Positions 1 through 64,000 of a stretch of 64,000 bases of DNA are shown piece by piece. Within the stretch, counting starts at the first letter, position 1; every line of letters begins with the position of its first letter. The notes under the pieces are model-generated. The model was not told the origin of the DNA. It saw only the letters and a program-made list of their open reading frames with translations, and did not search any database. Both the position numbers and the translations under genes were made by a program. This DNA is from an uncultured Aquimarina sp. (GTDB taxonomy: Bacteria > Bacteroidota > Bacteroidia > Flavobacteriales > Flavobacteriaceae), in the NCBI GenBank assembly GCA_947499005.1, contig CANMML010000013.1:1-64000 (forward strand), given 5' to 3'.

Positions 1-92
1 TAGGAAGGTTAACCATATGGGTGAAACTTTAAAATCACCTAAAAGCTAGTAAATACTATAACTCAAACAAAATTTTTCAATCCTAATGCATA

Positions 93-590
93 ATTCAGGT
101 TAAACGATTCGGAGTTCTAGGTTTATGTCTTACTCTCAGCTTTTGTTCAAGTGATGATGGAGATGGTACTACTACCATTGATAACTCTAATTTCGATGTT
201 TGGTCAGGAGGAACATTAACTTTTACTAAAGAAGCAGGTACCGATCCTACATTAGAAGAAAATCAAGATCGAATTAGTGATGCCGTTTGGCTAACTAGAT
301 CCAATAATGGAGGGGAACTTTTTAATGCTAAAGACGAAACTTCCTCTACAGAAAATGTAAGTCCAATAGGTACCGAGTGGGCTTTAGGAACTACAGCAAC
401 TCGCAATATTAGCGGTTTAAATTTTAAATCATTACGTCAAACTATTTCTCCAAAAAATATCGTTGGTGAAGATTTAATACTTCATTTAATTGATAGTGAT
501 GCCTATATAGATATTAAATTCTCTACTTGGTCTCAAGGAGGGATGCAAGGTAATAGTGGAGGATTTTCTTATACAAGATCGACTCCGTAA
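93..590 (+). CDS. Small lipoprotein, start codon missing or non-standard
   Basis: An open frame of about 165 codons ends at TAA 588-590 and has no in-frame ATG, GTG or TTG near its beginning. The frame opens after a stop at 84-86; the first plausible initiators are ATA at 90 or ATT at 93. The translation looks real: a short basic start, a hydrophobic stretch, then a lipobox LSFC followed by SSDDGDG, the acidic tail typical of exported flavobacterial lipoproteins. The C-terminus has a Trp-Ser-Gln-Gly-Gly segment and ends in Phe-Ser-Tyr-Thr-Arg-Ser-Thr-Pro, a pattern I recognise from small flavobacterial surface proteins of unknown role. An ATG at 86-88 lies in another frame and hits a stop after five codons, so a single-base loss near the start is one explanation. 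It may be a pseudogene, or may use a rare start codon. It converges on the next gene with a 2-nt gap. Confidence 0.55.
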   Translation: MQVKRFGVLGLCLTLSFCSSDDGDGTTTIDNSNFDVWSGGTLTFTKEAGTDPTLEENQDRISDAVWLTRSNNGGELFNAKDETSSTENVSPIGTEWALGTTATRNISGLNFKSLRQTISPKNIVGEDLILHLIDSDAYIDIKFSTWSQGGMQGNSGGFSYTRSTP

Positions 591-592
591 CA

Positions 593-1195
593 TTACCTCA
601 ACAAATATTCTAACGTAAGGAAATCTAATTTTCCATCTACATATAAACCTTCTTTGCTTTCAAAATCTTTTAACGCTTGGAAGGTTTCTTCTTTAAATAA
701 CCCATCTTGTTTAATAGAAGCCCCTTTTTTATTTAAAATACGTTGTATTTCAAATACCAAAACACCTTTATCCCCAAGACGAAGTTCTCTTTTCGATTGT
801 TTAAAAATATCTCTGACCGCATTATTATTCTCTTGAATAACTTTTACTTTACCCGATGCGATCACAGCAGTCGCGGCTTCTTTCAATCTTGCCTCTAGGT
901 ACTTTACATATCCTAACTTCTTTCTATAGGTATCTACAGCATTTTTAGTAATCTCTGTATCATCTTTAGGATTTCGAACATCAATATTATGAAAACTCCA
1001 TTGAGAGATAACATCACCATTAAGCTCCTCTATAGCAATGTGATATTGCTTTATTAAACGCTCTTCACTTCCTACCGGAATATCAATAGGTTGATAACTA
1101 TAATTCTTGACATTAAATCGCTGTATTCTCTGGTAAGTATTAAATCCATATAGCCCTACTAGTACTAATAGTAAGAAAATGATAATCTTTTTCAC
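593..1195 (-). CDS. Membrane-anchored peptidoglycan-binding-domain protein
   Basis: A 200-residue protein. Residues 1-20 form a hydrophobic anchor or uncleaved signal (MKKIIIFLLLVLVGLYGF). The middle, about 45-135, is charged and helical without a family I recognise. Residues about 138-200 match a PG_binding_1 domain: LRLGDKGVLVFEIQRIL, then DGLFKEETFQALKDFE and VDGKLDFLTLEYLL, the usual pattern of two helices with a G-x-F/L-D/G turn. Such domains bind cell wall and are often attached to wall-active enzymes; here no catalytic domain is present. The start is GTG at 1193-1195; no ATG gives the hydrophobic start. It probably faces the periplasm from the inner membrane. No operon partner is visible. 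Confidence 0.75.
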   Translation of the reverse strand: MKKIIIFLLLVLVGLYGFNTYQRIQRFNVKNYSYQPIDIPVGSEERLIKQYHIAIEELNGDVISQWSFHNIDVRNPKDDTEITKNAVDTYRKKLGYVKYLEARLKEAATAVIASGKVKVIQENNNAVRDIFKQSKRELRLGDKGVLVFEIQRILNKKGASIKQDGLFKEETFQALKDFESKEGLYVDGKLDFLTLEYLLR

Positions 1196-1371
1196 AACAA
1201 GTTGGTTTACATTCTAATGTAAAAATAGGAATTTCTGAATCAGTGCATGGTTTTATTCTCAATTGAAAAAAAATTTAATGCTCAATATTGAATATTTGCA
1301 AATAATAGAACCTATATAAAATACAGGTAATCAATTTATTATATTTAATCAACCAATTTAATATTCATATT

Positions 1372-3048
1372 ATGAAAGTCTTTACACACACTACGAAAGT
1401 GCTGTCTATGGTGACTGTACTATTCGCACTTACATTTAGCTGTAAGAAGAAACATCATGCAAGAGAACATTATGGTCATGTTCCTAATCATGAAAAGAAT
1501 CTTGCTCCTTATTTAAAATTTCCAACCCCATTATCTCCAGAAACCCCTTGGGATGTAGATCGCAAATTACAACAGCGCTTGATGTCGGAAAATCAATTTG
1601 TACAAACACAGCGCCTATTTGAAATTTTATCTTGGCAATGGTTCATTTCTTTGAACTGGCCGATCGATGCTGAAGGAAACCCGCAACCAAATATTTCGGA
1701 TAAAGGTAATCCAGAGTGGTTTGGATGGAAAGAAAGTTATGAAGTATATCTAGAAGATGGTAGTATGCCATCTCCTTGGGGGCAATTTTCATTCCCTCCA
1801 GACTTCCCAAATCAAGATGCTTACAATCTCGAGAAAATCTTATTTAGAACTAACAAATTTGTCGATTTAACAGAGCATCCAGACATAGATGACGAAGTTG
1901 ATCAAGCATTTACCTCTCCTATTTGGGATCAAAATGGAAATATCGTTCGCTATGAAGTCCGTATGAATAGAGTTGAATTTGACTATATTCTTAAAAACGG
2001 GTTATACAATATTGATGGACAAATTGCTTTTTCTAATAGTGGAGATGCAGACCCTGCAGAAGGAAAATACCAAGATGTATTTTTTCCTGAAGGAAATAGA
2101 AAAAAAGAAGGAGCTATCGAAATTAAAGTAGCTTGGAAAGTTCTTGAAGAGAGTGATATTCCTTCTAGATATTTTACCACTAAAGGTTGGGTAATTAATC
2201 GAGATAAAAAAAGCTATTCATTACGTGATGTAGGAATGATAGGAATGCATATTGCATCAAAAACAGAATCCTCTCCGCAATGGATTTGGACGACTTTCGA
2301 ACATGTAGATAATTTAACAGTAAATGAACTTGAGACCATTAATGGAAAGCCTTTAAAAGCTTCTTTTTATGATCCTAGCTGCGACACTTGCCCTGTGAAT
2401 GTATTACCAGATACAACTGCTATTAAGCCTAAAAATCAAATCAAACGAGTAGCACCAATAACTGGAGCTACAAAATCACTTAATAAACAGGTACAAAGAA
2501 TATTGAGAAAGTCGGAATCGAAACTACAATACTATAAACAAATTGGAACACAATGGCCAACGGATCCTTCTTCAAAACCGTATACTTTAGGAGACACTAC
2601 AGCCTACAAAATGCCCGATGCAGTGATTAACAAATCTGGTGGTATGCCAACTCCTGTGAATCTAACTAATATGATTATGGAAACCTATTTCCAGGGAGGA
2701 ACAATCACAGGTAGCCCTCCTAACGATCGTATTATTCAAACTTTTCAGCGTAGAGATAGCTCTAGCGACCCTTTTACTACTCAATACCAAGATACATTAT
2801 CTCGTTACGATTCTTTTATGGCAAACGAACCTGCTTATTTCCAAATAAATAATTTTCCGATGGGTGTAGATACTAAAAACACACAACAGTTAATCTTTGG
2901 AACAGAAAGTTGTATTGGTTGTCATTTTTCGGGATCTATTGCTACTGGTTTCAAAATTGAAAATGGCCAAAAAGTAGCGATTCAAGGTACTCCAACTTCT
3001 GCAGATTTTAGCTGGCTATTATCACAAAAAGCATATTTTAAAGAATAA
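1372..3048 (+). CDS. Lipoprotein with a single c-type heme motif
   Basis: A 558-residue exported lipoprotein. The signal sequence ends in ALTFSC with the lipidated Cys at about 24, followed by KKKHH. The body is rich in Trp, Pro and Asp and is not a domain I can name. Near the C-terminus Cys514-Ile-Gly-Cys517-His518 is a classical CxxCH heme-attachment site, so covalent heme is likely if the cytochrome c maturation system acts on it. Proteins of this shape are annotated only as cytochrome family proteins; the redox partner is unknown. It is a single gene with its own upstream region (1196-1371) and is followed by a structured intergenic stretch. The family call rests on one motif, so a non-heme use of these Cys residues cannot be excluded. 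Confidence 0.6.
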   Translation: MKVFTHTTKVLSMVTVLFALTFSCKKKHHAREHYGHVPNHEKNLAPYLKFPTPLSPETPWDVDRKLQQRLMSENQFVQTQRLFEILSWQWFISLNWPIDAEGNPQPNISDKGNPEWFGWKESYEVYLEDGSMPSPWGQFSFPPDFPNQDAYNLEKILFRTNKFVDLTEHPDIDDEVDQAFTSPIWDQNGNIVRYEVRMNRVEFDYILKNGLYNIDGQIAFSNSGDADPAEGKYQDVFFPEGNRKKEGAIEIKVAWKVLEESDIPSRYFTTKGWVINRDKKSYSLRDVGMIGMHIASKTESSPQWIWTTFEHVDNLTVNELETINGKPLKASFYDPSCDTCPVNVLPDTTAIKPKNQIKRVAPITGATKSLNKQVQRILRKSESKLQYYKQIGTQWPTDPSSKPYTLGDTTAYKMPDAVINKSGGMPTPVNLTNMIMETYFQGGTITGSPPNDRIIQTFQRRDSSSDPFTTQYQDTLSRYDSFMANEPAYFQINNFPMGVDTKNTQQLIFGTESCIGCHFSGSIATGFKIENGQKVAIQGTPTSADFSWLLSQKAYFKE

Positions 3049-3060
3049 TTGCACTCGAAC

Positions 3061-3200
3061 TAGAGGATGAGTAAAAAGGTTCTAAAACGAAGAATGAGTT
3101 TTCCAAAGAGAAACAAGTGTTGAAATTTCGACACTTAACGAAGTTTGGGTCTAGCCGAAGGCGAATACTTATAAAAAACGCTTTTAGTCATCCTCTTTTT
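3061..3200. repeat. Long-range inverted repeat with internal hairpin
   Basis: The sequence GAGGATGA at 3063-3070 plus the following GTAAAAAG pairs with CTTTTAGTCATCCTC at 3181-3195, with one mismatch and one bulge, and a T-run follows at 3196-3200. Inside the loop, 3117-3134 forms a second hairpin (GTGTTGAAA / TTTCGACAC). It may be a branched terminator for the preceding gene, a structured RNA, or a small non-autonomous inverted-repeat element. Nothing coding is seen. Confidence 0.5.
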
Positions 3201-3263
3201 ATTCAACATTTTACGCCTATATACAAGGGCTTATATTCTATTAATTTCTAAAGACTATTACTG

Positions 3264-6164
3264 ATGTCACAATTTAATTTCGTGCAAGTAAACGAATTTC
3301 AACCCAATGTTGATGGTTGGAATCAAATAGGTAACGTCTCTTACCAACAACTAGATAGCAAAAATATTTTATTGACTAATGAGTCCAATTATCAAGTAAA
3401 AATCTCGATCCTTTCTCCAACGGCAGTTAGGGTGCGTTTTAATCCTGTTCAGAATCCCGATTACAGCAGTAATGAATCTTATGCTGTAGTCAATAGAGAT
3501 TTAGGAACGGTATCACCAACTATTACAGAATTACCTGACAATGGAGGAACATTATATATAGATACGGGGGAGTTAGATATATATGTCGGTCTTCAACCTT
3601 ATGGTATTTCTGTACAAAAAGATGGAGAAGTAATCACTGAAGATACTTTTGGAAAAAATCTGGTATGGAGTAATGAGGCGATTGCCAACTTAAAAAAATC
3701 TCCCACTACTGAAAGCTACTTTGGCTTTGGAGAAAAAGCTGGAGCTATTCTTGATAAAAAAGAATACACGATGACATTCTTCAATTACGATAATTTCACC
3801 TATAATGACATCGCAGCGGATGGTAGTAAAGTAGTTCCCGAAGATAATGATGGAGGTCCTTTAAACCCTAGTAGCCCTTTATACAATTCTATGCCTTATT
3901 GTTTGGCGATTGGCAAAGGTGATACTGGAATTGATTATGCTTACGGAATTTATTTTGACAATGTTTCTCAATCGTATTTTAATATGGGAGCTAGTGACTA
4001 TTCGGACATGTCTGGACAATATTATTTCGGAGCGCTTTATGGAGAATTAGATTACTACATCATGGTCGGTAGCGAACAAGATGGTAGTCAAAATAAAGTA
4101 GCTAGTGTCATTCAGCAATATTCTAAACTAACAGGGCCTTCTGCCATGCCTCCCATGTATGCTCTTGGATATCAACAAGGCTGTTATGGGTATTATGATC
4201 GTGAACGTCTAGAAGAAATTGCTAATGCCTACCGTGAAGCTCAAATTCCTATCGATGGTTTACATATCGATGTTGATTTTCAAGATAATTACAGAACATT
4301 TACGCATAGTAAGGTAAAGTTCCCTGACGTTGCAGGCATGTTTAAGAATCTACACACAATGGGATTTAAGTGTAGTACCAACATTACTGGAATTATTACA
4401 ACAAACCCTTATGACGAAAATGGAGAAATTGAATTGAACTACCCTACTCGTGATAATTTAGTAAATCTAAATACGGATAATGCCATGGACTCTACTTACA
4501 AAGATGGAGCCACACAAGCATTTATTTGGAATACACGCTACGAAGATAGTGAAAGCTCTCAAATCTTTATGGCGAATGAAAGTTATGGGGATAATAATGG
4601 ATTCAATCCTTACCAAAAATATTATCCTTCGCCTGGGTATCCCGATGGGCAAAATTCATTAGGAACTTATGGTTTCTATATGGATCTTGGAGTATCAGAT
4701 GTTGCTGAATATTGGGGAAAACAATATAAAGAATTACTAAAACTTGGTTTGGATATGATTTGGCAAGACATGACCTGTCCTGCGGTAGTCCCTAATGTTG
4801 ACAATGGTAATCAAGACAAAACATTACCTCTCGACTTGATGATGTACGACAAGGTTACTGGGGAATACCAACCTAATGCTAAAATCCATAATTCATTTTC
4901 CTTAAACTTAGTAAATGCTACTTATGATGGGTTAACAAAATTAAGACAGGATGAAAACGCTGTTGGATCTTACAATTATCAAAAAAGAAACTTCATTATT
5001 TCTCGTGGAGGATTTGCTGGTGTACATCGTTATGCTGGAATTTGGACAGGAGATTCGGCAAGTAGCTGGGATTTCTTACAAATTAATATTCCAGAAGTAC
5101 TAAATATTGGCCTAAGTGGATTGCCTATTTCGGGCTGTGACATTGGAGGTTTTGCTAACGGGTCTGGTAGTGTTTCTGAAAATGGAACTTCCGGAGTAAC
5201 GCAATATCAATTATTTACACGTTGGATGACTGCTGGTGCCTTTTTACCATGGTATAGAAACCATTATGATGGATATACAAAAAGCTTTCAAGAGCCTTTT
5301 AAGTATGGAGATCCTGTACCTGCAAACTGTAGAAAATACATCGAAATGCGTTATCAACTACTGCAAGTATTTTACGATGCAATGTATGAAAACACTCAAA
5401 ATGGACTACCAATCTGTCGTGCTTTATTCTTGAATGATCCAAATGATCTCAATGTATTTACATATGCCGATCAGCAATTTTTTGTTGGAAAAAATATCTT
5501 GGTAGCACCAATTACCGATGATAGTGAATATCGAGATGTCTATCTTCCAAACGAATTTCAATGGTTTGTTTTTGATATAAATGGTGGAGCTTTACCACAA
5601 GCGACCAATGGTGGACAAGCTTACAACTGGTATGTTCCTTTAGATTTAGTGCCTGTTTATGTTCGTGAAGGAGCTATAGTTCCTGTACGACAATTAGAGC
5701 AATGGGTAGGAGAACTTACAGAAAACTATTTGAATTTCTTTATCTATCCTGGGAAAAACAGCAGCTATCAATTGTACTTAGATGACAAAACAACTACAGC
5801 TTTTGAGAGCGAGGAAAAAGTATATAGAGTAACTGAAATTACTTCTCAAAACAGCAATAGTGGGAAAACAATTACCTTCGATAGAACATACGATAATTTT
5901 ACTCCTAACGAAGACTATTTCTTTGTTTCCTTTATGGGAGTTACCAACTCTTCTGCTGGTATCTCTGTAAATGGAACAGCTTTACAAGTTCAAAGTCAGT
6001 CTGATGTCGAAGCTTCTACCGCTAATGCTTTTTACTATGATTCTGATAATCAAAAAATCGTAGTTAAAGTATTTGATAACGCTTCTACATTAACAGTAGA
6101 AATTGATTATCTATTCGAATACAATTTTGAAAATATTGCTTTACCTGCAACTGAGTTAGTGTAA
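3264..6164 (+). CDS. GH31 enzyme, alpha-1,4-glucan lyase-like
   Basis: A 966-residue glycoside hydrolase family 31 protein without signal peptide, so probably cytosolic. The catalytic nucleophile is Asp502 in the segment GLDMIWQDMT, and the acid/base candidate is Asp597 in GIWTGDSASSW. The surrounding wording differs from ordinary alpha-glucosidases: GLHIDVDFQDNYRTFT in place of the usual D-x-D-Y-M-D pattern, WQDMTCP at the nucleophile, and NIGLSGLPISGCDIGGF downstream. These match my recollection of the algal and fungal alpha-1,4-glucan lyases, which also belong to GH31 and are about 1040 residues long. Those enzymes cleave starch or glycogen by elimination, giving 1,5-anhydrofructose rather than glucose. 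If so, this would act on internal or imported glucan. The C-terminal 200 residues form beta-sandwich domains. An alpha-glucosidase or transglucosidase is the alternative. It is a single-gene unit, closed by a hairpin at 6211-6246. Confidence 0.75.
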   Translation: MSQFNFVQVNEFQPNVDGWNQIGNVSYQQLDSKNILLTNESNYQVKISILSPTAVRVRFNPVQNPDYSSNESYAVVNRDLGTVSPTITELPDNGGTLYIDTGELDIYVGLQPYGISVQKDGEVITEDTFGKNLVWSNEAIANLKKSPTTESYFGFGEKAGAILDKKEYTMTFFNYDNFTYNDIAADGSKVVPEDNDGGPLNPSSPLYNSMPYCLAIGKGDTGIDYAYGIYFDNVSQSYFNMGASDYSDMSGQYYFGALYGELDYYIMVGSEQDGSQNKVASVIQQYSKLTGPSAMPPMYALGYQQGCYGYYDRERLEEIANAYREAQIPIDGLHIDVDFQDNYRTFTHSKVKFPDVAGMFKNLHTMGFKCSTNITGIITTNPYDENGEIELNYPTRDNLVNLNTDNAMDSTYKDGATQAFIWNTRYEDSESSQIFMANESYGDNNGFNPYQKYYPSPGYPDGQNSLGTYGFYMDLGVSDVAEYWGKQYKELLKLGLDMIWQDMTCPAVVPNVDNGNQDKTLPLDLMMYDKVTGEYQPNAKIHNSFSLNLVNATYDGLTKLRQDENAVGSYNYQKRNFIISRGGFAGVHRYAGIWTGDSASSWDFLQINIPEVLNIGLSGLPISGCDIGGFANGSGSVSENGTSGVTQYQLFTRWMTAGAFLPWYRNHYDGYTKSFQEPFKYGDPVPANCRKYIEMRYQLLQVFYDAMYENTQNGLPICRALFLNDPNDLNVFTYADQQFFVGKNILVAPITDDSEYRDVYLPNEFQWFVFDINGGALPQATNGGQAYNWYVPLDLVPVYVREGAIVPVRQLEQWVGELTENYLNFFIYPGKNSSYQLYLDDKTTTAFESEEKVYRVTEITSQNSNSGKTITFDRTYDNFTPNEDYFFVSFMGVTNSSAGISVNGTALQVQSQSDVEASTANAFYYDSDNQKIVVKVFDNASTLTVEIDYLFEYNFENIALPATELV

Positions 6165-6210
6165 ATCGATGAGCCGAACCCTCTGCATTCCAACTCAATA
6201 AATGAGAATA

Positions 6211-6246
6211 AAAAATGCGATACCCAAAATTAGGTATCGCATTTTT
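6211..6246. terminator. Bidirectional terminator
   Basis: A perfect stem AAAAATGCGATACC / GGTATCGCATTTTT with an 8-nt loop lies between the convergent GH31 gene and the mscS-type gene. A- and T-runs on both flanks allow it to work in both directions. Confidence 0.85.
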
Positions 6247-6266
6247 ATTATATAAAGTTAATTTCT

Positions 6267-7097
6267 TTATGCCTTCACCACCTGAATATGTGGATAAGGA
6301 ATAGAGATCCCTGCAGCTTCTAATTGCTCTTTAGCTGTTTCTAACACATAAAAGTGTAACGCCCAAAAATCTTCTGTTTTAGCCCAAAAACGTAATGACA
6401 AGTCTACTGAACTATCACCTAAATTAGCTACAAAAACTTCTGGTGCTGGTTCTCTCAATGTTAATTCATGCTCGTTTACAATCTTTAAAAGGACTTCTTT
6501 GGCTTTCTTAATATCACTATCATAAGAGATTCCAAAAGTTAAAATATCTTTTCTGGTATCCTCTGCACTATAGTTTTTAATGGTATCGTTTGATAGCTTT
6601 CCATTAGGGATCACTACCTGTTGATTTCCTCCAGTCAATAACTTTGTTGTAAAAATTGAAATTTCTTTTACTGTTCCCATTTGCCCCTGAGCTTCTATTA
6701 AGTCTCCGATCTTATATGGCTTGAACATTAAAATTAGTACACCTCCTGCAAAATTAGATAACGAACCTTGCAAGGCTAAACCAATTGCCAAACCTGCAGC
6801 ACCTAACATCGCAACTAAAGAACTTGAAGCCACACCTAATTGCATTACTACAGTTGTAAATAATACAATTTTCAATCCCCAATTGATCAAATCTGCTACA
6901 AAACGTTCTAAGGTCTCATCGTAATCACTTTTCTTAAAAAAACGTTTTACAATACGATTAATAAACTTAATTAACCACCACCCCAATATTAGAAGTAACA
7001 CAGCAGAAATAATTTTAGGTGTAAAATCTACTATCAAGCTTGTAACTTTTTCAATATTTTTTTCTGAAAGTAAGTTACTTAACATTTCGTTTTCCAT
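6267..7097 (-). CDS. MscS-type small-conductance mechanosensitive channel
   Basis: A 276-residue MscS family channel, the usual short form. Three transmembrane helices are visible at about 20-45, 63-85 and 90-120; the third is the Gly/Ala-rich pore helix (GLAIGLALQGSLSNFAGGVLIL). The beta domain follows with GTVKEISIFTT and VVIPNGKLSNDTIKNYS, the standard MscS signature, and a C-terminal alpha-beta domain completes the protein. It releases solutes from the cytoplasm when membrane tension rises on hypo-osmotic shock. It is the last gene of a three-gene unit, 14 nt after the DUF255 gene; no functional link is obvious beyond co-transcription. Confidence 0.93.
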   Translation of the reverse strand: MENEMLSNLLSEKNIEKVTSLIVDFTPKIISAVLLLILGWWLIKFINRIVKRFFKKSDYDETLERFVADLINWGLKIVLFTTVVMQLGVASSSLVAMLGAAGLAIGLALQGSLSNFAGGVLILMFKPYKIGDLIEAQGQMGTVKEISIFTTKLLTGGNQQVVIPNGKLSNDTIKNYSAEDTRKDILTFGISYDSDIKKAKEVLLKIVNEHELTLREPAPEVFVANLGDSSVDLSLRFWAKTEDFWALHFYVLETAKEQLEAAGISIPYPHIQVVKA

Positions 7098-7111
7098 TTT
7101 TAATTTTGTTT

Positions 7112-9226
7112 TTACTCCATAAGTTTGACTGCTTCTGTCACTTCTGTTACAGGAAACTTACAGGCATTATTTTCGCAGATAAAAATATGCGTTTTTTCAT
7201 CGCTAAAGCGCCCTTTGAATAAAGGATTTTCTGACGGTTTTGTAGCTAATGCTACTAACTTATTAGGTATATATTCGTGCTGTAATTCGCTGGCTTTTTC
7301 TTTAGCTTCTTTTCCTGTAATCACACATTCATAATATGGCTTTACAAAACTCAATTGTAGATCCATCCAATTAGAATAACCCGAAGGATATTCGATAAAA
7401 TTAGGTTGAATATTATGCAACATCTGCTCTGCTTTCTCATAATAACTACGATCGGAAAGTAAGTGAGACAATAGAAACCAATCTTTTGCTAAAATTGAAT
7501 TTGAAGCTGGAATCACATTATCACTATATTCTATATTTCTTGTTACTAAAGCAGTGTCTTTATCTGACGTGAAAAAATATAATTGACTTTTCTCATCGTA
7601 AAAGTGTTCTTGAACATACTCCGCCATTTCTTTAGAATAATTCAACCATTGAACATCTCCGGTGTTTTGGTATAAACTTAAAAAGGCATCAATAACTATA
7701 GCATAATCTTCTAAATATCCATTGATACTGCTTTTACCATTTTTGTAGCTATGCCACAACCTTCCTTCTTTAGAAAGTTGCTTTTTAGCAATAAATTCAG
7801 CATTTCTTTGAGCTACTTCTAAAAAATTTGCTGTACCAAAAACACGGTACGCATCGACATACCCCTTAAGCATTAAAGCATTCCATGAAGTCAGTGTTTT
7901 ATCATCAAGTCGTGGACGAGATCTTTTTTCTCTAGTCTCTAACAATAGTTGTTTCCATGATTTCTGTTTTGCTAAAAAGTCTTCTATTGAAATTTTGTAT
8001 TTCCCTATAAAATCTTTATCAGCTTCTTTTCTAATCAATACATAATTTTCATGCTCCCATAAGCCGTAAGAGTTAATGTTATAATAGTCTTTAAACAAAG
8101 AATAATCTCCTCCTAATAAAGTTTTTAATTCTTCTGACTTCCACACATAGAATGCTCCTTCTTCTAAATGATCATTTTCATCTAGGCTATCAGCATCAAG
8201 AGAAGAATAAAATACACCTTCTTCACTCATTAATTCTCTTTCTACAAACGTTAACGTTTCTTCTACCAGTTGTTTGTACCAAGGGTTTTTAGTGACTAAA
8301 TAAGCATCGGAATATAAACTTACCAATTGTCCATTATCATATAGCATCTTTTCGAAATGGGGCACATGCCATTTTTCATCTACCGAGTAACGAGAAAAAC
8401 CTCCTCCTACATGATCATAAACACCCCCGTAAGAAATTCTATCTAAAGTATGGATCACATATTTCATTAAATCTTTATCCTCTGTCTGATGCGCATATCT
8501 TAACAAAAAGTGATAGTTAGTAGGCATCATAAATTTAGGAGCATAGTTTAGTCCTCCTTTGGTATAATCAAATTTCTGAGCCCAAGTATTTACCCCTTTA
8601 TCTAAAGTCTCTAAATCAAAGTGAATATCGTCCTCATTGGGTTTTACCAATCCAACGAGTTCCATTCCATTGGCTAACTGATCTGCATATTCAACTAGTT
8701 TTTTCGGGTCGTCTTCGTATATTTTTTGAATTTGCCCTAAAGCAGCCATCCAATCTCCTTTTGGGAAATACGTTCCTCCCCAAACCGGTCTACCATCTGG
8801 AAGTGCCACTACATTTAAAGGCCACCCTCCTCTTTTAGTCATCAATTGAACAGCACTCATGTATACCTGATCAACATCGGGACGCTCTTCCCTATCGATT
8901 TTAATATTGATGTAATTCTTATTCATCACAGCAGCCACTGTCGAATCTTCGAAACTTTCATGTTCCATTACATGGCACCAGTGACAAGCAGCATACCCAA
9001 TACTAATAAGCATTAACTTATTTTTCTCTTTGGCTTCCGCCAATGTTTTTTCATTCCAAGGTTTCCAGTTTACTGGGTTATGAGCATGTTGTAGTAGGTA
9101 AGGGCTTGTTTCGTTAACCAACTCATTGGTAAATTCATGCTCCATGGATTGTTCTTTTTGAGAATTGCATGCTAGTGTGATCGTAAGTAGCACAGACAAT
9201 ACAATTACTAATTTTGTCAGACTCAT
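7112..9226 (-). CDS. DUF255 thioredoxin-fold lipoprotein (YyaL/SPATA20-like)
   Basis: A 704-residue protein of the DUF255 family. It begins with a lipoprotein signal (TITLAC, Cys20), which is unusual for a family that is often cytosolic. Residues about 31-190 form the thioredoxin-like domain with Cys81-His-Trp-Cys84 and [10 protein letters not shown], then [17 protein letters not shown]. The rest (about 200-690) is an alpha/alpha-barrel resembling N-acylglucosamine 2-epimerase or glycosidase folds, with [29 protein letters not shown] conserved. The biochemical activity of the family is not firmly established; redox and sugar-related roles have been suggested. It lies 12 nt after the serine hydrolase gene and 14 nt before the channel gene, so the three are probably co-transcribed. 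Confidence 0.88.
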
Positions 9227-9238
9227 TAATTGCGTTTT

Positions 9239-10336
9239 TTATAGGCCTTCTAACAACTCAAAAGCCAATTCATCAAAGATGGTTTTTTCTTTTCTTTTAG
9301 CAAGTGAACAATTTGCTAAAATTATAATTCCTTTTTCTCCTTTTTTATCAATCATCATACAAGATTGATACCCTCCAGAACTTCCATTTTGAAATAATAT
9401 TGGCTTTCCATCAACTAAATAATAAAACCACCCAAGCCCAATAGCTATTTGTTCTTCATTTTGATATGTAATTTGATGAGTAAGATTAGTACTTGATGAA
9501 GGGTTTTGAAATTGAGCACGCACAAATTTCTCTAAATCTGTAGCAGAAGAAAGCATCCCTCCTGCTGCAGTGAATATATTAAAATCCCAATTTGGTGTTG
9601 GATTCCCTTTTGCGCTTAACCCCTGGACTAATTTATCTTTCACTTTACTTCTTTTAGTAGAAGTACTCGTCATCGAAAGAGGGGTTAAAATTCTAGACAT
9701 TAACAAGTCTTCAAATGGCTTTTGTTCTATTTTACATAAGGTAATCCCTAATAATGTTGAACCAAAATGAGAATACCATGAAATTGTACCAGGATTATAT
9801 TCAAATCTCATTTTCTTATACAAATAGTCATAAAAAGCTGTTTGGTCGTATGTTCTAAAAGGGTTTAACTGATTTGCTTTACTGATCTTTAAATTAGAAG
9901 GTAGTGCAGGCAGCCCTGAAGTATGATTTGCTAAACTTAAAAATGAAATGGCTTCATGATTCGCAAATGGTCTTTTATAATATTTATTGATTGGGTCTTC
10001 TAGACGCTGTATTTTTCGTTCTACAATCATTTGAGCCAAAAGGTTTGCTGTAAATACTTTTGTTAATGAGCCTATTTCGTATACTGTATTCTTATTAGAA
10101 ATTGTTTTCAACGAATTATCTTCTTTATAAACTCCATAAAACACAGTAGTATCTTTTTTTACTAAAGCAATGGAAATATTAGAATGATCTGGCACTTCTT
10201 TTAAATGTTGAAATATTGAATTACTCTGCGCTTCATTCATCCCATTTATCAATACAAGTTTGTTGACTGTAGCTATTTTTTTTTGTGCAGAAATGACTGT
10301 CGAAACACAGATTAGCATCCATACTATTTTTTTCAT
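9239..10336 (-). CDS. Serine hydrolase, class C beta-lactamase/PBP4* family
   Basis: A 365-residue exported protein with a signal peptide ending near residue 17 (VISAQ). The beta-lactamase fold motifs are Ser90-Leu-Thr-Lys93 (active-site SxxK) and Tyr188-Ser-His190 at the Y-x-N position. A Gly-rich segment near the C-terminus (QNGSSGGYQS) stands where the family has its third motif. His in place of Asn in the second motif is found in some esterases of this family, so peptidase or esterase activity is more likely than antibiotic resistance. It leads the operon with the DUF255 and MscS genes. The upstream region to 10536 should contain the promoter. Confidence 0.82.
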   Translation of the reverse strand: MKKIVWMLICVSTVISAQKKIATVNKLVLINGMNEAQSNSIFQHLKEVPDHSNISIALVKKDTTVFYGVYKEDNSLKTISNKNTVYEIGSLTKVFTANLLAQMIVERKIQRLEDPINKYYKRPFANHEAISFLSLANHTSGLPALPSNLKISKANQLNPFRTYDQTAFYDYLYKKMRFEYNPGTISWYSHFGSTLLGITLCKIEQKPFEDLLMSRILTPLSMTSTSTKRSKVKDKLVQGLSAKGNPTPNWDFNIFTAAGGMLSSATDLEKFVRAQFQNPSSSTNLTHQITYQNEEQIAIGLGWFYYLVDGKPILFQNGSSGGYQSCMMIDKKGEKGIIILANCSLAKRKEKTIFDELAFELLEGL

Positions 10337-10536
10337 AAAGTTTTTTAAATTTTAAGGGGATGATTTTTATGATTATCAAAACGAATGAACATCAATTCAC
10401 ACTTAATAAGATTAATTGTTAATCGGTTCAAGGTCTATTTCAACATAAAAACATTCCCTTTTAGATACGCCTTACATAAAGATACGAATGTTGTTAAAAC
10501 GCTTATTTTATGATTTGAAAAAGTAATTAACAAAAA

Positions 10537-10558
10537 ACGCACGGCTCTCGCCGTGCGT
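10537..10558 (-). terminator. Terminator of the dodecin gene
   Basis: The GC-rich stem ACGCACGGC / GCCGTGCGT with loop TCTC is followed on the minus strand by a T-run (AAAAAA at 10532-10537 on the plus strand). It ends the dodecin transcript before the serine hydrolase operon. Confidence 0.88.
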
Positions 10559-10591
10559 AAAAATGAAAAAAACAAATTACTACTTACTAGT

Positions 10592-10795
10592 TTATAATAC
10601 TTCGAAAGTGATTTTAACGTTTACACGAAATTCAGATACCTCACCTTCATCGTTTACTTGAGCGCTTTGCTCATTTACGTAAACTGATTTTATATTCTTT
10701 ATTGATTTTGAAGCATGCTTTACTGCCTTTTTGGTAGCATCTTCCCAACTCTTAGAAGAATTTGCTAGTACTTCAATTACTTTTAAAACTGCCAT
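10592..10795 (-). CDS. Dodecin, flavin-binding storage protein
   Basis: A 67-residue protein, the standard dodecin length. It starts with MAVLKVIEVLANSSKSWEDA, has the single helix that follows, and ends with the paired strands FRVNVKITFEVL. Dodecins assemble into hollow dodecamers that store or buffer riboflavin, FMN or FAD in the cytosol. The Trp at position 17 is the expected flavin-stacking residue. It is a monocistronic gene, with its own terminator on one side and an AT-rich leader of about 200 nt on the other. Confidence 0.93.
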   Translation of the reverse strand: MAVLKVIEVLANSSKSWEDATKKAVKHASKSIKNIKSVYVNEQSAQVNDEGEVSEFRVNVKITFEVL

Positions 10796-11002
10796 TTTGA
10801 TTAATGTTTAAATTATTAAGCCCGAAATCGTTGTAGTAAATTTATCAAAAAAAAGCAGTTAACCAAAATAAAAATGCAAAAAACTGAATTTCAGTTAATT
10901 AAAAATGAAATTCAGTTTTAAGAAAAGTTTTAATATTTACTATTAAAAAAAGGATATTACTTGTAAACAACAGTACTGAGGGTTGAATATATGCTATTTT
11001 AA

Positions 11003-11914
11003 TTAGCCGTTTATGGCTTCGACAAGAGATACTTTTCCTGGTAACATTTCCTTTAACATGTTCTCGATACCATTTTTCAATGTAATTGTTGAAGATGGGC
11101 ATCCACTACAAGCTCCTTGCAATAACACCTCTACTTTTTGTGTATCGGCTTCATAAGATATAAACTGAATGTTTCCTCCATCACTTGCTACAGCTGGTTT
11201 TACATATTCGTCTATAATTCCTATTATAAGTTGTGAAGTTTCGTCTAAGCTAGCGGTATCAATTGTAGTCGCTTCTTTATTATCACTTGTTGATTGCTCT
11301 TTTGCGAAATTTTCATCTAATATAGGTTTCGCTTCCTCCAAGTATACTCGAACAAATTCTCTAATTTCCAGTGTAATATCGTCCCATTCTATATAATCGA
11401 ATTTAGTAATCGAAATATAATTGTCATCCAAGAACACTTCTTTTACAAATGGAAATTTAAATAGCTCCTTCACCAATGGGGCACTTTGAGCTTCATCTAT
11501 ATTTTTAAATTCAACAGATTGAAGTACTAATTTTTTATTAGCTACAAATTTTAATACTCCTGGGTTTGGGGTGCTTTCTGCATATACAGTTGCAGGAACT
11601 TTCTTCACCTCGTTTTCATTAACCTCAATTACTGGTGCTCCAGAATTCAAATAAGCTTCGATTTCAGAAGCTACTTCATCTTGTACATCTTTCCATTCTA
11701 CAATATCATATTTATTAATCGCAACAAAATTTTGAGCAATAAATACTTGTTTTACAAATGGCAAATGAAATAACTGCTGCGCTAAAGGAGAAATCTTGGC
11801 TTCTTCGATATTTTCGAACTCGTAGCTAATATGCTGAGTAATGAATTGATTCGCTTCAAACTTAACAATACTATCATGTGAAGTCGAAACAGGTTTTATA
11901 TTGAATGTGCTCAT
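11003..11914 (-). CDS. Nfu/NifU-type iron-sulfur cluster scaffold
   Basis: A 303-residue protein from the ATG at 11912-11914; a longer reading from a TTG at 11935 adds seven unlikely residues. Two tandem Nfu N-terminal domains are visible (about 1-90 and 105-195), each with the pattern ...SPLAQQLFHLPFVKQVFIAQNFVAI. A C-terminal NifU domain (about 225-303) carries CxxC in GACSGCPSS, the [4Fe-4S] ligand pair. Such proteins accept clusters from the SUF machinery and pass them to client enzymes in the cytosol. The duplicated N-domain is common in flavobacteria. It is a single gene, preceded by a terminator of the next gene upstream. Confidence 0.9.
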   Translation of the reverse strand: MSTFNIKPVSTSHDSIVKFEANQFITQHISYEFENIEEAKISPLAQQLFHLPFVKQVFIAQNFVAINKYDIVEWKDVQDEVASEIEAYLNSGAPVIEVNENEVKKVPATVYAESTPNPGVLKFVANKKLVLQSVEFKNIDEAQSAPLVKELFKFPFVKEVFLDDNYISITKFDYIEWDDITLEIREFVRVYLEEAKPILDENFAKEQSTSDNKEATTIDTASLDETSQLIIGIIDEYVKPAVASDGGNIQFISYEADTQKVEVLLQGACSGCPSSTITLKNGIENMLKEMLPGKVSLVEAING

Positions 11915-11995
11915 AGGTGAAAAATTGAAACGCAAAGTTAATTTAGGAAATGCAAAGGCTAGCTATATTAAGAAAGATTTATAGAGAAAAAATCA

Positions 11996-12025
11996 AAAAG
12001 GCTACCATAGAATAGGTAGCCTTTT
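11996..12025 (-). terminator. Terminator of the small secreted protein gene
   Basis: Stem AAAAGGCTACC / GGTAGCCTTTT with an 8-nt loop, 50 nt past the stop codon of the 82-residue gene at 12075. The A-run on its left gives a T-run on the minus strand. Confidence 0.82.
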
Positions 12026-12074
12026 CAATAACTAAACAAAACAATTACTAAAACTCAATGAAATAAAACTATTA

Positions 12075-12323
12075 TTACACTAAAACTTCTAATTTGTATA
12101 TAAACGGCGTTTTTTCATATAACCAATCCATGGTATAATAATATTCAAACGCCACTTCACTTTCTTCTTTGAAGGATTCTTTCTTTTTTTCCTCCGATTC
12201 GACTACAAGTAAAACTTTATTATTTTCTAAAACATTTAATGTTTCAATCACATCCACCGTAGCGTTATTTGCGTAGGTAGCCCATCCGATAAAAGCGAAA
12301 AGCGCAACAAATACTTTTTTCAT
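12075..12323 (-). CDS. Small exported protein, unknown function
   Basis: An 82-residue protein with a clear signal peptide (MKKVFVALFAFIGWATYANN). The mature part of about 60 residues is acidic, with a Glu/Lys-rich stretch (EEKKKESFKEESE) and an aromatic C-terminal half (FEYYYTMDWLYEKTPFIY). I do not recognise a family. It has its own leader and terminator, which supports a real, monocistronic gene. Size and layout resemble the other small secreted protein at 30767, but the two share no obvious sequence. Confidence 0.65.
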   Translation of the reverse strand: MKKVFVALFAFIGWATYANNATVDVIETLNVLENNKVLLVVESEEKKKESFKEESEVAFEYYYTMDWLYEKTPFIYKLEVLV

Positions 12324-12409
12324 AGATTACTTAGATTTGGGTTAAAAAGGGGCGTAATCTTCTCGACTACACTGCAATATAACTAAAAAAAACGTATTTA
12401 AACGAAACT

Positions 12410-13216
12410 TCACAGATTAGTTTCATCGATATTATCGACTAAAAGCGAATTAAATTCGATAAAGTGCTCATTTTCAATTTTTGACAATATTTTTATGTCA
12501 CCATTTCCGAAAAAATAAATTTCACCTTCTTTATTGTCATTTTGATAATTTAAACGCTTTTCACTGAGAATCTTCTTAGTTTGTCTTGCTACAGGTTTTC
12601 CAGAATCTATGATACTTATTTCTTTTGGCAAGAGCTCTTTTAGTAACGTTTTTAGATATGGGTAGTGCGTACATCCTAAGACTAGGTAATCGATTTTTTC
12701 TTTAATAAGTGGTTGCACGTATGAAGCAAGTATTTTTTTTAGAGAAGCACTCCCAAAATCACCTCGTTCAATATGCTCTACAAGACCTTTTCCTATAACC
12801 TCATGAATTTTAACATGTGATGCATGAGTGAGCATCGTTTTGTGGAATAAGGGGCTAGAAAGTGTCCCTTGCGTCGCTAGCACTCCTATATTAAGTGTTT
12901 TCGAATGCAATGCTGCGGGTTTTATGGCGGGTTCTATACCAATAAAAGGAATCTGATAATTTGCTCTTAAATATGAGATCGCATTCGTTGTAGCCGTATT
13001 GCAGGCTACAACTATCAATTTGCAATTGCGAGCGAGTAACCAATCAACATTTTTACAGCAAAGTGCAATAATTTCTTCTTTAGACTTGGGGCCATAAGGA
13101 GCATTAGCACTATCGGCATAATAAATGAAGTTTTCATTAGGCATCTCTACAATAAGCTCCTTGAGGATGGTAGTCCCTCCTATTCCTGAATCAAATACAC
13201 CTATAGGTTGCTTCAT
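12410..13216 (-). CDS. murI: Glutamate racemase
   Basis: A 268-residue enzyme of the Asp/Glu racemase family that makes D-glutamate for peptidoglycan in the cytosol. All signature parts are visible: GVFDSGIGG with Asp9-Ser10, the first catalytic Cys72 in VVACNTATT, and the second Cys182 in VLGCTHYPYL, plus YADSANAPYG near the start. Length is standard. It is the last gene of the envelope block and is separated from the ompH genes by a hairpin at 13232-13259, so it may have its own promoter or depend on read-through. Confidence 0.96.
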   Translation of the reverse strand: MKQPIGVFDSGIGGTTILKELIVEMPNENFIYYADSANAPYGPKSKEEIIALCCKNVDWLLARNCKLIVVACNTATTNAISYLRANYQIPFIGIEPAIKPAALHSKTLNIGVLATQGTLSSPLFHKTMLTHASHVKIHEVIGKGLVEHIERGDFGSASLKKILASYVQPLIKEKIDYLVLGCTHYPYLKTLLKELLPKEISIIDSGKPVARQTKKILSEKRLNYQNDNKEGEIYFFGNGDIKILSKIENEHFIEFNSLLVDNIDETNL

Positions 13217-13231
13217 ATTACGAAAATAAAA

Positions 13232-13259
13232 AAAGCTGCTTCAGTTACGAAACAGCTTT
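13232..13259 (-). terminator. Terminator after ompH
   Basis: Stem AAAGCTG / CAGCTTT, extended with two further A-T pairs across a bulge, directly followed on the minus strand by a T-rich run. It lies between the end of the ompH gene and the murI start. Confidence 0.7.
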
Positions 13260-13286
13260 AGAAATTCTTTTATTTAAGAAAAGATC

Positions 13287-13799
13287 TTATTGGATCCCTA
13301 ATTTTGATTTTACATCATTCATTAAGTCATAACCATCTGCCATGATTACACCCGAACCTGTTTGAGAGTCTAATACATATTGAAAACCTTTAGCTCTTGC
13401 TACATCTTGAACAGCTTGACGTGCTTTTTCAATTACTGGTTTTAATAAATCGATCTCTTTCTTTTGTAATTCTTTTACTGCATTATTACGGTATTCAGAA
13501 ATTGTCTTTTCTGTACCTTGAACTTCAATAGCTCTTTTCTCGTTTTCTTCTTGAGTTTTTGTTGCCGCTTCTGCATTATAACGCTCCATTGTCTTTTGCA
13601 ACTCAGTCATCATATTCTTAAATTCGGCATCATAAGTCTTTTGTAATCTTTCTAGCTCACCCATAGCACTCTTATAACCAGGCATTTGGTTAATCAACTC
13701 TTGTGACGCTATATGTGCTACTTTACTTTGAGCTTGAACTGTTGACGAAATTCCTAAAAATAAAGCTGCTGCAATAAGTAATGATTTAATGTGTTTCAT
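13287..13799 (-). CDS. OmpH/Skp-family periplasmic chaperone (first copy)
   Basis: A 170-residue protein with a signal peptide cut after AQA (about residue 24). The mature part fits Skp/OmpH: a short beta start (KVAHIASQELINQMPGYKSA), long coiled-coil arms of about 45-110, and the return strand RAKGFQYVLDS. Skp trimers hold unfolded outer-membrane proteins on their way to the BamA complex. It is a canonical-length copy lying just downstream of a longer paralogue and of bamA, the expected functional neighbourhood. Confidence 0.92.
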   Translation of the reverse strand: MKHIKSLLIAAALFLGISSTVQAQSKVAHIASQELINQMPGYKSAMGELERLQKTYDAEFKNMMTELQKTMERYNAEAATKTQEENEKRAIEVQGTEKTISEYRNNAVKELQKKEIDLLKPVIEKARQAVQDVARAKGFQYVLDSQTGSGVIMADGYDLMNDVKSKLGIQ

Positions 13800-13835
13800 T
13801 ATCGGTATTTATTTAATTCAATTTTAATTTATTCT

Positions 13836-14624
13836 CTACTTTTTATTCTTCAATGCTTCTAACGAATCCTTTTTACGCTTTCGAATCTCTAATAATTCTT
13901 TACGTCTTGCTTCATATTCAGCAATTTTCTTCTGGCGCAAATCTTCACGCTCGTTTCTCTTCTTTTCTATTAAAGCTTCTCTTTCCGCTTTTTTAGCGTC
14001 TATAACTTTTTGTCTTTCTTGTAACTCTCTATCCTGAGCAACCGTATTTTTTTCTTCTCTCTCTATACGAGATTTCTCTGCTTTAGAAGAAACTTGTTTA
14101 CGTTTTGAAGCTCTTGTAATATTTCTTAGTACTAAATCACTAATATCATATCGATCTGCCGTAAATAGCATCGCTTCGTCTGATGATTTATCAAATACAA
14201 AATCAAATTTTTTCAATTTAGCAATCTCTTGGATCGCATTGAAAACCTGATCCTGTACTGGCTGTATCAAAGTCTGCTTATATCTTATCAAATCTCCACC
14301 TGGTCCAAAACGATTGTGCTGATAATCTAAAATTTCTTTTTCTTTATAATAGATATCTTCTTCTCTTTCTTCTATCAACTCTTTAGTCAATAACACCTTT
14401 TCATTTGCTAGAGCTGTCTTTTCATCTTCAATTTCACTAAGTTTTAACTCAACTTCTTGACGCCATTTTTCAACTCTTTTATCAAGCTCTACACTCGCTT
14501 CTGCATATTCTGGAACATTTTCTAAGATATAATCCATATCGATATATCCTACTCTTGCTCCTTTTTGTGCGGTACTTACTAAGCCCCAAAGTAACGCTAC
14601 ACTAATTAAGATTTTTGTTCGCAT
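13836..14624 (-). CDS. OmpH/Skp-family protein with long charged C-terminal tail
   Basis: A 262-residue protein from ATG at 14622-14624. A longer reading back to 14795 is not used: it overlaps the end of bamA and would place the signal peptide internally. The signal peptide ends in STAQ. Residues about 22-175 match OmpH/Skp (VGYIDMDYILENVPEYAEA ... KKFDFVFDKSSDEA). The last 85 residues are an unusual Lys/Arg/Glu-rich helix, rich in RxxRE patterns, absent from the shorter copy 36 nt downstream. It likely helps outer-membrane protein assembly; the tail may bind lipid, wall or partner proteins, which is inference. It follows bamA by 40 nt. Confidence 0.88.
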   Translation of the reverse strand: MRTKILISVALLWGLVSTAQKGARVGYIDMDYILENVPEYAEASVELDKRVEKWRQEVELKLSEIEDEKTALANEKVLLTKELIEEREEDIYYKEKEILDYQHNRFGPGGDLIRYKQTLIQPVQDQVFNAIQEIAKLKKFDFVFDKSSDEAMLFTADRYDISDLVLRNITRASKRKQVSSKAEKSRIEREEKNTVAQDRELQERQKVIDAKKAEREALIEKKRNEREDLRQKKIAEYEARRKELLEIRKRKKDSLEALKNKK

Positions 14625-14664
14625 CTTATTTCTCTTTATTATATTGAAATAATCGTGCCACAAT

Positions 14665-17286
14665 TTAAAATTGCTGCCCGAGTATGAAATGTGTTTGCCA
14701 TCCACTTTTCTCCGTTTGCCCAGGAACAGGATCAAATCCATGCCCAAAATCGATCCCCAATAGACCAAATGCAGGCATAAATATACGAATTCCAACTCCA
14801 GCTGAACGGTTTAATTGAAACGGATTAAATTGCTTAAAATTGTCATAAGCTGCTCCTCCTTCTACAAATCCTACTCCATAAATCGTTGCTGCAGGTTTCA
14901 AACTAATTGGATAACGCAATTCTAAGGAATATTTATTAAATATCGTAGAACCTTCGTTAGCATCTAAATTTGCTTCATTAATATCTCTTGCCAACGATAA
15001 TACACTAGCATCTGGATACCCTCTTAAAGCTATATTTTCAATAGAAGCTAAACCTACATTTCCTCCTAATCCACTACCTCCTAATCTAAATCTTTCAAAA
15101 GGGATTAAACCTCTATCTTGATTGTAAGCTCCTAAGAAACCAAAACTAAATGATGATTTAATAACAAATTTCTTAGGTAATTGAGTATACCAATCTCCAG
15201 AAAATTTAATTTTATAATATTCTAAAAACTTGAATCTTTCTTGATCTATTTCCGAAATTCTATTGTCTGGATCAACTCCTGAAAGAAAGATACTTTCTCT
15301 TTCCTCACTTAGAGCTTCCCAATCAGTATCATCAAATAAGGAATATGGTAATGATGTTTTAAAAGTCATTGATAAACGAGATCCACCAATAGGGAATATT
15401 GGACTGATAGTCGTATTATCTCTTGTTAAACCAAAAGTATACGTGAAGTCATTTGCATTACCATTTGGAAACGTAAATAACGATGATTGAAAGTTTTTTA
15501 AATTATAATGACGTGCTGTTAAGGTATGTGATACTGTAAAATAATCATCTGGCCAATCTAATCGTTTTGCGACACCTACACTTCCACCTGTTAGTAAGAA
15601 ACTTTGATCAGTATCTACATCTACACGACCCGCACCAGAAAAGTTTGTTCTAAACTGCTTTGTATGAGAAAATGAAACAGAAAGAGAGAACGGCTTCTTC
15701 CCTCCCAACCATGGTTCTGTAAAAGAAATACTATAAGTTCTAAAAGACTGACTGGCTTGCGCTCTTAAAGAAAGACTTTGTCCGTCTCCAGATGGTAATG
15801 GTCTATACGAATCTCCATTAAATATGTTTGCAATCGAAAAATTGTTAAATCGTAACCCTAAAGTTCCAATAAATCCAGTTCCTCCAAAACCTCCTTGTAA
15901 TTCGAACTGACTAGAACCTTTTTCTACCACTGAATATTCTACGTCTAATGTACCTGCATTAGGATCTACATTTTTAATATTTGGACTTAATTGTTCGGTA
16001 TCGAAAAACTGTGTTTGCCCTAATTCACGTAACGTACGAATAATTTTCTGCTTGCTATATACCTCTCCTGGTCTTGTACGTATGTTACGAAATAAAACAT
16101 GATCATTAGTACGATCATTTCCAGTAACAGTAATATTATTAAAATGTGCTAGCTTCCCTTCAACAATTCTAATTTCAAAATCAATGGTATCATTTTGAAC
16201 GTTTGTTTCAACAGGTTGAATTCTAGAGAAAAAATATCCATTATTAGCATATAAGTTGGTAATATCATCAGCGTCTGGATCACCATTGTCTGCAACTCGT
16301 TTCTTTAAAAGAACCCCGTTATATACGTCTCCTTTTTTCAAAACTAACTTACGAGCAAGTGCATGGTCATTAAAAACACTATTTCCTATAAAATTAATAT
16401 CACCAAAATAATAACGTCTTCCCTCTTCAACTTTTAATTGCAAGGCTATATTTTTATCTCCTTTATATATAGTATCACTTAAGATACGAGCATCACGATA
16501 TCCTTTCTCTTTGTATTTTTCAATAATCTTTTCTTTTCCCTCTTTGTAATCGTCAGCAATATATTTTGAGCGTTTCCAAATACGAAAGAAATTTTTGCGT
16601 TTCGTCTTTTTTAAGTATTTACGGATAGAAGCATTTGAAATTTTATCATTACCAATAATGGAAATACTGTCAATTTTCACACGCTGTCCTTTGTCTACAC
16701 GAACTAACATGTTTACTTTATTGGTATCTGTAGAATCCTTTGCATCTGTTACATTTACCAATACCTTAGTATTTAAAAAACCACTCTTACGATACTTATC
16801 TCTAATATAGTTTTTAGTAGTAGTAATTAAGTTTTCTGTAATCTTAGTACCTGCAGTAAGATCATTATCCTCGATAAATTCTTTACTTTTTCCTTTTTTA
16901 ACACCTTCAATTCTAATATCTTTCAATACAGGAACCTGTTGTACTTCTAATTCTAGATGTGCAACATTATCGTCTTCTATACGAACTAAGTAAAGGTTTA
17001 CATCACTAAACAACTCTAAATCCCATAATTTCTTTATTGCCTTGCTGATATCATCACCAGGCAAGTATACGACTTGACCTTCTCTAAGCCCTGTGTAAGA
17101 AACTATCGTCTTTTTATTGTAAGTAGTTTGTCCTTTAACTTCAATACTTCCAATAACATATCTTTTGCTATCTCCTAAACCAAGGTCTTGGGCAAAAGTA
17201 AAAGTGGATGTAAATAATAGTATGGAAACTAGTAGTGTAGTATATCTAAATCGGGCTATCTTGAAGTTGCTCGCTTGTTTTTCCAA
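14665..17286 (-). CDS. bamA: Outer-membrane protein assembly factor BamA
   Basis: An 873-residue Omp85 protein. A signal peptide (LLVSILLFTSTFTFAQ) is followed by five POTRA-like repeats (about 40-470; for example YVIGSIEVKGQTTYNKKTIVSYTGLREGQ and HFNNITVTGNDRTNDHVLFRNIRTRPGEVY). The C-terminal half is a beta-barrel with the lid-lock segment SVSFSHTK and the ending GWQTHFILGQQF, which terminates in an aromatic residue. It inserts beta-barrel proteins into the outer membrane. No ATG gives the signal peptide; the best start is TTG at 17284-17286, inside the last 41 nt of uppS, so translation may be coupled. The two ompH chaperones follow immediately. Confidence 0.95.
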   Translation of the reverse strand: MEKQASNFKIARFRYTTLLVSILLFTSTFTFAQDLGLGDSKRYVIGSIEVKGQTTYNKKTIVSYTGLREGQVVYLPGDDISKAIKKLWDLELFSDVNLYLVRIEDDNVAHLELEVQQVPVLKDIRIEGVKKGKSKEFIEDNDLTAGTKITENLITTTKNYIRDKYRKSGFLNTKVLVNVTDAKDSTDTNKVNMLVRVDKGQRVKIDSISIIGNDKISNASIRKYLKKTKRKNFFRIWKRSKYIADDYKEGKEKIIEKYKEKGYRDARILSDTIYKGDKNIALQLKVEEGRRYYFGDINFIGNSVFNDHALARKLVLKKGDVYNGVLLKKRVADNGDPDADDITNLYANNGYFFSRIQPVETNVQNDTIDFEIRIVEGKLAHFNNITVTGNDRTNDHVLFRNIRTRPGEVYSKQKIIRTLRELGQTQFFDTEQLSPNIKNVDPNAGTLDVEYSVVEKGSSQFELQGGFGGTGFIGTLGLRFNNFSIANIFNGDSYRPLPSGDGQSLSLRAQASQSFRTYSISFTEPWLGGKKPFSLSVSFSHTKQFRTNFSGAGRVDVDTDQSFLLTGGSVGVAKRLDWPDDYFTVSHTLTARHYNLKNFQSSLFTFPNGNANDFTYTFGLTRDNTTISPIFPIGGSRLSMTFKTSLPYSLFDDTDWEALSEERESIFLSGVDPDNRISEIDQERFKFLEYYKIKFSGDWYTQLPKKFVIKSSFSFGFLGAYNQDRGLIPFERFRLGGSGLGGNVGLASIENIALRGYPDASVLSLARDINEANLDANEGSTIFNKYSLELRYPISLKPAATIYGVGFVEGGAAYDNFKQFNPFQLNRSAGVGIRIFMPAFGLLGIDFGHGFDPVPGQTEKSGWQTHFILGQQF

Positions 17287-17995
17287 ATCGTCTTTCTCTT
17301 TGTTGATAATCTAAAAAGGCTTTATACAAATGCTCTGAGGTAAAATCTGGCCATAATACTGGCGTAAAATATAACTCGGCATATGCAATTTGCCATAGTA
17401 AAAAATTACTAATACGTTGTTCTCCACTTGTACGGATCAAAAGATCTACATCTGGCATATCATGCGTGTACAAATGCTCCTTAATAACGTCCTCTGTAAT
17501 TAAATGTGGCGAAATTAAATCTTTTTTTATTTTATCAGCTATCTGTTGGACACTTTTTACTAATTCTTCTCTTGCCCCATAACTTAAAGCCAAAGTCAAG
17601 GTCATGGTATCGTAATCTTTTGTCTGATCCATTACCGATTTTAACTCTTTATATGGCTTTTTAGGAAGTGATTCGATGTTTCCAATAGCATGAAGACGTA
17701 CCTTCTCTTTATGCAATTTTGGAAGTTCTCTTTTCAATGACTTTACTAACAAGGTCATCAAAGCCTCTATTTCGTATTTGGGTCTATTCCAATTTTCAGT
17801 TGAAAAAGCATATAAAGTCAAATACTTTACACCAACATCAACAGCTGCATCAACAATTTTAGTAACAGTAGATGATCCATTTTCATGACCAAATACTCTC
17901 ATAAAACCTTGTTTTTTAGCCCATCTCCCATTACCATCCATGATAATACCTACATGCTGTGGGATGTTTGCATTTAATTGCTCTTTCAAACTCAT
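17246..17995 (-). CDS. uppS: Isoprenyl (undecaprenyl) diphosphate synthase
   Basis: A 249-residue cis-prenyltransferase that makes the C55 lipid carrier for wall and glycan synthesis. From the ATG at 17993-17995 the signature HVGIIMDGNGRWA places Asp20 and Arg24 at the diphosphate site. LYAFSTENWNRP and the C-terminal RTSGEQRISNFLLWQIAYAELYF are also canonical. An upstream TTG would add five residues and is not needed. Its 3' end overlaps the bamA start by 41 nt, the common flavobacterial order. Confidence 0.96.
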   Translation of the reverse strand: MSLKEQLNANIPQHVGIIMDGNGRWAKKQGFMRVFGHENGSSTVTKIVDAAVDVGVKYLTLYAFSTENWNRPKYEIEALMTLLVKSLKRELPKLHKEKVRLHAIGNIESLPKKPYKELKSVMDQTKDYDTMTLTLALSYGAREELVKSVQQIADKIKKDLISPHLITEDVIKEHLYTHDMPDVDLLIRTSGEQRISNFLLWQIAYAELYFTPVLWPDFTSEHLYKAFLDYQQRERRFGKTSEQLQDSPI

Positions 17996-18099
17996 CGCTT
18001 CATCAATCAACTACCTCAACATTTCTATTGAGGTTTTTTATTAAAATTTATTTTCTTCTATTCACAAAATCTCTCTTGCAAACTACATTTCATTTTTTT

Positions 18100-18822
18100 C
18101 TAAAACTTACAATAACATGGCCTTCTACCAAATGTATACGTCAACGTCATTGCATTATAAAAATACCAATCTCTTTTATTTGGATTCCCAAATGATATGT
18201 CTAAAGGTACTGTATTAGGTACATTCGGTACATTTAAATTCTCTGGCTCACTACCATCTAGGTTATCTGTAAAAGCATATCGTGCACCTATTTCGAACCC
18301 GACTACTAGTTTAGAAAAAATAGAAGCTTTTACTCCTAATACCATTGGTATCGCCATATTCCAATCATTTCCAAATGACTTTATCTCTACTGGGCCAGGG
18401 TCTCTTGGCGTTCTAGCTAAATCTCCATGATTTATTACAGTAATACCTGTATATAAATAAGGAGTCATTTGCTGATCTCCTTCATGTAAATTCCACTCCC
18501 AAAAAGTAAATTCTAAGCCTAATGAAAATTCTTTAATCGAATTTTTAAAATTAAAACCTCGAAACTCTCTTCTACTACCTGAGCCTCTTACATCATTATC
18601 TGAAATAGGTAAATACAACGCTGAAAATCGAAATGAATGACGATCACTTCTATTCCACTTTGCGATCATACCAAACCCTACATCATTAAAATCTACAAAC
18701 CGCGTGCTACCTACATCTCCAACGAAATTTGTCCCACCAATGGTAAAACCAACTTCGTATGTTTGTGCTGCTAAAGCAAAACAGCTGATTGCAAATAAGT
18801 ATAATAAATTTCTTTTTAACAT
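18100..18822 (-). CDS. DUF6089 family outer-membrane beta-barrel protein
   Basis: A 240-residue protein from ATG at 18820-18822; the longer reading to 18888 only adds residues before the signal peptide. The signal peptide is MLKRNLLYLFAISCFALAAQ. The rest alternates strands of an outer-membrane barrel: YEVGFTIGGTNFVGDVG, RFSALYLPISDNDVRG, FSLGLEFTFWEWNL and the closing NAMTLTYTFGRRPCYCKF with two terminal Cys. DUF6089 proteins sit between nadK and uppS-bamA in many Bacteroidetes, suggesting an envelope role, but no function is established. It lies 104 nt upstream of the uppS start. Confidence 0.85.
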   Translation of the reverse strand: MLKRNLLYLFAISCFALAAQTYEVGFTIGGTNFVGDVGSTRFVDFNDVGFGMIAKWNRSDRHSFRFSALYLPISDNDVRGSGSRREFRGFNFKNSIKEFSLGLEFTFWEWNLHEGDQQMTPYLYTGITVINHGDLARTPRDPGPVEIKSFGNDWNMAIPMVLGVKASIFSKLVVGFEIGARYAFTDNLDGSEPENLNVPNVPNTVPLDISFGNPNKRDWYFYNAMTLTYTFGRRPCYCKF

Positions 18823-18920
18823 AGCTTTATGGTTTGCAAATATAGAAAAATCGTGATCGATACCTATTCTACATATCGCGTTACACAAAAATACAACTAG
18901 ATTTTAGCCACTTTTATTGT

Positions 18921-19802
18921 TTAATTTCTTTGATCTTCTCCCCACAGCATTTTCTTACGAAGTGTTTTCAAAAAACTTTCTTCGTTCAATAACACCATAT
19001 TTATATTAAATGGTGCTTTAGTTATTACTATTTCCGTTTCGTTTGGGATGGTATGAGTTCTAGAGTCTAATGAAACTAAATGTTCATTTTCTCTACCTGA
19101 AATAGTTAATGATAATTTAAAATGATCTGGAATTACAAACGGACGCATATTCAAATTATGTGGCGCGATAGGAGTTAATAAAAAGCTAGAAGTCTGTGGC
19201 ATCATAATAGGTCCTCCACAACTTAACGAATATCCTGTTGAACCTGTTGGTGAAGAAACAATTAATCCATCTGCCCAATAGGACGTTAAAAACTCATCAT
19301 TCAACTGTGTATGTACTGTAATCATTGAGGTCGTATTCTTTCTACTGACAGCGATCTCATTTAAAGCATATTGAAACCCTCCAAAATCATACCCATTACT
19401 AGCTGTTACCTCTAATAAACTTCTAGAACTAACTGAATATTTTTCATCAAAAATTTGTGTAATGGATTCTGCAAGCTCTTCTTTTCTAATAGTTGCCAAG
19501 AAACCTAAACGCCCTGTATTGATACCGACTAAAGGAATACCTAAATCCCTAACATAGGTAATGCTTCGCAGAATAGTACCATCTCCTCCAATACTAAAGA
19601 ATAAATCATATGAAGTATCTAGCTCCTTGAAAGTACTGAAATACGAATAGTCTTTCTTAATACTCTCATGCTGCTGTATTAATCCTAAAAATTGTTTTTC
19701 GATAACAACTTCTACAGATCTATCGTCCAACAAATCGAGTAATTGTTGAATATATTGTCCTGAATTTTCATGGTAAAATTGACCATAAATACCAACCTTC
19801 AT
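18921..19802 (-). CDS. nadK: NAD kinase
   Basis: A 293-residue cytosolic enzyme that phosphorylates NAD to NADP. I use the ATG at 19800-19802 (MKVGIYGQFYH); an in-frame ATG at 19830-19832 would add ten poorly conserved residues. The GGDGT motif is at 72-76, followed by NTGRLGFLA, NEIAVSR and the glycine-rich SPTGSTGYSLSCGGP of the substrate site. Length and motifs are standard. It lies in the envelope block between a CBS-domain gene and the DUF6089 gene. Confidence 0.95.
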   Translation of the reverse strand: MKVGIYGQFYHENSGQYIQQLLDLLDDRSVEVVIEKQFLGLIQQHESIKKDYSYFSTFKELDTSYDLFFSIGGDGTILRSITYVRDLGIPLVGINTGRLGFLATIRKEELAESITQIFDEKYSVSSRSLLEVTASNGYDFGGFQYALNEIAVSRKNTTSMITVHTQLNDEFLTSYWADGLIVSSPTGSTGYSLSCGGPIMMPQTSSFLLTPIAPHNLNMRPFVIPDHFKLSLTISGRENEHLVSLDSRTHTIPNETEIVITKAPFNINMVLLNEESFLKTLRKKMLWGEDQRN

Positions 19803-19896
19803 AGTCCCGTTTTTATTTTGCACACTGCGCATTCTTAAGGATTCGAAAATTGGGGAAAATTATTTAGATAACCATACAGAATGATAGATATTCGAT

Positions 19897-20550
19897 TTAA
19901 ATATTTAAATATCGATCAAAGTACCTAGAACGCTCCTTTAAATTATTCAAAAAGACATCATCATAATGATCTGAAATAACATCATATCCATATCTTCTAA
20001 AAGTCTGAGCTATAGCATTAAAATCACCATCCCCCATCTTAATAGTAGTCTGCACCATGTCATTTTCAAAATTTGATACATATACACTCATCATTTTAAC
20101 ATTATTCGATTCAACAATCTGACAAACTTCACTGAAGGAATGATCTAACTGACCTTTTTGAACCACAATAATATTACCATGTTCATTCATAAAAGGCATG
20201 TTACTAAAATAAGCCAACAAATGTTTTAACTCTAGATATCCTAAATATTCGCCTTTATCCTGAGAAAGGATGGGCAAAATATTGGTACGATACCTCCCCA
20301 TAAGTTCCATAACTTCCTGTTCATTCATATCTTCTTTGCCATAAAAATTTTCTAATTCTAATGCAAAAGTTTGAATATGATCTTCACCTTCAATACCATC
20401 TACGTCATACTCTGCCAGGCAACCTAAATAATTTCCGTTATTAATTATAGGAAGATGACTTATGTTAAATTCATTAAAAATTTCTTGAGCATCACTAACT
20501 TTTGATTCAAAAGATAATGGCTGTATATCGTTAGCTAATTCTAAGTTCAT
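19897..20550 (-). CDS. CBS-domain protein
   Basis: A 217-residue cytosolic protein with two CBS domains (about 1-55 and 70-130): AQEIFNEFNISHLPIINNGNYLGCLAEYD and EVMELMGRYRTNILPILSQDKGEYLGYLELKHLL. The last 80 residues resemble the ACT-like end of AcuB-type proteins. CBS pairs usually sense adenosyl nucleotides. It heads the long minus-strand envelope block, directly before nadK, and its start faces the divergent pdxJ with a 61-nt gap. An adenylate or NAD sensor regulating a neighbour is plausible but not shown. Confidence 0.8.
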   Translation of the reverse strand: MNLELANDIQPLSFESKVSDAQEIFNEFNISHLPIINNGNYLGCLAEYDVDGIEGEDHIQTFALELENFYGKEDMNEQEVMELMGRYRTNILPILSQDKGEYLGYLELKHLLAYFSNMPFMNEHGNIIVVQKGQLDHSFSEVCQIVESNNVKMMSVYVSNFENDMVQTTIKMGDGDFNAIAQTFRRYGYDVISDHYDDVFLNNLKERSRYFDRYLNI

Positions 20551-20585
20551 TTTGTAGACATTGAAGTTCTAGAAAGATTTGTTCG

Positions 20586-20593
20586 TATTTTTG
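20586..20593 (+). promoter_or_regulatory. Putative pdxJ promoter -7 element
   Basis: TATTTTTG matches the Bacteroidetes -7 consensus TANNTTTG, 18 nt before the pdxJ ATG. ATTG at 20560-20563 is a possible -33 element. The spacing is slightly long, so the call is tentative. Confidence 0.45.
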
Positions 20594-20611
20594 ATCTTGT
20601 AAATACGATTT

Positions 20612-21328
20612 ATGACCAAGCTTAGTGTAAATATAAATAAAATTGCCACGCTTCGTAATGCAAGAGGAGGCAATCAGCCAAATGTAATTAAAGTAGCAAA
20701 AGACATTGAAAGATTTGGAGGACAAGGAATTACCATACATCCTAGACCCGATGAAAGACATATTCGTTATGATGATGCTCGTGAATTAACAAAAATAGTA
20801 ACCACTGAATTCAATATTGAAGGAAATCCTATCCCGAAATTCATTGATCTTGTACTCGAAACCAAACCCGACCAAGTTACACTCGTACCAGATGCTATCA
20901 CCAACATTACAAGTGATGCTGGCTGGGACACTATTAAAAACAAACATTTTTTAACTGAGGTGATCGCCGAGTTTAAAAGAAATAATATACGGACTTCTAT
21001 TTTTGTAGACCCTGTTAACGAAATGATTGAAGGCGCAAAAGCTACAGGTACTGATCGCATAGAACTATACACCGAATCATACGCAAAAGGATTTGAAAAT
21101 GGAGATCCAGAAAAGGCAATTGCTCCATATATCAACGCTGCTAAAATTGCGTTAAAAAATGATTTAGAAATTAATGCTGGGCACGATTTATCATTAGATA
21201 ATATTGAATATTTCAAAAAAAACATCCCTGGCTTACTTGAAGTTTCTATCGGTCATGCACTTATCTGTGAAGCCCTATATCTTGGGCTTGAAAACACAAT
21301 ACAAATGTATTTGAGGAAACTTCAATAG
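20612..21328 (+). CDS. pdxJ: Pyridoxine 5'-phosphate synthase
   Basis: A 238-residue TIM-barrel enzyme that condenses 1-deoxyxylulose 5-phosphate with 3-amino-2-oxopropyl phosphate in the DXP-dependent vitamin B6 pathway. Signature parts are LSVNINKIATLRNARGGNQP at the start, ITIHPRPDERHIRYDDAREL, DQVTLVPDA and INAGHDLSL. Length is normal for PdxJ. It is divergent from the CBS-nadK block. Its TAG stop overlaps the first base of a heptamer tandem array, so the terminator region of this gene is formed by repeat DNA. Confidence 0.96.
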   Translation: MTKLSVNINKIATLRNARGGNQPNVIKVAKDIERFGGQGITIHPRPDERHIRYDDARELTKIVTTEFNIEGNPIPKFIDLVLETKPDQVTLVPDAITNITSDAGWDTIKNKHFLTEVIAEFKRNNIRTSIFVDPVNEMIEGAKATGTDRIELYTESYAKGFENGDPEKAIAPYINAAKIALKNDLEINAGHDLSLDNIEYFKKNIPGLLEVSIGHALICEALYLGLENTIQMYLRKLQ

Positions 21329-21400
21329 CTTCGGGCTTCGGGCTTCGGGCTTCGGGCTTCGGGCTTCGGGCTTCGGGCTTCGGGCTTCGGGCTTCGGGCT
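21328..21400 (+). repeat. Perfect heptamer tandem repeat, (GCTTCGG)x10
   Basis: Ten exact copies of GCTTCGG plus a partial GCT, beginning at the last base of the pdxJ stop codon. The GC-rich units contrast sharply with the AT-rich surroundings. Copy number could vary by replication slippage. Confidence 0.95.
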
Positions 21401-21461
21401 AAAGGAATTTATTTTTTGTTACCCGAACAACTATAGAATATTATATTTATATCAAATGAAA

Positions 21462-21496
21462 AGCTGGTAGCCCATAGCTGGCAGCTGATAGCCATC
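21462..21496 (+). repeat. Degenerate heptamer array, AGCTGNN type
   Basis: Five consecutive 7-nt units, all starting with AGC (AGCTGGT, AGCCCAT, AGCTGGC, AGCTGAT, AGCCATC). The array stops six nucleotides before the ATG of the next gene, so it occupies that gene's 5' leader. Confidence 0.75.
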
Positions 21497-21502
21497 ACAA
21501 CA

Positions 21503-22270
21503 ATGAAACTACACTCTATCATAATTGGCGAAGGCCAACCTTTTATCATTTTACACGGATTTCTAGGAATGAGTGATAATTGGAAAACATTAGGTAAAAA
21601 ATATAGTGAAGTTGGATATCAAGTCCACCTTATCGACCAAAGAAATCACGGAAGAAGCCCTCATAGCGATGATTTTTCTTATCAACATATGAGTGACGAT
21701 CTTTTAGAGTATTGCAATGATCACAATTTAGAGAACATTGTATTATTAGGTCACTCTATGGGAGGAAAAACCGCTATGGAATTTTCTTGTACCTACGCCG
21801 AAAAATTATCCAAATTAATCGTGGCAGATATCGCTCCTAAATATTATCCGCTACACCATCAAGATATACTTGATAGTCTTAGCGCTTTAGATTTTGAAAG
21901 CATTCAATCTAGAAAAGAAGCCGAAACAACTTTAGGAGAATATATTAAAGACCCAGGCACTAAACTTTTTTTACTTAAAAATTTATACCGAAAAGAAGGA
22001 AGTACGTTTGGTCTTCGCATCAATTTGGAAGTATTAACAAAACGAGTTGAAGAAATCGGAAAAGCACTTGAAAACAATAAAACTTTTGGACTCCCTACGC
22101 TATTTTTACGCGGAGAAAAATCCAACTACATTAAAGATGCTGATTTTCAATTAATTAAAAACCATTTTCCTTTCGCTGAAATTATGACAGTTTCTAAAGG
22201 AGGACACTGGCTTCACGCCGAAAATCCTAAAGAATTCTACGATAAATCAATTCATTTTATAAAAAAATAA
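21503..22270 (+). CDS. Alpha/beta hydrolase, YbfF-like esterase
   Basis: A 255-residue cytosolic alpha/beta hydrolase. The oxyanion segment is ILHGFLGMSDNW, the nucleophile is Ser85 in LLGHSMGGKT, and the catalytic His is in GGHWLHAENP near the end. DQRNHGRSPHS and IAPKYYP match the YbfF-type acyl-CoA/ester hydrolase group. The physiological substrate is unknown. Its leader carries two heptamer arrays, which may affect expression. It stands alone between pdxJ and the porin gene. Confidence 0.85.
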   Translation: MKLHSIIIGEGQPFIILHGFLGMSDNWKTLGKKYSEVGYQVHLIDQRNHGRSPHSDDFSYQHMSDDLLEYCNDHNLENIVLLGHSMGGKTAMEFSCTYAEKLSKLIVADIAPKYYPLHHQDILDSLSALDFESIQSRKEAETTLGEYIKDPGTKLFLLKNLYRKEGSTFGLRINLEVLTKRVEEIGKALENNKTFGLPTLFLRGEKSNYIKDADFQLIKNHFPFAEIMTVSKGGHWLHAENPKEFYDKSIHFIKK

Positions 22271-22278
22271 TTTATCTT

Positions 22279-22286
22279 TAATTTTG
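22279..22286 (+). promoter_or_regulatory. Putative -7 element before the porin gene
   Basis: TAATTTTG fits TANNTTTG and lies 74 nt upstream of the OmpP1/FadL start. No convincing -33 element is seen. Confidence 0.35.
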
Positions 22287-22359
22287 TACTTAATTTTTTG
22301 AATATATTTCAAACATTACTACAAGCCCCAAACTTTAATCTTTTAACTAATTAATTCTT

Positions 22360-23586
22360 ATGAAGAAGCTTATTTTATTAGCTGCCTGTTGCTTAGGGTC
22401 ATATGCCAGTTATGCTGGTGGGTATCGCGTTAGTGCTCAAGGTCAACGCGCTTTAGCCATGGGACATACAGGTGTGGCCGTCGTTAACTCTGCCGAGTTA
22501 GCATTTTTCAATCCTTCGGGATTGGTTTATTTGGAAAACAAATTAAATATTAGTGCTGGTGTTACCGGTATTATTTCCAACACTCAATATCAAAATCTTA
22601 GCACAAGACAAAGTGCAGAAACAAAAGATATTCTCAGTACACCTTTTAATTTCTATGCCACTTATAAAATCAATGATTGGTTAAGTGCTGGTTTAGCCGT
22701 GTATACTCCATATGGTAGTCGTGTTGAATATGAAAATAACTGGGCTGGTGCAGATTTAGTGAATACTATTGATCTTAAGTCTATTTACTTCAACCCTGTG
22801 GTAGGTATCAAATTACATGAAAACCTTAGTGTTGGTGGAGGACCTATTTTTGTTACTGGTAGTGTAGAATTTAACAGAAACCTTTTTAGAGAACAAATTC
22901 CTTCTGAATCTCCTGCTAATGTAGACCTACAAGTTGATGGAGTTACTGCATGGGGGTGGGTTGCTTCTGCAACTTTCAAACCTAGTGATGCATTTACCCT
23001 AGGGGTTAGCTATAGAAGCAAGATTGATATAGAAGCTGAAGGTGGGGATGTAACATTTGAAAACATAACGTTTCCAGACACAGAATTCGACGCTACACTT
23101 CCTTTACCAGCCGAATTAACGCTTGGATTTTCTGTTCAAGCGACTGAGAAATTATTAATTGCTACAGAATTCAATCGTGCGTATTGGGGGGCTTATGATG
23201 AGTTGTCTATTGACTTTACAAATCCTAATGTACCCGACTCTAGAAATGCTAGGGATTATAAAAATGCTACGATCTGGAGAGTTGGTGCTGAATATAATTT
23301 GAATGAAAAATTTGACTTAAGAGCTGGATATTATTTCGATGAATCACCTGTACAATCAGGGCGTTTTGCTCCAGAGACCCCTCGTAATGACTCACATGGA
23401 TTTACAACAGGATTATCTTATAACATCAATGAAAAACTTGCTGTAGATGCCTCATTCGTTTACTTATATTTCGAAGAAATCGAGGAAAGCTATGTAAATA
23501 CCTTTAGACCAGACGTCCCTGCGTTTTCGGGTAGCTACAAATCGAATGCGTTTTTATTTGGACTTGGATTGACTTACAAACTTTAA
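22360..23586 (+). CDS. OmpP1/FadL/TodX-family outer-membrane transporter
   Basis: A 408-residue outer-membrane barrel. After the signal peptide (AACCLGSYASYA) comes GGYRVSAQGQRALAMGHTGVAVVNSAELAFFNPSGLVYL, the conserved N-terminal hatch of FadL proteins including the NPSGL-type motif. The barrel ends with FLFGLGLTYKL. These proteins bring hydrophobic compounds such as long-chain fatty acids across the outer membrane. It is followed after 12 nt by an SGNH-hydrolase lipoprotein gene, a pair often seen together in flavobacteria, which suggests lipid or ester substrates are split and imported together (inference). Confidence 0.9.
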   Translation: MKKLILLAACCLGSYASYAGGYRVSAQGQRALAMGHTGVAVVNSAELAFFNPSGLVYLENKLNISAGVTGIISNTQYQNLSTRQSAETKDILSTPFNFYATYKINDWLSAGLAVYTPYGSRVEYENNWAGADLVNTIDLKSIYFNPVVGIKLHENLSVGGGPIFVTGSVEFNRNLFREQIPSESPANVDLQVDGVTAWGWVASATFKPSDAFTLGVSYRSKIDIEAEGGDVTFENITFPDTEFDATLPLPAELTLGFSVQATEKLLIATEFNRAYWGAYDELSIDFTNPNVPDSRNARDYKNATIWRVGAEYNLNEKFDLRAGYYFDESPVQSGRFAPETPRNDSHGFTTGLSYNINEKLAVDASFVYLYFEEIEESYVNTFRPDVPAFSGSYKSNAFLFGLGLTYKL

Positions 23587-23598
23587 TCTACGAATGTT

Positions 23599-25146
23599 AT
23601 GAAATTTTTGAATTATAAGAATATAGCGATAATATTTGCTGGATTAGGATTTATCGCATGTGAACCAGAATTTGACACTCCTTTAGACGAGGCAGAAGTC
23701 GTTACACAATCTTCAGGATCTGTTGATTTTTCAAATTATGTTGCTGTAGGAAACTCTTTAACTGCAGGATTTGCAGATGGAGCACTTTATATAGATGGTC
23801 AACAAAACTCTTTACCTGCCTTGCTAGCAAGACAAATGAAAGCTGCGGGAGGTGGGGATTTCAATATCCCTTTTATGAGTGATAACACTGGAGGTTTTTC
23901 TGATATTCCGACCCAAGGTCCTAGATTAGTATTCGACGTAGCCAACGGAGTACCAGTTCCTTTAGAAGCAACATCAACAACAAGTATTACGACTAAACTA
24001 CAAGGCTCTTTTAACAATATGGGAATACCAGGAGCGAAAAGTTTTCATTTATTTGCTCCTAGTTATGGAAACCCAGCGGGCCTAGTTACTGAACCTGCTA
24101 CAGCAAATCCTTACTTTGTAAGAATCGCTTCTTCCCCTGATGTTACTTGGATTGAAGACGTATTAGTACAACAACCTACATTTTTTAGTTATTGGCTTGG
24201 AGGTAATGACGTTTTAAGCTTCGCGACTAGTGGAGGAGACGGAAGTGAAGAGATTACTTCTACAGAAATGTTTACACAAGCAGTACAAGGTGGTATTGCT
24301 CAAATATCAGCTAACGGAGCTCGCCCAGGTGTTGTTGCTAATATTCCTGACATTAATACTATTCCATTCTTTACAACGGTACCAAATAATGCTTTAGTAC
24401 TAGATGCTGAGACAGCAGCTAATCTTACTGGGTTCTTCCAAGCATATTCAGGTATTGTTACCCAAGGTACTGCCCTAGTTTTAGCAGGAGGTAACCCTGC
24501 TATGATCACTCCACAAATTTTACAGCAAGCCAATGCAGTTGGTTCACAATATGCATTTACGTTTAATCCAGGACCTAATAGATTCATCATACAAACACAA
24601 GAAACGCAAACAAATCCGCGTGGTATACGTCAAATGACTGCTAACGAGTTATTAGTATTAACAATTGATCAGGCTGCCATTAGACAACAAGGTTATGGTA
24701 GTGTTGCAGTTACCGATGAAGTTCGAGCAGTTTTAGGTAAACTAGCAACTGGAGGAACACCAACCATGGAAGAAGCTAACCTAGTCTTAAATGCTGTAAA
24801 CCCTTTTAACGACAGTGATGTACTTGATAATGATGAATTGACACAAATCGCAGAAGCTTCAGCAACATTCAATACTATCCTGGAACAAACGGCAGCTGCT
24901 TTTAATCTTCCTTTGGTAGATGTAAGAGCTATTTTGCAAGAATTACAAGGAGGTATTGATATAGGCACGGGGGTTTTAACTTCTGGATTAGGACTTACAA
25001 GTGCTTTCTCTTTAGATGGAATTCACCTAAACCCTAGAGGTAATGCTGAACTTACCAATAGATTTATCCAAGTAATTAATGAAACCTATGGTGCTACGCT
25101 ACAACCATTAGTTCCTGGGAACTTTAAAACGGTTACCGTTAAGTAA
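23599..25146 (+). CDS. SGNH/GDSL hydrolase lipoprotein
   Basis: A 515-residue exported lipoprotein (GLGFIAC, Cys21, followed by EPEFD). The SGNH blocks are visible: block I as VAVGNSLTAG with Ser53 in place of the usual GDSL wording, block III as YWLGGNDVL, and block V as DGIHLNPRG with the catalytic Asp and His. Between them is a large alpha-helical insert. It probably hydrolyses lipid or acyl esters on the cell surface or in the periplasm. It is co-transcribed with the FadL-type porin 12 nt upstream and closed by a strong terminator. Confidence 0.88.
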   Translation: MKFLNYKNIAIIFAGLGFIACEPEFDTPLDEAEVVTQSSGSVDFSNYVAVGNSLTAGFADGALYIDGQQNSLPALLARQMKAAGGGDFNIPFMSDNTGGFSDIPTQGPRLVFDVANGVPVPLEATSTTSITTKLQGSFNNMGIPGAKSFHLFAPSYGNPAGLVTEPATANPYFVRIASSPDVTWIEDVLVQQPTFFSYWLGGNDVLSFATSGGDGSEEITSTEMFTQAVQGGIAQISANGARPGVVANIPDINTIPFFTTVPNNALVLDAETAANLTGFFQAYSGIVTQGTALVLAGGNPAMITPQILQQANAVGSQYAFTFNPGPNRFIIQTQETQTNPRGIRQMTANELLVLTIDQAAIRQQGYGSVAVTDEVRAVLGKLATGGTPTMEEANLVLNAVNPFNDSDVLDNDELTQIAEASATFNTILEQTAAAFNLPLVDVRAILQELQGGIDIGTGVLTSGLGLTSAFSLDGIHLNPRGNAELTNRFIQVINETYGATLQPLVPGNFKTVTVK

Positions 25147-25172
25147 ATTTTATTATTCAATAATATTTTATA

Positions 25173-25206
25173 GGGTATCGAAAATCATTTTCGATACCCC
25201 ATTTTT
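25173..25206 (+). terminator. Terminator after the SGNH hydrolase gene
   Basis: A perfect 13-bp stem GGGTATCGAAAAT / ATTTTCGATACCC followed by a T-run. It separates the porin/lipase pair from the tig promoter. Confidence 0.9.
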
Positions 25207-25222
25207 TATGCCTTCAACTAAA

Positions 25223-25254
25223 ATTGTACATCCTACAAAAAAGTAGTACTTTTG
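25223..25254 (+). promoter_or_regulatory. tig promoter
   Basis: ATTG at 25223-25226 (-33) and TACTTTTG at 25247-25254 (-7, TANNTTTG) are 20 nt apart, a good Bacteroidetes promoter. It sets the tig transcript start at about 25260, which excludes translation from the upstream TTG at 25224. Confidence 0.72.
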
Positions 25255-25286
25255 CAGCCAATTTTTATACCATTAAATTAGGTCGA

Positions 25287-26618
25287 ATGAATATTTCTAA
25301 AGAGCAGATTGATGCATTAAATGCGGTAGTAACCGTAAATATTGAGAAAGCCGACTATAGCGAGCGCGTAGACAACATATTAAAAGATTACCGTAAAAAT
25401 GCCAATATACCAGGTTTTAGAAAGGGTCATGTACCAATGGGAATGGTGAAAAAACAATACGGTACTGCGGTTAAAGTTGATGAAATCAACAAATTATTGC
25501 AAGAATCTCTTAACAACTTTATCACCGAAGAGAAATTAGATATCCTAGGAAACCCACTTCCTAAAGAAGATGGAGATTTTGATTGGGATGCTGAAGAATT
25601 CAAATTCAACTTCGAATTAGGTTTAGCTCCTGAATTTGAAGTAAAACTTCAAGGTAAAAAAGCAATCGATACTTTTAAAATAGTTGCTACAGAAGAAATG
25701 ATCAACGATCAAGTTGCTTCTTTCCAAAAGCAATACGGAACTTTATCTCCAATTGATGCTGCTATTGAAAATGCTTTAGTTGCTGGTATTTTTGAAAATA
25801 CTGATGCTGACATTAGCAAACAAACGACTTTAGAATTAGAAAATTTAGAAGAAGGAGCTCAAAAATTATTCATCGGTGCAAAAGTAAACGACGTTGTTAC
25901 TTTAAACACTAAAGAGATATTTAAGAATAGTCAAGCATTAGTAACTCAAGTTGGAGTTGCTCAAGAATTAAAAGATACTATCGATGTAGATGTAACTTTT
26001 ACTATTTCTGAAATCAATGAGCGTATTTTAGCTGAACTAGATCAAGAATTATTTGATAAAGTATATGGAGAAGGAGCTGTAACAACAGTTACTGAATTAA
26101 AAGATAGAGTAAAGAGTGACACTGAAGCTCAATTTGCTCAACAAGCAGATCAGTTCTTATTAAATAAAGTAACTGAGAGTGTAATCGAAAACACTGATTT
26201 TGATCTTCCTGCTGAATTCTTAAAGAAGTGGTTACGTACTGCTGGCGAAAAAGAATTAACAGAAGAAGAAGCTGCTGCAGAATACGAAAAGAGCGAAAAA
26301 GGATTGAGATTCCAATTAATCGAAGGAAAAATCATTAAAGACAATGATTTACAAATTCAATTTGAAGAATTAAAAGACTTCGCTAAAGGAATGATTGCAA
26401 ACCAATATGCACAATATGGTATGCCAGCTCCATCTGATGAAGAATTAGAAGGTACTGCAGCTCGTATTTTCCAAAATCAAGAAGAAACAAAGCGTTTATC
26501 TGAGCAATTGATGAGTACGAAAGTATTAGAATTTTACAAAGAGAACGTAAAAGTTAAAGAAAAAGAAGTAAGCTTTGAAGAGTTTATCGCGGAGGCTTAC
26601 AAAACAGAAGAAGCATAA
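25287..26618 (+). CDS. tig: Trigger factor
   Basis: A 443-residue ribosome-associated chaperone and peptidyl-prolyl isomerase family protein. I use the ATG at 25287 (MNISKEQIDALNAVVTVNIEKADY), since the longer frame overlaps the promoter. The ribosome-binding loop is recognisable as the GFRKGHVPMGMVKKQYG segment (about residues 40-57), matching the GFRxGKxP signature. A middle domain and a long helical C-terminal domain with the VTESVIENTDFDLPAEF segment follow. The gene precedes clpP and then clpX, the common chaperone/protease cluster. Confidence 0.95.
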   Translation: MNISKEQIDALNAVVTVNIEKADYSERVDNILKDYRKNANIPGFRKGHVPMGMVKKQYGTAVKVDEINKLLQESLNNFITEEKLDILGNPLPKEDGDFDWDAEEFKFNFELGLAPEFEVKLQGKKAIDTFKIVATEEMINDQVASFQKQYGTLSPIDAAIENALVAGIFENTDADISKQTTLELENLEEGAQKLFIGAKVNDVVTLNTKEIFKNSQALVTQVGVAQELKDTIDVDVTFTISEINERILAELDQELFDKVYGEGAVTTVTELKDRVKSDTEAQFAQQADQFLLNKVTESVIENTDFDLPAEFLKKWLRTAGEKELTEEEAAAEYEKSEKGLRFQLIEGKIIKDNDLQIQFEELKDFAKGMIANQYAQYGMPAPSDEELEGTAARIFQNQEETKRLSEQLMSTKVLEFYKENVKVKEKEVSFEEFIAEAYKTEEA

Positions 26619-26684
26619 TTATTACTAATGAAGGGTTAAAATAACAAACCCTATTTAGGTTTTAGAACGTATTAGTTATCTTAG

Positions 26685-26717
26685 AGGCTTGGAAACATCG
26701 ATTTCCAAGCCTTTTTT
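26685..26717 (+). terminator. Terminator after tig
   Basis: Stem AGGCTTGGAAA / TTTCCAAGCCT with a T6 tail, in the 121-nt gap between tig and clpP. clpP therefore may have an independent promoter or rely on partial read-through. Confidence 0.85.
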
Positions 26718-26739
26718 AAACTAAAGAAAATCACAATAT

Positions 26740-27411
26740 ATGGATTTCGGAAGAGAATTTGAAAAATATGCTACACAGCATCATGGTATTAATAGCAACT
26801 ACTACAATAAGATAGTAAGTGCAGTTACTCCTGTAGGGATGACGCCTAACATTATTGAGGAGCGTCAAATGAATGCAGTTGCTATGGATGTGTTCTCTAG
26901 ATTAATGATGGATCGCATCATTTTTATGGGAACGGGTATCAATGATCAGATTGCTAATATCATCCAAGCACAATTATTATTCTTAGAAAGTACAGATGCT
27001 ACTAAGGATATCCAAATTTACATTAACTCACCAGGAGGAAGTGTATATGCAGGTTTAGGAATTTATGACACGATGCAATTCATCAAGCCAGATGTAGCAA
27101 CTATTTGTACAGGGATGGCTGCTTCAATGGGAGCTGTTTTATTATGTGCTGGTCACGAAGGGAAACGTTCTGCTTTACCACATAGCCGAGTTATGATTCA
27201 CCAACCATTAGGAGGTGCTCAAGGACAAGCTAGTGATATTGAAATTACGGCAAGAGAAATCTTGATCTTAAAAGACGAATTGTATAATATTATTGCGAAA
27301 CACTCTGGTCAAACTTTTGAAAAAGTATATGAGGATAGTGACCGTGATTACTGGATGAAAGCAGATAAAGCAAAAGAATATGGTATGATCGATGAAATTT
27401 TAGCTAGATAA
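26740..27411 (+). CDS. clpP: ATP-dependent Clp protease proteolytic subunit
   Basis: A 223-residue serine peptidase. The catalytic Ser129 is in [10 protein letters not shown], His154 in [11 protein letters not shown], and the Asp lies further on in the DRDYWM region. [18 protein letters not shown] forms the substrate-binding beta strand and oxyanion region. The N-terminus is about 25 residues longer than in E. coli, consistent with a propeptide. It forms tetradecamers that degrade proteins unfolded by ClpX. It ends with a very strong terminator, and clpX follows only after two unrelated genes. Confidence 0.97.
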
Positions 27412-27436
27412 ACTACTCATCATAATACATTATAAA

Positions 27437-27474
27437 ACTTGAAATGCAGAAAACTGCATTTCAAGTTTTTTTTT
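27437..27474 (+). terminator. Terminator after clpP
   Basis: A perfect 13-bp stem ACTTGAAATGCAG / CTGCATTTCAAGT with an AAAA loop and a T-run of eight or more, 25 nt after the clpP stop. Confidence 0.93.
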
Positions 27475-27598
27475 GCTAAAATTTATAATATTCCAGACAA
27501 CAACCTACCAAAATCAACGTTCAAACATTAGTTTTGCAAACTGTTTAAAAAAATGACCTAAAAAAACATCTTTTCAACTCCGCCTCTATCTAATATAT

Positions 27599-28450
27599 AT
27601 GACTCCTTTGCGCTACTGTATTTTCAGGTATTTTCTGAATTTCAAAAGTTTGATTATCGCTTTTTCATTCTTTATCTCCATAACACTACAAGCACAAGAA
27701 ACTAATGAGCCTGAATTCACCAGTTCTCAGTTTCAAGAAAGTGTTACTAAATATTGGATGAACACTTATGGAAACATTAGAATTTCAAAAAACTTTTTCT
27801 GGATAGCTCAAACTCATTTTCGTTTTCAAGAAGATAACAGCACCCCTTTCGCTGGACAAATAGGACAAATCTATAATCGCCATGCGATAGGGTATATTTA
27901 TTCTAAAAAAATAAACTTTGCCTTAGGTGGCGTATTGCGACTAAATTACGATACAAAAGACCAAAGCCAAACCAAAACTGTAATCCCCGAATATAGAATT
28001 TGGCATCAATACCAATTTGCTATGCATGTAGGTAGCGCTGTAGCCTATCATCGCTTTCGAATAGAACACCGATGGAGTAAGAGTTTTAAAACCGATAGCG
28101 ACTTTATTTTTAGAAATCGTTGGCGCTATATGTTTCGTTTAAAAATCCCTTTAAACACCCCAAAAATCCAATCCAATACATTTTATATCGCTCCTGAAGC
28201 AGAATTGATTATGCAAAGCGGCAAGAAAGTAATCGGTAGCCCAATGGAAGATCTTAGGTTACATACGAGCTTTGGATACATTTTTTCTCCTAAATTAACG
28301 ATTGCAGCTGGTGTAATGTATAATTTCGGACAAACTCTTGAAAATTCAGCTATTTGGAAACAAGGCTGGACGATTAGAACACATATTTACTTCTCCCCCG
28401 ATTTTAGAAAAACTAAAAATAAACTACCTGTAATTCACTTTAGGGATTAA
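27599..28450 (+). CDS. DUF2490 domain protein
   Basis: A 283-residue exported protein. After a signal sequence (IAFSFFISITLQAQ, about residues 18-33) the body has the DUF2490 look: KYWMNTYGNIRISKNFFWIAQTHFRFQ, RHAIGYIYSKKINFALGGVLRLNYD, RIEHRWSK, FRNRWRYMFRLKIPL. This suggests an outer-membrane barrel of 10-14 strands. No function is known. TAGTTTTG at 27529-27536 may be its -7 element. It is followed after 11 nt by the MORN protein gene, so the two form a transcription unit placed between clpP and clpX. Confidence 0.78.
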   Translation: MTPLRYCIFRYFLNFKSLIIAFSFFISITLQAQETNEPEFTSSQFQESVTKYWMNTYGNIRISKNFFWIAQTHFRFQEDNSTPFAGQIGQIYNRHAIGYIYSKKINFALGGVLRLNYDTKDQSQTKTVIPEYRIWHQYQFAMHVGSAVAYHRFRIEHRWSKSFKTDSDFIFRNRWRYMFRLKIPLNTPKIQSNTFYIAPEAELIMQSGKKVIGSPMEDLRLHTSFGYIFSPKLTIAAGVMYNFGQTLENSAIWKQGWTIRTHIYFSPDFRKTKNKLPVIHFRD

Positions 28451-28461
28451 ATATTGACCGT

Positions 28462-29319
28462 ATGCGAAAGAAATTAAATAGCAGCACGTTTTCATGGACA
28501 ATTGTTCTTTTGTCAATTGTTGGATTAATTTATCTGAATCTACAGAATACTAGACTAAGAAATGAAATTACTTCTTTAAACGAAGAAATAATTTCTAGTA
28601 ATCATAGGGTTGAATATGATCAAAAGTTTACTCAACTGGATTCATTACTTTTATTAGACAATTACCAGAAGGCAACTACCTTAATTCATGAAATGAATTT
28701 AGACAGTAATCTAACGCAAAATTCTAAATTCATTATTCGACAAAAATTATTAGACGAAATTTCAATATTAAAAAAACAAAAGAAAAGAGCATACAAACCT
28801 TTCATTAGTAGTGCACAAAAAAACGCTATTAGAAATACATCTATTTCTGAAAATTCGAATGATAGTTTGCTTGTTGCACTAAAGACATCTTCTATCGAAA
28901 TTTCACAACTAAAAAATGAATTAAAAAACAATTCTAAAAACTCTCCCCAACAACACTTAGAATTTAAAACCTCTAAAGGAACACCCCTCTATTATATAGG
29001 AGACATTAAAAAAGGGAAAGCTAATGGACATGGTGTTGCTGTTTTAGAATCAGGAAGTCGTTACGAAGGTCAATGGAAAAGTAATCTGCGACACGGGAAA
29101 GGTCATTTCTTCTGGAATGACGGCCAACATTACAAAGGAGAGTATCTTGATGATAAGCGCCATGGTTTTGGTATTTATTACTGGGAGAATGGAGATCGCT
29201 ATGAAGGCCAATGGAAAGATGACAAACGAAATGGAAAAGGAAAATTCTACAATAGTAAAGGAAAACTTAAAACAAGTGGAATTTGGGAAAATGACAAATT
29301 AAAAACAAAAGAAAAATAG
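28462..29319 (+). CDS. Membrane-anchored MORN-repeat protein
   Basis: A 285-residue protein. A transmembrane helix at about 12-27 (WTIVLLSIVGLIYLNL) is followed by a coiled-coil region (about 30-165) rich in Asn, Ser and Lys. Residues about 180-275 carry four MORN units, for example YEGQWKSNLRHGKGHFFW, YKGEYLDDKRHGFGIYYW and YEGQWKDDKRNGKGKFY. MORN repeats bind lipids or proteins and are found in scaffold proteins. It probably faces the periplasm. It shares a transcription unit with the DUF2490 gene. Confidence 0.82.
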   Translation: MRKKLNSSTFSWTIVLLSIVGLIYLNLQNTRLRNEITSLNEEIISSNHRVEYDQKFTQLDSLLLLDNYQKATTLIHEMNLDSNLTQNSKFIIRQKLLDEISILKKQKKRAYKPFISSAQKNAIRNTSISENSNDSLLVALKTSSIEISQLKNELKNNSKNSPQQHLEFKTSKGTPLYYIGDIKKGKANGHGVAVLESGSRYEGQWKSNLRHGKGHFFWNDGQHYKGEYLDDKRHGFGIYYWENGDRYEGQWKDDKRNGKGKFYNSKGKLKTSGIWENDKLKTKEK

Positions 29320-29403
29320 TTACATCGTTATTATAAATCAACTTTAGAGAAAGCATACACAAGCATTTAAAGTAATAAATACGGCTAACTGAAATTTTTC
29401 TAG

Positions 29404-29411
29404 TAAGTTTG
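29404..29411 (+). promoter_or_regulatory. Putative clpX -7 element
   Basis: TAAGTTTG fits the TANNTTTG consensus 30 nt before the clpX ATG. I do not see a clear -33 TTTG. It suggests that clpX is transcribed independently of clpP. Confidence 0.45.
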
Positions 29412-29440
29412 TATTAGATGTAGAAACTTAACAAGTAAGT

Positions 29441-30670
29441 ATGGCAAAAGAAGAATTAGACTGTTCGTTTTGTGGGAGAAAAAAGCCAGAAACCAATTTA
29501 TTAATTGCTGGTCTAGATGCGCATATCTGTGATCGATGTATTCAACAAGCTTATGGAATTATCGTTGAAGAAACAGATGGCGAAGAGGGGGATGACCTTT
29601 CTAAAGATCTTGAACTTAGTAAGCCAAAAGCCATTAAATCTTTTTTAGATGAATATGTCATTGGTCAAGAATTTACAAAAAAAGTGATTTCTGTTGCGGT
29701 GTATAACCACTACAAACGTTTATTACAACCAACTACTGAAGATGATATTGAAATTCAAAAGAGTAACATCATTCTTGTTGGTCAAACAGGTACAGGTAAA
29801 ACACTTATTGCTCGCACTGTAGCCAAAATGCTTAATGTTCCCTTAGCGATTGTAGATGCTACTGTATTAACAGAAGCAGGTTATGTAGGGGAAGATGTAG
29901 AGACGATCTTAACAAAGCTCTTACAAGCTGCAGATTACGATGTAGAGAAAGCACAACGAGGTATTGTATTCATCGATGAAATAGACAAAATTGCTAGAAA
30001 AGGAGATAATCCTAGTATTACGCGTGATGTTTCGGGTGAAGGAGTACAACAAGCCTTACTTAAACTTCTTGAAGGTACTATCGTAAATGTCCCTCCTAAA
30101 GGTGGACGTAAACATCCCGATCAAAAATTTATTGAAGTAAATACCGAAAACATCTTATTTATTGCTGGTGGTGCTTTTGATGGTATCGAACGTAATATTC
30201 AGAAAAGACTAAACATGCAAGCTGTAGGGTTTAGCGCTTCTATTAAAGAGGATAACATTGAAAGAGATAATTTACTTCAGTATATCATTCCTAAGGATTT
30301 AAAGAGTTTTGGTTTAATCCCAGAAATTATTGGACGTTTACCAGTAATGACTTACATGAATCCTTTAGATGCTAAAACATTGAGATCTATTTTAACAAAG
30401 CCTAAAAATGCTATTATAAAGCAGTACAAAAAGCTTTTTGAAATGGATAATATTGAATTCAATATTTCTGATGAAGCCTTAGACTTTATTGTTAAAAAAG
30501 CAATGGAGTATAAATTAGGTGCCAGAGGTCTTCGCTCGTTATGTGAAACCATCTTAACAGATGCTATGTACGAATTACCTGACTCTGAAGAAAAATCCTT
30601 CACGGTAACTAAAGAGTATGCTGAAGGAAAACTTGAAAAATCGCAGATAAAGCTAAAGGCCGTTTCTTAA
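29441..30670 (+). CDS. clpX: ATP-dependent Clp protease ATP-binding subunit
   Basis: A 409-residue AAA+ unfoldase. The N-terminal zinc-binding domain has Cys8, Cys11, Cys30 and Cys33. Walker A is GQTGTGKT (113-120) and Walker B is IVFIDEIDK. The pore loop GYVGEDV and the C-terminal [10 protein letters not shown] sensor-2 segment are present. ClpX unfolds tagged proteins and feeds them to ClpP. Length is normal. It is followed by a bidirectional terminator. Confidence 0.97.
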
Positions 30671-30735
30671 AACCAAAAGGTTTTTCGACACAGAATCAGC
30701 TACAGCATAGTTTACGCTAAGCGACAATAAAAAAG

Positions 30736-30766
30736 AAAGGACTATCAATTGATAGTCCTTTTTAAA
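30736..30766. terminator. Bidirectional terminator after clpX
   Basis: Stem AAAGGACTATC / GATAGTCCTTT with an AATT loop between the convergent clpX and the small secreted protein gene. A-rich and T-rich flanks suit both strands. Confidence 0.9.
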
Positions 30767-30985
30767 TTATAATTTCTCTTCGTTTTTAACGACGTTTACT
30801 GTTCTAACTAATGTAGCATAGTATCTTTTCTTATCAGTTGCTGCTATCAATTTTTCTGCACTTTTTACCTCTACTTTATCGTATGTTTTTACAGGCGTTA
30901 AAGTATTAGTCTCTGTAGCGGCTACGTTTTGAGCAAGAATTGTAGATCCGATTAATAAAAAAGTACTGACAAATAATGTTTTCAT
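30767..30985 (-). CDS. Small exported protein, unknown function
   Basis: A 72-residue protein with a signal peptide (MKTLFVSTFLLIGSTILAQ) and a mature part of about 53 residues rich in Lys, Thr and Val (TPVKTYDKVEVKSAEKLIAA). I do not recognise a family. It has its own leader and shares the clpX terminator. Similar short, secreted, Thr/Lys-rich proteins are common orphans in flavobacteria. No partner gene is evident. Confidence 0.65.
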   Translation of the reverse strand: MKTLFVSTFLLIGSTILAQNVAATETNTLTPVKTYDKVEVKSAEKLIAATDKKRYYATLVRTVNVVKNEEKL

Positions 30986-31093
30986 AACAATTTTTTAAGC
31001 TTCTCAAATATACTACGTCATATTAACAATTTATATATCAACTTCCCTCTTTTAGACTAATCTCTTAATAAAATCGATAATCTACAATCACCA

Positions 31094-32611
31094 TTACACG
31101 ACCTCGTTTAATTCTAACAGTTCGTCGACGTAAATGCGGGAATTTGATAATCTAGGAATCTTATGCTGACCTCCTAGCTTGCCTTTTTTCTTTAGCCATT
31201 CATAAAAAAGCCCCTTTCTAGAAAAATGAACCTTAGGTAAACGTAATGTAATATCATTTGCCCTTTTCGCTTCATAATCGCTATTTAAAGATTGCAACTG
31301 CTTATCTAAAGCTTTTGTGAAAACTAAATTATCTATTGGATTATTTTTAAATTCTACAATCCACTCGTGAGCTCCCTTATCTTTTCCTTCCATGAATATT
31401 GGAGCTACACTAAAATCTACAATCTCCAAATCCATCTGTACCGAAACTTCCCGAAGGGCTTGCTCTACATTTTCTATCATTAACTCTTCCCCAAAGACAT
31501 TAATAAAATGGCGTGTACGACCACTGATTCTAATACGATATGGGTTTATCGATGTAAAGCGAACAGTATCTCCTATTTTATACCTCCAAAGACCTGCATT
31601 TGTAGTTATAATCACAGCGTAATTTCTCCCCATTTCAACTTCACTTAGTGGAATTACTTTTGGAGATGTTGTATGATATTCACTCATTTCTATAAACTCG
31701 TAAAAAATACCATAGTCGAGCATCAAAAGCAATTCATCACTATCATTTTGATCTTGAATAGCAAAGAACCCTTCGGAAGCATTATAAATTTCATAGAACT
31801 GGCAATGATCGGGTAAGATTTTCAGATACTGATCTCTGTATGGGGTAAAACTTACTCCTCCATGAAAATAAACCTCTAGATTTGGCCACACTTCTTCTAG
31901 ACTTTCAACTCCTTTGGTTGCTAAAACTTCATTTAAAAGAACCAACATCCAACTAGGCACTCCTGCAAGACTGGTAACATTCTCTTCAATAGTTTCCTTT
32001 ACAATAGCTCCCATTTTAGTTTCCCAATCTGCCATAAGAGAGATTTCACTAGATGGCGTAGAGCTCTTTTCTGCCCAAAAAGGCATATTATCAATCAGTA
32101 TTGCTGATAGATCCCCGAAATAAGTCCCATTTTCTTCATAAAGCTCTTTACTTCCACCTAAACGGAGTCCTTTCCCTTTAAATAGTTCGGAATCTGGATT
32201 ATTATTAAGATACATGCATAACAAGTCCTTACTTGCAGCATAATGACAATCGGTTAACGAATCTGTACTTACTGGAATAAACTTACTCTTGGCATTAGTA
32301 GTACCACTAGATTTTGCAAACCATTTGATTCCATTTGGCCAAAAAATATTCTTTTCCCCTCTCCTACTTCTCGTTATCAAAGGTTCTACAACTTCATAAT
32401 TCACCACAGGAATTCTATCTGCGAACTCTCTGTACGAGGTAATACTTTTAAAATCGTACAGTTTCCCCAATTCTGTATTTTTCGCTTTATACAATAAATG
32501 AAATAGCAGCTCTTTTTGTACTTCATGAGGGTACTTTAAGAATAATTCTATCTTATGAATACGCTTTTTTAAAAACCAACTGGTAATAGAATTTACTAAA
32601 GGTAATGGCAT
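31094..32611 (-). CDS. GH3 family acyl-adenylating enzyme
   Basis: A 505-residue protein of the GH3 (auxin-responsive promoter) family, of the ANL adenylating superfamily. The phosphate loop FAKSSGTTNAKSKFIPVS (about residues 95-112), a middle segment YEIYNASEGFFAIQD, and YKIGDTVRFTSINPYRIRISGRTRHFINVFGEE are the expected motifs. Plant GH3 enzymes join acyl acids such as auxin or jasmonate to amino acids; bacterial members are widespread in Bacteroidetes but their substrates are unknown. It probably activates a carboxylic acid in the cytosol. It is monocistronic and divergent from the DUF2797 gene. Confidence 0.88.
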   Translation of the reverse strand: MPLPLVNSITSWFLKKRIHKIELFLKYPHEVQKELLFHLLYKAKNTELGKLYDFKSITSYREFADRIPVVNYEVVEPLITRSRRGEKNIFWPNGIKWFAKSSGTTNAKSKFIPVSTDSLTDCHYAASKDLLCMYLNNNPDSELFKGKGLRLGGSKELYEENGTYFGDLSAILIDNMPFWAEKSSTPSSEISLMADWETKMGAIVKETIEENVTSLAGVPSWMLVLLNEVLATKGVESLEEVWPNLEVYFHGGVSFTPYRDQYLKILPDHCQFYEIYNASEGFFAIQDQNDSDELLLMLDYGIFYEFIEMSEYHTTSPKVIPLSEVEMGRNYAVIITTNAGLWRYKIGDTVRFTSINPYRIRISGRTRHFINVFGEELMIENVEQALREVSVQMDLEIVDFSVAPIFMEGKDKGAHEWIVEFKNNPIDNLVFTKALDKQLQSLNSDYEAKRANDITLRLPKVHFSRKGLFYEWLKKKGKLGGQHKIPRLSNSRIYVDELLELNEVV

Positions 32612-32731
32612 AGTAATTAGCTATATTTACAGCCTAAAGCATATTGTAAATCATTTTACATGATGCTGCAAACTGTTTGAGTTTCGATTCTAAAATAATA
32701 AAATTCATTTAACAAATTATTTTATTTCACT

Positions 32732-33526
32732 ATGTTGTACGAAGGTGTTCTGAAAAAAATGCGTACTGAAAACGCAAGTCCTATTAATTATTACTTGGTT
32801 TTCGAAAATGATTTTATTCATGTAAACCAATTATTGAATAAAAATATCTCTATTGAATTTGTTTCATATCAATGCTTAGGCTGTGGTCTAAATAAAAAGA
32901 TTTTTCGACAAGGATACTGTTACGACGATTTTTACAAGACCCCTAATGCTGGCGATTGGATTATGAAACCTGAATTAAGTAAAGCCCATCTAGACATTGA
33001 AGATAGGGATTTGGAATTTGAAAAAAAAGCACAACTTCAACCTCATATTGTATATCTAGCGAATTCTAGTAATGTAAAGGTTGGAGTTACTAGAAAAGCA
33101 CAAGTTCCTACACGTTGGATCGACCAAGGAGCTCATGAAGCTATTGAAATTCTAGAAGTCCCAAATCGTTATTTAGCTGGAATTACTGAAGTAGCATTAA
33201 AAGAGCATATTGCAGACAAAACGAACTGGCGAAAAATGCTTAAAAACGATATTGTTGACGAAAAACTAGAAGATGTTAAATCGCAATTAGCTCAATATAT
33301 TCCTGAAGAGACTAAACCCTATTTTTTAGAAAATAGCAAAGAACTCCATTTAGAATTCCCAGTACATAAATACCCAGAAAAGGTAACTTCATTAAATCTT
33401 GAAAAAACACCTAATTATGAAGGCAAACTTGTAGGAATAAAAGGTCAATATCTAATCTTTGAAGATCAGACGGTTTTTAATGTTAGAAACCACGAAGGCT
33501 TTAAAGTAGCATTATCTATTCTATAG
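32732..33526 (+). CDS. DUF2797 protein, probable zinc-binding
   Basis: A 264-residue cytosolic protein. A Cys-rich segment at about 49-65 (CLGCGLNKKIFRQGYC) suggests metal binding. It is followed by PHIVYLANSSNVKVGVTR and TRWIDQGAHEAIEI, which resemble a degenerate GIY-YIG-like core with the Arg and Gln-Gly-Ala signature typical of DUF2797. The family has no established function; a nucleic-acid role is inferred only from the fold resemblance. It is a single gene with a bidirectional terminator after it. Confidence 0.8.
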   Translation: MLYEGVLKKMRTENASPINYYLVFENDFIHVNQLLNKNISIEFVSYQCLGCGLNKKIFRQGYCYDDFYKTPNAGDWIMKPELSKAHLDIEDRDLEFEKKAQLQPHIVYLANSSNVKVGVTRKAQVPTRWIDQGAHEAIEILEVPNRYLAGITEVALKEHIADKTNWRKMLKNDIVDEKLEDVKSQLAQYIPEETKPYFLENSKELHLEFPVHKYPEKVTSLNLEKTPNYEGKLVGIKGQYLIFEDQTVFNVRNHEGFKVALSIL

Positions 33527-33557
33527 TATACTTCACTTACAAACTTAATTTAAACAC

Positions 33558-33595
33558 AAAACCCTATCTAAAGAACATTCTATAAATAGGGTTTT
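33558..33595. terminator. Bidirectional terminator
   Basis: Stem AAAACCCTAT / ATAGGGTTTT with an 18-nt loop between the convergent DUF2797 and rubredoxin-tailed genes. Confidence 0.72.
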
Positions 33596-33618
33596 GATTA
33601 TTATACATGAAGAAACTC

Positions 33619-35070
33619 TTATTTCTCTACAAATTCCATTGCATTAGGTTTAAAATTACTCAATGGAGCATCGCAAACCGAACAACAGTAATCACTTGGT
33701 AAATCTTCATAAAAAGTACCTGCTTCAATATTTTGCTCTTCATCTCCTACTGAAGGATCGTAAATGGTAAAACAACTTTGGCATTGATATACTTCTAATA
33801 CCACCTTCTCCTCTCCTAAATTCAAAGATCCTGGCTTAACAATATCTGTTTGATCTGATCCTAAATTCTTAAAATACTCTTTAGTCAACTCCATTAAAAG
33901 CCCTGGTAAATCCATTTTATCCACATCTTGAGCATATGAAACATAAGATCTTCCGTTAGGATTAAAGCTCTTTGCATACAATACATTAAATGTAGGCCTC
34001 ACTACAAAGTCATCATTGACATTAGTTGGGATAGGATTTATCTCTATAACAATAGAAGTAAAATATCTTTTACGATTAAGATCTTGTGTAATAGCGAATG
34101 TAAGTCCATAAGTACTAATATCGTTTTGATCGAAATTCAATACCAAATTTTTCTTTAACGCTAATGAAAAATCATCATCTACTGGCAAATGCCAATTCAA
34201 CTCTAAGGATGAATGCCTAACATTGATACCATATTGACCTAATAATTTTTCCAATTCTAGTTTAACCTCTTTTCTAATTCCTTTTACAATAAAAGATTTC
34301 CAAGGAGTTAAACATATCTTCCCTATTCGATTGTCTACACAAAAACGAGAAAGGGCTTTTAAGAAATCAATATTGTAGCGATTGTCTCTCCAATACAACC
34401 CTAACCAATACTGATTGGTAAACATTTTATTCATCCCTTCATAATAAGGGAATGGCTGAAAGTCTACTGTAAGTTTCTGTTTAATCGTTCTATGATTAAG
34501 GGTCGTCGATTTATTAATCTCTTCGAACAACTCTTGTACTGTACTTATCGCTTCATATTTATTTTCTATCAATTCACAAAGGTGTGCAATATCCCATGTA
34601 TACACCAATACTGGAAAATATTCTTGATCGATATTAGGTAGCTTGCAATACAAATACCAATAATCTTCATGACTAGAGGCTATAAAATTAAGTTCTCCAG
34701 AATACAAAGGAACTAACTGTTGTTTAGGATCTACTATATTAATTTTAAGTGTAGGTGGAAATCTAAATTCCTCTAAGATATACAAATAGGTAGTCCCTCT
34801 TAACCAAGGTGTTGATGGGAAAATATCCATCGTCACATAAGAACTCATTATATTTTGATTATCAGGTTCTGCAAATATCGATAGGTCGAAGTTTTTGTGA
34901 TCCTCTGTAGTTTCCTGATTATCGTTAATTTCTGGAAATAATATATCTTGTCTTGAACCAAAATGTAATGCGTCTAAACCTATAGATTCAGCCATTGCAA
35001 TTACCTTTTGTAATTCCCCCGGAGAAATGATCCCTCCTTTAACATGAAATCGTTGTAAATACTTCTTCAT
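33619..35070 (-). CDS. Rubredoxin-tailed nitrite/sulfite-reductase-like protein
   Basis: A 483-residue protein in two parts. Residues 1-415 resemble ferredoxin-like halves of nitrite/sulfite reductases: FHVKGGIISPGELQKVIAMAESIGLDALHFGSRQD at the start and FCVDNRIGKICLTPWKSFIVKG in the middle. However, I find no C-x5-C plus C-x3-C pattern for the siroheme/[4Fe-4S] site, so catalysis of sulfite or nitrite reduction is doubtful. The C-terminal 60 residues form a rubredoxin with paired cysteines (YQCQSC ... CCSVC), a one-iron electron carrier. It follows the nitrate reductase gene by 88 nt, so it is probably an electron carrier or assembly partner for nitrate assimilation. Confidence 0.72.
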   Translation of the reverse strand: MKKYLQRFHVKGGIISPGELQKVIAMAESIGLDALHFGSRQDILFPEINDNQETTEDHKNFDLSIFAEPDNQNIMSSYVTMDIFPSTPWLRGTTYLYILEEFRFPPTLKINIVDPKQQLVPLYSGELNFIASSHEDYWYLYCKLPNIDQEYFPVLVYTWDIAHLCELIENKYEAISTVQELFEEINKSTTLNHRTIKQKLTVDFQPFPYYEGMNKMFTNQYWLGLYWRDNRYNIDFLKALSRFCVDNRIGKICLTPWKSFIVKGIRKEVKLELEKLLGQYGINVRHSSLELNWHLPVDDDFSLALKKNLVLNFDQNDISTYGLTFAITQDLNRKRYFTSIVIEINPIPTNVNDDFVVRPTFNVLYAKSFNPNGRSYVSYAQDVDKMDLPGLLMELTKEYFKNLGSDQTDIVKPGSLNLGEEKVVLEVYQCQSCFTIYDPSVGDEEQNIEAGTFYEDLPSDYCCSVCDAPLSNFKPNAMEFVEK

Positions 35071-35158
35071 TTTTTTTCAAGATTAAAAACAATACCCTTC
35101 ATTATCATTCTAGGTGCTGTACTCATTGATATTTTTTTTAGATTAAGCATAGTCGAAA

Positions 35159-38100
35159 TCAAGCCAGAACTAAGGTGTTCTCCATTATTTGTTTCACTTC
35201 ACTCTTACAACTACCACATCCTAATCCAGCTCCTGTTTGTTCACATAATTTAGCAAAATCATGACAACCGCCTTCAATTGCTTTTATGAGGTTCCCTTCT
35301 CCCACTTGGCTACAAGAACACACTAGATTTCCTATAATAGGTTCATCTACTTTACTTGAACGTAACAATTCATCTCGTTTTTCAGAAAGTTCAATTCGCT
35401 CTTCGATTAAACGCTTAAACTCTGCAAATTCACTCTTATCCCCCATTAATATGGCTCCGATCAACCAATCATTGTAAACGATACATTTTTTATAGAAACG
35501 CTTCGCTACATCCATTAGGATAATTTCTTGATAAGCAGGATCGTCTTGCGGATAATCTAACTGACCTATACTACACAGATCGAGATCTTCGAACTTCAAA
35601 ATGTTCATAAACACAGATCCTTTGTAGATCGCAGAATAATCTCCTAATAAATAGTGCGCTACAATATCTGCTTGTTGTTCGGCCGCTGCTGTAATCCCAT
35701 ATAGACTACCGTTAAAATCGGCTATCTCTCCTACTGCAAAAATTGAAGGGTCACTAGTTTGTAAATATTGATTGACAATAATACCTCGCTTGCATTGTAA
35801 CCCTATTTCTCTGGCCAATTCTATATTTGGAATTGTACCAATAGAATATACCACCGCATTACAAGATAATTCTCTACCTGTTTTCAATGTAATAGATAGC
35901 TGATGATCTGCAACGTCGAAAACGGTATCTACTTCATTATCAAAATAAATTTGAATTCCTTTATCTCTAACATCATCTGCTAATAAACGACTGGCAACAA
36001 CATCTAGTTGACGTTCCATCAATCTATTTCCTCGCTGGATGATCGTTACATTAATTTCTCTTGTTCGAAGTGCTGCTGCTAATTCTAACCCCAATAAACC
36101 TCCTCCAACAATAACTACATGTTGTTTATCTTCGGCTAGACCCGATGCATTTAAATAATTCTTTAAACTATCGGCATCACTTCTATTACGCATAGTAAAG
36201 CGACCTGGCAAGTGAATTGGAACTTCTTTTGGCACGAAAGCACGGCTTCCTGTTGCCATCAGTATAATATCAAACTCGTGTTTCTCTCCCTTACTATCAA
36301 TTACATATTTATCTTGTCGATTGATTTCTGTAGCAGGATTACTGGTTTCTAAACGAATATTAAAACGTTCCAGCTCTCCTTCTCTTAATTTTTGTAATTG
36401 TTCCCAAGTAAGTTCTTCCGAAACATATTCTGGTAATAATACTCTATTATAAAATGGGTACGGCTCTTTACAGAATACCGTAATTTCATCTTCTTGATTA
36501 TGCTCTCTATAGGTTTGAATAAATCTGAAAGCTGCTGTACCCGCACCAATAACGCAGATCTTTTGCTTTGGTTTCTCGAACTTCTCTATCTGTACTGCCG
36601 AAAACTTAAAATCTGGTTCTTTAGAAATGGGATCCACAATACTTGTCGTAAGGTTATTGACCCTGGCATAATCATTACCAAAAACTTTACCCCAGTGAAT
36701 TGGCATAAAAACTACTCCTTTGCCAATCCCATCGGAAATCACGACTTTAACTTGAGTAGTACCACGTTTGCTTTTTACCGTTGCAATACTTCCTTCTTTT
36801 AATCCTCTTACAAATGCATCAACTTGATTCATTTCAATATAAGGATCCTCAATATGTGTTAACAATCGGTTTACCTTACCTGTTTTAGTTCTTGTATGCC
36901 ATTGATCTCGAATACGCCCAGAAGTTAAAACTAGTGGGTAATTGTCCGATATTTTTTCTGAAGTCGGCATTGTAAATTTAGGCACCACAAACTTAGCTCG
37001 CCCATTATCTGTATAAAACTTATGGTCTGAAAATAAGCGCGGAGTTCCTGGATGACCTGCAACAGGTACTGGCCATTGGAATGTTCCTTCGGACTTTAGC
37101 CTTTCATAGCTAAGCCCTGTGATATCAATTGACGTACCTTCTGTCATTCGAACGTACTCTTCATATACTTCCGAAACATGCGTATAGTTAAAGCTTTCAT
37201 ACCCCATTTTTTGAGCAAACTTCCAGATAATTTCTACATCTGGCAATGCTTCACCTGGCGCATCAACTACTTTACTTAAATGAGAAATACGACGCTCACT
37301 ATTCGTCATCGTTCCTTCTTTTTCTGCCCATCCTGCTGCTGGTAAAACAACATCTGCATATTCTAAAGTCTCAGAACGATCCGATATTTCTTGTACTACA
37401 ACAAACTTAGCTTTCTTAAGTGCTGCTTCTACTTTATTTGAATTAGGAAGACTCACTAAAGGGTTCGTACATGCAACCCATATCGCTTTTAGTTCTCCCG
37501 ATTCTAAAGCATCAATCATTTGAGTCGCAGTAAAACCAGGTTTTTCCTGTATTTCTTTTCCTCCCCAAAAATTAGCTACTTCTTTTCTGTGTTCTGCATT
37601 ACCAAGGTCTTTATGAACGGCTAATAAGTTAGCCATCCCTCCTACTTCTCTACCTCCCATGGCATTAGGCTGCCCTGTTAAAGAAAAAGGTCCCGATCCT
37701 GGTTTTCCAATATGTCCTGTTAATAAGGATAAATTTAATAATGCATTATTTTTATTAACCCCAATAGAACTTTGATTAAGTCCCATAGCCCACATAGTGA
37801 TAAAACCTTTGGCATCTGCAATTAATTCAGCTGCTTTTTTAATTTCATCAACTGTTACTCCACAAGTTTTAGCAGCAACTTTAATTGAAGTTTGCTTTAC
37901 TAATGATTTAACGGCTTCGTAATTATCAGTATGTTTTTCTATAAAGGCTTTATCTATTTTCTTTTTTTCTATCAATCGTGCTGCTATAGCATTATACAAC
38001 ACAACATCTGTACCAGGTAATAATTGAAGGTGAAGATCCGCTAGATCGCAAGTTTGCGTTTTACGAGGATCTACGACAATAATCTTTACATTAGGGTTCT

Positions 38101-38680
38101 TTTCCTTGTGCGCCTCAACACGCCTCCATAGAATTGGATGACACCAAGCAGGGTTAGCTCCTGCTACCATAAATAAATCTGCTTCTTCGATATCTGCATA
38201 TGCTACAGGCACGCTATCTTCCCCTAAGGCTTGCTTATATCCTACTACCGCAGAACTCATACAAAGCCTAGAATTCGTATCAATGTTATTCGTCCCTATA
38301 AACCCCTTGGTGATTTTATTAAAAAGATAGTACTCTTCTGTTAAGCACTGTCCAGAAACATAAAAACCTACACTATTAGGCCCATATTTCTCTATAATTG
38401 ATTTAAAAACTGCAGCGGTACGATCTAGTGCATTATCCCAAGTAACGTCTTGTAATTCGTGGTTTTTACTCCAACGCATCTGAGGCTTCAATAAACGGTC
38501 TGTTTTATCTTGAACAACATGATGAAGGTTCATTCCTTTAGAACATAATTTTCCTTGATTCACAGGGTGATCTTTATCTCCTTCGATATTGATAACACCA
38601 TTAGCATCTTTAGAAGCTACAATTCCACAACCTACACCACAATAAGAACAGGTAGTTTTGAATTTAGGGTTTATTGACAT
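35159..38680 (-). CDS. Assimilatory nitrate reductase fused to NirB-like flavoprotein and BFD domain
   Basis: A 1173-residue three-part protein from ATG at 38678-38680. (1) Residues 1-690 form a molybdopterin oxidoreductase of the NasA type: the [4Fe-4S] site TCSYCGVGC and later LCSKG, VAGANPAWCHPILW in the catalytic region, and the dinucleotide-binding domain with TSGRIRDQWHTRTKTGKVNRL. (2) About 700-1080 form a pyridine-nucleotide disulfide oxidoreductase like the N-terminal half of NirB: KICVIGAGTAAF and VIVGGGLLGLELAAALR. (3) The C-terminal 50 residues form a BFD-type [2Fe-2S] domain (CSCSQ ... GLGCGSC). This layout would pass electrons from NAD(P)H through FAD and Fe-S to Mo for nitrate to nitrite in the cytosol. 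No nitrite reductase or nitrate transporter gene is nearby. Confidence 0.88.
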   Translation of the reverse strand: MSINPKFKTTCSYCGVGCGIVASKDANGVINIEGDKDHPVNQGKLCSKGMNLHHVVQDKTDRLLKPQMRWSKNHELQDVTWDNALDRTAAVFKSIIEKYGPNSVGFYVSGQCLTEEYYLFNKITKGFIGTNNIDTNSRLCMSSAVVGYKQALGEDSVPVAYADIEEADLFMVAGANPAWCHPILWRRVEAHKEKNPNVKIIVVDPRKTQTCDLADLHLQLLPGTDVVLYNAIAARLIEKKKIDKAFIEKHTDNYEAVKSLVKQTSIKVAAKTCGVTVDEIKKAAELIADAKGFITMWAMGLNQSSIGVNKNNALLNLSLLTGHIGKPGSGPFSLTGQPNAMGGREVGGMANLLAVHKDLGNAEHRKEVANFWGGKEIQEKPGFTATQMIDALESGELKAIWVACTNPLVSLPNSNKVEAALKKAKFVVVQEISDRSETLEYADVVLPAAGWAEKEGTMTNSERRISHLSKVVDAPGEALPDVEIIWKFAQKMGYESFNYTHVSEVYEEYVRMTEGTSIDITGLSYERLKSEGTFQWPVPVAGHPGTPRLFSDHKFYTDNGRAKFVVPKFTMPTSEKISDNYPLVLTSGRIRDQWHTRTKTGKVNRLLTHIEDPYIEMNQVDAFVRGLKEGSIATVKSKRGTTQVKVVISDGIGKGVVFMPIHWGKVFGNDYARVNNLTTSIVDPISKEPDFKFSAVQIEKFEKPKQKICVIGAGTAAFRFIQTYREHNQEDEITVFCKEPYPFYNRVLLPEYVSEELTWEQLQKLREGELERFNIRLETSNPATEINRQDKYVIDSKGEKHEFDIILMATGSRAFVPKEVPIHLPGRFTMRNRSDADSLKNYLNASGLAEDKQHVVIVGGGLLGLELAAALRTREINVTIIQRGNRLMERQLDVVASRLLADDVRDKGIQIYFDNEVDTVFDVADHQLSITLKTGRELSCNAVVYSIGTIPNIELAREIGLQCKRGIIVNQYLQTSDPSIFAVGEIADFNGSLYGITAAAEQQADIVAHYLLGDYSAIYKGSVFMNILKFEDLDLCSIGQLDYPQDDPAYQEIILMDVAKRFYKKCIVYNDWLIGAILMGDKSEFAEFKRLIEERIELSEKRDELLRSSKVDEPIIGNLVCSCSQVGEGNLIKAIEGGCHDFAKLCEQTGAGLGCGSCKSEVKQIMENTLVLA

Positions 38681-38841
38681 ATTCACGCACTTGTTTGAAA
38701 CACAAAACTACGTATAAATACGTAAAGTAACTAAGTAACATACTTAGTTTTAATAAAACTGTAACTAAAAGGCAACCTAATTGATTAGATCGCCTTAATT
38801 ATCATTTTTTTTAATGAACTTTAAAAAAAATCTAAAACACA

Positions 38842-38875
38842 AAAAAGAAGCAACCACTAAAGATTGCTTCTTTTT
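38842..38875 (-). terminator. Terminator after the second T9SS protein gene
   Basis: Stem AAAAAGAAGCAA / TTGCTTCTTTTT with a 10-nt loop, 25 nt beyond the stop of the 897-residue gene. The A-run on the left becomes the T-run on the minus strand. Confidence 0.85.
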
Positions 38876-38899
38876 GTAACTTCTTTAAAGAAATTTATA

Positions 38900-41593
38900 C
38901 TATTTCTTAACTACCTTCTCTGTGATTACTCCTTTTTCTGTTGTTACCACAGCTATATATATTCCTGAAGTTAAACCAGAAACATTTGTCGAGTTAGCAA
39001 CTAAAGCACCTGAAAGGTCAAATATTTCTACTGAAATAACCTCAACACCTCCTTTGATTACTAATTCATTTTCTACTACAGTTTCAATAAAAACTAATGT
39101 ATCTAGACTAAAAGTTTCGTTACTTAATGTAGGACTATATTCTAGACTTAAAGTATTGGATACTTCATTATCATTCCCTGCAATATCAGTAGTACTACCA
39201 GCAGATATACTTGCCTCGACTAATCCACTTGACGAAGGAACTAGATTAAATACAAAAATAGTATTATCAACTGTTGAAAAATCTTGAACTGAACCATTAG
39301 ATACAGTAATATCTGAAGCCTCAAAAACACCTACTTCTTGTGAAAAAGTTATTGTAACAGGAATAGGATTATCATCTGTAGGGTCACTTGAAGTAGTAGA
39401 AATCATTACCGTTGGATCTGTAGTGTCTACTGTTACCGATTGAGGAGCTGAATTTAAAGTAACTCCATTCAAAGAAGAAGTCGCAACAAATGAAGCTGTA
39501 CCATCTGGTAACCCTCCTTGATTAATATATTCAAAAACACCAGCCGAATTTGTTACAGCGCTAGCAATAAACACAGGTATTGGATTACCATCTACTGCGA
39601 ATGTAATTATCGAATTAGGCTCTGCTGTTCCGCTTACCGACAACGTATTATCATTAGTTACAAAATCCAAATTACTAACCCCTGTATCACTAGTGATACC
39701 CGTAATTACCACAGGTGTATTATTTACTTGATTAACCGTAATTATAAATGTTTGATCACCCGAAGTATTAACACCTCCATTAGCTGTCCCTCCATCATCA
39801 GAAAGACTTACTGTAACTGTTGCTGATCCAAAAGCATTTGCTGCTGGTGTATAAGTTAAACTCCCTGTTGATTCATCGATATCTGGCTGCACACTAAATA
39901 ATGCATTGTCATCATTAGACACATTAAACGTCAATACTTGGACTGCTACATTATTGTCATCAATATTAGTAGCAAACATATTTACTGTTTGTGCTCCTGC
40001 ATCTTCAAGAACTGTCTGGTTTGGAGACATTGGCAAATCAAAACTTGGCGCATTGTTAGATTCCGATATTGTTATGTTTGCCGTCGAAGAATTAGGACAA
40101 TCACCTGTTGTAATATAGGTAACCATATACATCCCTGGTGTAGATTCAGAAACATCAATAACACCATTAGCAGCAATATCTAATCCCATCGAAGAGCTAA
40201 ATGAACCACCTGTTAAGCCTGTAATCGTTGGTGATGGATCTGATCCTCCCGTAAAGAAAACACTTGTATTATAATTAAAACCTGCATCATCCAAAGCGAA
40301 TATCTCTACATCATCAGTAGCTGATCCTCCACAACTATTAGTATCTGCAAATACATACGTAACTGTATGCGTACCAACCCCAGCTGCTACAGGATCAAAA
40401 CTATACGTCATTCCATTGCCATCATCAGTAATACCAGGACCTGAATAAACTCCTCCTGTTGGCAAACCACCACCTTGACCTGTTTGAACTCCTGCATCAA
40501 AACATAAATCTGATAAGGCAGTAAAGCTAACCACTGGCAACCCAAACACCTCTACATCATCAGTAGCTGACCCTCCACAACTATTAGTATCTGTAAATGA
40601 ATACGTAATTGTATGCGTGCCAATCCCAGCTGTTGCTGGATTAAAACTATATGTCATTCCATTGCCATCATCGGTGATACCAGGACCTGAATAAATCCCT
40701 CCTGTTGGCAAACCACCACCTTGACCTGTTTGAACTCCTGCATCAACACATAAATCTGATAAGGCAGTAAAGCTAACCATAGGTAATCCAAATACTTCTA
40801 CATCATCAGTAGCTGGATCACTATTAACAGTATAAGTTATAGTAGTCGTTCCCCCTCCAGCTGTCGCTGGATTAAAACTATAGGTCATTCCATTACCCTC
40901 ATCAGTAATACCTGTACCCGAATAAACACCTCCTGCCGGAGAACCTCCACCTAGTCCTGTTTGCTCTCCCGCATTTATACATAAATCAGCTAGTGCTGTA
41001 AATGTAGTTGCAGGTGTTGAAGCTACATCAAAAGTAAAAGCATCTAAAGCTAAATAATCGAATGTTCCTGTTGTAGAAATATTTAATTCATCAATATTTT
41101 CATTAGAAAAATCATTCATTGTTTCAGTTGCAAAATCTATCTCCGTAAAACCATTCTGACTCCCTGAAGGAGTATTGAAGTCAGCAGTCTTAGTAAAAGT
41201 GAAGACCTCATTATCATCCTTTTCTGCTTGTATTGTCAAATTCCCTGAACCTGTAGAAATCCCATTTAATTGAGCTAAATACACCCAAAAACTTTTAATT
41301 GTAAAATCTGATCCGTCACTAGTCACAATAGTAAGCTGTGTCCCATTGCTAGCACCTCCGGAACCATCGTGATCTAAGAATTGATTATCGGCAGCTGTTC
41401 CATCCCAACCTAATCCATTTAAAGCAGATATCCTATAGCCATCAGATGTACTACTATAATTGAAAGTTACTCCTCCTTCACTAAAGGAAACTCCTCCTGT
41501 GGTATCTCCATCAAAAGTTTCATTAGTTTGTGCTTGGAGTATTGAAATACCGAAGCAGCAAAACATTATTAGTTTAAAATAGTTGTGTTTCAT
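38900..41593 (-). CDS. T9SS-exported surface protein with repeat and cadherin/Ig-like domains
   Basis: An 897-residue secreted protein. Signal peptide 1-22 (IMFCCFGISILQAQ). Residues about 24-190 form a module also found three times in the next gene (starting at ETFDGD, ending in DYLALDAF). Residues about 195-435 are three near-identical units of about 80 residues (FTALSDLCVDAGVQTGQGGG). A cadherin-like segment (about 510-640), an adhesin-type Ig-like segment (about 645-730) and a Big-like segment with VTITFSQEVGVFEASDITVSNG follow. The last 70 residues are a type A T9SS sorting domain (VISVEIFDLSGALVA ... SGIYIAVVTTEKGVITEKVVKK). It is likely anchored on the outer surface or released. Adhesion is inferred from architecture. 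Confidence 0.85.
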   Translation of the reverse strand: MKHNYFKLIMFCCFGISILQAQTNETFDGDTTGGVSFSEGGVTFNYSSTSDGYRISALNGLGWDGTAADNQFLDHDGSGGASNGTQLTIVTSDGSDFTIKSFWVYLAQLNGISTGSGNLTIQAEKDDNEVFTFTKTADFNTPSGSQNGFTEIDFATETMNDFSNENIDELNISTTGTFDYLALDAFTFDVASTPATTFTALADLCINAGEQTGLGGGSPAGGVYSGTGITDEGNGMTYSFNPATAGGGTTTITYTVNSDPATDDVEVFGLPMVSFTALSDLCVDAGVQTGQGGGLPTGGIYSGPGITDDGNGMTYSFNPATAGIGTHTITYSFTDTNSCGGSATDDVEVFGLPVVSFTALSDLCFDAGVQTGQGGGLPTGGVYSGPGITDDGNGMTYSFDPVAAGVGTHTVTYVFADTNSCGGSATDDVEIFALDDAGFNYNTSVFFTGGSDPSPTITGLTGGSFSSSMGLDIAANGVIDVSESTPGMYMVTYITTGDCPNSSTANITISESNNAPSFDLPMSPNQTVLEDAGAQTVNMFATNIDDNNVAVQVLTFNVSNDDNALFSVQPDIDESTGSLTYTPAANAFGSATVTVSLSDDGGTANGGVNTSGDQTFIITVNQVNNTPVVITGITSDTGVSNLDFVTNDNTLSVSGTAEPNSIITFAVDGNPIPVFIASAVTNSAGVFEYINQGGLPDGTASFVATSSLNGVTLNSAPQSVTVDTTDPTVMISTTSSDPTDDNPIPVTITFSQEVGVFEASDITVSNGSVQDFSTVDNTIFVFNLVPSSSGLVEASISAGSTTDIAGNDNEVSNTLSLEYSPTLSNETFSLDTLVFIETVVENELVIKGGVEVISVEIFDLSGALVANSTNVSGLTSGIYIAVVTTEKGVITEKVVKK
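40285..41015. repeat. Three tandem units of about 246 bp in the 897-residue T9SS gene
   Basis: Each unit encodes the segment from FTALSDLC to DDVEVFG. The two left-hand units (about 40290-40777) are almost identical at the DNA level; the right-hand one (about 40780-41015) is shorter and more diverged. Boundaries are approximate. Confidence 0.8.
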
Positions 41594-41615
41594 TTTATTG
41601 TTTTTAAAAATTTAG

Positions 41616-41646
41616 AATACCTCGGCATTTAAATTGCCGAGGTATT
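41616..41646 (-). terminator. Terminator after the giant T9SS protein gene
   Basis: Stem AATACCTCGGCA / TGCCGAGGTATT with a 7-nt loop, 10 nt after the stop. It splits the two T9SS genes into different transcription units, or at least weakens read-through. Confidence 0.8.
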
Positions 41647-41655
41647 GAAATTATA

Positions 41656-44600
41656 TTATTGTTTAATGATCTTTAAAATTAAACTTTTTCCTTCTAAAAA
41701 AGTAATTCCAACCAAATAAACACCTGAATTAAAATCACTTATATCCACAGAATCTACATTTCTCACTTCAAATAACACCTTACCTGACAAATCAAATAAT
41801 TGAAGTAACTCAATAGGGTTTGAAGAATCCACTTCAAAAATATCTTTAACCAAAGTATTGTAGCTAATTGATGATTTCAAATCAACTACATTATTAGATA
41901 AAGTAACAGTATCTTTTTCAAATGACTCACTAGCCTGTAAAGCATTATTCCCTGCAAGATCACTAACATCTGCAGTTACTGTTATATTCCCATCATCCAA
42001 ACCACTAATATCTGCAGCTGAAGCTGTAAATGTATTTGAAGAAACTAGTCCTGTCACTTGAACTACTGGATTGTCACCATCATCAAAAGTGATTGTTACA
42101 GTTTGACCATCTTCTGCACCTGTCGTTTCACCGCTTATTACTAGGTCACTTTCTTCTGTTTCATCAACAATATCATCTCCTGAAATCGGTGTTGTAATAG
42201 ATATTGTAGGAATTGCTGCATCTTTTGCTTCTGTATCTGTAGCAGCCAAACCTGTATTACTATTAACATCAGTAAGCGTAACACTCAATGTAATTGTACC
42301 ATCTGCTAAACCACTTAAATCAATACCTGTAATTTGATCCGTAGCTGTAGCAACAATTCCCGAACCTGTTACAGAACCTGCTCCGCCATCTGATGTAAAA
42401 CCATAATTGTAAGTAGCACCAACTTCCGCTCCAGAAAATGTAAAACTTACGGCATCATCATTTCCTCCATTAATCGACGATTGACCAATAGACACTGAAT
42501 AACCTGTAGGCGCAACCGTTTCTTTCGTTTCTGTATCTGTAGCTGCTATACCAGTATTGCCATTTACATCAGTCAAGGTAACACTCAAGGTAATTGTACC
42601 ATCTGCTAAACCACTTAAATTAATAACATCGATTTGACCTGTAGCCGCAGTAATGGTTCCTGAACCTGTAACAGAACCTACACCACCACTTGAAGTAAAC
42701 GTATAGTTATACATCGAACCAACTTCGGCTCCACCAAACACAAAACTAACAGTAGCAGCATTACCACCATTTATTGGTGACTGTTCAATACTTACTGTAT
42801 ATCCACTTGGAGCTACCGTTTCTTTCGTTTCTGTATCTGTAGCTGCTATACCAGCATTGCCATTTACATCAGTCAAGGTAACACTCAATGTAATAGTACC
42901 ATCAGCTAAACCACTTAAATCTATACCTGTAATTTGATCCGTAGCTGTAGCAATAACTCCTGAATTTGTAACTGAACCAGCGCCTCCGCTAGTCGTAAAT
43001 GTATAATTATAGGTTGCACCAACTTCGGCTCCAGAAAATGTAAAACTTACCGCATCATCATTTCCTGCATTGATTGGAGATTGATCAACTACTACTGAAT
43101 AACCACTAGGAGCTACTGTTTCTTTCGTTTCTGTATCTGTAGCTGCAGAACCAATATTACCATTTACATCGGTCAAAGTAACACTCAATGTAATAGTACC
43201 ATCTGCTAAACCACTTAAATCAATGCCTGTAATTTGGTCAGTAGCTGTAGCAATAACTCCTGAATTTGTAACTGAACCAGCGCCTCCGCTAGTCGTAAAT
43301 GTATAGTTATACATCGAACCAACTTCGGCTCCACCAAACACAAAACTAACAGTAGCAGCATTACCACCATTTATTGGTGACTGTTCAATACTTACTGTAT
43401 ATCCACTTGGAGCTACCGTTTCTTTCGTTTCTGTATCTGTAGCTGCTATACCAGCATTGCCATTTACATCAGTCAAGGTAACACTCAATGTAATAGTACC
43501 ATCAGCTAAACCACTTAAATCTATACCTGTAATTTGATCCGTAGCTGTAGCAATAACTCCTGAATTAGTTACAGAACCTGCTCCTCCGCTTGTCGTAAAT
43601 GTATAATTATAGGTTGCACCAACTTCGGCTCCAGAAAATGTAAAACTTACGGCATCATCATTACCTGCATTGATTGGAGATTGATCAACTACTACTGAAT
43701 AACCACTAGGCGCTACTGTTTCTTTCGTTTCTGTATCTGTAGCTGCAAAACCAATATTACCATTTACATCTGTCAAAGTTACGCTAAGGGTAATAGTACC
43801 ATCTGCTAAACCACTTAAATCAATGCCTGTAATTTGGTCAGTAGCTGTAGCAATAACTCCTGAATTAGTTACAGAACCTGCTCCTCCGCTTGTCGTAAAT
43901 GTATAATTATATGTGGCGCCAACTTCGGCTCCAGAAAATGTAAAACTTACGGCATCATCATTACCTGCATTAATTGGAGATTGATCGATACTTACTGAAT
44001 AGCCTGTTGGTGCTACCGTTTCTTTTTCTACCGTATCGATAGCATCGGTTCCCATATTACCACTAGTATCTGTCAAGTTTACAGTTAGAGTCAATGTTCC
44101 ATCATTTCTATTCGTTACATCAATATCTGTAATTTGCTGATCTGTCGATGTAATCGTTCCTGTTCCAGTTGTTGAGTTTGGAAATCCATCGGTTCTTATA
44201 CTGTATTCGTAAGAAGCACCTATTTCTGCCCCAGAAAAAGTAAAACTTACCGCATCATCATTTGAGCTATTCACTACAGATTGATCGATAGTGACAGTAT
44301 ATCCTGATGGCGCTGTACCATCTTGACAGAAATCGAAATTATCGACACCCAGATATACAAAATCAGTTGCAATAGTAATTTCCAATTCATCAATTAAATC
44401 TGCTGTAACATCATTTCCATCTAAAGAAGAAAAATCAACTACTAAGAAACCATTATTCCCTTCTGACGATGACGTTGGAAAAGTTGTATTTGATGTACTT
44501 AACGTAGCAGTAAACATCTCAACATCATTCTCTTTTCCTATAATCGTAACAGAACCGTCAGCTGTTGGACTTGAAGCTGCAGCAATAGAAGACAAATACA

Positions 44601-46563
44601 ACGCTATAGTATTCATTGTAAAATCTGTACCATCTGTGGTAGCAATACTAAATGTTCCTACTCCAGTACCTTCATTATCTAAGAATTTATCTGAAGTTCC
44701 TGCTCCTGCTCCTGTACTTTCAAAAATATCTAAACCTCCTGTAACCTCGAACGAAAATCCATTACTAGAAAAAGTTGTTGCCCCTACTGCCTCAGACTCA
44801 AAAGTAGTTACGAAGCATTCCGATCGCGTGAATACGTCTCCTCCTGAAAAAGCCGCAGGAGGTGTATTTCCTAAAACATCTTCAATATCTGTAGTTGCTT
44901 TCAAATTTAATTTCAGTGTTCCTTCTCCAACAATATCCCTTATACCTATGGTATATTGGTTTCCACTACCTGGAACATCTGGATCAATACTTGCAGAAAG
45001 AGAACCTGTCGTTTCTAACTCAAAATCATCTGATGTAACATTATTTACATTTTCATTAAAAGTTACCGTATAGCTTAATGCAGTAGCTGTACTTAATGGA
45101 GTACCCGACAAAACTATACTATCTACCTCTGGTACAATAGTGTCTGCTTGACCATCTTCGCAATGTTCAAAATGATCAATAGCAATGTACGCAAATGAAC
45201 CGCCTAGTACGATTTCAATCTCATCTACATCTATAAAACTAAAATCTGAAGTTCCTTCTGTAGCTATATTCAAATTAAAAAAACCATTATCTCCGTTAGT
45301 TGTAGATGTAGGGAAACCCGATGATTTAGTAATAGAATACACTTCTAAGTCAATCACTTTACCAATCAACGTTATTGTTCCATCATCAGTAGGAATACTT
45401 CCCCCCATATTCGATGAAAGAAATAAATCTATAGTACTTAATGTAAAAAACTCACCTCCAGTTGTTGCTATTGAAACTGTTGTAGCTGTACCAGAATTAT
45501 CAATAAAAAAATCAGAATCTCCTGCTGCCGAGTTATTAATTGTTTCTACACTTAATCCAGTGGTTGTAAAATCTATCCCATTACTAGAAAAAGTGGTAGC
45601 ACCCGCCATTAATCCTTCAAAAGACTCTTCAAAACAAGAAGAAACTATATGATTTTCACCGGATGTAAATGCAAGAACGTTTCCATTGGTTCCATTTCCA
45701 TTTCCTGAAGCATCAATAATATCTGAATTCGCATTTAAATCTACACTTACTGTTCCTTCACCATCTATCCCTGTAATCGTTAATGTATACGTAATTCCTG
45801 AACCTGAAATATTATCGATAGTCCCTGTAGCAGTACCTGTTAAGTCAATAGTAAAATCATCTATTGATACATTCGTTGCATCCTCACTAAAAGTCACATC
45901 TAAATTTATAGTATCTGTTGTTGAACTAGGTATCCCTGCAACTTCAATACTTTCAACTGAAGGCGGAGCAATATCACTAGACAAAGCCGTCCAGTTAAAG
46001 GCATCTACTGCTAGGTAATCGAAACTACCTGTCGAAGTAATTATTAACTCATCGATATCCTCTATGGAATGATCTGTAGTATCATCATTCGCAAAATCTA
46101 TAAATGTGAAACCGTTATTAGGGCCTACTGGAACAATACTGGTAAAGCCCGAAGTTCTTACAAACGTAAAAACAGATCCATCATCTTTCCTTCCTTCAAA
46201 GGATACCGTACCCATTCCGTTTCCAAAACCACTAGTAGCACAGAATAAGTACAGACTATTGAGACGAAAATCAGTCCCCATGTCTGCAGAAATCGTAATA
46301 CTACTTCCGTTATTTTCTCCATTTTGACCATCCGCATTATCAATAAAACGATTATCAGGAGCACTTCCTGACCAACCTAACCCATTGGCGATAAGTATGT
46401 CAAAGGTTTCAGAAGTTGCACTAGAAATATTAAATATTTGTCCATTATCTGTAAAAGTAGAAGAACCCATTGCTTCGGATTCAAAGACTTCTGTAGTCTG
46501 CGCTATACTAACCCTAGAAAAGGCAAAAACTGTTAGCAATAGCAGTAAATAATTTGATTTCAT
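41656..46563 (-). CDS. Giant T9SS-exported repeat protein
   Basis: A 1635-residue secreted protein. Signal peptide 1-22 (LTVFAFSRVSIAQ). Three copies of a module of about 165 residues lie at about 24-192, 308-466 and 581-744 (FESEAVGATTFSSNG ... VDNFDFC), separated by Ig-like segments with VDLNANSDIIDASGNGNGT. Residues about 751-1450 are seven tandem 100-residue units (APSGYSVVVDQSPINAGNDD ... LADGTITLSVTLTDVNGN). An additional Ig-like domain with TDVSDLAGN-type wording and a type A sorting domain (LLQLFDLSGKVLFEV ... SGVYLVGITF) complete it. It should be secreted by the T9SS and attached to the surface. It lies 42 nt after the methyltransferase gene and is probably transcribed with it. Confidence 0.85.
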   Translation of the reverse strand: MKSNYLLLLLTVFAFSRVSIAQTTEVFESEAMGSSTFTDNGQIFNISSATSETFDILIANGLGWSGSAPDNRFIDNADGQNGENNGSSITISADMGTDFRLNSLYLFCATSGFGNGMGTVSFEGRKDDGSVFTFVRTSGFTSIVPVGPNNGFTFIDFANDDTTDHSIEDIDELIITSTGSFDYLAVDAFNWTALSSDIAPPSVESIEVAGIPSSTTDTINLDVTFSEDATNVSIDDFTIDLTGTATGTIDNISGSGITYTLTITGIDGEGTVSVDLNANSDIIDASGNGNGTNGNVLAFTSGENHIVSSCFEESFEGLMAGATTFSSNGIDFTTTGLSVETINNSAAGDSDFFIDNSGTATTVSIATTGGEFFTLSTIDLFLSSNMGGSIPTDDGTITLIGKVIDLEVYSITKSSGFPTSTTNGDNGFFNLNIATEGTSDFSFIDVDEIEIVLGGSFAYIAIDHFEHCEDGQADTIVPEVDSIVLSGTPLSTATALSYTVTFNENVNNVTSDDFELETTGSLSASIDPDVPGSGNQYTIGIRDIVGEGTLKLNLKATTDIEDVLGNTPPAAFSGGDVFTRSECFVTTFESEAVGATTFSSNGFSFEVTGGLDIFESTGAGAGTSDKFLDNEGTGVGTFSIATTDGTDFTMNTIALYLSSIAAASSPTADGSVTIIGKENDVEMFTATLSTSNTTFPTSSSEGNNGFLVVDFSSLDGNDVTADLIDELEITIATDFVYLGVDNFDFCQDGTAPSGYTVTIDQSVVNSSNDDAVSFTFSGAEIGASYEYSIRTDGFPNSTTGTGTITSTDQQITDIDVTNRNDGTLTLTVNLTDTSGNMGTDAIDTVEKETVAPTGYSVSIDQSPINAGNDDAVSFTFSGAEVGATYNYTFTTSGGAGSVTNSGVIATATDQITGIDLSGLADGTITLSVTLTDVNGNIGFAATDTETKETVAPSGYSVVVDQSPINAGNDDAVSFTFSGAEVGATYNYTFTTSGGAGSVTNSGVIATATDQITGIDLSGLADGTITLSVTLTDVNGNAGIAATDTETKETVAPSGYTVSIEQSPINGGNAATVSFVFGGAEVGSMYNYTFTTSGGAGSVTNSGVIATATDQITGIDLSGLADGTITLSVTLTDVNGNIGSAATDTETKETVAPSGYSVVVDQSPINAGNDDAVSFTFSGAEVGATYNYTFTTSGGAGSVTNSGVIATATDQITGIDLSGLADGTITLSVTLTDVNGNAGIAATDTETKETVAPSGYTVSIEQSPINGGNAATVSFVFGGAEVGSMYNYTFTSSGGVGSVTGSGTITAATGQIDVINLSGLADGTITLSVTLTDVNGNTGIAATDTETKETVAPTGYSVSIGQSSINGGNDDAVSFTFSGAEVGATYNYGFTSDGGAGSVTGSGIVATATDQITGIDLSGLADGTITLSVTLTDVNSNTGLAATDTEAKDAAIPTISITTPISGDDIVDETEESDLVISGETTGAEDGQTVTITFDDGDNPVVQVTGLVSSNTFTASAADISGLDDGNITVTADVSDLAGNNALQASESFEKDTVTLSNNVVDLKSSISYNTLVKDIFEVDSSNPIELLQLFDLSGKVLFEVRNVDSVDISDFNSGVYLVGITFLEGKSLILKIIKQ
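42213..44312. repeat. Seven 300-bp tandem units with a 600-bp higher-order duplication
   Basis: The landmark TCTTTCGTTTCTGTATCTGT recurs at 42521, 42821, 43121, 43421 and 43721, exactly 300 bp apart, with diverged versions one unit on either side. 42701-42966 is identical to 43301-43566 (266 bp), showing a 600-bp duplication of a two-unit block. The units encode 100-residue Ig-like domains. Confidence 0.95.
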
Positions 46564-46605
46564 AATCTATAAGTTAGTTAGATTGTTTAATATCTTGTTG
46601 TATTG

Positions 46606-47598
46606 TTATTTGTATTCAATTTGCCACATTGGGTCTTTGGTAATTTTATATTTGAGTTTGAATGACTTTTCTTCTTTTAAATTCATTAATGACCCAACAC
46701 ATAAAGGATTTGTAATATTTGATTCTGCCTTTAGTATTTTTTCCTGATCATACACTTTAAGTTCTGTATACAAGAAAATATTAGGGTCATGATATTTTGT
46801 ATCTTCAAGATGTATCCAATTACTTTCGAAAAAGCAATCTTCTCTATTGGTAGAATAATTCATCTCTTTCTCTATTTTCATGAGTTCTTGTAGATCCAAA
46901 TTAGGCTTATATGAAAGATCCCCTTTAATTGTATAAGCTTCGGGTCTACACTCTAAAACAGGTTCTTTATTGGAATCTGAATATCCTATATTTATGATAA
47001 TTTCTTCTGGAATTAGAATTCCTTCTTTTTTAAGTTGCGGAATTAAATTTTGAGTAATTGCTACTTGGGGCTCCCTGGTTAGAGCACTGTACATCGTTTC
47101 AGTAACGATTAGATCTAACTTAGTAGAATGTTGATAAGTAATTGCATCATCCACCTTTATACTTTCAATATAATCATTCAATGAAAGAGTGTTTACAATA
47201 CTTTTTAATACGCTAACGGATGATTGATTGATATCAATAAAGGTTACCTCTAATCGATCATCTCTTAACAAATTGAGTATTGGAATCAATAAAGGAGCAT
47301 AAGGCCCGCACCCAGCATAAAGAATGCGAACTTTTTCTCCTTTATTAGATTCTAACAAATCATTTATAGCTTTATAAATGCCTTTTATAAAACTGTATGT
47401 TCTTTTATAATCTAAAATACAATCAGCTGCATACTGTTCACATAAAGCAAAGCCATGAGATAATTGTACGTCATTCGTATTATTTGACAATAAAGGAAAT
47501 TGTTTATAAAAGTCAAAAAGACGTATCACAAAAGCCTTCGAAGCTTCTTTATTCGAATCGAGAATACTTTTTGTAATATTTATTAATGACTCCTTCAT
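46606..47598 (-). CDS. SAM-dependent methyltransferase
   Basis: A 330-residue cytosolic protein with a class I Rossmann methyltransferase core. Motif I is VRILYAGCGPYAPLLIPIL (about 91-109), with an acidic residue at the end of strand beta2 in VTFIDINQSS, then KVDDAITY, and TETMYSALTREPQVAITQNLIP at motif IV, resembling the PRMT-like Glu pattern. The N-terminal 75 residues are helical. The substrate is unknown; the Ser/Thr-Glu motif and size could suit a protein- or small-molecule-directed enzyme. It lies 22 nt after the collar gene and 42 nt before the giant T9SS gene. Confidence 0.75.
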   Translation of the reverse strand: MKESLINITKSILDSNKEASKAFVIRLFDFYKQFPLLSNNTNDVQLSHGFALCEQYAADCILDYKRTYSFIKGIYKAINDLLESNKGEKVRILYAGCGPYAPLLIPILNLLRDDRLEVTFIDINQSSVSVLKSIVNTLSLNDYIESIKVDDAITYQHSTKLDLIVTETMYSALTREPQVAITQNLIPQLKKEGILIPEEIIINIGYSDSNKEPVLECRPEAYTIKGDLSYKPNLDLQELMKIEKEMNYSTNREDCFFESNWIHLEDTKYHDPNIFLYTELKVYDQEKILKAESNITNPLCVGSLMNLKEEKSFKLKYKITKDPMWQIEYK

Positions 47599-47620
47599 TT
47601 CCTATTTCTTTTTTAGATTA

Positions 47621-48220
47621 TTAATTTCTTGAAGGGAAAGTCCCAAACATGCAAATGATATAATTAAGCACCAAATAAGGTTGCATAATATTGAATGCTT
47701 GACTACCTCCACTATTAAACACCGTTGTGGTAGCCGATGAAGCAGCCCCTCCATTCAACAGCACATTAGGAGCTTGATCGTTATAACCTAATGTTGGCGA
47801 AAAATTCCTTGAAACTGTAGCTCCTGGCGTTGCTAGTGTACTGCCATTGGTTGGACTACTAATGGTTGCATTACCATTATTTGCCCCAATCCCTACCGTT
47901 ACTGTAGTCTGTGCTGCATGGCTATGCACAGGCATCTCCAAAATATTCAAAGTATGTGTCTGCGCACCAGATCTTTGACCTAAAGGCCTTGGTGATAAAC
48001 CTGGACCTGTACCTTCCCCTATTGCAGCACGACCTCTTAGATCTGGTAAACCAAAAGAGGTTCTACCATCTCCACCGTAAGTAGTTCCTAATATTGAAAA
48101 TAATGCTTGGTTTTGATTAATTGCTAATAATTGCCCTGCACAAAATGCCCAGTTACGTGGAGCAAAATTCCCTGCAAACATTGCCACAGAACCTATCATT
48201 GAATCTGATTGTGATGCCAT
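47621..48220 (-). CDS. Phage-tail-collar domain protein (Mdp-like)
   Basis: A 199-residue protein. The N-terminal half is a tail collar domain: MIGSVAMFAGNFAPRNWAFCAGQLL, NQALFSILGTTYGGDGRTSFGLPDLRGRAAIG, typical of the microcystin-dependent protein family. The second half is Ala, Thr and Gly rich, with HTLNILEMPVHSHAAQ, and ends in MQPYLVLNYIICMFGTFPSRN, a standard ending. There is no signal peptide. In phages this fold makes trimeric tail-fibre collars; chromosomal copies without phage genes have no proven role. It stands between the formyltransferase and methyltransferase genes with 22-23-nt gaps; no other phage gene is present. Confidence 0.85.
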   Translation of the reverse strand: MASQSDSMIGSVAMFAGNFAPRNWAFCAGQLLAINQNQALFSILGTTYGGDGRTSFGLPDLRGRAAIGEGTGPGLSPRPLGQRSGAQTHTLNILEMPVHSHAAQTTVTVGIGANNGNATISSPTNGSTLATPGATVSRNFSPTLGYNDQAPNVLLNGGAASSATTTVFNSGGSQAFNIMQPYLVLNYIICMFGTFPSRN

Positions 48221-48243
48221 AATATAAAATTTAAATTGGTTAG

Positions 48244-49194
48244 TTAATTATTTAATGTTTCTAATTTATTTCTTTTAAGCTTTGTAGTAAATCGCTGATT
48301 CAATTGCATTCCTAGATTAACATATTTGTCCCCAGATAGGACACCTGCGTCACTACTTATAGTTTTCAATCTTAATAATTGTCCATATTTGCATACTACA
48401 TACAAGCCTTCTAACGGGTGGGCATGAACAATTTCTCCTGCTGTCCTCCCAAATAAAGGTTGCTGCCCTGAGACTTGAGAAACTTCTAATAATTTCAATT
48501 CACTTCCTTGATAATAAGTACTCGCTCCTCCATATCTTGGGTTACAAGCATTTACTAAAAACTCAATTTCATCTGAAGTTTGATTTTCCCAATCAATTGA
48601 CAGAGCCTTTTTACTTGGTTTAGGGTTATAGATTACATTTTCTAATGACTGAATCTTGAACGAAGCCTCGTTGCCAATCCTTTGCAATATCTCATTTACC
48701 AATCCCTGTGTATTTAATATCAACTTTGAAGATAGCATACCGTGGGTTTCCCCTAGAATGACAGGTATTTTTCTTTCATATAGAATACTTCCTGTATCAA
48801 ACTGATCGTCCATTTGATGAACTGTAATTGCCGTCTCCTTTTCTGCATTTCTTATCGTCCAAAAAATAGGGTCTGCACCTCTATTTTGGGGCAATTTCCC
48901 TGGGTGCACATTCAAGAAACCATATTTAGGTATGTTCAATATACTTTCGGGTATTCTATAACTCAACCCACTAACAATAACCAAATCAATATTATGATGT
49001 GTTAAAAACAAAGGCAATTGTGCTTCCATTACCTCAACCGAAGAGGAATAAACAGGACAATTTATATTTTCTTTTAAAAAGCCTTTGTAATTGCTATTGC
49101 TAATGAAGAGCCCTAGCATATTTGTTGTTTCATTCAATTCTTTAATAAGTATTGAACAAAGTGGCAAACTCCCTATTAGTACAGTATTTAGCAT
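48244..49194 (-). CDS. Formyltransferase-like protein (Fmt superfamily)
   Basis: A 316-residue cytosolic protein of the methionyl-tRNA formyltransferase superfamily. The catalytic loop LNVHPGKLPQNRGADPIFW carries the His of the usual Asn-His-Asp set with a modified neighbourhood (Val-His-Pro), and an Asp is found at MDDQFDTGSIL, the typical D-x-G segment. The C-terminal part (about 215-310) looks like the Fmt C-domain (NPRYGGASTYYQGSELKLLEVSQV). It is unlikely to be the housekeeping Fmt because of the context; formylation of an amino sugar or amino acid is a reasonable alternative. It is the first gene of the tight three-gene set. Confidence 0.78.
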   Translation of the reverse strand: MLNTVLIGSLPLCSILIKELNETTNMLGLFISNSNYKGFLKENINCPVYSSSVEVMEAQLPLFLTHHNIDLVIVSGLSYRIPESILNIPKYGFLNVHPGKLPQNRGADPIFWTIRNAEKETAITVHQMDDQFDTGSILYERKIPVILGETHGMLSSKLILNTQGLVNEILQRIGNEASFKIQSLENVIYNPKPSKKALSIDWENQTSDEIEFLVNACNPRYGGASTYYQGSELKLLEVSQVSGQQPLFGRTAGEIVHAHPLEGLYVVCKYGQLLRLKTISSDAGVLSGDKYVNLGMQLNQRFTTKLKRNKLETLNN

Positions 49195-49371
49195 CTAAAT
49201 ATTATTAAACTTACCCTAATGTATAAAATACTATCTATTGATACTAAATTTATCTAGTAAACAGCATCAATCATCCAGTGAATACACTTTTCTTTTAAGG
49301 CTTTTTAAACTATTTTAAAAGTAGGTGTGAGATAAATAGATTGGGACTATTGTATCTAAATAAGTAAAAAG

Positions 49372-49881
49372 CTAAGAAATTGTAACTTTAGATTGTTTTC
49401 TAAATCCTGAGGTAATAGCAATGGTATTGCCATAGCTATTTTTAAAAGACCAGCGATGTGTTAATCCATTTTTAACTTCAATAATTCTAGTAGGCTCACA
49501 TAATCTAGGCACATCAATGATATTATCCACATCATTTTCACCGACATTAGCCTGCAGTTGCTCTAAAAACTCATTGTAAGCTTTAACTTGCTTGTGATTT
49601 ATTTCCTTCGCAAAATCATTTTTTTTATCAACTAATAAAAAAGAATTATGATCTCCTTTTAAAGGAAATAGACTGATGTCCTTTGAAAGTTCTACACCAT
49701 CTGTAGGACTGTATTTTTCTATAATATTTTGAGAAAGTGTATTAGCATTAACCTTTTCGAAGTTCTGTCTCAACTTAGAAATTTCTTGATTTTGGGTATT
49801 GCTAAATGAATTAAGAACAATAGGTGTAGAAAGTACGCCAGATACTAAAGCTGTGGTACTTATGAATTTTCTTCGATCCAT
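49372..49881 (-). CDS. Exported protein with Tat-like signal, unknown function
   Basis: A 169-residue protein. The N-terminus MDRRKFISTTALVSGVLSTP has an Arg-Arg pair, a hydrophobic core and a Tat-like RRKFI start. The mature part contains LSKDISLFPLKGDHNSFLLVD and ends in NGLTHRWSFKNSYGNTIAITSG. I do not recognise a domain. Tat signals usually mean export of a folded, often cofactor-bearing, protein, although this one shows a single Cys and no cofactor motif. It lies 177 nt upstream of the formyltransferase-like gene and may or may not be transcribed with it. Confidence 0.65.
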   Translation of the reverse strand: MDRRKFISTTALVSGVLSTPIVLNSFSNTQNQEISKLRQNFEKVNANTLSQNIIEKYSPTDGVELSKDISLFPLKGDHNSFLLVDKKNDFAKEINHKQVKAYNEFLEQLQANVGENDVDNIIDVPRLCEPTRIIEVKNGLTHRWSFKNSYGNTIAITSGFRKQSKVTIS

Positions 49882-50013
49882 AACAGTGAATATTTAGTTA
49901 AGTTTGGTAGTCACAAAGCTATAGGTTTTTTCTTACAATACAAAAAATACCTATCAAAAACGTTTCAATAACGAGTCATTTAAGAAGAATCCAAACTAAT
50001 TCCACAACAAATA

Positions 50014-50538
50014 CTACAAGCTAGCTTCAAACAAATGGACTAGTTCCTCTACGGTTCTTCCGTCAGTAAGGATCGTATTGTCTGATAAGCTGTAATAATG
50101 ACTTCTCTCGAAAAGGTGCTTTCCTATAAATTCGGAAAGCTCTTCTTTAGAATTGGTATGTGCTATTAATGGACGTTTTCCTCTTTCATCAAATAGTCTA
50201 TCCACTAAAGTAGGAATGCCTGTTCTCAAATAAAATGAAGTACTATTCTCGTCTTTCAATACAATCTCCATATTATCTCCAAAACATGGAGTTCCTCCAC
50301 CTAATGAAATTATGGTATTATTAGACGCTTCTAAACATTGTAATAAATACTCACGTTCTTTCTTTCTAAAGTAAATTTCCCCTCTTTCACTAAAGATTTC
50401 TGCAATGGTCTTTTTTTCCTTTGCCTCTATGTAGTCATCTAAATCCAAGAAAGATTTATTTAATCTTATTGATAATTGCTTACCAACAGTAGATTTTCCG
50501 CAACCCATATAACCGATAAGAACAATATTTGAGACCAT
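50014..50538 (-). CDS. aroK: Shikimate kinase
   Basis: A 174-residue cytosolic kinase of the chorismate pathway. The ATG at 50536-50538 gives MVSNIVLIGYMGCGKSTVGKQL, placing the P-loop GYMGCGKST at the N-terminus as expected. DLDDYIEAKEKKTIAEIFSERGEIYFRKKE and SLGGGTPCF are the shikimate-binding parts, and ERGKRPLI is the lid region. A longer frame back to 50682 would run over the tRNA-Lys promoter and is rejected. It diverges from the tRNA cluster. Confidence 0.95.
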   Translation of the reverse strand: MVSNIVLIGYMGCGKSTVGKQLSIRLNKSFLDLDDYIEAKEKKTIAEIFSERGEIYFRKKEREYLLQCLEASNNTIISLGGGTPCFGDNMEIVLKDENSTSFYLRTGIPTLVDRLFDERGKRPLIAHTNSKEELSEFIGKHLFERSHYYSLSDNTILTDGRTVEELVHLFEASL

Positions 50539-50594
50539 AATCGAATAAGTAAAATGTAATGATTTTAAAAAAATCAAAAATATAGATTTTATTG

Positions 50595-50625
50595 TTTGCG
50601 GAATAGAATTAAGGTAGTATATTTG
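50595..50625 (+). promoter_or_regulatory. Promoter of the tRNA-Lys pair
   Basis: TTTG at 50595-50598 (-33) and TATATTTG at 50618-50625 (-7, TANNTTTG) with a 19-nt spacer, 30 nt before the first tRNA-Lys gene. It is one of the best promoter matches in the window. Confidence 0.8.
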
Positions 50626-50655
50626 CACCCGCATTAGCGAATAAGCTTTTGCAAT

Positions 50656-50728
50656 GACTAGGTAGCTCAGTTGGTAGAGCATCTCACTTTTAATGAGAGG
50701 GTCCTGGGTTCGAGCCCCAGCCTGGTCA
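50656..50728 (+). tRNA. tRNA-Lys (anticodon TTT), copy 1
   Basis: A 73-nt cloverleaf. The acceptor stem GACTAGG / CCTGGTC has one T-G pair, and the discriminator is A. The D-arm contains GTAGCTCAGTTGGTAGAGC. The anticodon stem CTCAC/GAGAG region holds the loop CTTTTAA, giving anticodon TTT. The T-arm GGGTTCGAGCCCC is canonical. CCA is not encoded. Confidence 0.95.
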
Positions 50729-50778
50729 CAAAAATAGAAATATTTTTAGTGATCATTTATTAGAAATATTTCAATTAA

Positions 50779-50851
50779 GACTAGGTAGCTCAGTTGGTAG
50801 AGCATCTCACTTTTAATGAGAGGGTCCTGGGTTCGAGCCCCAGCCTGGTCA
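50779..50851 (+). tRNA. tRNA-Lys (anticodon TTT), copy 2
   Basis: A 73-nt gene identical in every base to the first copy, 50 nt further on, without an obvious promoter of its own in the gap. Both copies are probably cut from one transcript ending at the hairpin at 50894-50924. Confidence 0.95.
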
Positions 50852-50893
50852 CTATAACTATTCAATGGATTAGTTTTTTTTAGTTAGTAAAAT

Positions 50894-50931
50894 AAAAGTA
50901 TCGTAACTATATTGCGATACTTTTGTTTTTT
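50894..50931 (+). terminator. Terminator of the tRNA-Lys transcript
   Basis: Stem AAAAGTATCG / CGATACTTTT with a T-rich tail. The right arm contains TACTTTTG (50918-50925), a TANNTTTG-like -7 element 20 nt ahead of tRNA-Leu, so terminator and next promoter may overlap. Confidence 0.75.
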
Positions 50932-50945
50932 ATGCATCTTTCTCT

Positions 50946-51029
50946 ACCCGGATGCTGGAATTGGTAGACAGGCACGGTTGAGGGCCGTGTGTTCGCATGA
51001 GCGTGTGGGTTCGACTCCCATTCCGGGTA
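50946..51029 (+). tRNA. tRNA-Leu (anticodon GAG)
   Basis: An 84-nt class II tRNA with a long variable arm. The acceptor stem ACCCGGA / TCCGGGT is perfect with discriminator A. The anticodon stem CACGG / CCGTG encloses the loop TTGAGGG, giving anticodon GAG (reads CTC/CTT). The T-arm GTGGGTTCGACTCCCAT is canonical. Confidence 0.93.
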
Positions 51030-51950
51030 CTAATAAATTTTATAATACCAATAAAAATAAAGGTTTCGCTATAATAAAATTAATTTTATGGAACATTTAT
51101 AGAACCAAACAAAAAATCACTTACCCCTCCCTACCCCTTTAGAATTTCTATTAAGCTTTTCCATCTCTTATATAATCAATTGATTTTCAATCAGTAATTA
51201 CTCACTTTAGGGATCAACCACAATTGTTGTGTTTAAGCAATATTGGATCAAGTTGTGGATCAAGTTGTATTGTTGGGGACTAGTAAAAATTATGCATATA
51301 ATTTAGTCAGCCTATATAGGAAGAATTTCAGATCTCTTAAGCCTCTAAACGGATCAAGTACACAATATAACAGTTATCAACCTTAACTCCTCTAAAACAA
51401 CACGATAATACCCTTATTTCAACTCAAGATAAAACTTGAAGGCTAATTTATCTTTGAGTTTAAAATTATAGTTGTTGGGATATAGAATTAACCCGCTATT
51501 TTTTACCAAAAGATATGTTAGAATACTTTGATATAATAAATCATAAATCTACCTCAGATAAGACTCATTTCTATTTAGAGTTGAATAAATTTTGCATAAC
51601 AATAACGACGCCTAATATGCCAATAAATATCTTTCCTTTTATAGGAAAATCCTGAATACTAATATCTATACGAGAATCATATGATACTGATATTTGAAAG
51701 CGTATTTTCTTATTCCCACTAGGGTTACTTGTCATATTCATGAAAGCAAGAATAAAGCTTCTCTTTTAGGTAACGAAAAGTCAATTCAAAATAAGAAATT
51801 AGAAATTCTGGTAGAAAAAGCTTCAATAAATCAATTTTCCCTACCCTTCCTTTTTTTAAAGAAAGATCTCACTAACATTAACCTACAACGTACTACGTAC
51901 TATTTTAAGACTAACCCTTTAATTAATTTCAACACCCCTTAAAACACAAA
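51030..51950. other. Long AT-rich intergenic region without a convincing gene
   Basis: About 920 nt between tRNA-Leu and the GH16 terminator. I see no protein of recognisable family. The only sizeable frame, 51694-51942, starts at TTG and gives a low-complexity, Lys/Asn-rich translation. A direct repeat GGATCAAGTTGT occurs at 51245-51256 and 51257-51268, with a third partial GGATCAAGT near 51353. No second copy of the tRNA 3' end was noticed, so no attachment site is supported. Confidence 0.6.
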
Positions 51951-51982
51951 AAGCCTGCTTAAAAATTAATCTAAGCAGACTT
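51951..51982 (-). terminator. Terminator after the GH16 gene
   Basis: Stem AAGCCTGCTTA / TAAGCAGACTT with one mismatch and a 10-nt loop, 29 nt past the GH16 stop; an A-rich run lies to its left on the plus strand. Confidence 0.72.
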
Positions 51983-52010
51983 CAGGCGGTTTATAAATAG
52001 TAAGTAAGTG

Positions 52011-53042
52011 CTATTTAGCTTCTAATTTCCATGTACGTACCCAATCCACACGCATGGTATTAATCGAATCATCATTTAGATCTTCTCTTTCAGGTAGGCC
52101 ACTAATATTACACATTTCATTAGACCATAAATCAAATAGAAGTTCTAAAGGGCGATTCATATCTTGACTTGTCGTTACTTGCCCTGCTTCTTCTCCGTTT
52201 AGATAAAATTGCACATTACGAGCATCTTTCCACCAAGCACCTACTATATGATAATCTTCATCCCAAGTCTTACCCTTATTAGGATTAGCATTTGACAAAG
52301 AATTAGTACTAAAATTACCATGACGATTTTCTGTTTGCCCATCCTTAGCAATAAAATACTGAGAATTCATTTGCGTAGGATACAAATGTGTATCCCATAA
52401 AAAACCAGGTTCAGTTTGAGCTGTATCTCTACATTCTTGAGTAGGATTAGAATTATTTTCAACAATATCAATTTCATCTCTATTGTTTATATCTCCATTA
52501 TTCATCCAAAACGTATTGAATGCAGCAATATTAGCAGCTTTCATACTACATTCCGTATACATTGGATAAGTAATTTGCATTTTAGAATGAATTCTAGCTG
52601 ATTGAAACCAACGACCTTCAGGATTTCTTTCATTTAAAGTAGCTTTTATCCACATTTTCCCATCGGCAACCCCTGAGTTTTGCGAACTACCAGACATAAA
52701 TACAGGAACAGCATAGTGCCAAAAAGAATTAAACCACTTAGATCTATCAATCTCATCCCCATCAAATTCATCAGACATTTGATCTACTTTTACCCATTCC
52801 ATAGTTTCTGGTGTTGTATCATCTACAGAAACGAAAGATGGCAAATTAGAGTCTAAATCAGACAACTCAAAAGGCTCTATTGGATCCGGTTCTGGTTCTG
52901 GTTCTGGTTGAGGCTCTGGATCTGGCTCAGATTGACCTGGTGTATCTGGGTTATCATTATTCCCAACATCATCATTAGTATCAGGAGAACACGCAAGGAA
53001 CATGGCAAGCATACTCCACACTAAAAATCTATAAATTTTCAT
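52011..53042 (-). CDS. GH16 lipoprotein, agarase/porphyranase-like
   Basis: A 343-residue surface lipoprotein from ATG at 53040-53042 (MKIYRFLVWSMLAMFLAC, Cys at 18). A Pro/Glu-rich linker (about 35-60, PEPQPEPEPEPDP) connects the anchor to a GH16 domain. The catalytic motif is EIDIVE in NRDEIDIVENNSN, with the two Glu as nucleophile and acid/base. FNTFWMNNGDI, YHIVGAWWKDARNVQFYLNGEEAG and the ending DSINTMRVDWVRTWKL match agarase- and porphyranase-like members rather than laminarinases or carrageenases. It would cut red-algal galactans outside the cell. It is the first polysaccharide-degrading step suggested for the locus to its right. Confidence 0.82.
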   Translation of the reverse strand: MKIYRFLVWSMLAMFLACSPDTNDDVGNNDNPDTPGQSEPDPEPQPEPEPEPDPIEPFELSDLDSNLPSFVSVDDTTPETMEWVKVDQMSDEFDGDEIDRSKWFNSFWHYAVPVFMSGSSQNSGVADGKMWIKATLNERNPEGRWFQSARIHSKMQITYPMYTECSMKAANIAAFNTFWMNNGDINNRDEIDIVENNSNPTQECRDTAQTEPGFLWDTHLYPTQMNSQYFIAKDGQTENRHGNFSTNSLSNANPNKGKTWDEDYHIVGAWWKDARNVQFYLNGEEAGQVTTSQDMNRPLELLFDLWSNEMCNISGLPEREDLNDDSINTMRVDWVRTWKLEAK

Positions 53043-53205
53043 AATAAAGTGTTTTTTGTTATACAATTAAGACAGCCTTTATTTTTTTTACAAAAAGCTA
53101 CCCATATTTTACTACATCGTTATAGTTTATATAAACTATAACGATTTTATTTTACAACACCCTTACCTTATGCAGGGCTAAATCTATTCCTTAATTCACA
53201 AATCA

Positions 53206-54009
53206 CTATAAATCAAGCCTTAAAAGCTCTATTTTTCTAATACTTAGACCATGACTTTCTCCTTGCAAAGCAATATAACCTGATGTTAACTTCTTCGATA
53301 TACCTCCTTCGATCAGCTTAGCCGTGTGAGCATCTTTTTCATCTAAAACAGCATTTGAATATTCTATAGCCAAATTACCATTAACAAAATGTTTGAACAC
53401 TCCATTATTTACCTCAACCTCAATATTTACCCATTCTTCTCCATCAAAAGCCTGTGAATTGGATATTGTGCAGTGATCTGTAATTAATTCTTTATTAAAC
53501 TCTATATGAGTTCCTGGAGTACAAACACTAGCTGTTGATCTACCTCTAAATCTTTCATCATTCGAATTTTTATCACTAGCTAGCAATTGCGCTTCAATCG
53601 AAGTAGGAAATGGTTGGTTCAAATCCATCGTTTGAGGAGATTCACTATGTAACATAATTCCACTATTCAAATACCCCCACCAAGGACCTCCTTCTTGTTG
53701 CTTACCTACAAACTTATACTCGAGCCTTAATCTGTAGTTTGTCAATTTTTCATTGTAGAAAATATGAGCAAACTTATTATCGAATTTGTCGTAATTATCA
53801 TATGATACTTTCAGCATTCCATCTTCTACACGAAAAGTATTCTTATAATTATCTCCTACTTCGTGCCCTGAAATTTTGACAGTCCAATTCTTCAAGTTTT
53901 TCCCATTGAAAATAGGAATCCATTTATCTTTCTCCTTTTTAGCAAGTGACAGAATAAGAAATGATACTGTAGTCAAGAATAACAGAACAGTAGTTTTTCT
54001 CTTTTTCAT
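53206..54009 (-). CDS. DUF1080 / 3-keto-disaccharide hydrolase family protein
   Basis: A 267-residue exported protein (signal or anchor at about 6-23). It contains one DUF1080 jelly-roll domain: WIPIFNGKNLKNWTVK, FRVEDGMLKV, YRLRLEYKFVG, LNSGIMLHS, TSIEAQLL, then VCTPGTHIEFNK and the ending SGYIALQGESHGLSIRKIELLRL. Members of this family cleave glycosidic bonds in sugars whose C3 was oxidised to a ketone. Here that fits the Gfo/Idh/MocA dehydrogenase encoded nearby. It follows the ThuA gene by 131 nt, with a terminator and an inverted repeat in the gap, so it can be separately controlled. Confidence 0.88.
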   Translation of the reverse strand: MKKRKTTVLLFLTTVSFLILSLAKKEKDKWIPIFNGKNLKNWTVKISGHEVGDNYKNTFRVEDGMLKVSYDNYDKFDNKFAHIFYNEKLTNYRLRLEYKFVGKQQEGGPWWGYLNSGIMLHSESPQTMDLNQPFPTSIEAQLLASDKNSNDERFRGRSTASVCTPGTHIEFNKELITDHCTISNSQAFDGEEWVNIEVEVNNGVFKHFVNGNLAIEYSNAVLDEKDAHTAKLIEGGISKKLTSGYIALQGESHGLSIRKIELLRLDL

Positions 54010-54039
54010 TTTGGGGGCTCTTAATTTAATTCTTTGTTC

Positions 54040-54070
54040 GATTTACGAAACTAAATCGATTTCGTAAATC
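54040..54070. promoter_or_regulatory. Perfect 11-bp inverted repeat upstream of the DUF1080 gene
   Basis: GATTTACGAAA (54040-54050) and TTTCGTAAATC (54060-54070) with a 9-nt spacer, 31 nt before the start codon. No T-run follows on the minus strand, so an operator is more likely than a terminator. Confidence 0.5.
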
Positions 54071-54115
54071 AAAAAAAAGTTTAACTATTTTTTTTACAAA
54101 ATTAAACTTTTTTTT
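54071..54115 (-). terminator. AT-rich terminator after the ThuA gene
   Basis: A perfect 14-bp inverted repeat (A8 GTTTAA / TTAAAC T8) with a 17-nt loop, ending in a T-run on the minus strand, 26 nt after the ThuA stop. The stem is weak because it is nearly all A-T. Confidence 0.6.
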
Positions 54116-54140
54116 CAATTGAAAAATATTATACTAAAAT

Positions 54141-55184
54141 TTAATCATTTTTATGATTTTCCCATTGTCGAGATTTAGACTCATTTATCGTTGGAAAATC
54201 TTTCGGAACTTCCTGAGTTACACTCCCTGTAGCAGCCCATTCTGCCCCACGCTGAAAAGTCGTCATAAACCCAATACATTCCATAGAATAATCGAAATGC
54301 CCAAGAGTACTATGAAAAACCCTACCCTTACCATAATTTACAGTTAATAACATCGGAACATTTTTACCTGTCCCCTTAATACTATGATCATACCAAGGAT
54401 CATTCAACTCTACATCCGAATGCGCTGTAGCTAGAATTGTAGCATTATCAAATGGCCCTCTCATACGATCATAAAGTTCATCTTTAGTATGAAGCCATTC
54501 TCTAGGAAGCCCTTTTAAAATAGGATGTTCTGGCTGATGATGCGTAATAACAAATTCATATTCTTTACCATGAGACGCACACACTCTTGCTGAATGATCT
54601 TTCTTTATTTCACCATTATCTTCTACATAAACAAAAGGACCTGTAGCTGCATTTCTATCACCCCATGCTCCTAAACCTATCATCTTATTATACTCTTCCC
54701 AATCCCCCCAAGCATTATTGGCTGCATGCACAAGCACTAAACCACCTCCTTTTTTCATATACTTTTCAAACTTCCTTTTCATACACTTAGACCAATCAGG
54801 AGTAAAAGCCCCTAAATTCGAGACTATTAGATCATATTTTTCAAAATCAACTTTAAAATCAGTTGTCTTTAAAGCATCCTTTGTAATAGGTCTTTGAACG
54901 GAATCTAAAGGAAACTCATTAACAAAATAGTCATGAGCTTCTGGTCTCTCAGGGAAATATTTAAACCCTTTCCAAACAGTATCTAATCGAGAAATTGCAA
55001 CCTCAAAAAGCCCTGTTTGCTCTAAATAATCCTTCATCATCATTGACGTTTTAGGCCATACATAATGATTGTTTGATCCATCTAAAATAAGCGCTTTCAA
55101 AGGTTTTGATTGTTCTTGCGAATAAACCGCACAAAACATGAATAATTGTATTAATACTAAAAATTTCACTTTAGTGTATTTCAT
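54141..55184 (-). CDS. ThuA domain protein
   Basis: A 347-residue exported protein with signal peptide MKYTKVKFLVLIQLFMFCAVYSQ. The ThuA/class I glutamine-amidotransferase-like fold covers about 27-310: KALILDGSNNHYVWPKT, YDLIVSNLGAFTPDWS, GGGLVLVHAANNAWGDW, FVITHHQPEHPILKGLP and YGKGRVFHSTLGHFD. ThuA-like proteins occur in sugar loci with Gfo/Idh/MocA dehydrogenases and sugar isomerases, but their reaction is poorly defined. It lies 35 nt after the AraC-type regulator gene and is probably co-transcribed with it. Confidence 0.88.
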   Translation of the reverse strand: MKYTKVKFLVLIQLFMFCAVYSQEQSKPLKALILDGSNNHYVWPKTSMMMKDYLEQTGLFEVAISRLDTVWKGFKYFPERPEAHDYFVNEFPLDSVQRPITKDALKTTDFKVDFEKYDLIVSNLGAFTPDWSKCMKRKFEKYMKKGGGLVLVHAANNAWGDWEEYNKMIGLGAWGDRNAATGPFVYVEDNGEIKKDHSARVCASHGKEYEFVITHHQPEHPILKGLPREWLHTKDELYDRMRGPFDNATILATAHSDVELNDPWYDHSIKGTGKNVPMLLTVNYGKGRVFHSTLGHFDYSMECIGFMTTFQRGAEWAATGSVTQEVPKDFPTINESKSRQWENHKND

Positions 55185-55219
55185 TTTTATGATTTAGTTT
55201 ATGACTTTATTGTAATTCT

Positions 55220-56251
55220 TTAAATGGAAGCATCTACTTCTTCTTCAACTCTTAAACGATATTTTTGAGGTGTAGTTTTCAGGTGCTTTTTAAAAACAGT
55301 TGTAAAATATTGACTTGTAGAAAAACCACATATATAAGCTACTTCGGAAGCACTTAATTCTGGTTTATCCCTAAGCATTTTGCAAGCCATCGCTAATCGT
55401 TTCTTAGTCAATACCTGCATTGGTGTTAAATTTGTAAGCTGCTTACAATGATGTGTAAACCTAGTCGTACCAAGACCCGAAGAACTAGCCATCTCTTCTA
55501 TAGTCCATCTTCGCGAAGGATCATTACCCAACTCATCTAAGAATAATTTTGCAGAACGCAAACTATCTGTCAACGATTCATTAAGTATCAATTTCCCTCT
55601 ATCAAACATTTCTAGAAGCAAAACAAGCAACTCATTAATATATACCCTCACTTTGGATGATGGATCTTCAAGATCATCATTTAATAGATTATTAATCTTC
55701 CTAAAACAATCCTTGATTTCTGGTGTGGCTTTCCAAACCGGCTGCTCATTTTGACGAATAGAAAGAGTCAATCTTTCTAAATCACTCTCGGAAAGCACTA
55801 TCCAATCTGGCCATATCCATTTTTGATGTGGGCGCCGAACACCTACATCGAGTATAATCCAATAGAATTTCCCCATACCAATATCAGGGTTCCCCACCTT
55901 GTGTTGCTGCCATGGTCGAGTAATCGTAAAATCCCCCGCAGTTAACTCTGTTTCGTGGTTCTCTACAGCATAAGGCATGGTACCCGACTCTAAGAAATGA
56001 AACTCAACCCCTTCATTTCTATGCCAGTCCAACCCCCAGTCTTGTTTAAAACTAGCATCCCAATACCCAATAGTATTTAGCCCTTTAGTATCCTTTGTAA
56101 GCCTTTCTCCTGGATAAGTATGTCTAGCTAATGCTTTAAATTCAACCATCGATCGTTGGTGAGCATCAACAAGAGGAACACAAGTATCCGCATGAAAAAC
56201 AGATCCGTTTTCTCCCTCGAAAGGAGTTATAGTATGTTTAATTTTATTCAT
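55220..56251 (-). CDS. AraC-family transcriptional regulator
   Basis: A 343-residue regulator from ATG at 56249-56251; a longer reading to 56359 has no support and would run through the divergent promoter region. The N-terminal half is a cupin ligand-binding domain (VEFHFLESGTMPYAVENHETELTAGDFTITRPWQQHKVG). The C-terminal 100 residues carry two helix-turn-helix motifs (TIEEMASSSGLGTTRFTHHCKQL and SASEVAYICGFSTSQYFTTVFKKH). It probably senses a sugar and controls the divergent transporter operon and its own, with ThuA downstream. Confidence 0.9.
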   Translation of the reverse strand: MNKIKHTITPFEGENGSVFHADTCVPLVDAHQRSMVEFKALARHTYPGERLTKDTKGLNTIGYWDASFKQDWGLDWHRNEGVEFHFLESGTMPYAVENHETELTAGDFTITRPWQQHKVGNPDIGMGKFYWIILDVGVRRPHQKWIWPDWIVLSESDLERLTLSIRQNEQPVWKATPEIKDCFRKINNLLNDDLEDPSSKVRVYINELLVLLLEMFDRGKLILNESLTDSLRSAKLFLDELGNDPSRRWTIEEMASSSGLGTTRFTHHCKQLTNLTPMQVLTKKRLAMACKMLRDKPELSASEVAYICGFSTSQYFTTVFKKHLKTTPQKYRLRVEEEVDASI

Positions 56252-56327
56252 TGTAAAATATTGAACACTCAAATCTACAAAAAAATATACATTTCGGCTT
56301 ATTTCAATTAAATCTTTAAATTGTAAC

Positions 56328-56350
56328 TTGAGAGAGGTTCTCTTACTCAA
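56328..56350 (+). promoter_or_regulatory. Imperfect dyad in the regulator/transporter gap
   Basis: TTGAG-A-GAG and CTC-TTA-CTCAA flank GTT, about 20 nt before the MFS gene start. It is a possible binding site for the AraC-type regulator or a local repressor; the interpretation is tentative. Confidence 0.35.
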
Positions 56351-56371
56351 TAAAATCAATGTTCAATTCCC

Positions 56372-57532
56372 ATGACAGAAAAATCAACATTAAAATTATT
56401 TAGTGCAAGTTGTTTTGCTTTAGTTACCACAGCGATGACATTTGCCATCCGTGCTAAAATTGAAGAGGTGTTTATCTCTGATTTTCATCTTACCAACGAG
56501 CAAATTGGATTTGCTTTTGGCCCTGCATTCTGGGGGTTTACATTAGCAATGGTTATTGGTGGTCCTTTAGTAGATTATTTTGGGATGAAAAAAATTCTGA
56601 ATATAGCATTTATTGGCCACCTATTAGGGATCATAATTACCCTTGCCGCTAGAGATTTTTGGACTCTTTTTGTAGGTACTTTATTTATTGGTATTGGAAA
56701 TGGAATGGTGGAAGCTGCTTGTAATCCTTTGGTTGCTGCTCTGTTTCCTAATAATAAAACCAAAATGCTAAATAGATTCCATGTTTGGTTTCCTGGAGGT
56801 ATTGTTATTGGTAGCGTACTAGGATATTTATTAATGGATGTACTAGGGCTAAATTGGATGTTCTTAGTTGGAACACTTTTTATTCCTTTAATAATATATG
56901 CTTACATGGTATATGGAAAAGAATTTCCTGCTACTGAAAGGGTAACGATGAAGGTGAGTAATAAAGATATGTTTAAAGCATGTTTATCCCCATTATTTAT
57001 TTTCATGATACTTTGTATGTTTTTAACAGCTGCTACAGAACTAGGTACGGGACAACGCATCTCTTCTTTATTAGGAGAATCTGGAATCCCTCCATTATTG
57101 ATACTGGCCTTTATTAATGGACTAATGGTAGTAGGGAGATATTTTGCTGGAGAAATTGTACATCGACTTAATATTTCTTTAATGTTATTTTTATCTGCGA
57201 TATTTTCATTTACTGGATTAATATTATTGAGTTATACTTCTGGAGTATTAGTTTTTGTTTCTGCAGCTGTATTTGCCATTGGTATATGTTATTTTTGGCC
57301 AACAATGTTAAGCTTTGTTGCTGAAAAGATACCACAAAGTGGAGCTTTAGGGCTTTCCCTAATGGGAGGTGCAGGAATGCTATCTGTATCTGTAATTTTA
57401 CCCATTATGGGAAGTTATATGGACACCAATACTAGTGGATCAGAAACATTGAGATTAATGGCAATATTACCAGCAATACTCATTGGTGCTTTTGGAGTAC
57501 TTAATATTGTTTTAAAGAAAAAAGAAGCCTAG
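56372..57532 (+). CDS. MFS sugar transporter
   Basis: A 386-residue inner-membrane protein with about 12 hydrophobic segments. The loop 2-3 signature is GGPLVDYFGMKKIL, and VEAACNPLVAALFPNNKTKMLNRFHVWFPGG resembles the sugar:H+ symporter group found with Gfo/Idh/MocA genes. It likely imports the oligosaccharide or monosaccharide product of the locus. It is divergent from the AraC gene and 15 nt ahead of the dehydrogenase gene, which indicates one operon. Confidence 0.88.
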   Translation: MTEKSTLKLFSASCFALVTTAMTFAIRAKIEEVFISDFHLTNEQIGFAFGPAFWGFTLAMVIGGPLVDYFGMKKILNIAFIGHLLGIIITLAARDFWTLFVGTLFIGIGNGMVEAACNPLVAALFPNNKTKMLNRFHVWFPGGIVIGSVLGYLLMDVLGLNWMFLVGTLFIPLIIYAYMVYGKEFPATERVTMKVSNKDMFKACLSPLFIFMILCMFLTAATELGTGQRISSLLGESGIPPLLILAFINGLMVVGRYFAGEIVHRLNISLMLFLSAIFSFTGLILLSYTSGVLVFVSAAVFAIGICYFWPTMLSFVAEKIPQSGALGLSLMGGAGMLSVSVILPIMGSYMDTNTSGSETLRLMAILPAILIGAFGVLNIVLKKKEA

Positions 57533-57547
57533 TACATAGATTTATAA

Positions 57548-58717
57548 ATGGAAAGAAGAAAGTTAAGAATGGGAATGGTTGGCGGAGGCCAAGGTGCGTT
57601 TATAGGAGCCATTCACAGAATAGCAGCAAATTTAGATGGACAAATAGAACTTGTTTGTGGTGCATTTAGTAGTAATCCCGAAAAATGTATTGCAACTGGA
57701 GAAGAACTTTTTATCCCTTCCAATAGATGCTATGCTAGTTATCAAGATATGATAACTAAAGAGGCTGTCTTACCCGAAGGAGAACGAATGGATTTTGTTT
57801 CTATTGTCACTCCCAATCATTTGCATTTCGCCCCAGCTAAAGCTGCTTTAGATAATGGTTTCCCTGTAATTATTGACAAACCGATTTCTTTTACAACTCA
57901 AGAAGCTTTAGAACTTAAAGCTCTCGTTGACAAGACTACATTACCTTTTGCTTTAACCTACACTTATAGTGGGTACCCTATGATAAAGCAGGCTAAAGGA
58001 ATGATTAAAAAAGGTGAACTAGGTAAGATTACAAAAATAACTGTAGAATACCCACAAGGTTGGCTTACAGACAAAATAGAAGATTCGGATCAAAAACAAG
58101 CTTCTTGGCGAACTGACCCTAAACGTAGTGGTAAAAGTGGGAGCTATGGAGACATCGGTACTCACGCTGCAAATTTAGCGGAATACGTTAGTGGTTTAAA
58201 AATCGATAAAGTATTATCTCAACTAAGTAAAGTAGTTGAAGGTCGTTTATTAGATGATGATGCGAATGTTCTTTTAGAATTTGAAGGCGGTGTTCCCGGA
58301 GTTCTAATGGCATCGCAAATTTCTGCTGGAGAAGAAAACGGACTAAAAATAAGAGTATACGGTAAAAAAGGAAGTATTGAATGGTCTCATGCAGACAACA
58401 ATTCTTTACTTGTTAAATGGCTAGACAGGCCCAATCAGATTTTAAGAGCGGGTGTTGATAATGCTTATTTACTACCCGAAGCATTAGCTAACTTACGCAC
58501 ACCTAGTGGTCACCCAGAAGGCTACTTAGAAGCATTTGCTAATATTTACAGAAACTTCGGGACTGCAATTAGAGCACATAATACAGGCGAAAATATCGAC
58601 CCTACCCTAGATTTCCCTACTGTTGATGATGGAGTACACGGCATGTTATTAATTGATGCTGTTGTAGAATCATCCGAAAAAGGAAATATTTGGGTGAAAT
58701 TGATCACAAATAATTGA
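57548..58717 (+). CDS. Gfo/Idh/MocA-family oxidoreductase
   Basis: A 389-residue cytosolic dehydrogenase. The N-terminal Rossmann domain begins LRMGMVGGGQGAFIGAIHR and contains IVTPNHLHFAPAKAALDNGFPVIIDKPISF, with the D-K-P form of the E-K-P motif. The C-terminal domain has GKSGSYGDIGTHAANLAEYVSG, where the catalytic His and Asp are expected. Family members oxidise or reduce sugar hydroxyls with NAD(P). In this context oxidation at C3 of a glycoside, to allow cleavage by the DUF1080 protein, is the preferred guess; 1,5-anhydrofructose reduction is an alternative known in the family. Confidence 0.88.
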   Translation: MERRKLRMGMVGGGQGAFIGAIHRIAANLDGQIELVCGAFSSNPEKCIATGEELFIPSNRCYASYQDMITKEAVLPEGERMDFVSIVTPNHLHFAPAKAALDNGFPVIIDKPISFTTQEALELKALVDKTTLPFALTYTYSGYPMIKQAKGMIKKGELGKITKITVEYPQGWLTDKIEDSDQKQASWRTDPKRSGKSGSYGDIGTHAANLAEYVSGLKIDKVLSQLSKVVEGRLLDDDANVLLEFEGGVPGVLMASQISAGEENGLKIRVYGKKGSIEWSHADNNSLLVKWLDRPNQILRAGVDNAYLLPEALANLRTPSGHPEGYLEAFANIYRNFGTAIRAHNTGENIDPTLDFPTVDDGVHGMLLIDAVVESSEKGNIWVKLITNN

Positions 58718-58783
58718 TTTGCTAATTAATATCTCTTTAAAAATTTTAAACTTAGCAAATTATACAAGAAAAGAATTCATATA

Positions 58784-59839
58784 ATGAATAAGATAAAAGG
58801 GCCTGGAATATTTTTAGCTCAAGTTTTAAGGGATGAAGCTCCATACAACGATCTAAAAAGTATTTGTGAGAAAGTAGCTGAACTAGGATATAAATCTGTA
58901 CAACTCCCCACTTGGGATAGTAGAATTATTGATATTAAAAAAGCAGGAGAAAGCAAAGACTATTGTGACGAAATAAAAGGCATTGTAAACGATACAGGCT
59001 TGGAAATATCTGAACTTTCTACGCATCTTCAAGGCCAATTAGTCGCTGTACACCCAGCTTACGACATAATGTTTGATGGATTTGCACCTAAAAACATACA
59101 AGGAAACTATGAGGCTAGAACGGCATGGGCTGTAGAGCAAATAAAGTCTGCCGCTACCGCAAGTAAACACATGAATATTAGCCCACTCGCTACGTTTTCT
59201 GGCTCATTGATGTTCCACACAGTATACCCTTGGCCCCAACGCCCAGCGGGATTAGTAGATGAAGGCTTTAAAGAATTAGCGAACAGATGGCTTCCAATAC
59301 TTGATCATTGTAAAGAAAATGGTGTTGAGTTATGCTACGAAATACACCCTGGCGAAGACCTGCATGATGGGGTTACTTTTGAACGTTTTTTAAAAGCAAC
59401 CAATAATCATGATAGTGTAAAAATACTTTATGATCCTAGCCACTTTGTATTACAGCAACTCGATTATTTACAGTACATCGATTTTTATCATGAATACATT
59501 AAAATGTTTCATGTAAAAGATGCTGAATTTAATGCTACGGGTAAATCGGGAGTATATGGTGGTTATCAAGATTGGATTGACAGACCTGGAAGATTTCGTT
59601 CTTTGGGTGATGGACAAGTAGACTTTAAAAGTATTTTCAGTAAGCTTAGTCAATATGGATTTGAAGGATGGGCTGTACTCGAATGGGAGTGCTGTATAAA
59701 ATCGTTAGAACAAGGTATTATTGAAGGAGCTCCTTTTATTGAAAGTCATATGATTGACGTCACAGAAAAAAGTTTCGATGATTTTGCTGGAGGTGAAGTA
59801 AACAAAGATCACCTACGTAAAATCTTAGGATTACAATAG
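58784..59839 (+). CDS. Sugar phosphate isomerase/epimerase-like TIM barrel
   Basis: A 351-residue protein of the xylose-isomerase-like TIM-barrel (AP endonuclease 2) family. Metal-binding residues are expected at GVELCYEIHPGED (Glu), VKILYDPSHFVLQ (Asp, His), IKMFHVKDAEF (His) and WAVLEWECC (Glu), all visible. Members isomerise, epimerise or dehydrate keto-sugars. It ends the operon of transporter and dehydrogenase (66-nt gap) and is closed by a hairpin, so it probably handles the keto-sugar made by the dehydrogenase. Confidence 0.86.
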   Translation: MNKIKGPGIFLAQVLRDEAPYNDLKSICEKVAELGYKSVQLPTWDSRIIDIKKAGESKDYCDEIKGIVNDTGLEISELSTHLQGQLVAVHPAYDIMFDGFAPKNIQGNYEARTAWAVEQIKSAATASKHMNISPLATFSGSLMFHTVYPWPQRPAGLVDEGFKELANRWLPILDHCKENGVELCYEIHPGEDLHDGVTFERFLKATNNHDSVKILYDPSHFVLQQLDYLQYIDFYHEYIKMFHVKDAEFNATGKSGVYGGYQDWIDRPGRFRSLGDGQVDFKSIFSKLSQYGFEGWAVLEWECCIKSLEQGIIEGAPFIESHMIDVTEKSFDDFAGGEVNKDHLRKILGLQ

Positions 59840-60011
59840 AAAAACAAATATCTCAACAAAGCATCCGAAGAATAAAACCAAAAAAATGCTTTTGTTAGAT
59901 TTCAGCACAAATCTTAAGGATTTTGCTTTATATAAGAATTAAAAAATGTAGTAATACTCAACCTTATTGAAAGTTTTTATCAATTAAATGATAAATGTTA
60001 GTAGTGTTTAT
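59840..60011. other. Intergenic leader-free gap before a terminator
   Basis: AT-rich and non-coding as far as I can see; only very short frames (for example a 17-codon frame from 59886) occur. The 59840-60283 interval otherwise holds the terminator and the 49-residue gene listed next. Confidence 0.5.
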
Positions 60012-60047
60012 GCTTTTTCGGCCTTAGGGTCGAAAAAGCTTTTTTTG
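60012..60047 (+). terminator. Terminator after the isomerase gene
   Basis: Stem GCTTTTTCG / CGAAAAAGC with a 10-nt loop and a T-run of seven. It closes the plus-strand sugar operon about 170 nt after its last stop. Confidence 0.88.
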
Positions 60048-60127
60048 TTTAACAGAAAACTTTTTAAGAGACAATCAAAGAAAACAATCACCTATCCTTA
60101 AATGAAGGAGATGCTTGTAAATTAAGT

Positions 60128-60277
60128 TCAAAAAATCCAAAACAGAATTCTAACCAACAAGGCAATTATTGCTAACAAAGCAATAACATCAACCAATTTT
60201 AGTTCAATGACAATTACCTCTTCTTCTATTGGTTTTCGAAGGATAATACGCTTTAGTAAGCGAAATAAGTTTCTCAT
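60128..60277 (-). CDS. Small membrane protein of 49 residues, downstream of menC
   Basis: An ATG at 60275-60277 opens a 49-codon frame ending in TGA at 60128-60130. The translation has a basic start (MRNLFRLLKRIILRKP), an acidic turn (IEEEVIVIE) and one strong transmembrane helix (VDVIALLAIIALLVRILFWIF), so an inner-membrane single-pass protein is predicted with the N-terminus inside. The start lies only 6 nt after the menC stop at 60284, so it is translated from the same mRNA. I know no family for it. The tight spacing and clean topology argue that it is real despite its size. Confidence 0.6.
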   Translation of the reverse strand: MRNLFRLLKRIILRKPIEEEVIVIELKLVDVIALLAIIALLVRILFWIF

Positions 60278-60283
60278 GAAATT

Positions 60284-61321
60284 TTATAAATAAGGTAATT
60301 TCCAATTTCCTTCTGCTCGGTATCCAATCATTCCTTTTTCAACGTATAATGGACTTTCAAAATTATTGGTATATAAACTACCCGTTCCTAAGCCTTGCGG
60401 AAAAGGATTTGCTAAAGTATACGTAAATTGACTAATTGCATTTAAGCCTATATTACTCTCCAAGGCACTGGTAATCCACCAATCAATATTCGTGCTTTTT
60501 GCTACATCAATCCAATCTTTAGATCCTCTAAAGCCCCCTATTAAACTTGGCTTTAAAATAATATACTGAGGTTGTATTTGCTCTAATAATCTTTTCTTAT
60601 CAGCAACATCAAATACCCCTATTAACTCTTCATCCAATGCAATAGGTAAAGGTGTTACATCGCAAAGTCTTGCCATTTCTAAAAACTGTCCCTGCCGAAT
60701 AGGTTGTTCAATGCTATGCAATTCGTACTCAGATAATTTCTTTAGTTTTTCTAAAGCTGTATCGGGCTGAAACCCTCCATTAGCGTCCACTCGAATTTCT
60801 ACCAATTCAGGAGAAAACTGACTTCTGATATACTTTAATAAATCTAACTCATCTTCAAAATCTATTGCCCCAATTTTTAATTTAATACAATCGAAACCTC
60901 TATCTAGAAGTTCGGAGATTTGAGTCTTCATAAATTGCTTCTCCCCCATCCATACTAACCCGTTGATTGGAATAGGAGCTCTACCCTGAGTAAAGGCAGA
61001 AGGAAATAACTCAAAAGGAGATGCTGACTCAAGAGACAAAAAGGCTTGTTCTAATCCAAACTGAATACTAGGAAATTCCCTCAACTCATCATAAAGCTTT
61101 TCTTTACCTAATTGAATATGATCACAAACCCACTTTAGTTTCTCTTCATATTCAGGAACATCATCGACACTTAGCGTTCTTAAAATACCACATTCACCTA
61201 TTCCTTTTTTCTCTTTATCATTCAGCACGATAAACCAGGTCTCTTTCGTCTTTAGTACTCCCCTAGAAGTACCACTTGCCCGTTTGAATTCTAAAATATG
61301 TTTGTGATATGTTGCGTTCAT
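60284..61321 (-). CDS. menC: o-Succinylbenzoate synthase
   Basis: A 345-residue enolase-superfamily enzyme of menaquinone synthesis. The ATG at 61319-61321 (MNATYHKHILEFKRASGTSRG) is used; the longer frame to 61405 is translated repeat DNA. The barrel motifs are DCIKLKIGAIDFE (K-x-K), EIRVDANGGF (Asp), LHSIEQPI (Glu), IALDEEL (Asp-Glu) and IILKPSLIGG (Lys), giving the metal ligands and the catalytic Lys pair. It lies after menA on the same strand, and the gap contains heptamer arrays. A muconate-cycloisomerase-type side activity is possible, but the menA neighbour supports MenC. Confidence 0.9.
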   Translation of the reverse strand: MNATYHKHILEFKRASGTSRGVLKTKETWFIVLNDKEKKGIGECGILRTLSVDDVPEYEEKLKWVCDHIQLGKEKLYDELREFPSIQFGLEQAFLSLESASPFELFPSAFTQGRAPIPINGLVWMGEKQFMKTQISELLDRGFDCIKLKIGAIDFEDELDLLKYIRSQFSPELVEIRVDANGGFQPDTALEKLKKLSEYELHSIEQPIRQGQFLEMARLCDVTPLPIALDEELIGVFDVADKKRLLEQIQPQYIILKPSLIGGFRGSKDWIDVAKSTNIDWWITSALESNIGLNAISQFTYTLANPFPQGLGTGSLYTNNFESPLYVEKGMIGYRAEGNWKLPYL

Positions 61322-61330
61322 TTTCTTCTT

Positions 61331-61379
61331 TAGTATACAGTAGCAAGTACAGAGTATTAAGTATTCAGTAGTAAGATTA
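61331..61379 (+). repeat. Heptamer array nAGTAnn, plus-strand orientation
   Basis: Six or seven consecutive 7-nt units, each with AGTA at positions 2-5 (TAGTATA, CAGTAGC, AAGTACA, GAGTATT, AAGTATT, CAGTAGT, then AAGATTA). It lies immediately upstream of menC. Confidence 0.8.
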
Positions 61380-61401
61380 ATAAGGTTTAAATAAATTAGA
61401 C

Positions 61402-61443
61402 ACATCTTAATACTTAGTACTCTGTACTCGATACTCTTTACTA
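61402..61443 (-). repeat. Heptamer array nAGTAnn, minus-strand orientation
   Basis: Read on the minus strand, six 7-nt units: TAGTAAA, GAGTATC, GAGTACA, GAGTACT, AAGTATT, AAGATGT. Together with the plus-strand array across a 22-nt spacer it can fold into a long imperfect hairpin between menA and menC. Confidence 0.8.
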
Positions 61444-61446
61444 TTA

Positions 61447-62346
61447 TTACCAGAACAATAACCCTACCCCAAACAATAAAGCCATAAAAAAAGTACCCAG
61501 TGCTACTTTTTTTAATTCAGGATCGAAAGCTTTTTCTTCTTTATTCTCTCTAACAAATTTTAGATGTTTTAATAATGGCTTAAACGTAGGAAGGTAAATC
61601 CAATGTCCTATCTGGGCACCATTTAAAAGGGTAAAAACAACCATACTAATCATCGCTACCACAATCAAGGTTCTATGATATTTTTTTGCTTTTTCAATTC
61701 CCCATTTAACAACTAAAGTATTTTTATTGGATGCTTTGTCATTAATATGATCTCTCATATTATTTAAATTAAGAACCGTCGCACTCAAAAGCCCCATACT
61801 AATAGCAGGTAGCCATAAAGGCATGTAGATAGATTTTGTGTATAGGAAATAACTCCCCATAACACTTAACAATCCAAAAAACAAGAAAACGAAGACATCC
61901 CCAAAACCACTATAGCCATAAGCCGACTTTCCTACCGTATACTTTACCGCTGCTACAATTGATGCTACTCCCAACAACACGAACAACAACGCAAGCCCAA
62001 ATTGATGATCTCCAAAAGCCGCATAAATCGTTAATAATGCAACGATAAAAGTTATGACACCCGTGAGCACCATAGCTATTTTCATCTGCTTTGGAGTAAT
62101 AGCACCAGACTGAATCGCTCTTTGAGGCCCTACACGATCCTCGTTATCGGTACCTCTTATTCCATCTCCATAATCATTTGCAAAATTAGACAGTACTTGC
62201 AAACCAACGGTAGTAAATAAACATCCAACGAATACCCAAACATTAAATTGTTGTTGAAATGCTGCTACAACACTCCCTACTAATATTCCTGATATTGATA
62301 ACGGCAGCGTACGCAATCTCGCTGCTTGAAGCCAAGGTTTTATCAT
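61447..62346 (-). CDS. menA: 1,4-Dihydroxy-2-naphthoate octaprenyltransferase
   Basis: A 299-residue inner-membrane UbiA-family prenyltransferase that attaches the isoprenoid tail to dihydroxynaphthoate. The first Asp-rich motif is NFANDYGDGIRGTDN (about 54-68), followed by GPQRAIQSG. The second is NNMRDHINDKASNK. About eight transmembrane segments are visible. Length is normal. With menC downstream it makes a menaquinone pair, and the argE-like gene ends 34 nt upstream, which suggests one long transcript from argB. Confidence 0.94.
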   Translation of the reverse strand: MIKPWLQAARLRTLPLSISGILVGSVVAAFQQQFNVWVFVGCLFTTVGLQVLSNFANDYGDGIRGTDNEDRVGPQRAIQSGAITPKQMKIAMVLTGVITFIVALLTIYAAFGDHQFGLALLFVLLGVASIVAAVKYTVGKSAYGYSGFGDVFVFLFFGLLSVMGSYFLYTKSIYMPLWLPAISMGLLSATVLNLNNMRDHINDKASNKNTLVVKWGIEKAKKYHRTLIVVAMISMVVFTLLNGAQIGHWIYLPTFKPLLKHLKFVRENKEEKAFDPELKKVALGTFFMALLFGVGLLFW

Positions 62347-62380
62347 ATGTTTAGTTGTAAGCTGTAGGTATATGCTCGAA

Positions 62381-63448
62381 TTATAAAATATTACTTAAAA
62401 GCGAAATATAACTTTCAATTCCTTCTTCGATTTCTTTAACATAAATGAATTCATCTGCCGAGTGCGACCTAGAACTATCTCCAGGACCCATTTTTAGCGA
62501 AGGGAAATTCATATTCGTCTGATCTGAAAGTGTCGGTGAACCATAGGTTTTTTTCCCCATTGCAATCCCTGCTTTCACTATAGGATGCTCTGGTGATATT
62601 GAAGAACTATTCAATCTAAAAGAACGCGCTTCGACAACTATTTTTTCTGAAGCTATATGCTCACAAATAATATCGTATACTTCTCTATTAGAATACTGAT
62701 CTGTTACACGAACATCTACTACTAGCTTAAGCTCTCCTGGAACAACATTGTGCTGTTTTCCTGCATTTATTTGAGAAACGGTCATCTTTACTTTCCCTAA
62801 TTGTTCAGATATTTTAGGAAATTGAAAATCCTTGAACCATTGTAAAACAGGCAATGCGTTAAAAATCGGTTGATCTTCATAGCAATGCGCTGCATGGCCT
62901 GCGGTACCTTTAATAACAATATCCAGTACCATTAGTCCTTTTTCTGCAATAGCTAAATCCAACAAGGTAGGCTCTCCAACTAAAGCAAATTCTATATTTT
63001 CAAAATGATGTAAAATACTCCTCACTCCTTCCAGTCCCGAATTTTCTTCTTGAGCCGTTGGAGCGATGATTAAATTATAGTTTAAATCTTCTTTTTCATA
63101 GAAATACACAAACGTAGACATCAAGGATACTAAACACCCTCCTGCATCATTACTCCCTAAACCAAATAACTTCCCTTCTTCGATAGAAGCATCGAAAGGA
63201 TCACGTGTATAATTTTTATTAGGACGCACAGTATCATGATGCGAATTCAACAAAATAGTTGGCTTCGTATTATTGTAGTATTTGTTTTGCGCCCAAATAT
63301 TATTTCCCTCTCGTTTAAAAGGGATTTCTTTAGCTTGAAACCAAGTCTCTAAAATAGCGGCTGTTTCTTCTTCTTCTTTAGAAAAAGATTGCGTTTGAAT
63401 TAGTTTTTTTAAAAGCTCTATCGCTTCTTTCTTTAAAGCTTCTATCAT
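62381..63448 (-). CDS. argE: M20 family deacylase, acetyl/succinyl-ornithine deacetylase type
   Basis: A 355-residue cytosolic zinc amidohydrolase. The metal-binding residues are visible: NSHHDTVRP (His, Asp), GLGSNDAGGC (Asp), TAQEENSGLEG (catalytic Glu-Glu), LVGEP (Glu) and SRSHSADEF (His). It releases ornithine from its N-acyl form late in arginine synthesis. In several Bacteroidetes the acyl group is succinyl rather than acetyl, so either is possible here. The start ATG overlaps the argB stop (ATGA), which indicates coupled translation. Confidence 0.9.
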   Translation of the reverse strand: MIEALKKEAIELLKKLIQTQSFSKEEEETAAILETWFQAKEIPFKREGNNIWAQNKYYNNTKPTILLNSHHDTVRPNKNYTRDPFDASIEEGKLFGLGSNDAGGCLVSLMSTFVYFYEKEDLNYNLIIAPTAQEENSGLEGVRSILHHFENIEFALVGEPTLLDLAIAEKGLMVLDIVIKGTAGHAAHCYEDQPIFNALPVLQWFKDFQFPKISEQLGKVKMTVSQINAGKQHNVVPGELKLVVDVRVTDQYSNREVYDIICEHIASEKIVVEARSFRLNSSSISPEHPIVKAGIAMGKKTYGSPTLSDQTNMNFPSLKMGPGDSSRSHSADEFIYVKEIEEGIESYISLLSNIL

Positions 63449-64000
63449 AATGTTAAGGTAGTATGTAACGTATTCTGGTCATTTACAAATTCAGAATTAG
63501 CAATATGTACTTCTGCTACCTTCTTTTGCAAAGCGTCAAAACAATTTTCCATTTTCGGCAACATTCCATCAGCAATAATCCCTTGCTCCTTAAGAGATGC
63601 ATATGTAGCACTATCGATATGCTCTATAACCGAATCTTTGTCTTTAATATCTGTAAGCACTCCTTTTAACTCAAAACAATAATATAAAGACACATCGTAA
63701 TAGTTACTCATCGCTATAGCAATTTGCGAAGCAATAGTATCTGCATTAGTATTGAATAATTGTCCTTTTTCGTCGTGAGTTATAGCACAAAATACAGGTA
63801 CTAATCCATTCGCTATAAATTGATGAATACGATCTTCATTAACACCTATTACATCTCCTACAAAACCAAAATCAATATCCTTTACTGGACGTTTCATTGC
63901 TTGTATCACATTAGCATCTGCCCCTGTAAACCCCAGCGCATTACAATCATGTTTTTGTAATTGAGCGACAATATTTTTATTAATTAATCCTGAATATAAT
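63445..64000 (-). CDS. argB: Acetylglutamate kinase, 5' end beyond the window
   Basis: A partial gene of at least 185 codons running off the right edge. The visible part begins LYSGLINKNIVAQLQKHDCNALGFTGADANVIQAMKRP, matching the N-acetylglutamate kinase family with ALGFTGADAN, followed by DFGFVGDVIGVN and PVFCAITHDEKGQLFNTNADT. Inner ATGs near 63909 are not the start. The enzyme phosphorylates N-acetyl- (or N-succinyl-) glutamate in arginine synthesis. The stop overlaps the argE start by 4 nt. Confidence 0.92.
   Translation of the reverse strand, partial: LYSGLINKNIVAQLQKHDCNALGFTGADANVIQAMKRPVKDIDFGFVGDVIGVNEDRIHQFIANGLVPVFCAITHDEKGQLFNTNADTIASQIAIAMSNYYDVSLYYCFELKGVLTDIKDKDSVIEHIDSATYASLKEQGIIADGMLPKMENCFDALQKKVAEVHIANSEFVNDQNTLHTTLTL

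Follow-up and report, generated by a model that had tools for sequence, protein, structure and literature searches.

A conserved gene set around a phage-tail-collar protein in Aquimarina, with a predicted PRMT-fold methyltransferase, a formyltransferase-like enzyme and a giant T9SS protein

Collar genes are often annotated as tail fibre proteins. In a 64,000-nt stretch of DNA from an uncultured Aquimarina sp. (Flavobacteriaceae), here called the window, one such gene stands between the genes of a formyltransferase-like enzyme and a methyltransferase, and that of a giant protein follows closely. Here, we ask whether these genes belong together and what a tail-collar protein might do in such company.

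Gene set at the window locus

All genes of the set lie on the minus strand. The gene of an Fmt-like formyltransferase (316 aa, 48244..49194), assigned by Pfam, NCBIfam score and alignment with canonical Fmt to a collar-linked subfamily, is followed by that of the collar protein (199 aa, 47621..48220), that of the methyltransferase (330 aa, 46606..47598) and that of a giant T9SS-sorted repeat protein (1635 aa, 41656..46563). The gaps between them, taken from coordinates and sequence, are 23, 22 and 42 nt, respectively. A tight set of these four genes had been proposed by the sequence-only reading, and the ORF coordinates, the gaps and the family assignments bore this out. The upstream gene (49372..49881, minus strand; 169 aa), which encodes an RR-type (Tat-like) signal, was recognized as an additional member by its recurrent neighbourhood, homologues being present at the equivalent place in L085, L086, L093, L094, L095, L097 and L100. 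It belongs to no Pfam or NCBIfam family, and an assignment of function from its fold was dropped because its AF2 model (pLDDT 76.4) had no PDB fold match at E<=0.001. The order of Tat-signal gene, Fmt-like gene, collar gene(s), methyltransferase gene and giant gene was repeated in five loci, and parts of it in many more.

The collar protein matched PF07484 at 8.3e-28 (96.6 bits against a cut-off of 24) and the T4 short tail fibre (1ocy) at 5.2e-6, and it is thus a collar-domain protein like those of phages. Unlike phage collars, it is a stand-alone protein that lies beside modifying enzymes and a T9SS protein. The earlier claim that it is free of any other phage gene agreed with a PHROGs scan, in which the methyltransferase matched no family and five neighbours (the Fmt-like protein, the upstream protein, a shikimate kinase, the second T9SS protein and a nitrate-reductase-like protein) matched no structural family, two of the five having metabolic or auxiliary assignments. 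With no structural phage family among these scanned neighbours, a prophage remnant at this locus was rejected. Phage tail parts are also employed outside phages by contractile injection systems and tailocins; the locus differs from them, and from a prophage, in that no sheath, tube, baseplate or packaging family was present among the five scanned neighbour proteins.

The giant protein carries a T9SS type A sorting signal (TIGR04183, 25.8 bits against a cut-off of 23), and the same genome encodes the T9SS protein SprA (2567 bits), which together identify the giant as T9SS cargo. A search of the own genome revealed three copies of its N-terminal domain in the giant itself (45979-46503, 45166-45633 and 44329-44814, minus strand) and one, with 46% identity, at 41027-41533 (minus strand) in a second T9SS protein encoded downstream (897 aa, 38900..41593, minus strand), so that within this genome the domain occurs only at the window locus. 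No Pfam match was obtained for any of 10 members of the domain. It could be identified in 14 of 298 genomes. In half of these (7/14) it adjoins a collar, and in the other seven it belongs to a smaller protein with no collar near it; all seven domain-bearing proteins larger than 1500 aa, spread over six genomes, adjoin a collar. A terminator-like hairpin between the two T9SS genes (41616..41646, minus strand) has a 12-pair stem with 6 G-C pairs followed by CTAAATTTTT, and is statistically weak because 9 such sites were found versus 5.2 +/- 2.1 in shuffles.

The methyltransferase and the Fmt-like enzyme

PRMTs are usually treated as eukaryotic enzymes. The window methyltransferase has no Pfam family above cut-off. 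A Foldseek search with its AF2 model (pLDDT 84.7) gave 508 PDB matches at E<=0.001, and the best 50 of these 508 were all PRMT entries or PRMT5 complexes. Since TMq ranged from 0.44 to 0.57 in these best 50, the resemblance of the predicted model to PRMTs is distant; sequence identity to the matched structures was 8-16%. When its profile was compared with PDB sequences (E<=1), all six matches were PRMT7 or PRMT1, and the counterparts of E167 and E176 aligned on the PRMT double-E loop. This loop (SExMGxxLxxExM) is present in the window as TETMYSALTREPQ, aligned on SEWMGYCLFYES of PRMT1, with T in place of the first S and Y in place of G. Both glutamates were invariant in 15 of 15 methyltransferases, and E-x8-E was found in all 63 collar-linked and all 23 other methyltransferase ORFs. 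The window enzyme keeps D-x-x-R-T in its N-terminal part, where it aligns with PRMT7 (D..R[TS] in 56/63 linked and 15/23 other ORFs), and motif III (LKxxGxxxP) reads LKKEGILIP, with the looser L...G...P in 37/63 and 12/23, respectively. On the other hand, the THW loop was absent from all 63 linked and all 23 other ORFs, and substrate and chemistry may therefore differ from those of PRMTs; inspection of the N-terminal part by eye revealed neither YFxxY (type I) nor PLxxN (type II) in the window enzyme. The predicted fold and the shared motifs liken it to PRMT1, PRMT5, PRMT7, PRMT9 and CARM1, whereas its bacterial origin, its low identity, the missing THW and YFxxY and its pairing with a phage-type collar set it apart. 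The motifs compared were those listed in PMC12925635, which also terms arginine methylation widespread among eukaryotes.

On the basis of the model, the enzyme very probably has a PRMT fold. It had earlier been described as a Rossmann methyltransferase; the methyltransferase assignment stood, and the best Foldseek matches and the double-E loop allowed the fold to be named more specifically as that of PRMTs. A role in anti-phage defence was considered and set aside, as PADLOC gave a weak match only, between the SAM-binding part and a MADS methyltransferase (1.6e-6, 25 bits).

The Fmt-like protein has both domains of methionyl-tRNA formyltransferase (Fmt), Formyl_trans_N (1.1e-20) and Formyl_trans_C (2.4e-10) of Pfam, and also its catalytic triad, N95/H97/D133, which was invariant in two alignments (13/13 and 9/9). 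It differs from Fmt in its location beside collars, in its score against the fmt equivalog (121.8 bits, below the cut-off of 201.5) and in a shortened loop region: in comparison with the canonical Fmt of the own genome (L092), a 5-column gap was observed in 8/8 collar-linked copies, longer in the window copy and in L093, and the DRPAGRG of L092 was kept in none of the eight. We take the shortened stretch with DRPAGRG to be the tRNA-recognition insertion loop of Fmt. The score and the shortened loop rule out that this is the canonical Fmt, the gene of which sits on contig C53.

Co-occurrence with collar genes in other genomes

According to the sequence-only reading, a shared role would be contradicted if the families rarely co-occurred elsewhere. 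By using profiles (COL, MT, FMT, UP and TATD) that were built from the first loci found, so that the counts lean towards those subfamilies, we identified a collar within 3 kb at 57 of 80 methyltransferase loci and at all 18 Fmt-like loci, the latter detected with their own profile. When the Fmt-like subfamily was defined at E<=1e-45, 19 of the 21 genomes other than the own one had a collar in the vicinity. One methyltransferase (L171) was found by tblastn and had not been called by ORF picking, and at L261 our own collar profile gave no collar. Less often, all three genes are clustered: at 14/80 methyltransferase loci, an Fmt-like gene lay within 6 kb and a collar within 5 kb. Because either enzyme often occurs singly beside a collar, the two look like interchangeable accessories and not an obligate pair.

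A methyltransferase match was present in 24 of 299 genomes of the window's family, and 22 of these matches were strong (E<=5e-27); the two weak ones (E about 1e-6) were in G119, which has no collar, and in G255, which has one. All 22 genomes with a strong match contain a collar, whereas 67 of 298 do so in the whole set. Collar and methyltransferase are not adjacent in 10 of these 22 (hypergeometric 3.4e-8, not corrected for genome kinship); one of the ten, G079, has its methyltransferase on a contig of only 4.5 kb. In the own genome, both collars are adjoined by a methyltransferase. Since only 22 of the 67 collar genomes have a strong match, leaving 45 without, collars often do without the methyltransferase. 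Among the methyltransferase loci, 23 had no collar within 5 kb; after exclusion of L096 and L150 (short contigs) and of L143, L144, L147 and L161 (collar further off at the same locus), 17 genomes with a methyltransferase away from a collar were left. In seven of them, all gammaproteobacterial and mostly MAGs, no collar was found, and the methyltransferase family may therefore have another substrate there.

As the families co-occur in other genomes and the N-terminal domain of the giant adjoins the genes too, the previously proposed shared role is well supported. Conserved neighbourhood and co-occurrence rule out a chance grouping, and the set is almost certainly a conserved functional unit.

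Several other modifiers were observed beside related collars, including an Asp/Asn hydroxylase, a PKHD 2OG oxygenase and a carbamoyltransferase (L120), an APS kinase together with PhyH (L101) and PhyH (L141). A comparative-genomics paper on peptide-modifying dioxygenases reportedly may discuss related operons. At L118, L123 and L126, which belong to closely related Flavobacterium and are the only such cases among the 80 loci, a ketosynthase-type biosynthetic group was seen by eye beside the collar.

Possible roles of the gene set

Gene order, domain assignments, the predicted PRMT fold, the conserved neighbourhood and the methyltransferase-collar co-occurrence in the window's family suggest, as a putative function, a surface fibre that carries chemical modifications. 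The collar (tail-tip) protein would be of phage origin and, after domestication, would form the centre of a conserved module. In the cytoplasm, the dedicated PRMT-fold enzyme would methylate the collar, most likely on arginine, and the Fmt-like enzyme, which no longer resembles the tRNA enzyme, would put a formyl group on an amine of the collar or of a partner; in other lineages, hydroxylases or a carbamoyltransferase might serve as substitutes or additions. Outside the cell, a surface structure with an adhesive or recognition role would have the collar as its recognition tip and the giant T9SS protein as its stalk, and the N-terminal domain of the giant would be the likely docking part. To this reading as a whole, in which dedicated enzymes modify a domesticated tail-tip protein that is displayed together with a giant surface protein, we give a little less than an even chance. 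With regard to its parts, the collar is on balance the probable substrate of the methyltransferase, whereas a formyl group on the same protein and a display of the collar together with the giant are both somewhat doubtful.

The collars themselves were compared in an alignment of 102 linked and 47 other sequences, the latter from methyltransferase-free genomes (130-260 aa only, duplicates removed; the 80-aa collars of L170 and a 79-aa one of L259 were excluded). An HxH at residues 99-101 of the window collar is conserved, with H at 99 and 101 in 94% of the linked collars. As a candidate modified residue, Arg138 corresponds to Arg in 65% of the 102 linked collars versus 9% of the 47. The strict motif R.[FYWL].P occurred in 38/102 linked collars, in 1/49 from methyltransferase-free genomes and in 0/21 that lie away from the methyltransferase in methyltransferase-carrying genomes (20 from the non-adjacency genomes and one from G198, the methyltransferases of which adjoin other collars). 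The last count weakens Arg138 as a general modification site. No signal peptide was seen in the window collar, and by a crude hydrophobicity rule 0/102 linked collars had one, so that surface display of the linked collar needs a separate export route. By the same rule, 16 of the 47 collars from methyltransferase-free genomes had signal-like N-termini, which suggests that the site of action of related collars is probably extracytoplasmic.

The absence of signals in the linked collars would also be expected if the collar were a folding or trimerisation aid for the giant that is never exported, the enzymes then modifying the giant before its secretion. That the domain of the giant adjoins a collar in half of the genomes containing it, and that the window methyltransferase gene lies directly upstream of the giant gene, would fit this too. 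However, none of the 10 genomes in which methyltransferase and collar co-occur without adjacency has the N-terminal domain of the giant (E<=1e-4), hence the methyltransferase-collar link does not depend on a giant of this type, and the signal-like collars likewise speak against a purely internal helper; we consider this explanation improbable. A similarly low probability is given to the idea that the product of the enzymes is a small molecule, such as an amine carrying formyl and methyl groups, and that collar and giant serve only to bind or display it. Fmt-like enzymes outside translation use sugar and peptidyl amines, and the PDB matches of the window protein include ArnA, VioF, PseJ and gramicidin synthetase; in addition, a carbamoyltransferase and an APS kinase occur in some related clusters, and the ketosynthase-type group lies beside three collars. 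Yet this last group is restricted to 3/80 loci, visual inspection of the window locus revealed no gene for sugar nucleotide, peptide or polyketide synthesis, and the fold of the methyltransferase is that of a protein-modifying family.

Finally, the collar-methyltransferase pair could be prophage cargo retained through linkage and not through joint function. One such pair of the own genome is indeed inside a prophage (terminase, head protease, tail proteins and a weak portal match). But no relative of the methyltransferase was found in 50,697 phage records, none of 31 pattern matches in viral contigs was confirmed, and the 10 cases of co-occurrence without adjacency would be unexpected under linkage alone, which makes a mobile cassette very unlikely.

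If the reading of a modified, surface-displayed collar is true, a bacterial PRMT-fold family would be tied by gene order and co-occurrence to one structural protein, which would offer a defined client, a system simple enough for testing and a possible path through the history of the PRMT family. Phage tail tips would have been re-employed as host surface parts amid several group-transfer enzymes, and collar genes would gain a testable role. It is rather unlikely that the widest version holds, in which Bacteroidota would have dedicated protein-arginine methylation with a tail-tip client, and a swappable toolbox (methyl, formyl, hydroxyl and carbamoyl) would pattern a giant-anchored recognition fibre with an unnamed docking domain.

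Titles and abstract openings of openly licensed papers revealed no paper on this gene combination. Collar proteins of the window kind are presumably those labelled 'microcystin-dependent protein' (COG4675). COG4675 proteins have been found in a soil metaproteome and assigned to Pedobacter among others, and the accessible part of that report mentions neither modifying enzymes nor a giant partner (PMC5579227). In Candidatus Solibacter usitatus, paralogues annotated as 'phage tail collar domain protein' are reported to show signs of positive selection (PMC3174227); they are likewise bacterial, but from another phylum than that of the window.

Organization and conservation of the gene set

The gene set lies on the minus strand and comprises an upstream gene (UP, 49881-49372) for a 169-aa protein with an RR-type (Tat-like) signal, an Fmt-like formyltransferase (FMT, 49194-48244), a phage-tail-collar protein (COL, 48220-47621), a methyltransferase (MT, 47598-46606), a giant T9SS protein of 1635 aa (46563-41656) and, beyond it, another T9SS protein (897 aa, 41593-38900). 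The sequence-only reading had described intergenic gaps of 23, 22 and 42 nt, which were confirmed from the coordinates. A terminator-like hairpin of 12 pairs was found 3' of the giant gene, and it is plausible that a transcript would end there. At 52011-60000, inspection by eye suggested a glycosidase of GH16 type and a group of sugar-utilisation genes that includes an AraC-type regulator.

To characterize the neighbourhood, we used the MT as query in named genomes and kept 80 of 347 confirmed loci (numbered L). A collar gene lay within 3 kb of the MT in 57 of the 80, and 48 of these loci also had a long ORF (900 aa or more) no further than 7 kb away; an Fmt-like gene was present within 6 kb of the MT in 16. 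The complete one-strand order UP-FMT-COL-MT-giant was observed in five loci (L093, L094, L095, L097 and L100). UP was undetected in L098, which had the order FMT-COL-MT-giant, and likewise in L099, which stops within the giant gene. Other arrangements included an MT facing a COL-COL-COL-FMT run (Pedobacter L101, L110, L115 and L128, and the Bacteroidia MAG L120) and, in many Flavobacterium, an MT between collar and giant genes that are both on the opposite strand. Loci labelled as other phyla (L141, Arcobacter; L166, Thermoanaerobaculales; L170, Peptococcaceae; L171, Spirochaetales) were all from MAGs, for which contamination is possible. Three Flavobacterium loci that are close relatives of each other had what looked by eye like a biosynthetic gene group of ketosynthase type next to the collar (L118:12093-17665, likewise L123 and L126).

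Occurrence of the MT was then compared with that of the collar in genomes of the window's family. An MT match was present in 24 of 299 genomes (22 of them strong) and a collar in 67 of 298. All 22 strong-MT genomes had a collar, adjacent in 12 and not adjacent in 10; the chance of a collar in all ten of the latter was 3.4e-8, with no correction for kinship. On the other hand, 45 of the 67 collar genomes had no strong MT, and thus the MT is accessory. Among 17 further genomes, reached via MT loci without a nearby collar, 10 had a collar and seven did not. These seven were all labelled gammaproteobacterial (Oleiphilus, Halieaceae, Halioglobus, Hahellaceae and similar) and their MT neighbours differed (by eye), so the MT family is not tied to collars everywhere. 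The gammaproteobacterial branch of the family (L142, L148, L151, L155, L160, L162 and L165) is set off from the rest, and no collar domain was found in its genomes.

The methyltransferase and the Fmt-like subfamily

The window MT matched no Pfam or NCBIfam family over the cut-off, and its closest named relative was from an uncultured Aquimarina (86% identity), on which basis Flavobacteriaceae was taken as the window's family. An AF2 model built from a 15-sequence alignment (pLDDT 84.7) was compared with the PDB by Foldseek, which gave 508 chains at E<=0.001. The best 50 of these were all PRMT entries or PRMT5 complexes (top 2.5e-12), with TM-scores of 0.44-0.57 and 8-16% identity, and thus the relation to PRMTs is distant. 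Searched against PDB chains, the sequence profile matched six with E no higher than 1; each was a PRMT7 or a PRMT1 chain (best 0.012), in agreement with a PRMT fold but weak alone. Two invariant glutamates (E167 and E176) align on the PRMT double-E loop, whose two glutamates in PRMT2 are described as holding the substrate guanidinium (PMC8623767), and the D-x-x-R-T of the MT aligns with PRMT7. Motif III, given elsewhere as LKxxGxxxP (PMC12925635), reads LKKEGILIP in the window MT, and a looser L...G...P was found in 37 of 63 collar-linked MT ORFs. The THW motif was absent from all 63 linked and all 23 other MT ORFs. We therefore class the MT as a PRMT-fold enzyme, probably with PRMT-like chemistry, and not as a canonical PRMT. 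L141 of an Arcobacter MAG encodes a 719-aa protein with a PRMT-fold region and a long extra part (9938-12097), in a cluster that further includes an FMT gene, two collar genes and a giant gene.

Some Fmt match was present in all 298 family genomes. Close copies of the window protein occurred only in G248 and G019, two genomes of one genus (48-50% identity), in the order UP-FMT-COL-COL-giant with no MT alongside. A profile from 13 sequences matched 22 of 395 phylum genomes at E<=1e-45, the window's own included. Among the other 21, a collar lay within about 1.5 kb in 15; wider stretches showed FMT with a collar in three more (L285-L287), L087 was already known, and two exceptions showed no collar. 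One of these (L284) is probably canonical, since it adjoins a deformylase-like gene (by eye), and the other (L288) is on a contig of 6.5 kb. In the alignment, the catalytic triad was invariant; a loop region present in the canonical copy was shortened and did not retain DRPAGRG. A periplasmic-binding-protein-like gene with no evident signal peptide often lies behind the collar and ahead of the Fmt-like gene where present (L041:11269-12405, the copy scanned, with PF13458; L087:7413-8561; L285-L287, L290 and L291).

The collar, the giant protein and a possible shared role

Our best overall reading, held tentatively, is that the enzymes would take the collar as their substrate in the cytoplasm, and that it would then work at the cell surface together with the giant. 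What mainly leads us to regard the collar as the client, rather than the genes as a fixed small-molecule pathway, is how varied the small-group enzymes are that surround a single structural protein. Related collar clusters contained an Asp/Asn beta-hydroxylase, a PKHD-type 2OG oxygenase and a carbamoyltransferase (L120), APS kinase and PhyH (L101), or PhyH (L141). Sequence clustering over the 57 collar-MT loci plus L143, L144, L147 and L161 placed the PhyH type in eight loci, the APS-kinase type in five, the PKHD type in three and the periplasmic-binding-like type in 10.

Residue 138 of the window collar was Arg in 65% of 102 linked collars vs 9% of 47 from MT-free genomes, and Phe140 was present in 66% of linked collars. 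A prophage collar paired with an MT also carries this motif; it was missing from the linked collars of L036-L042, and its strict form was found in none of 21 collars away from the MT in MT-bearing genomes. Thus, Arg138 is a candidate site for the window's branch only. The arginine of the C-terminal FPSR (residue 198; 94% of linked vs 87% of MT-free collars) is general and not discriminating. By a crude rule, signal peptides were found in none of the 102 linked collars and signal-like N-termini in 16 of 47 others; export is therefore the weakest step of our reading. Among possibly comparable proteins, COG4675 members assigned to Pedobacter were detected in a soil metaproteome (PMC5579227) and signs of positive selection were reported for Solibacter collar paralogues (PMC3174227).

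The N-terminal domain of the giant had no Pfam match in the 10 members scanned. In the window's genome the giant holds three copies and the next T9SS gene one, with no further copy elsewhere; among 298 genomes, 14 contained the domain. It was beside a collar in seven of the 14, including all seven proteins longer than 1500 aa, which came from six genomes; G063 had two, one of them about 7.5 kb off and adjoining the first giant. The remaining seven genomes had the domain elsewhere, in smaller proteins. Around MT loci, 26 of 28 ORFs with the domain were within 3.5 kb of a collar-linked MT, a count biased by locus choice. Known superfamilies cover every part except this domain and the Tat-signal protein. 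Neither the combination of this set, whose function is putative, nor a collar-PRMT link was found in searches of a collection of openly licensed papers.

Several other collar arrangements were observed. Contig C11 of the window's genome carries a prophage (terminase, head protease, tail proteins and a weak portal match) with its own pair of collar and PRMT-fold MT, adjoining a tail fibre gene (L051:7514-8989; L088, L089). A 166-175-aa family recurred in collar clusters (L101:17177-17698, L141:9377-9904, L147:12497-13000 and L289:8234-8734), with HEAGH in some and no Pfam match in the one member scanned. In L204, L205, L206, L211, L214, L256 and L258, a similar place was taken by another kind of collar gene, which encodes a Sec-like signal and lies near genes that resemble those for alternative complex III and translation (IF-2, NusA; by eye). 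Finally, L203, L208, L210, L212, L215-L217, L286 and L287 hold signal-less collars, single or paired, in divergent orientation to genes that resemble a two-component system (by eye, histidine kinase and regulator), where a small protein of 118-148 aa is also encoded.
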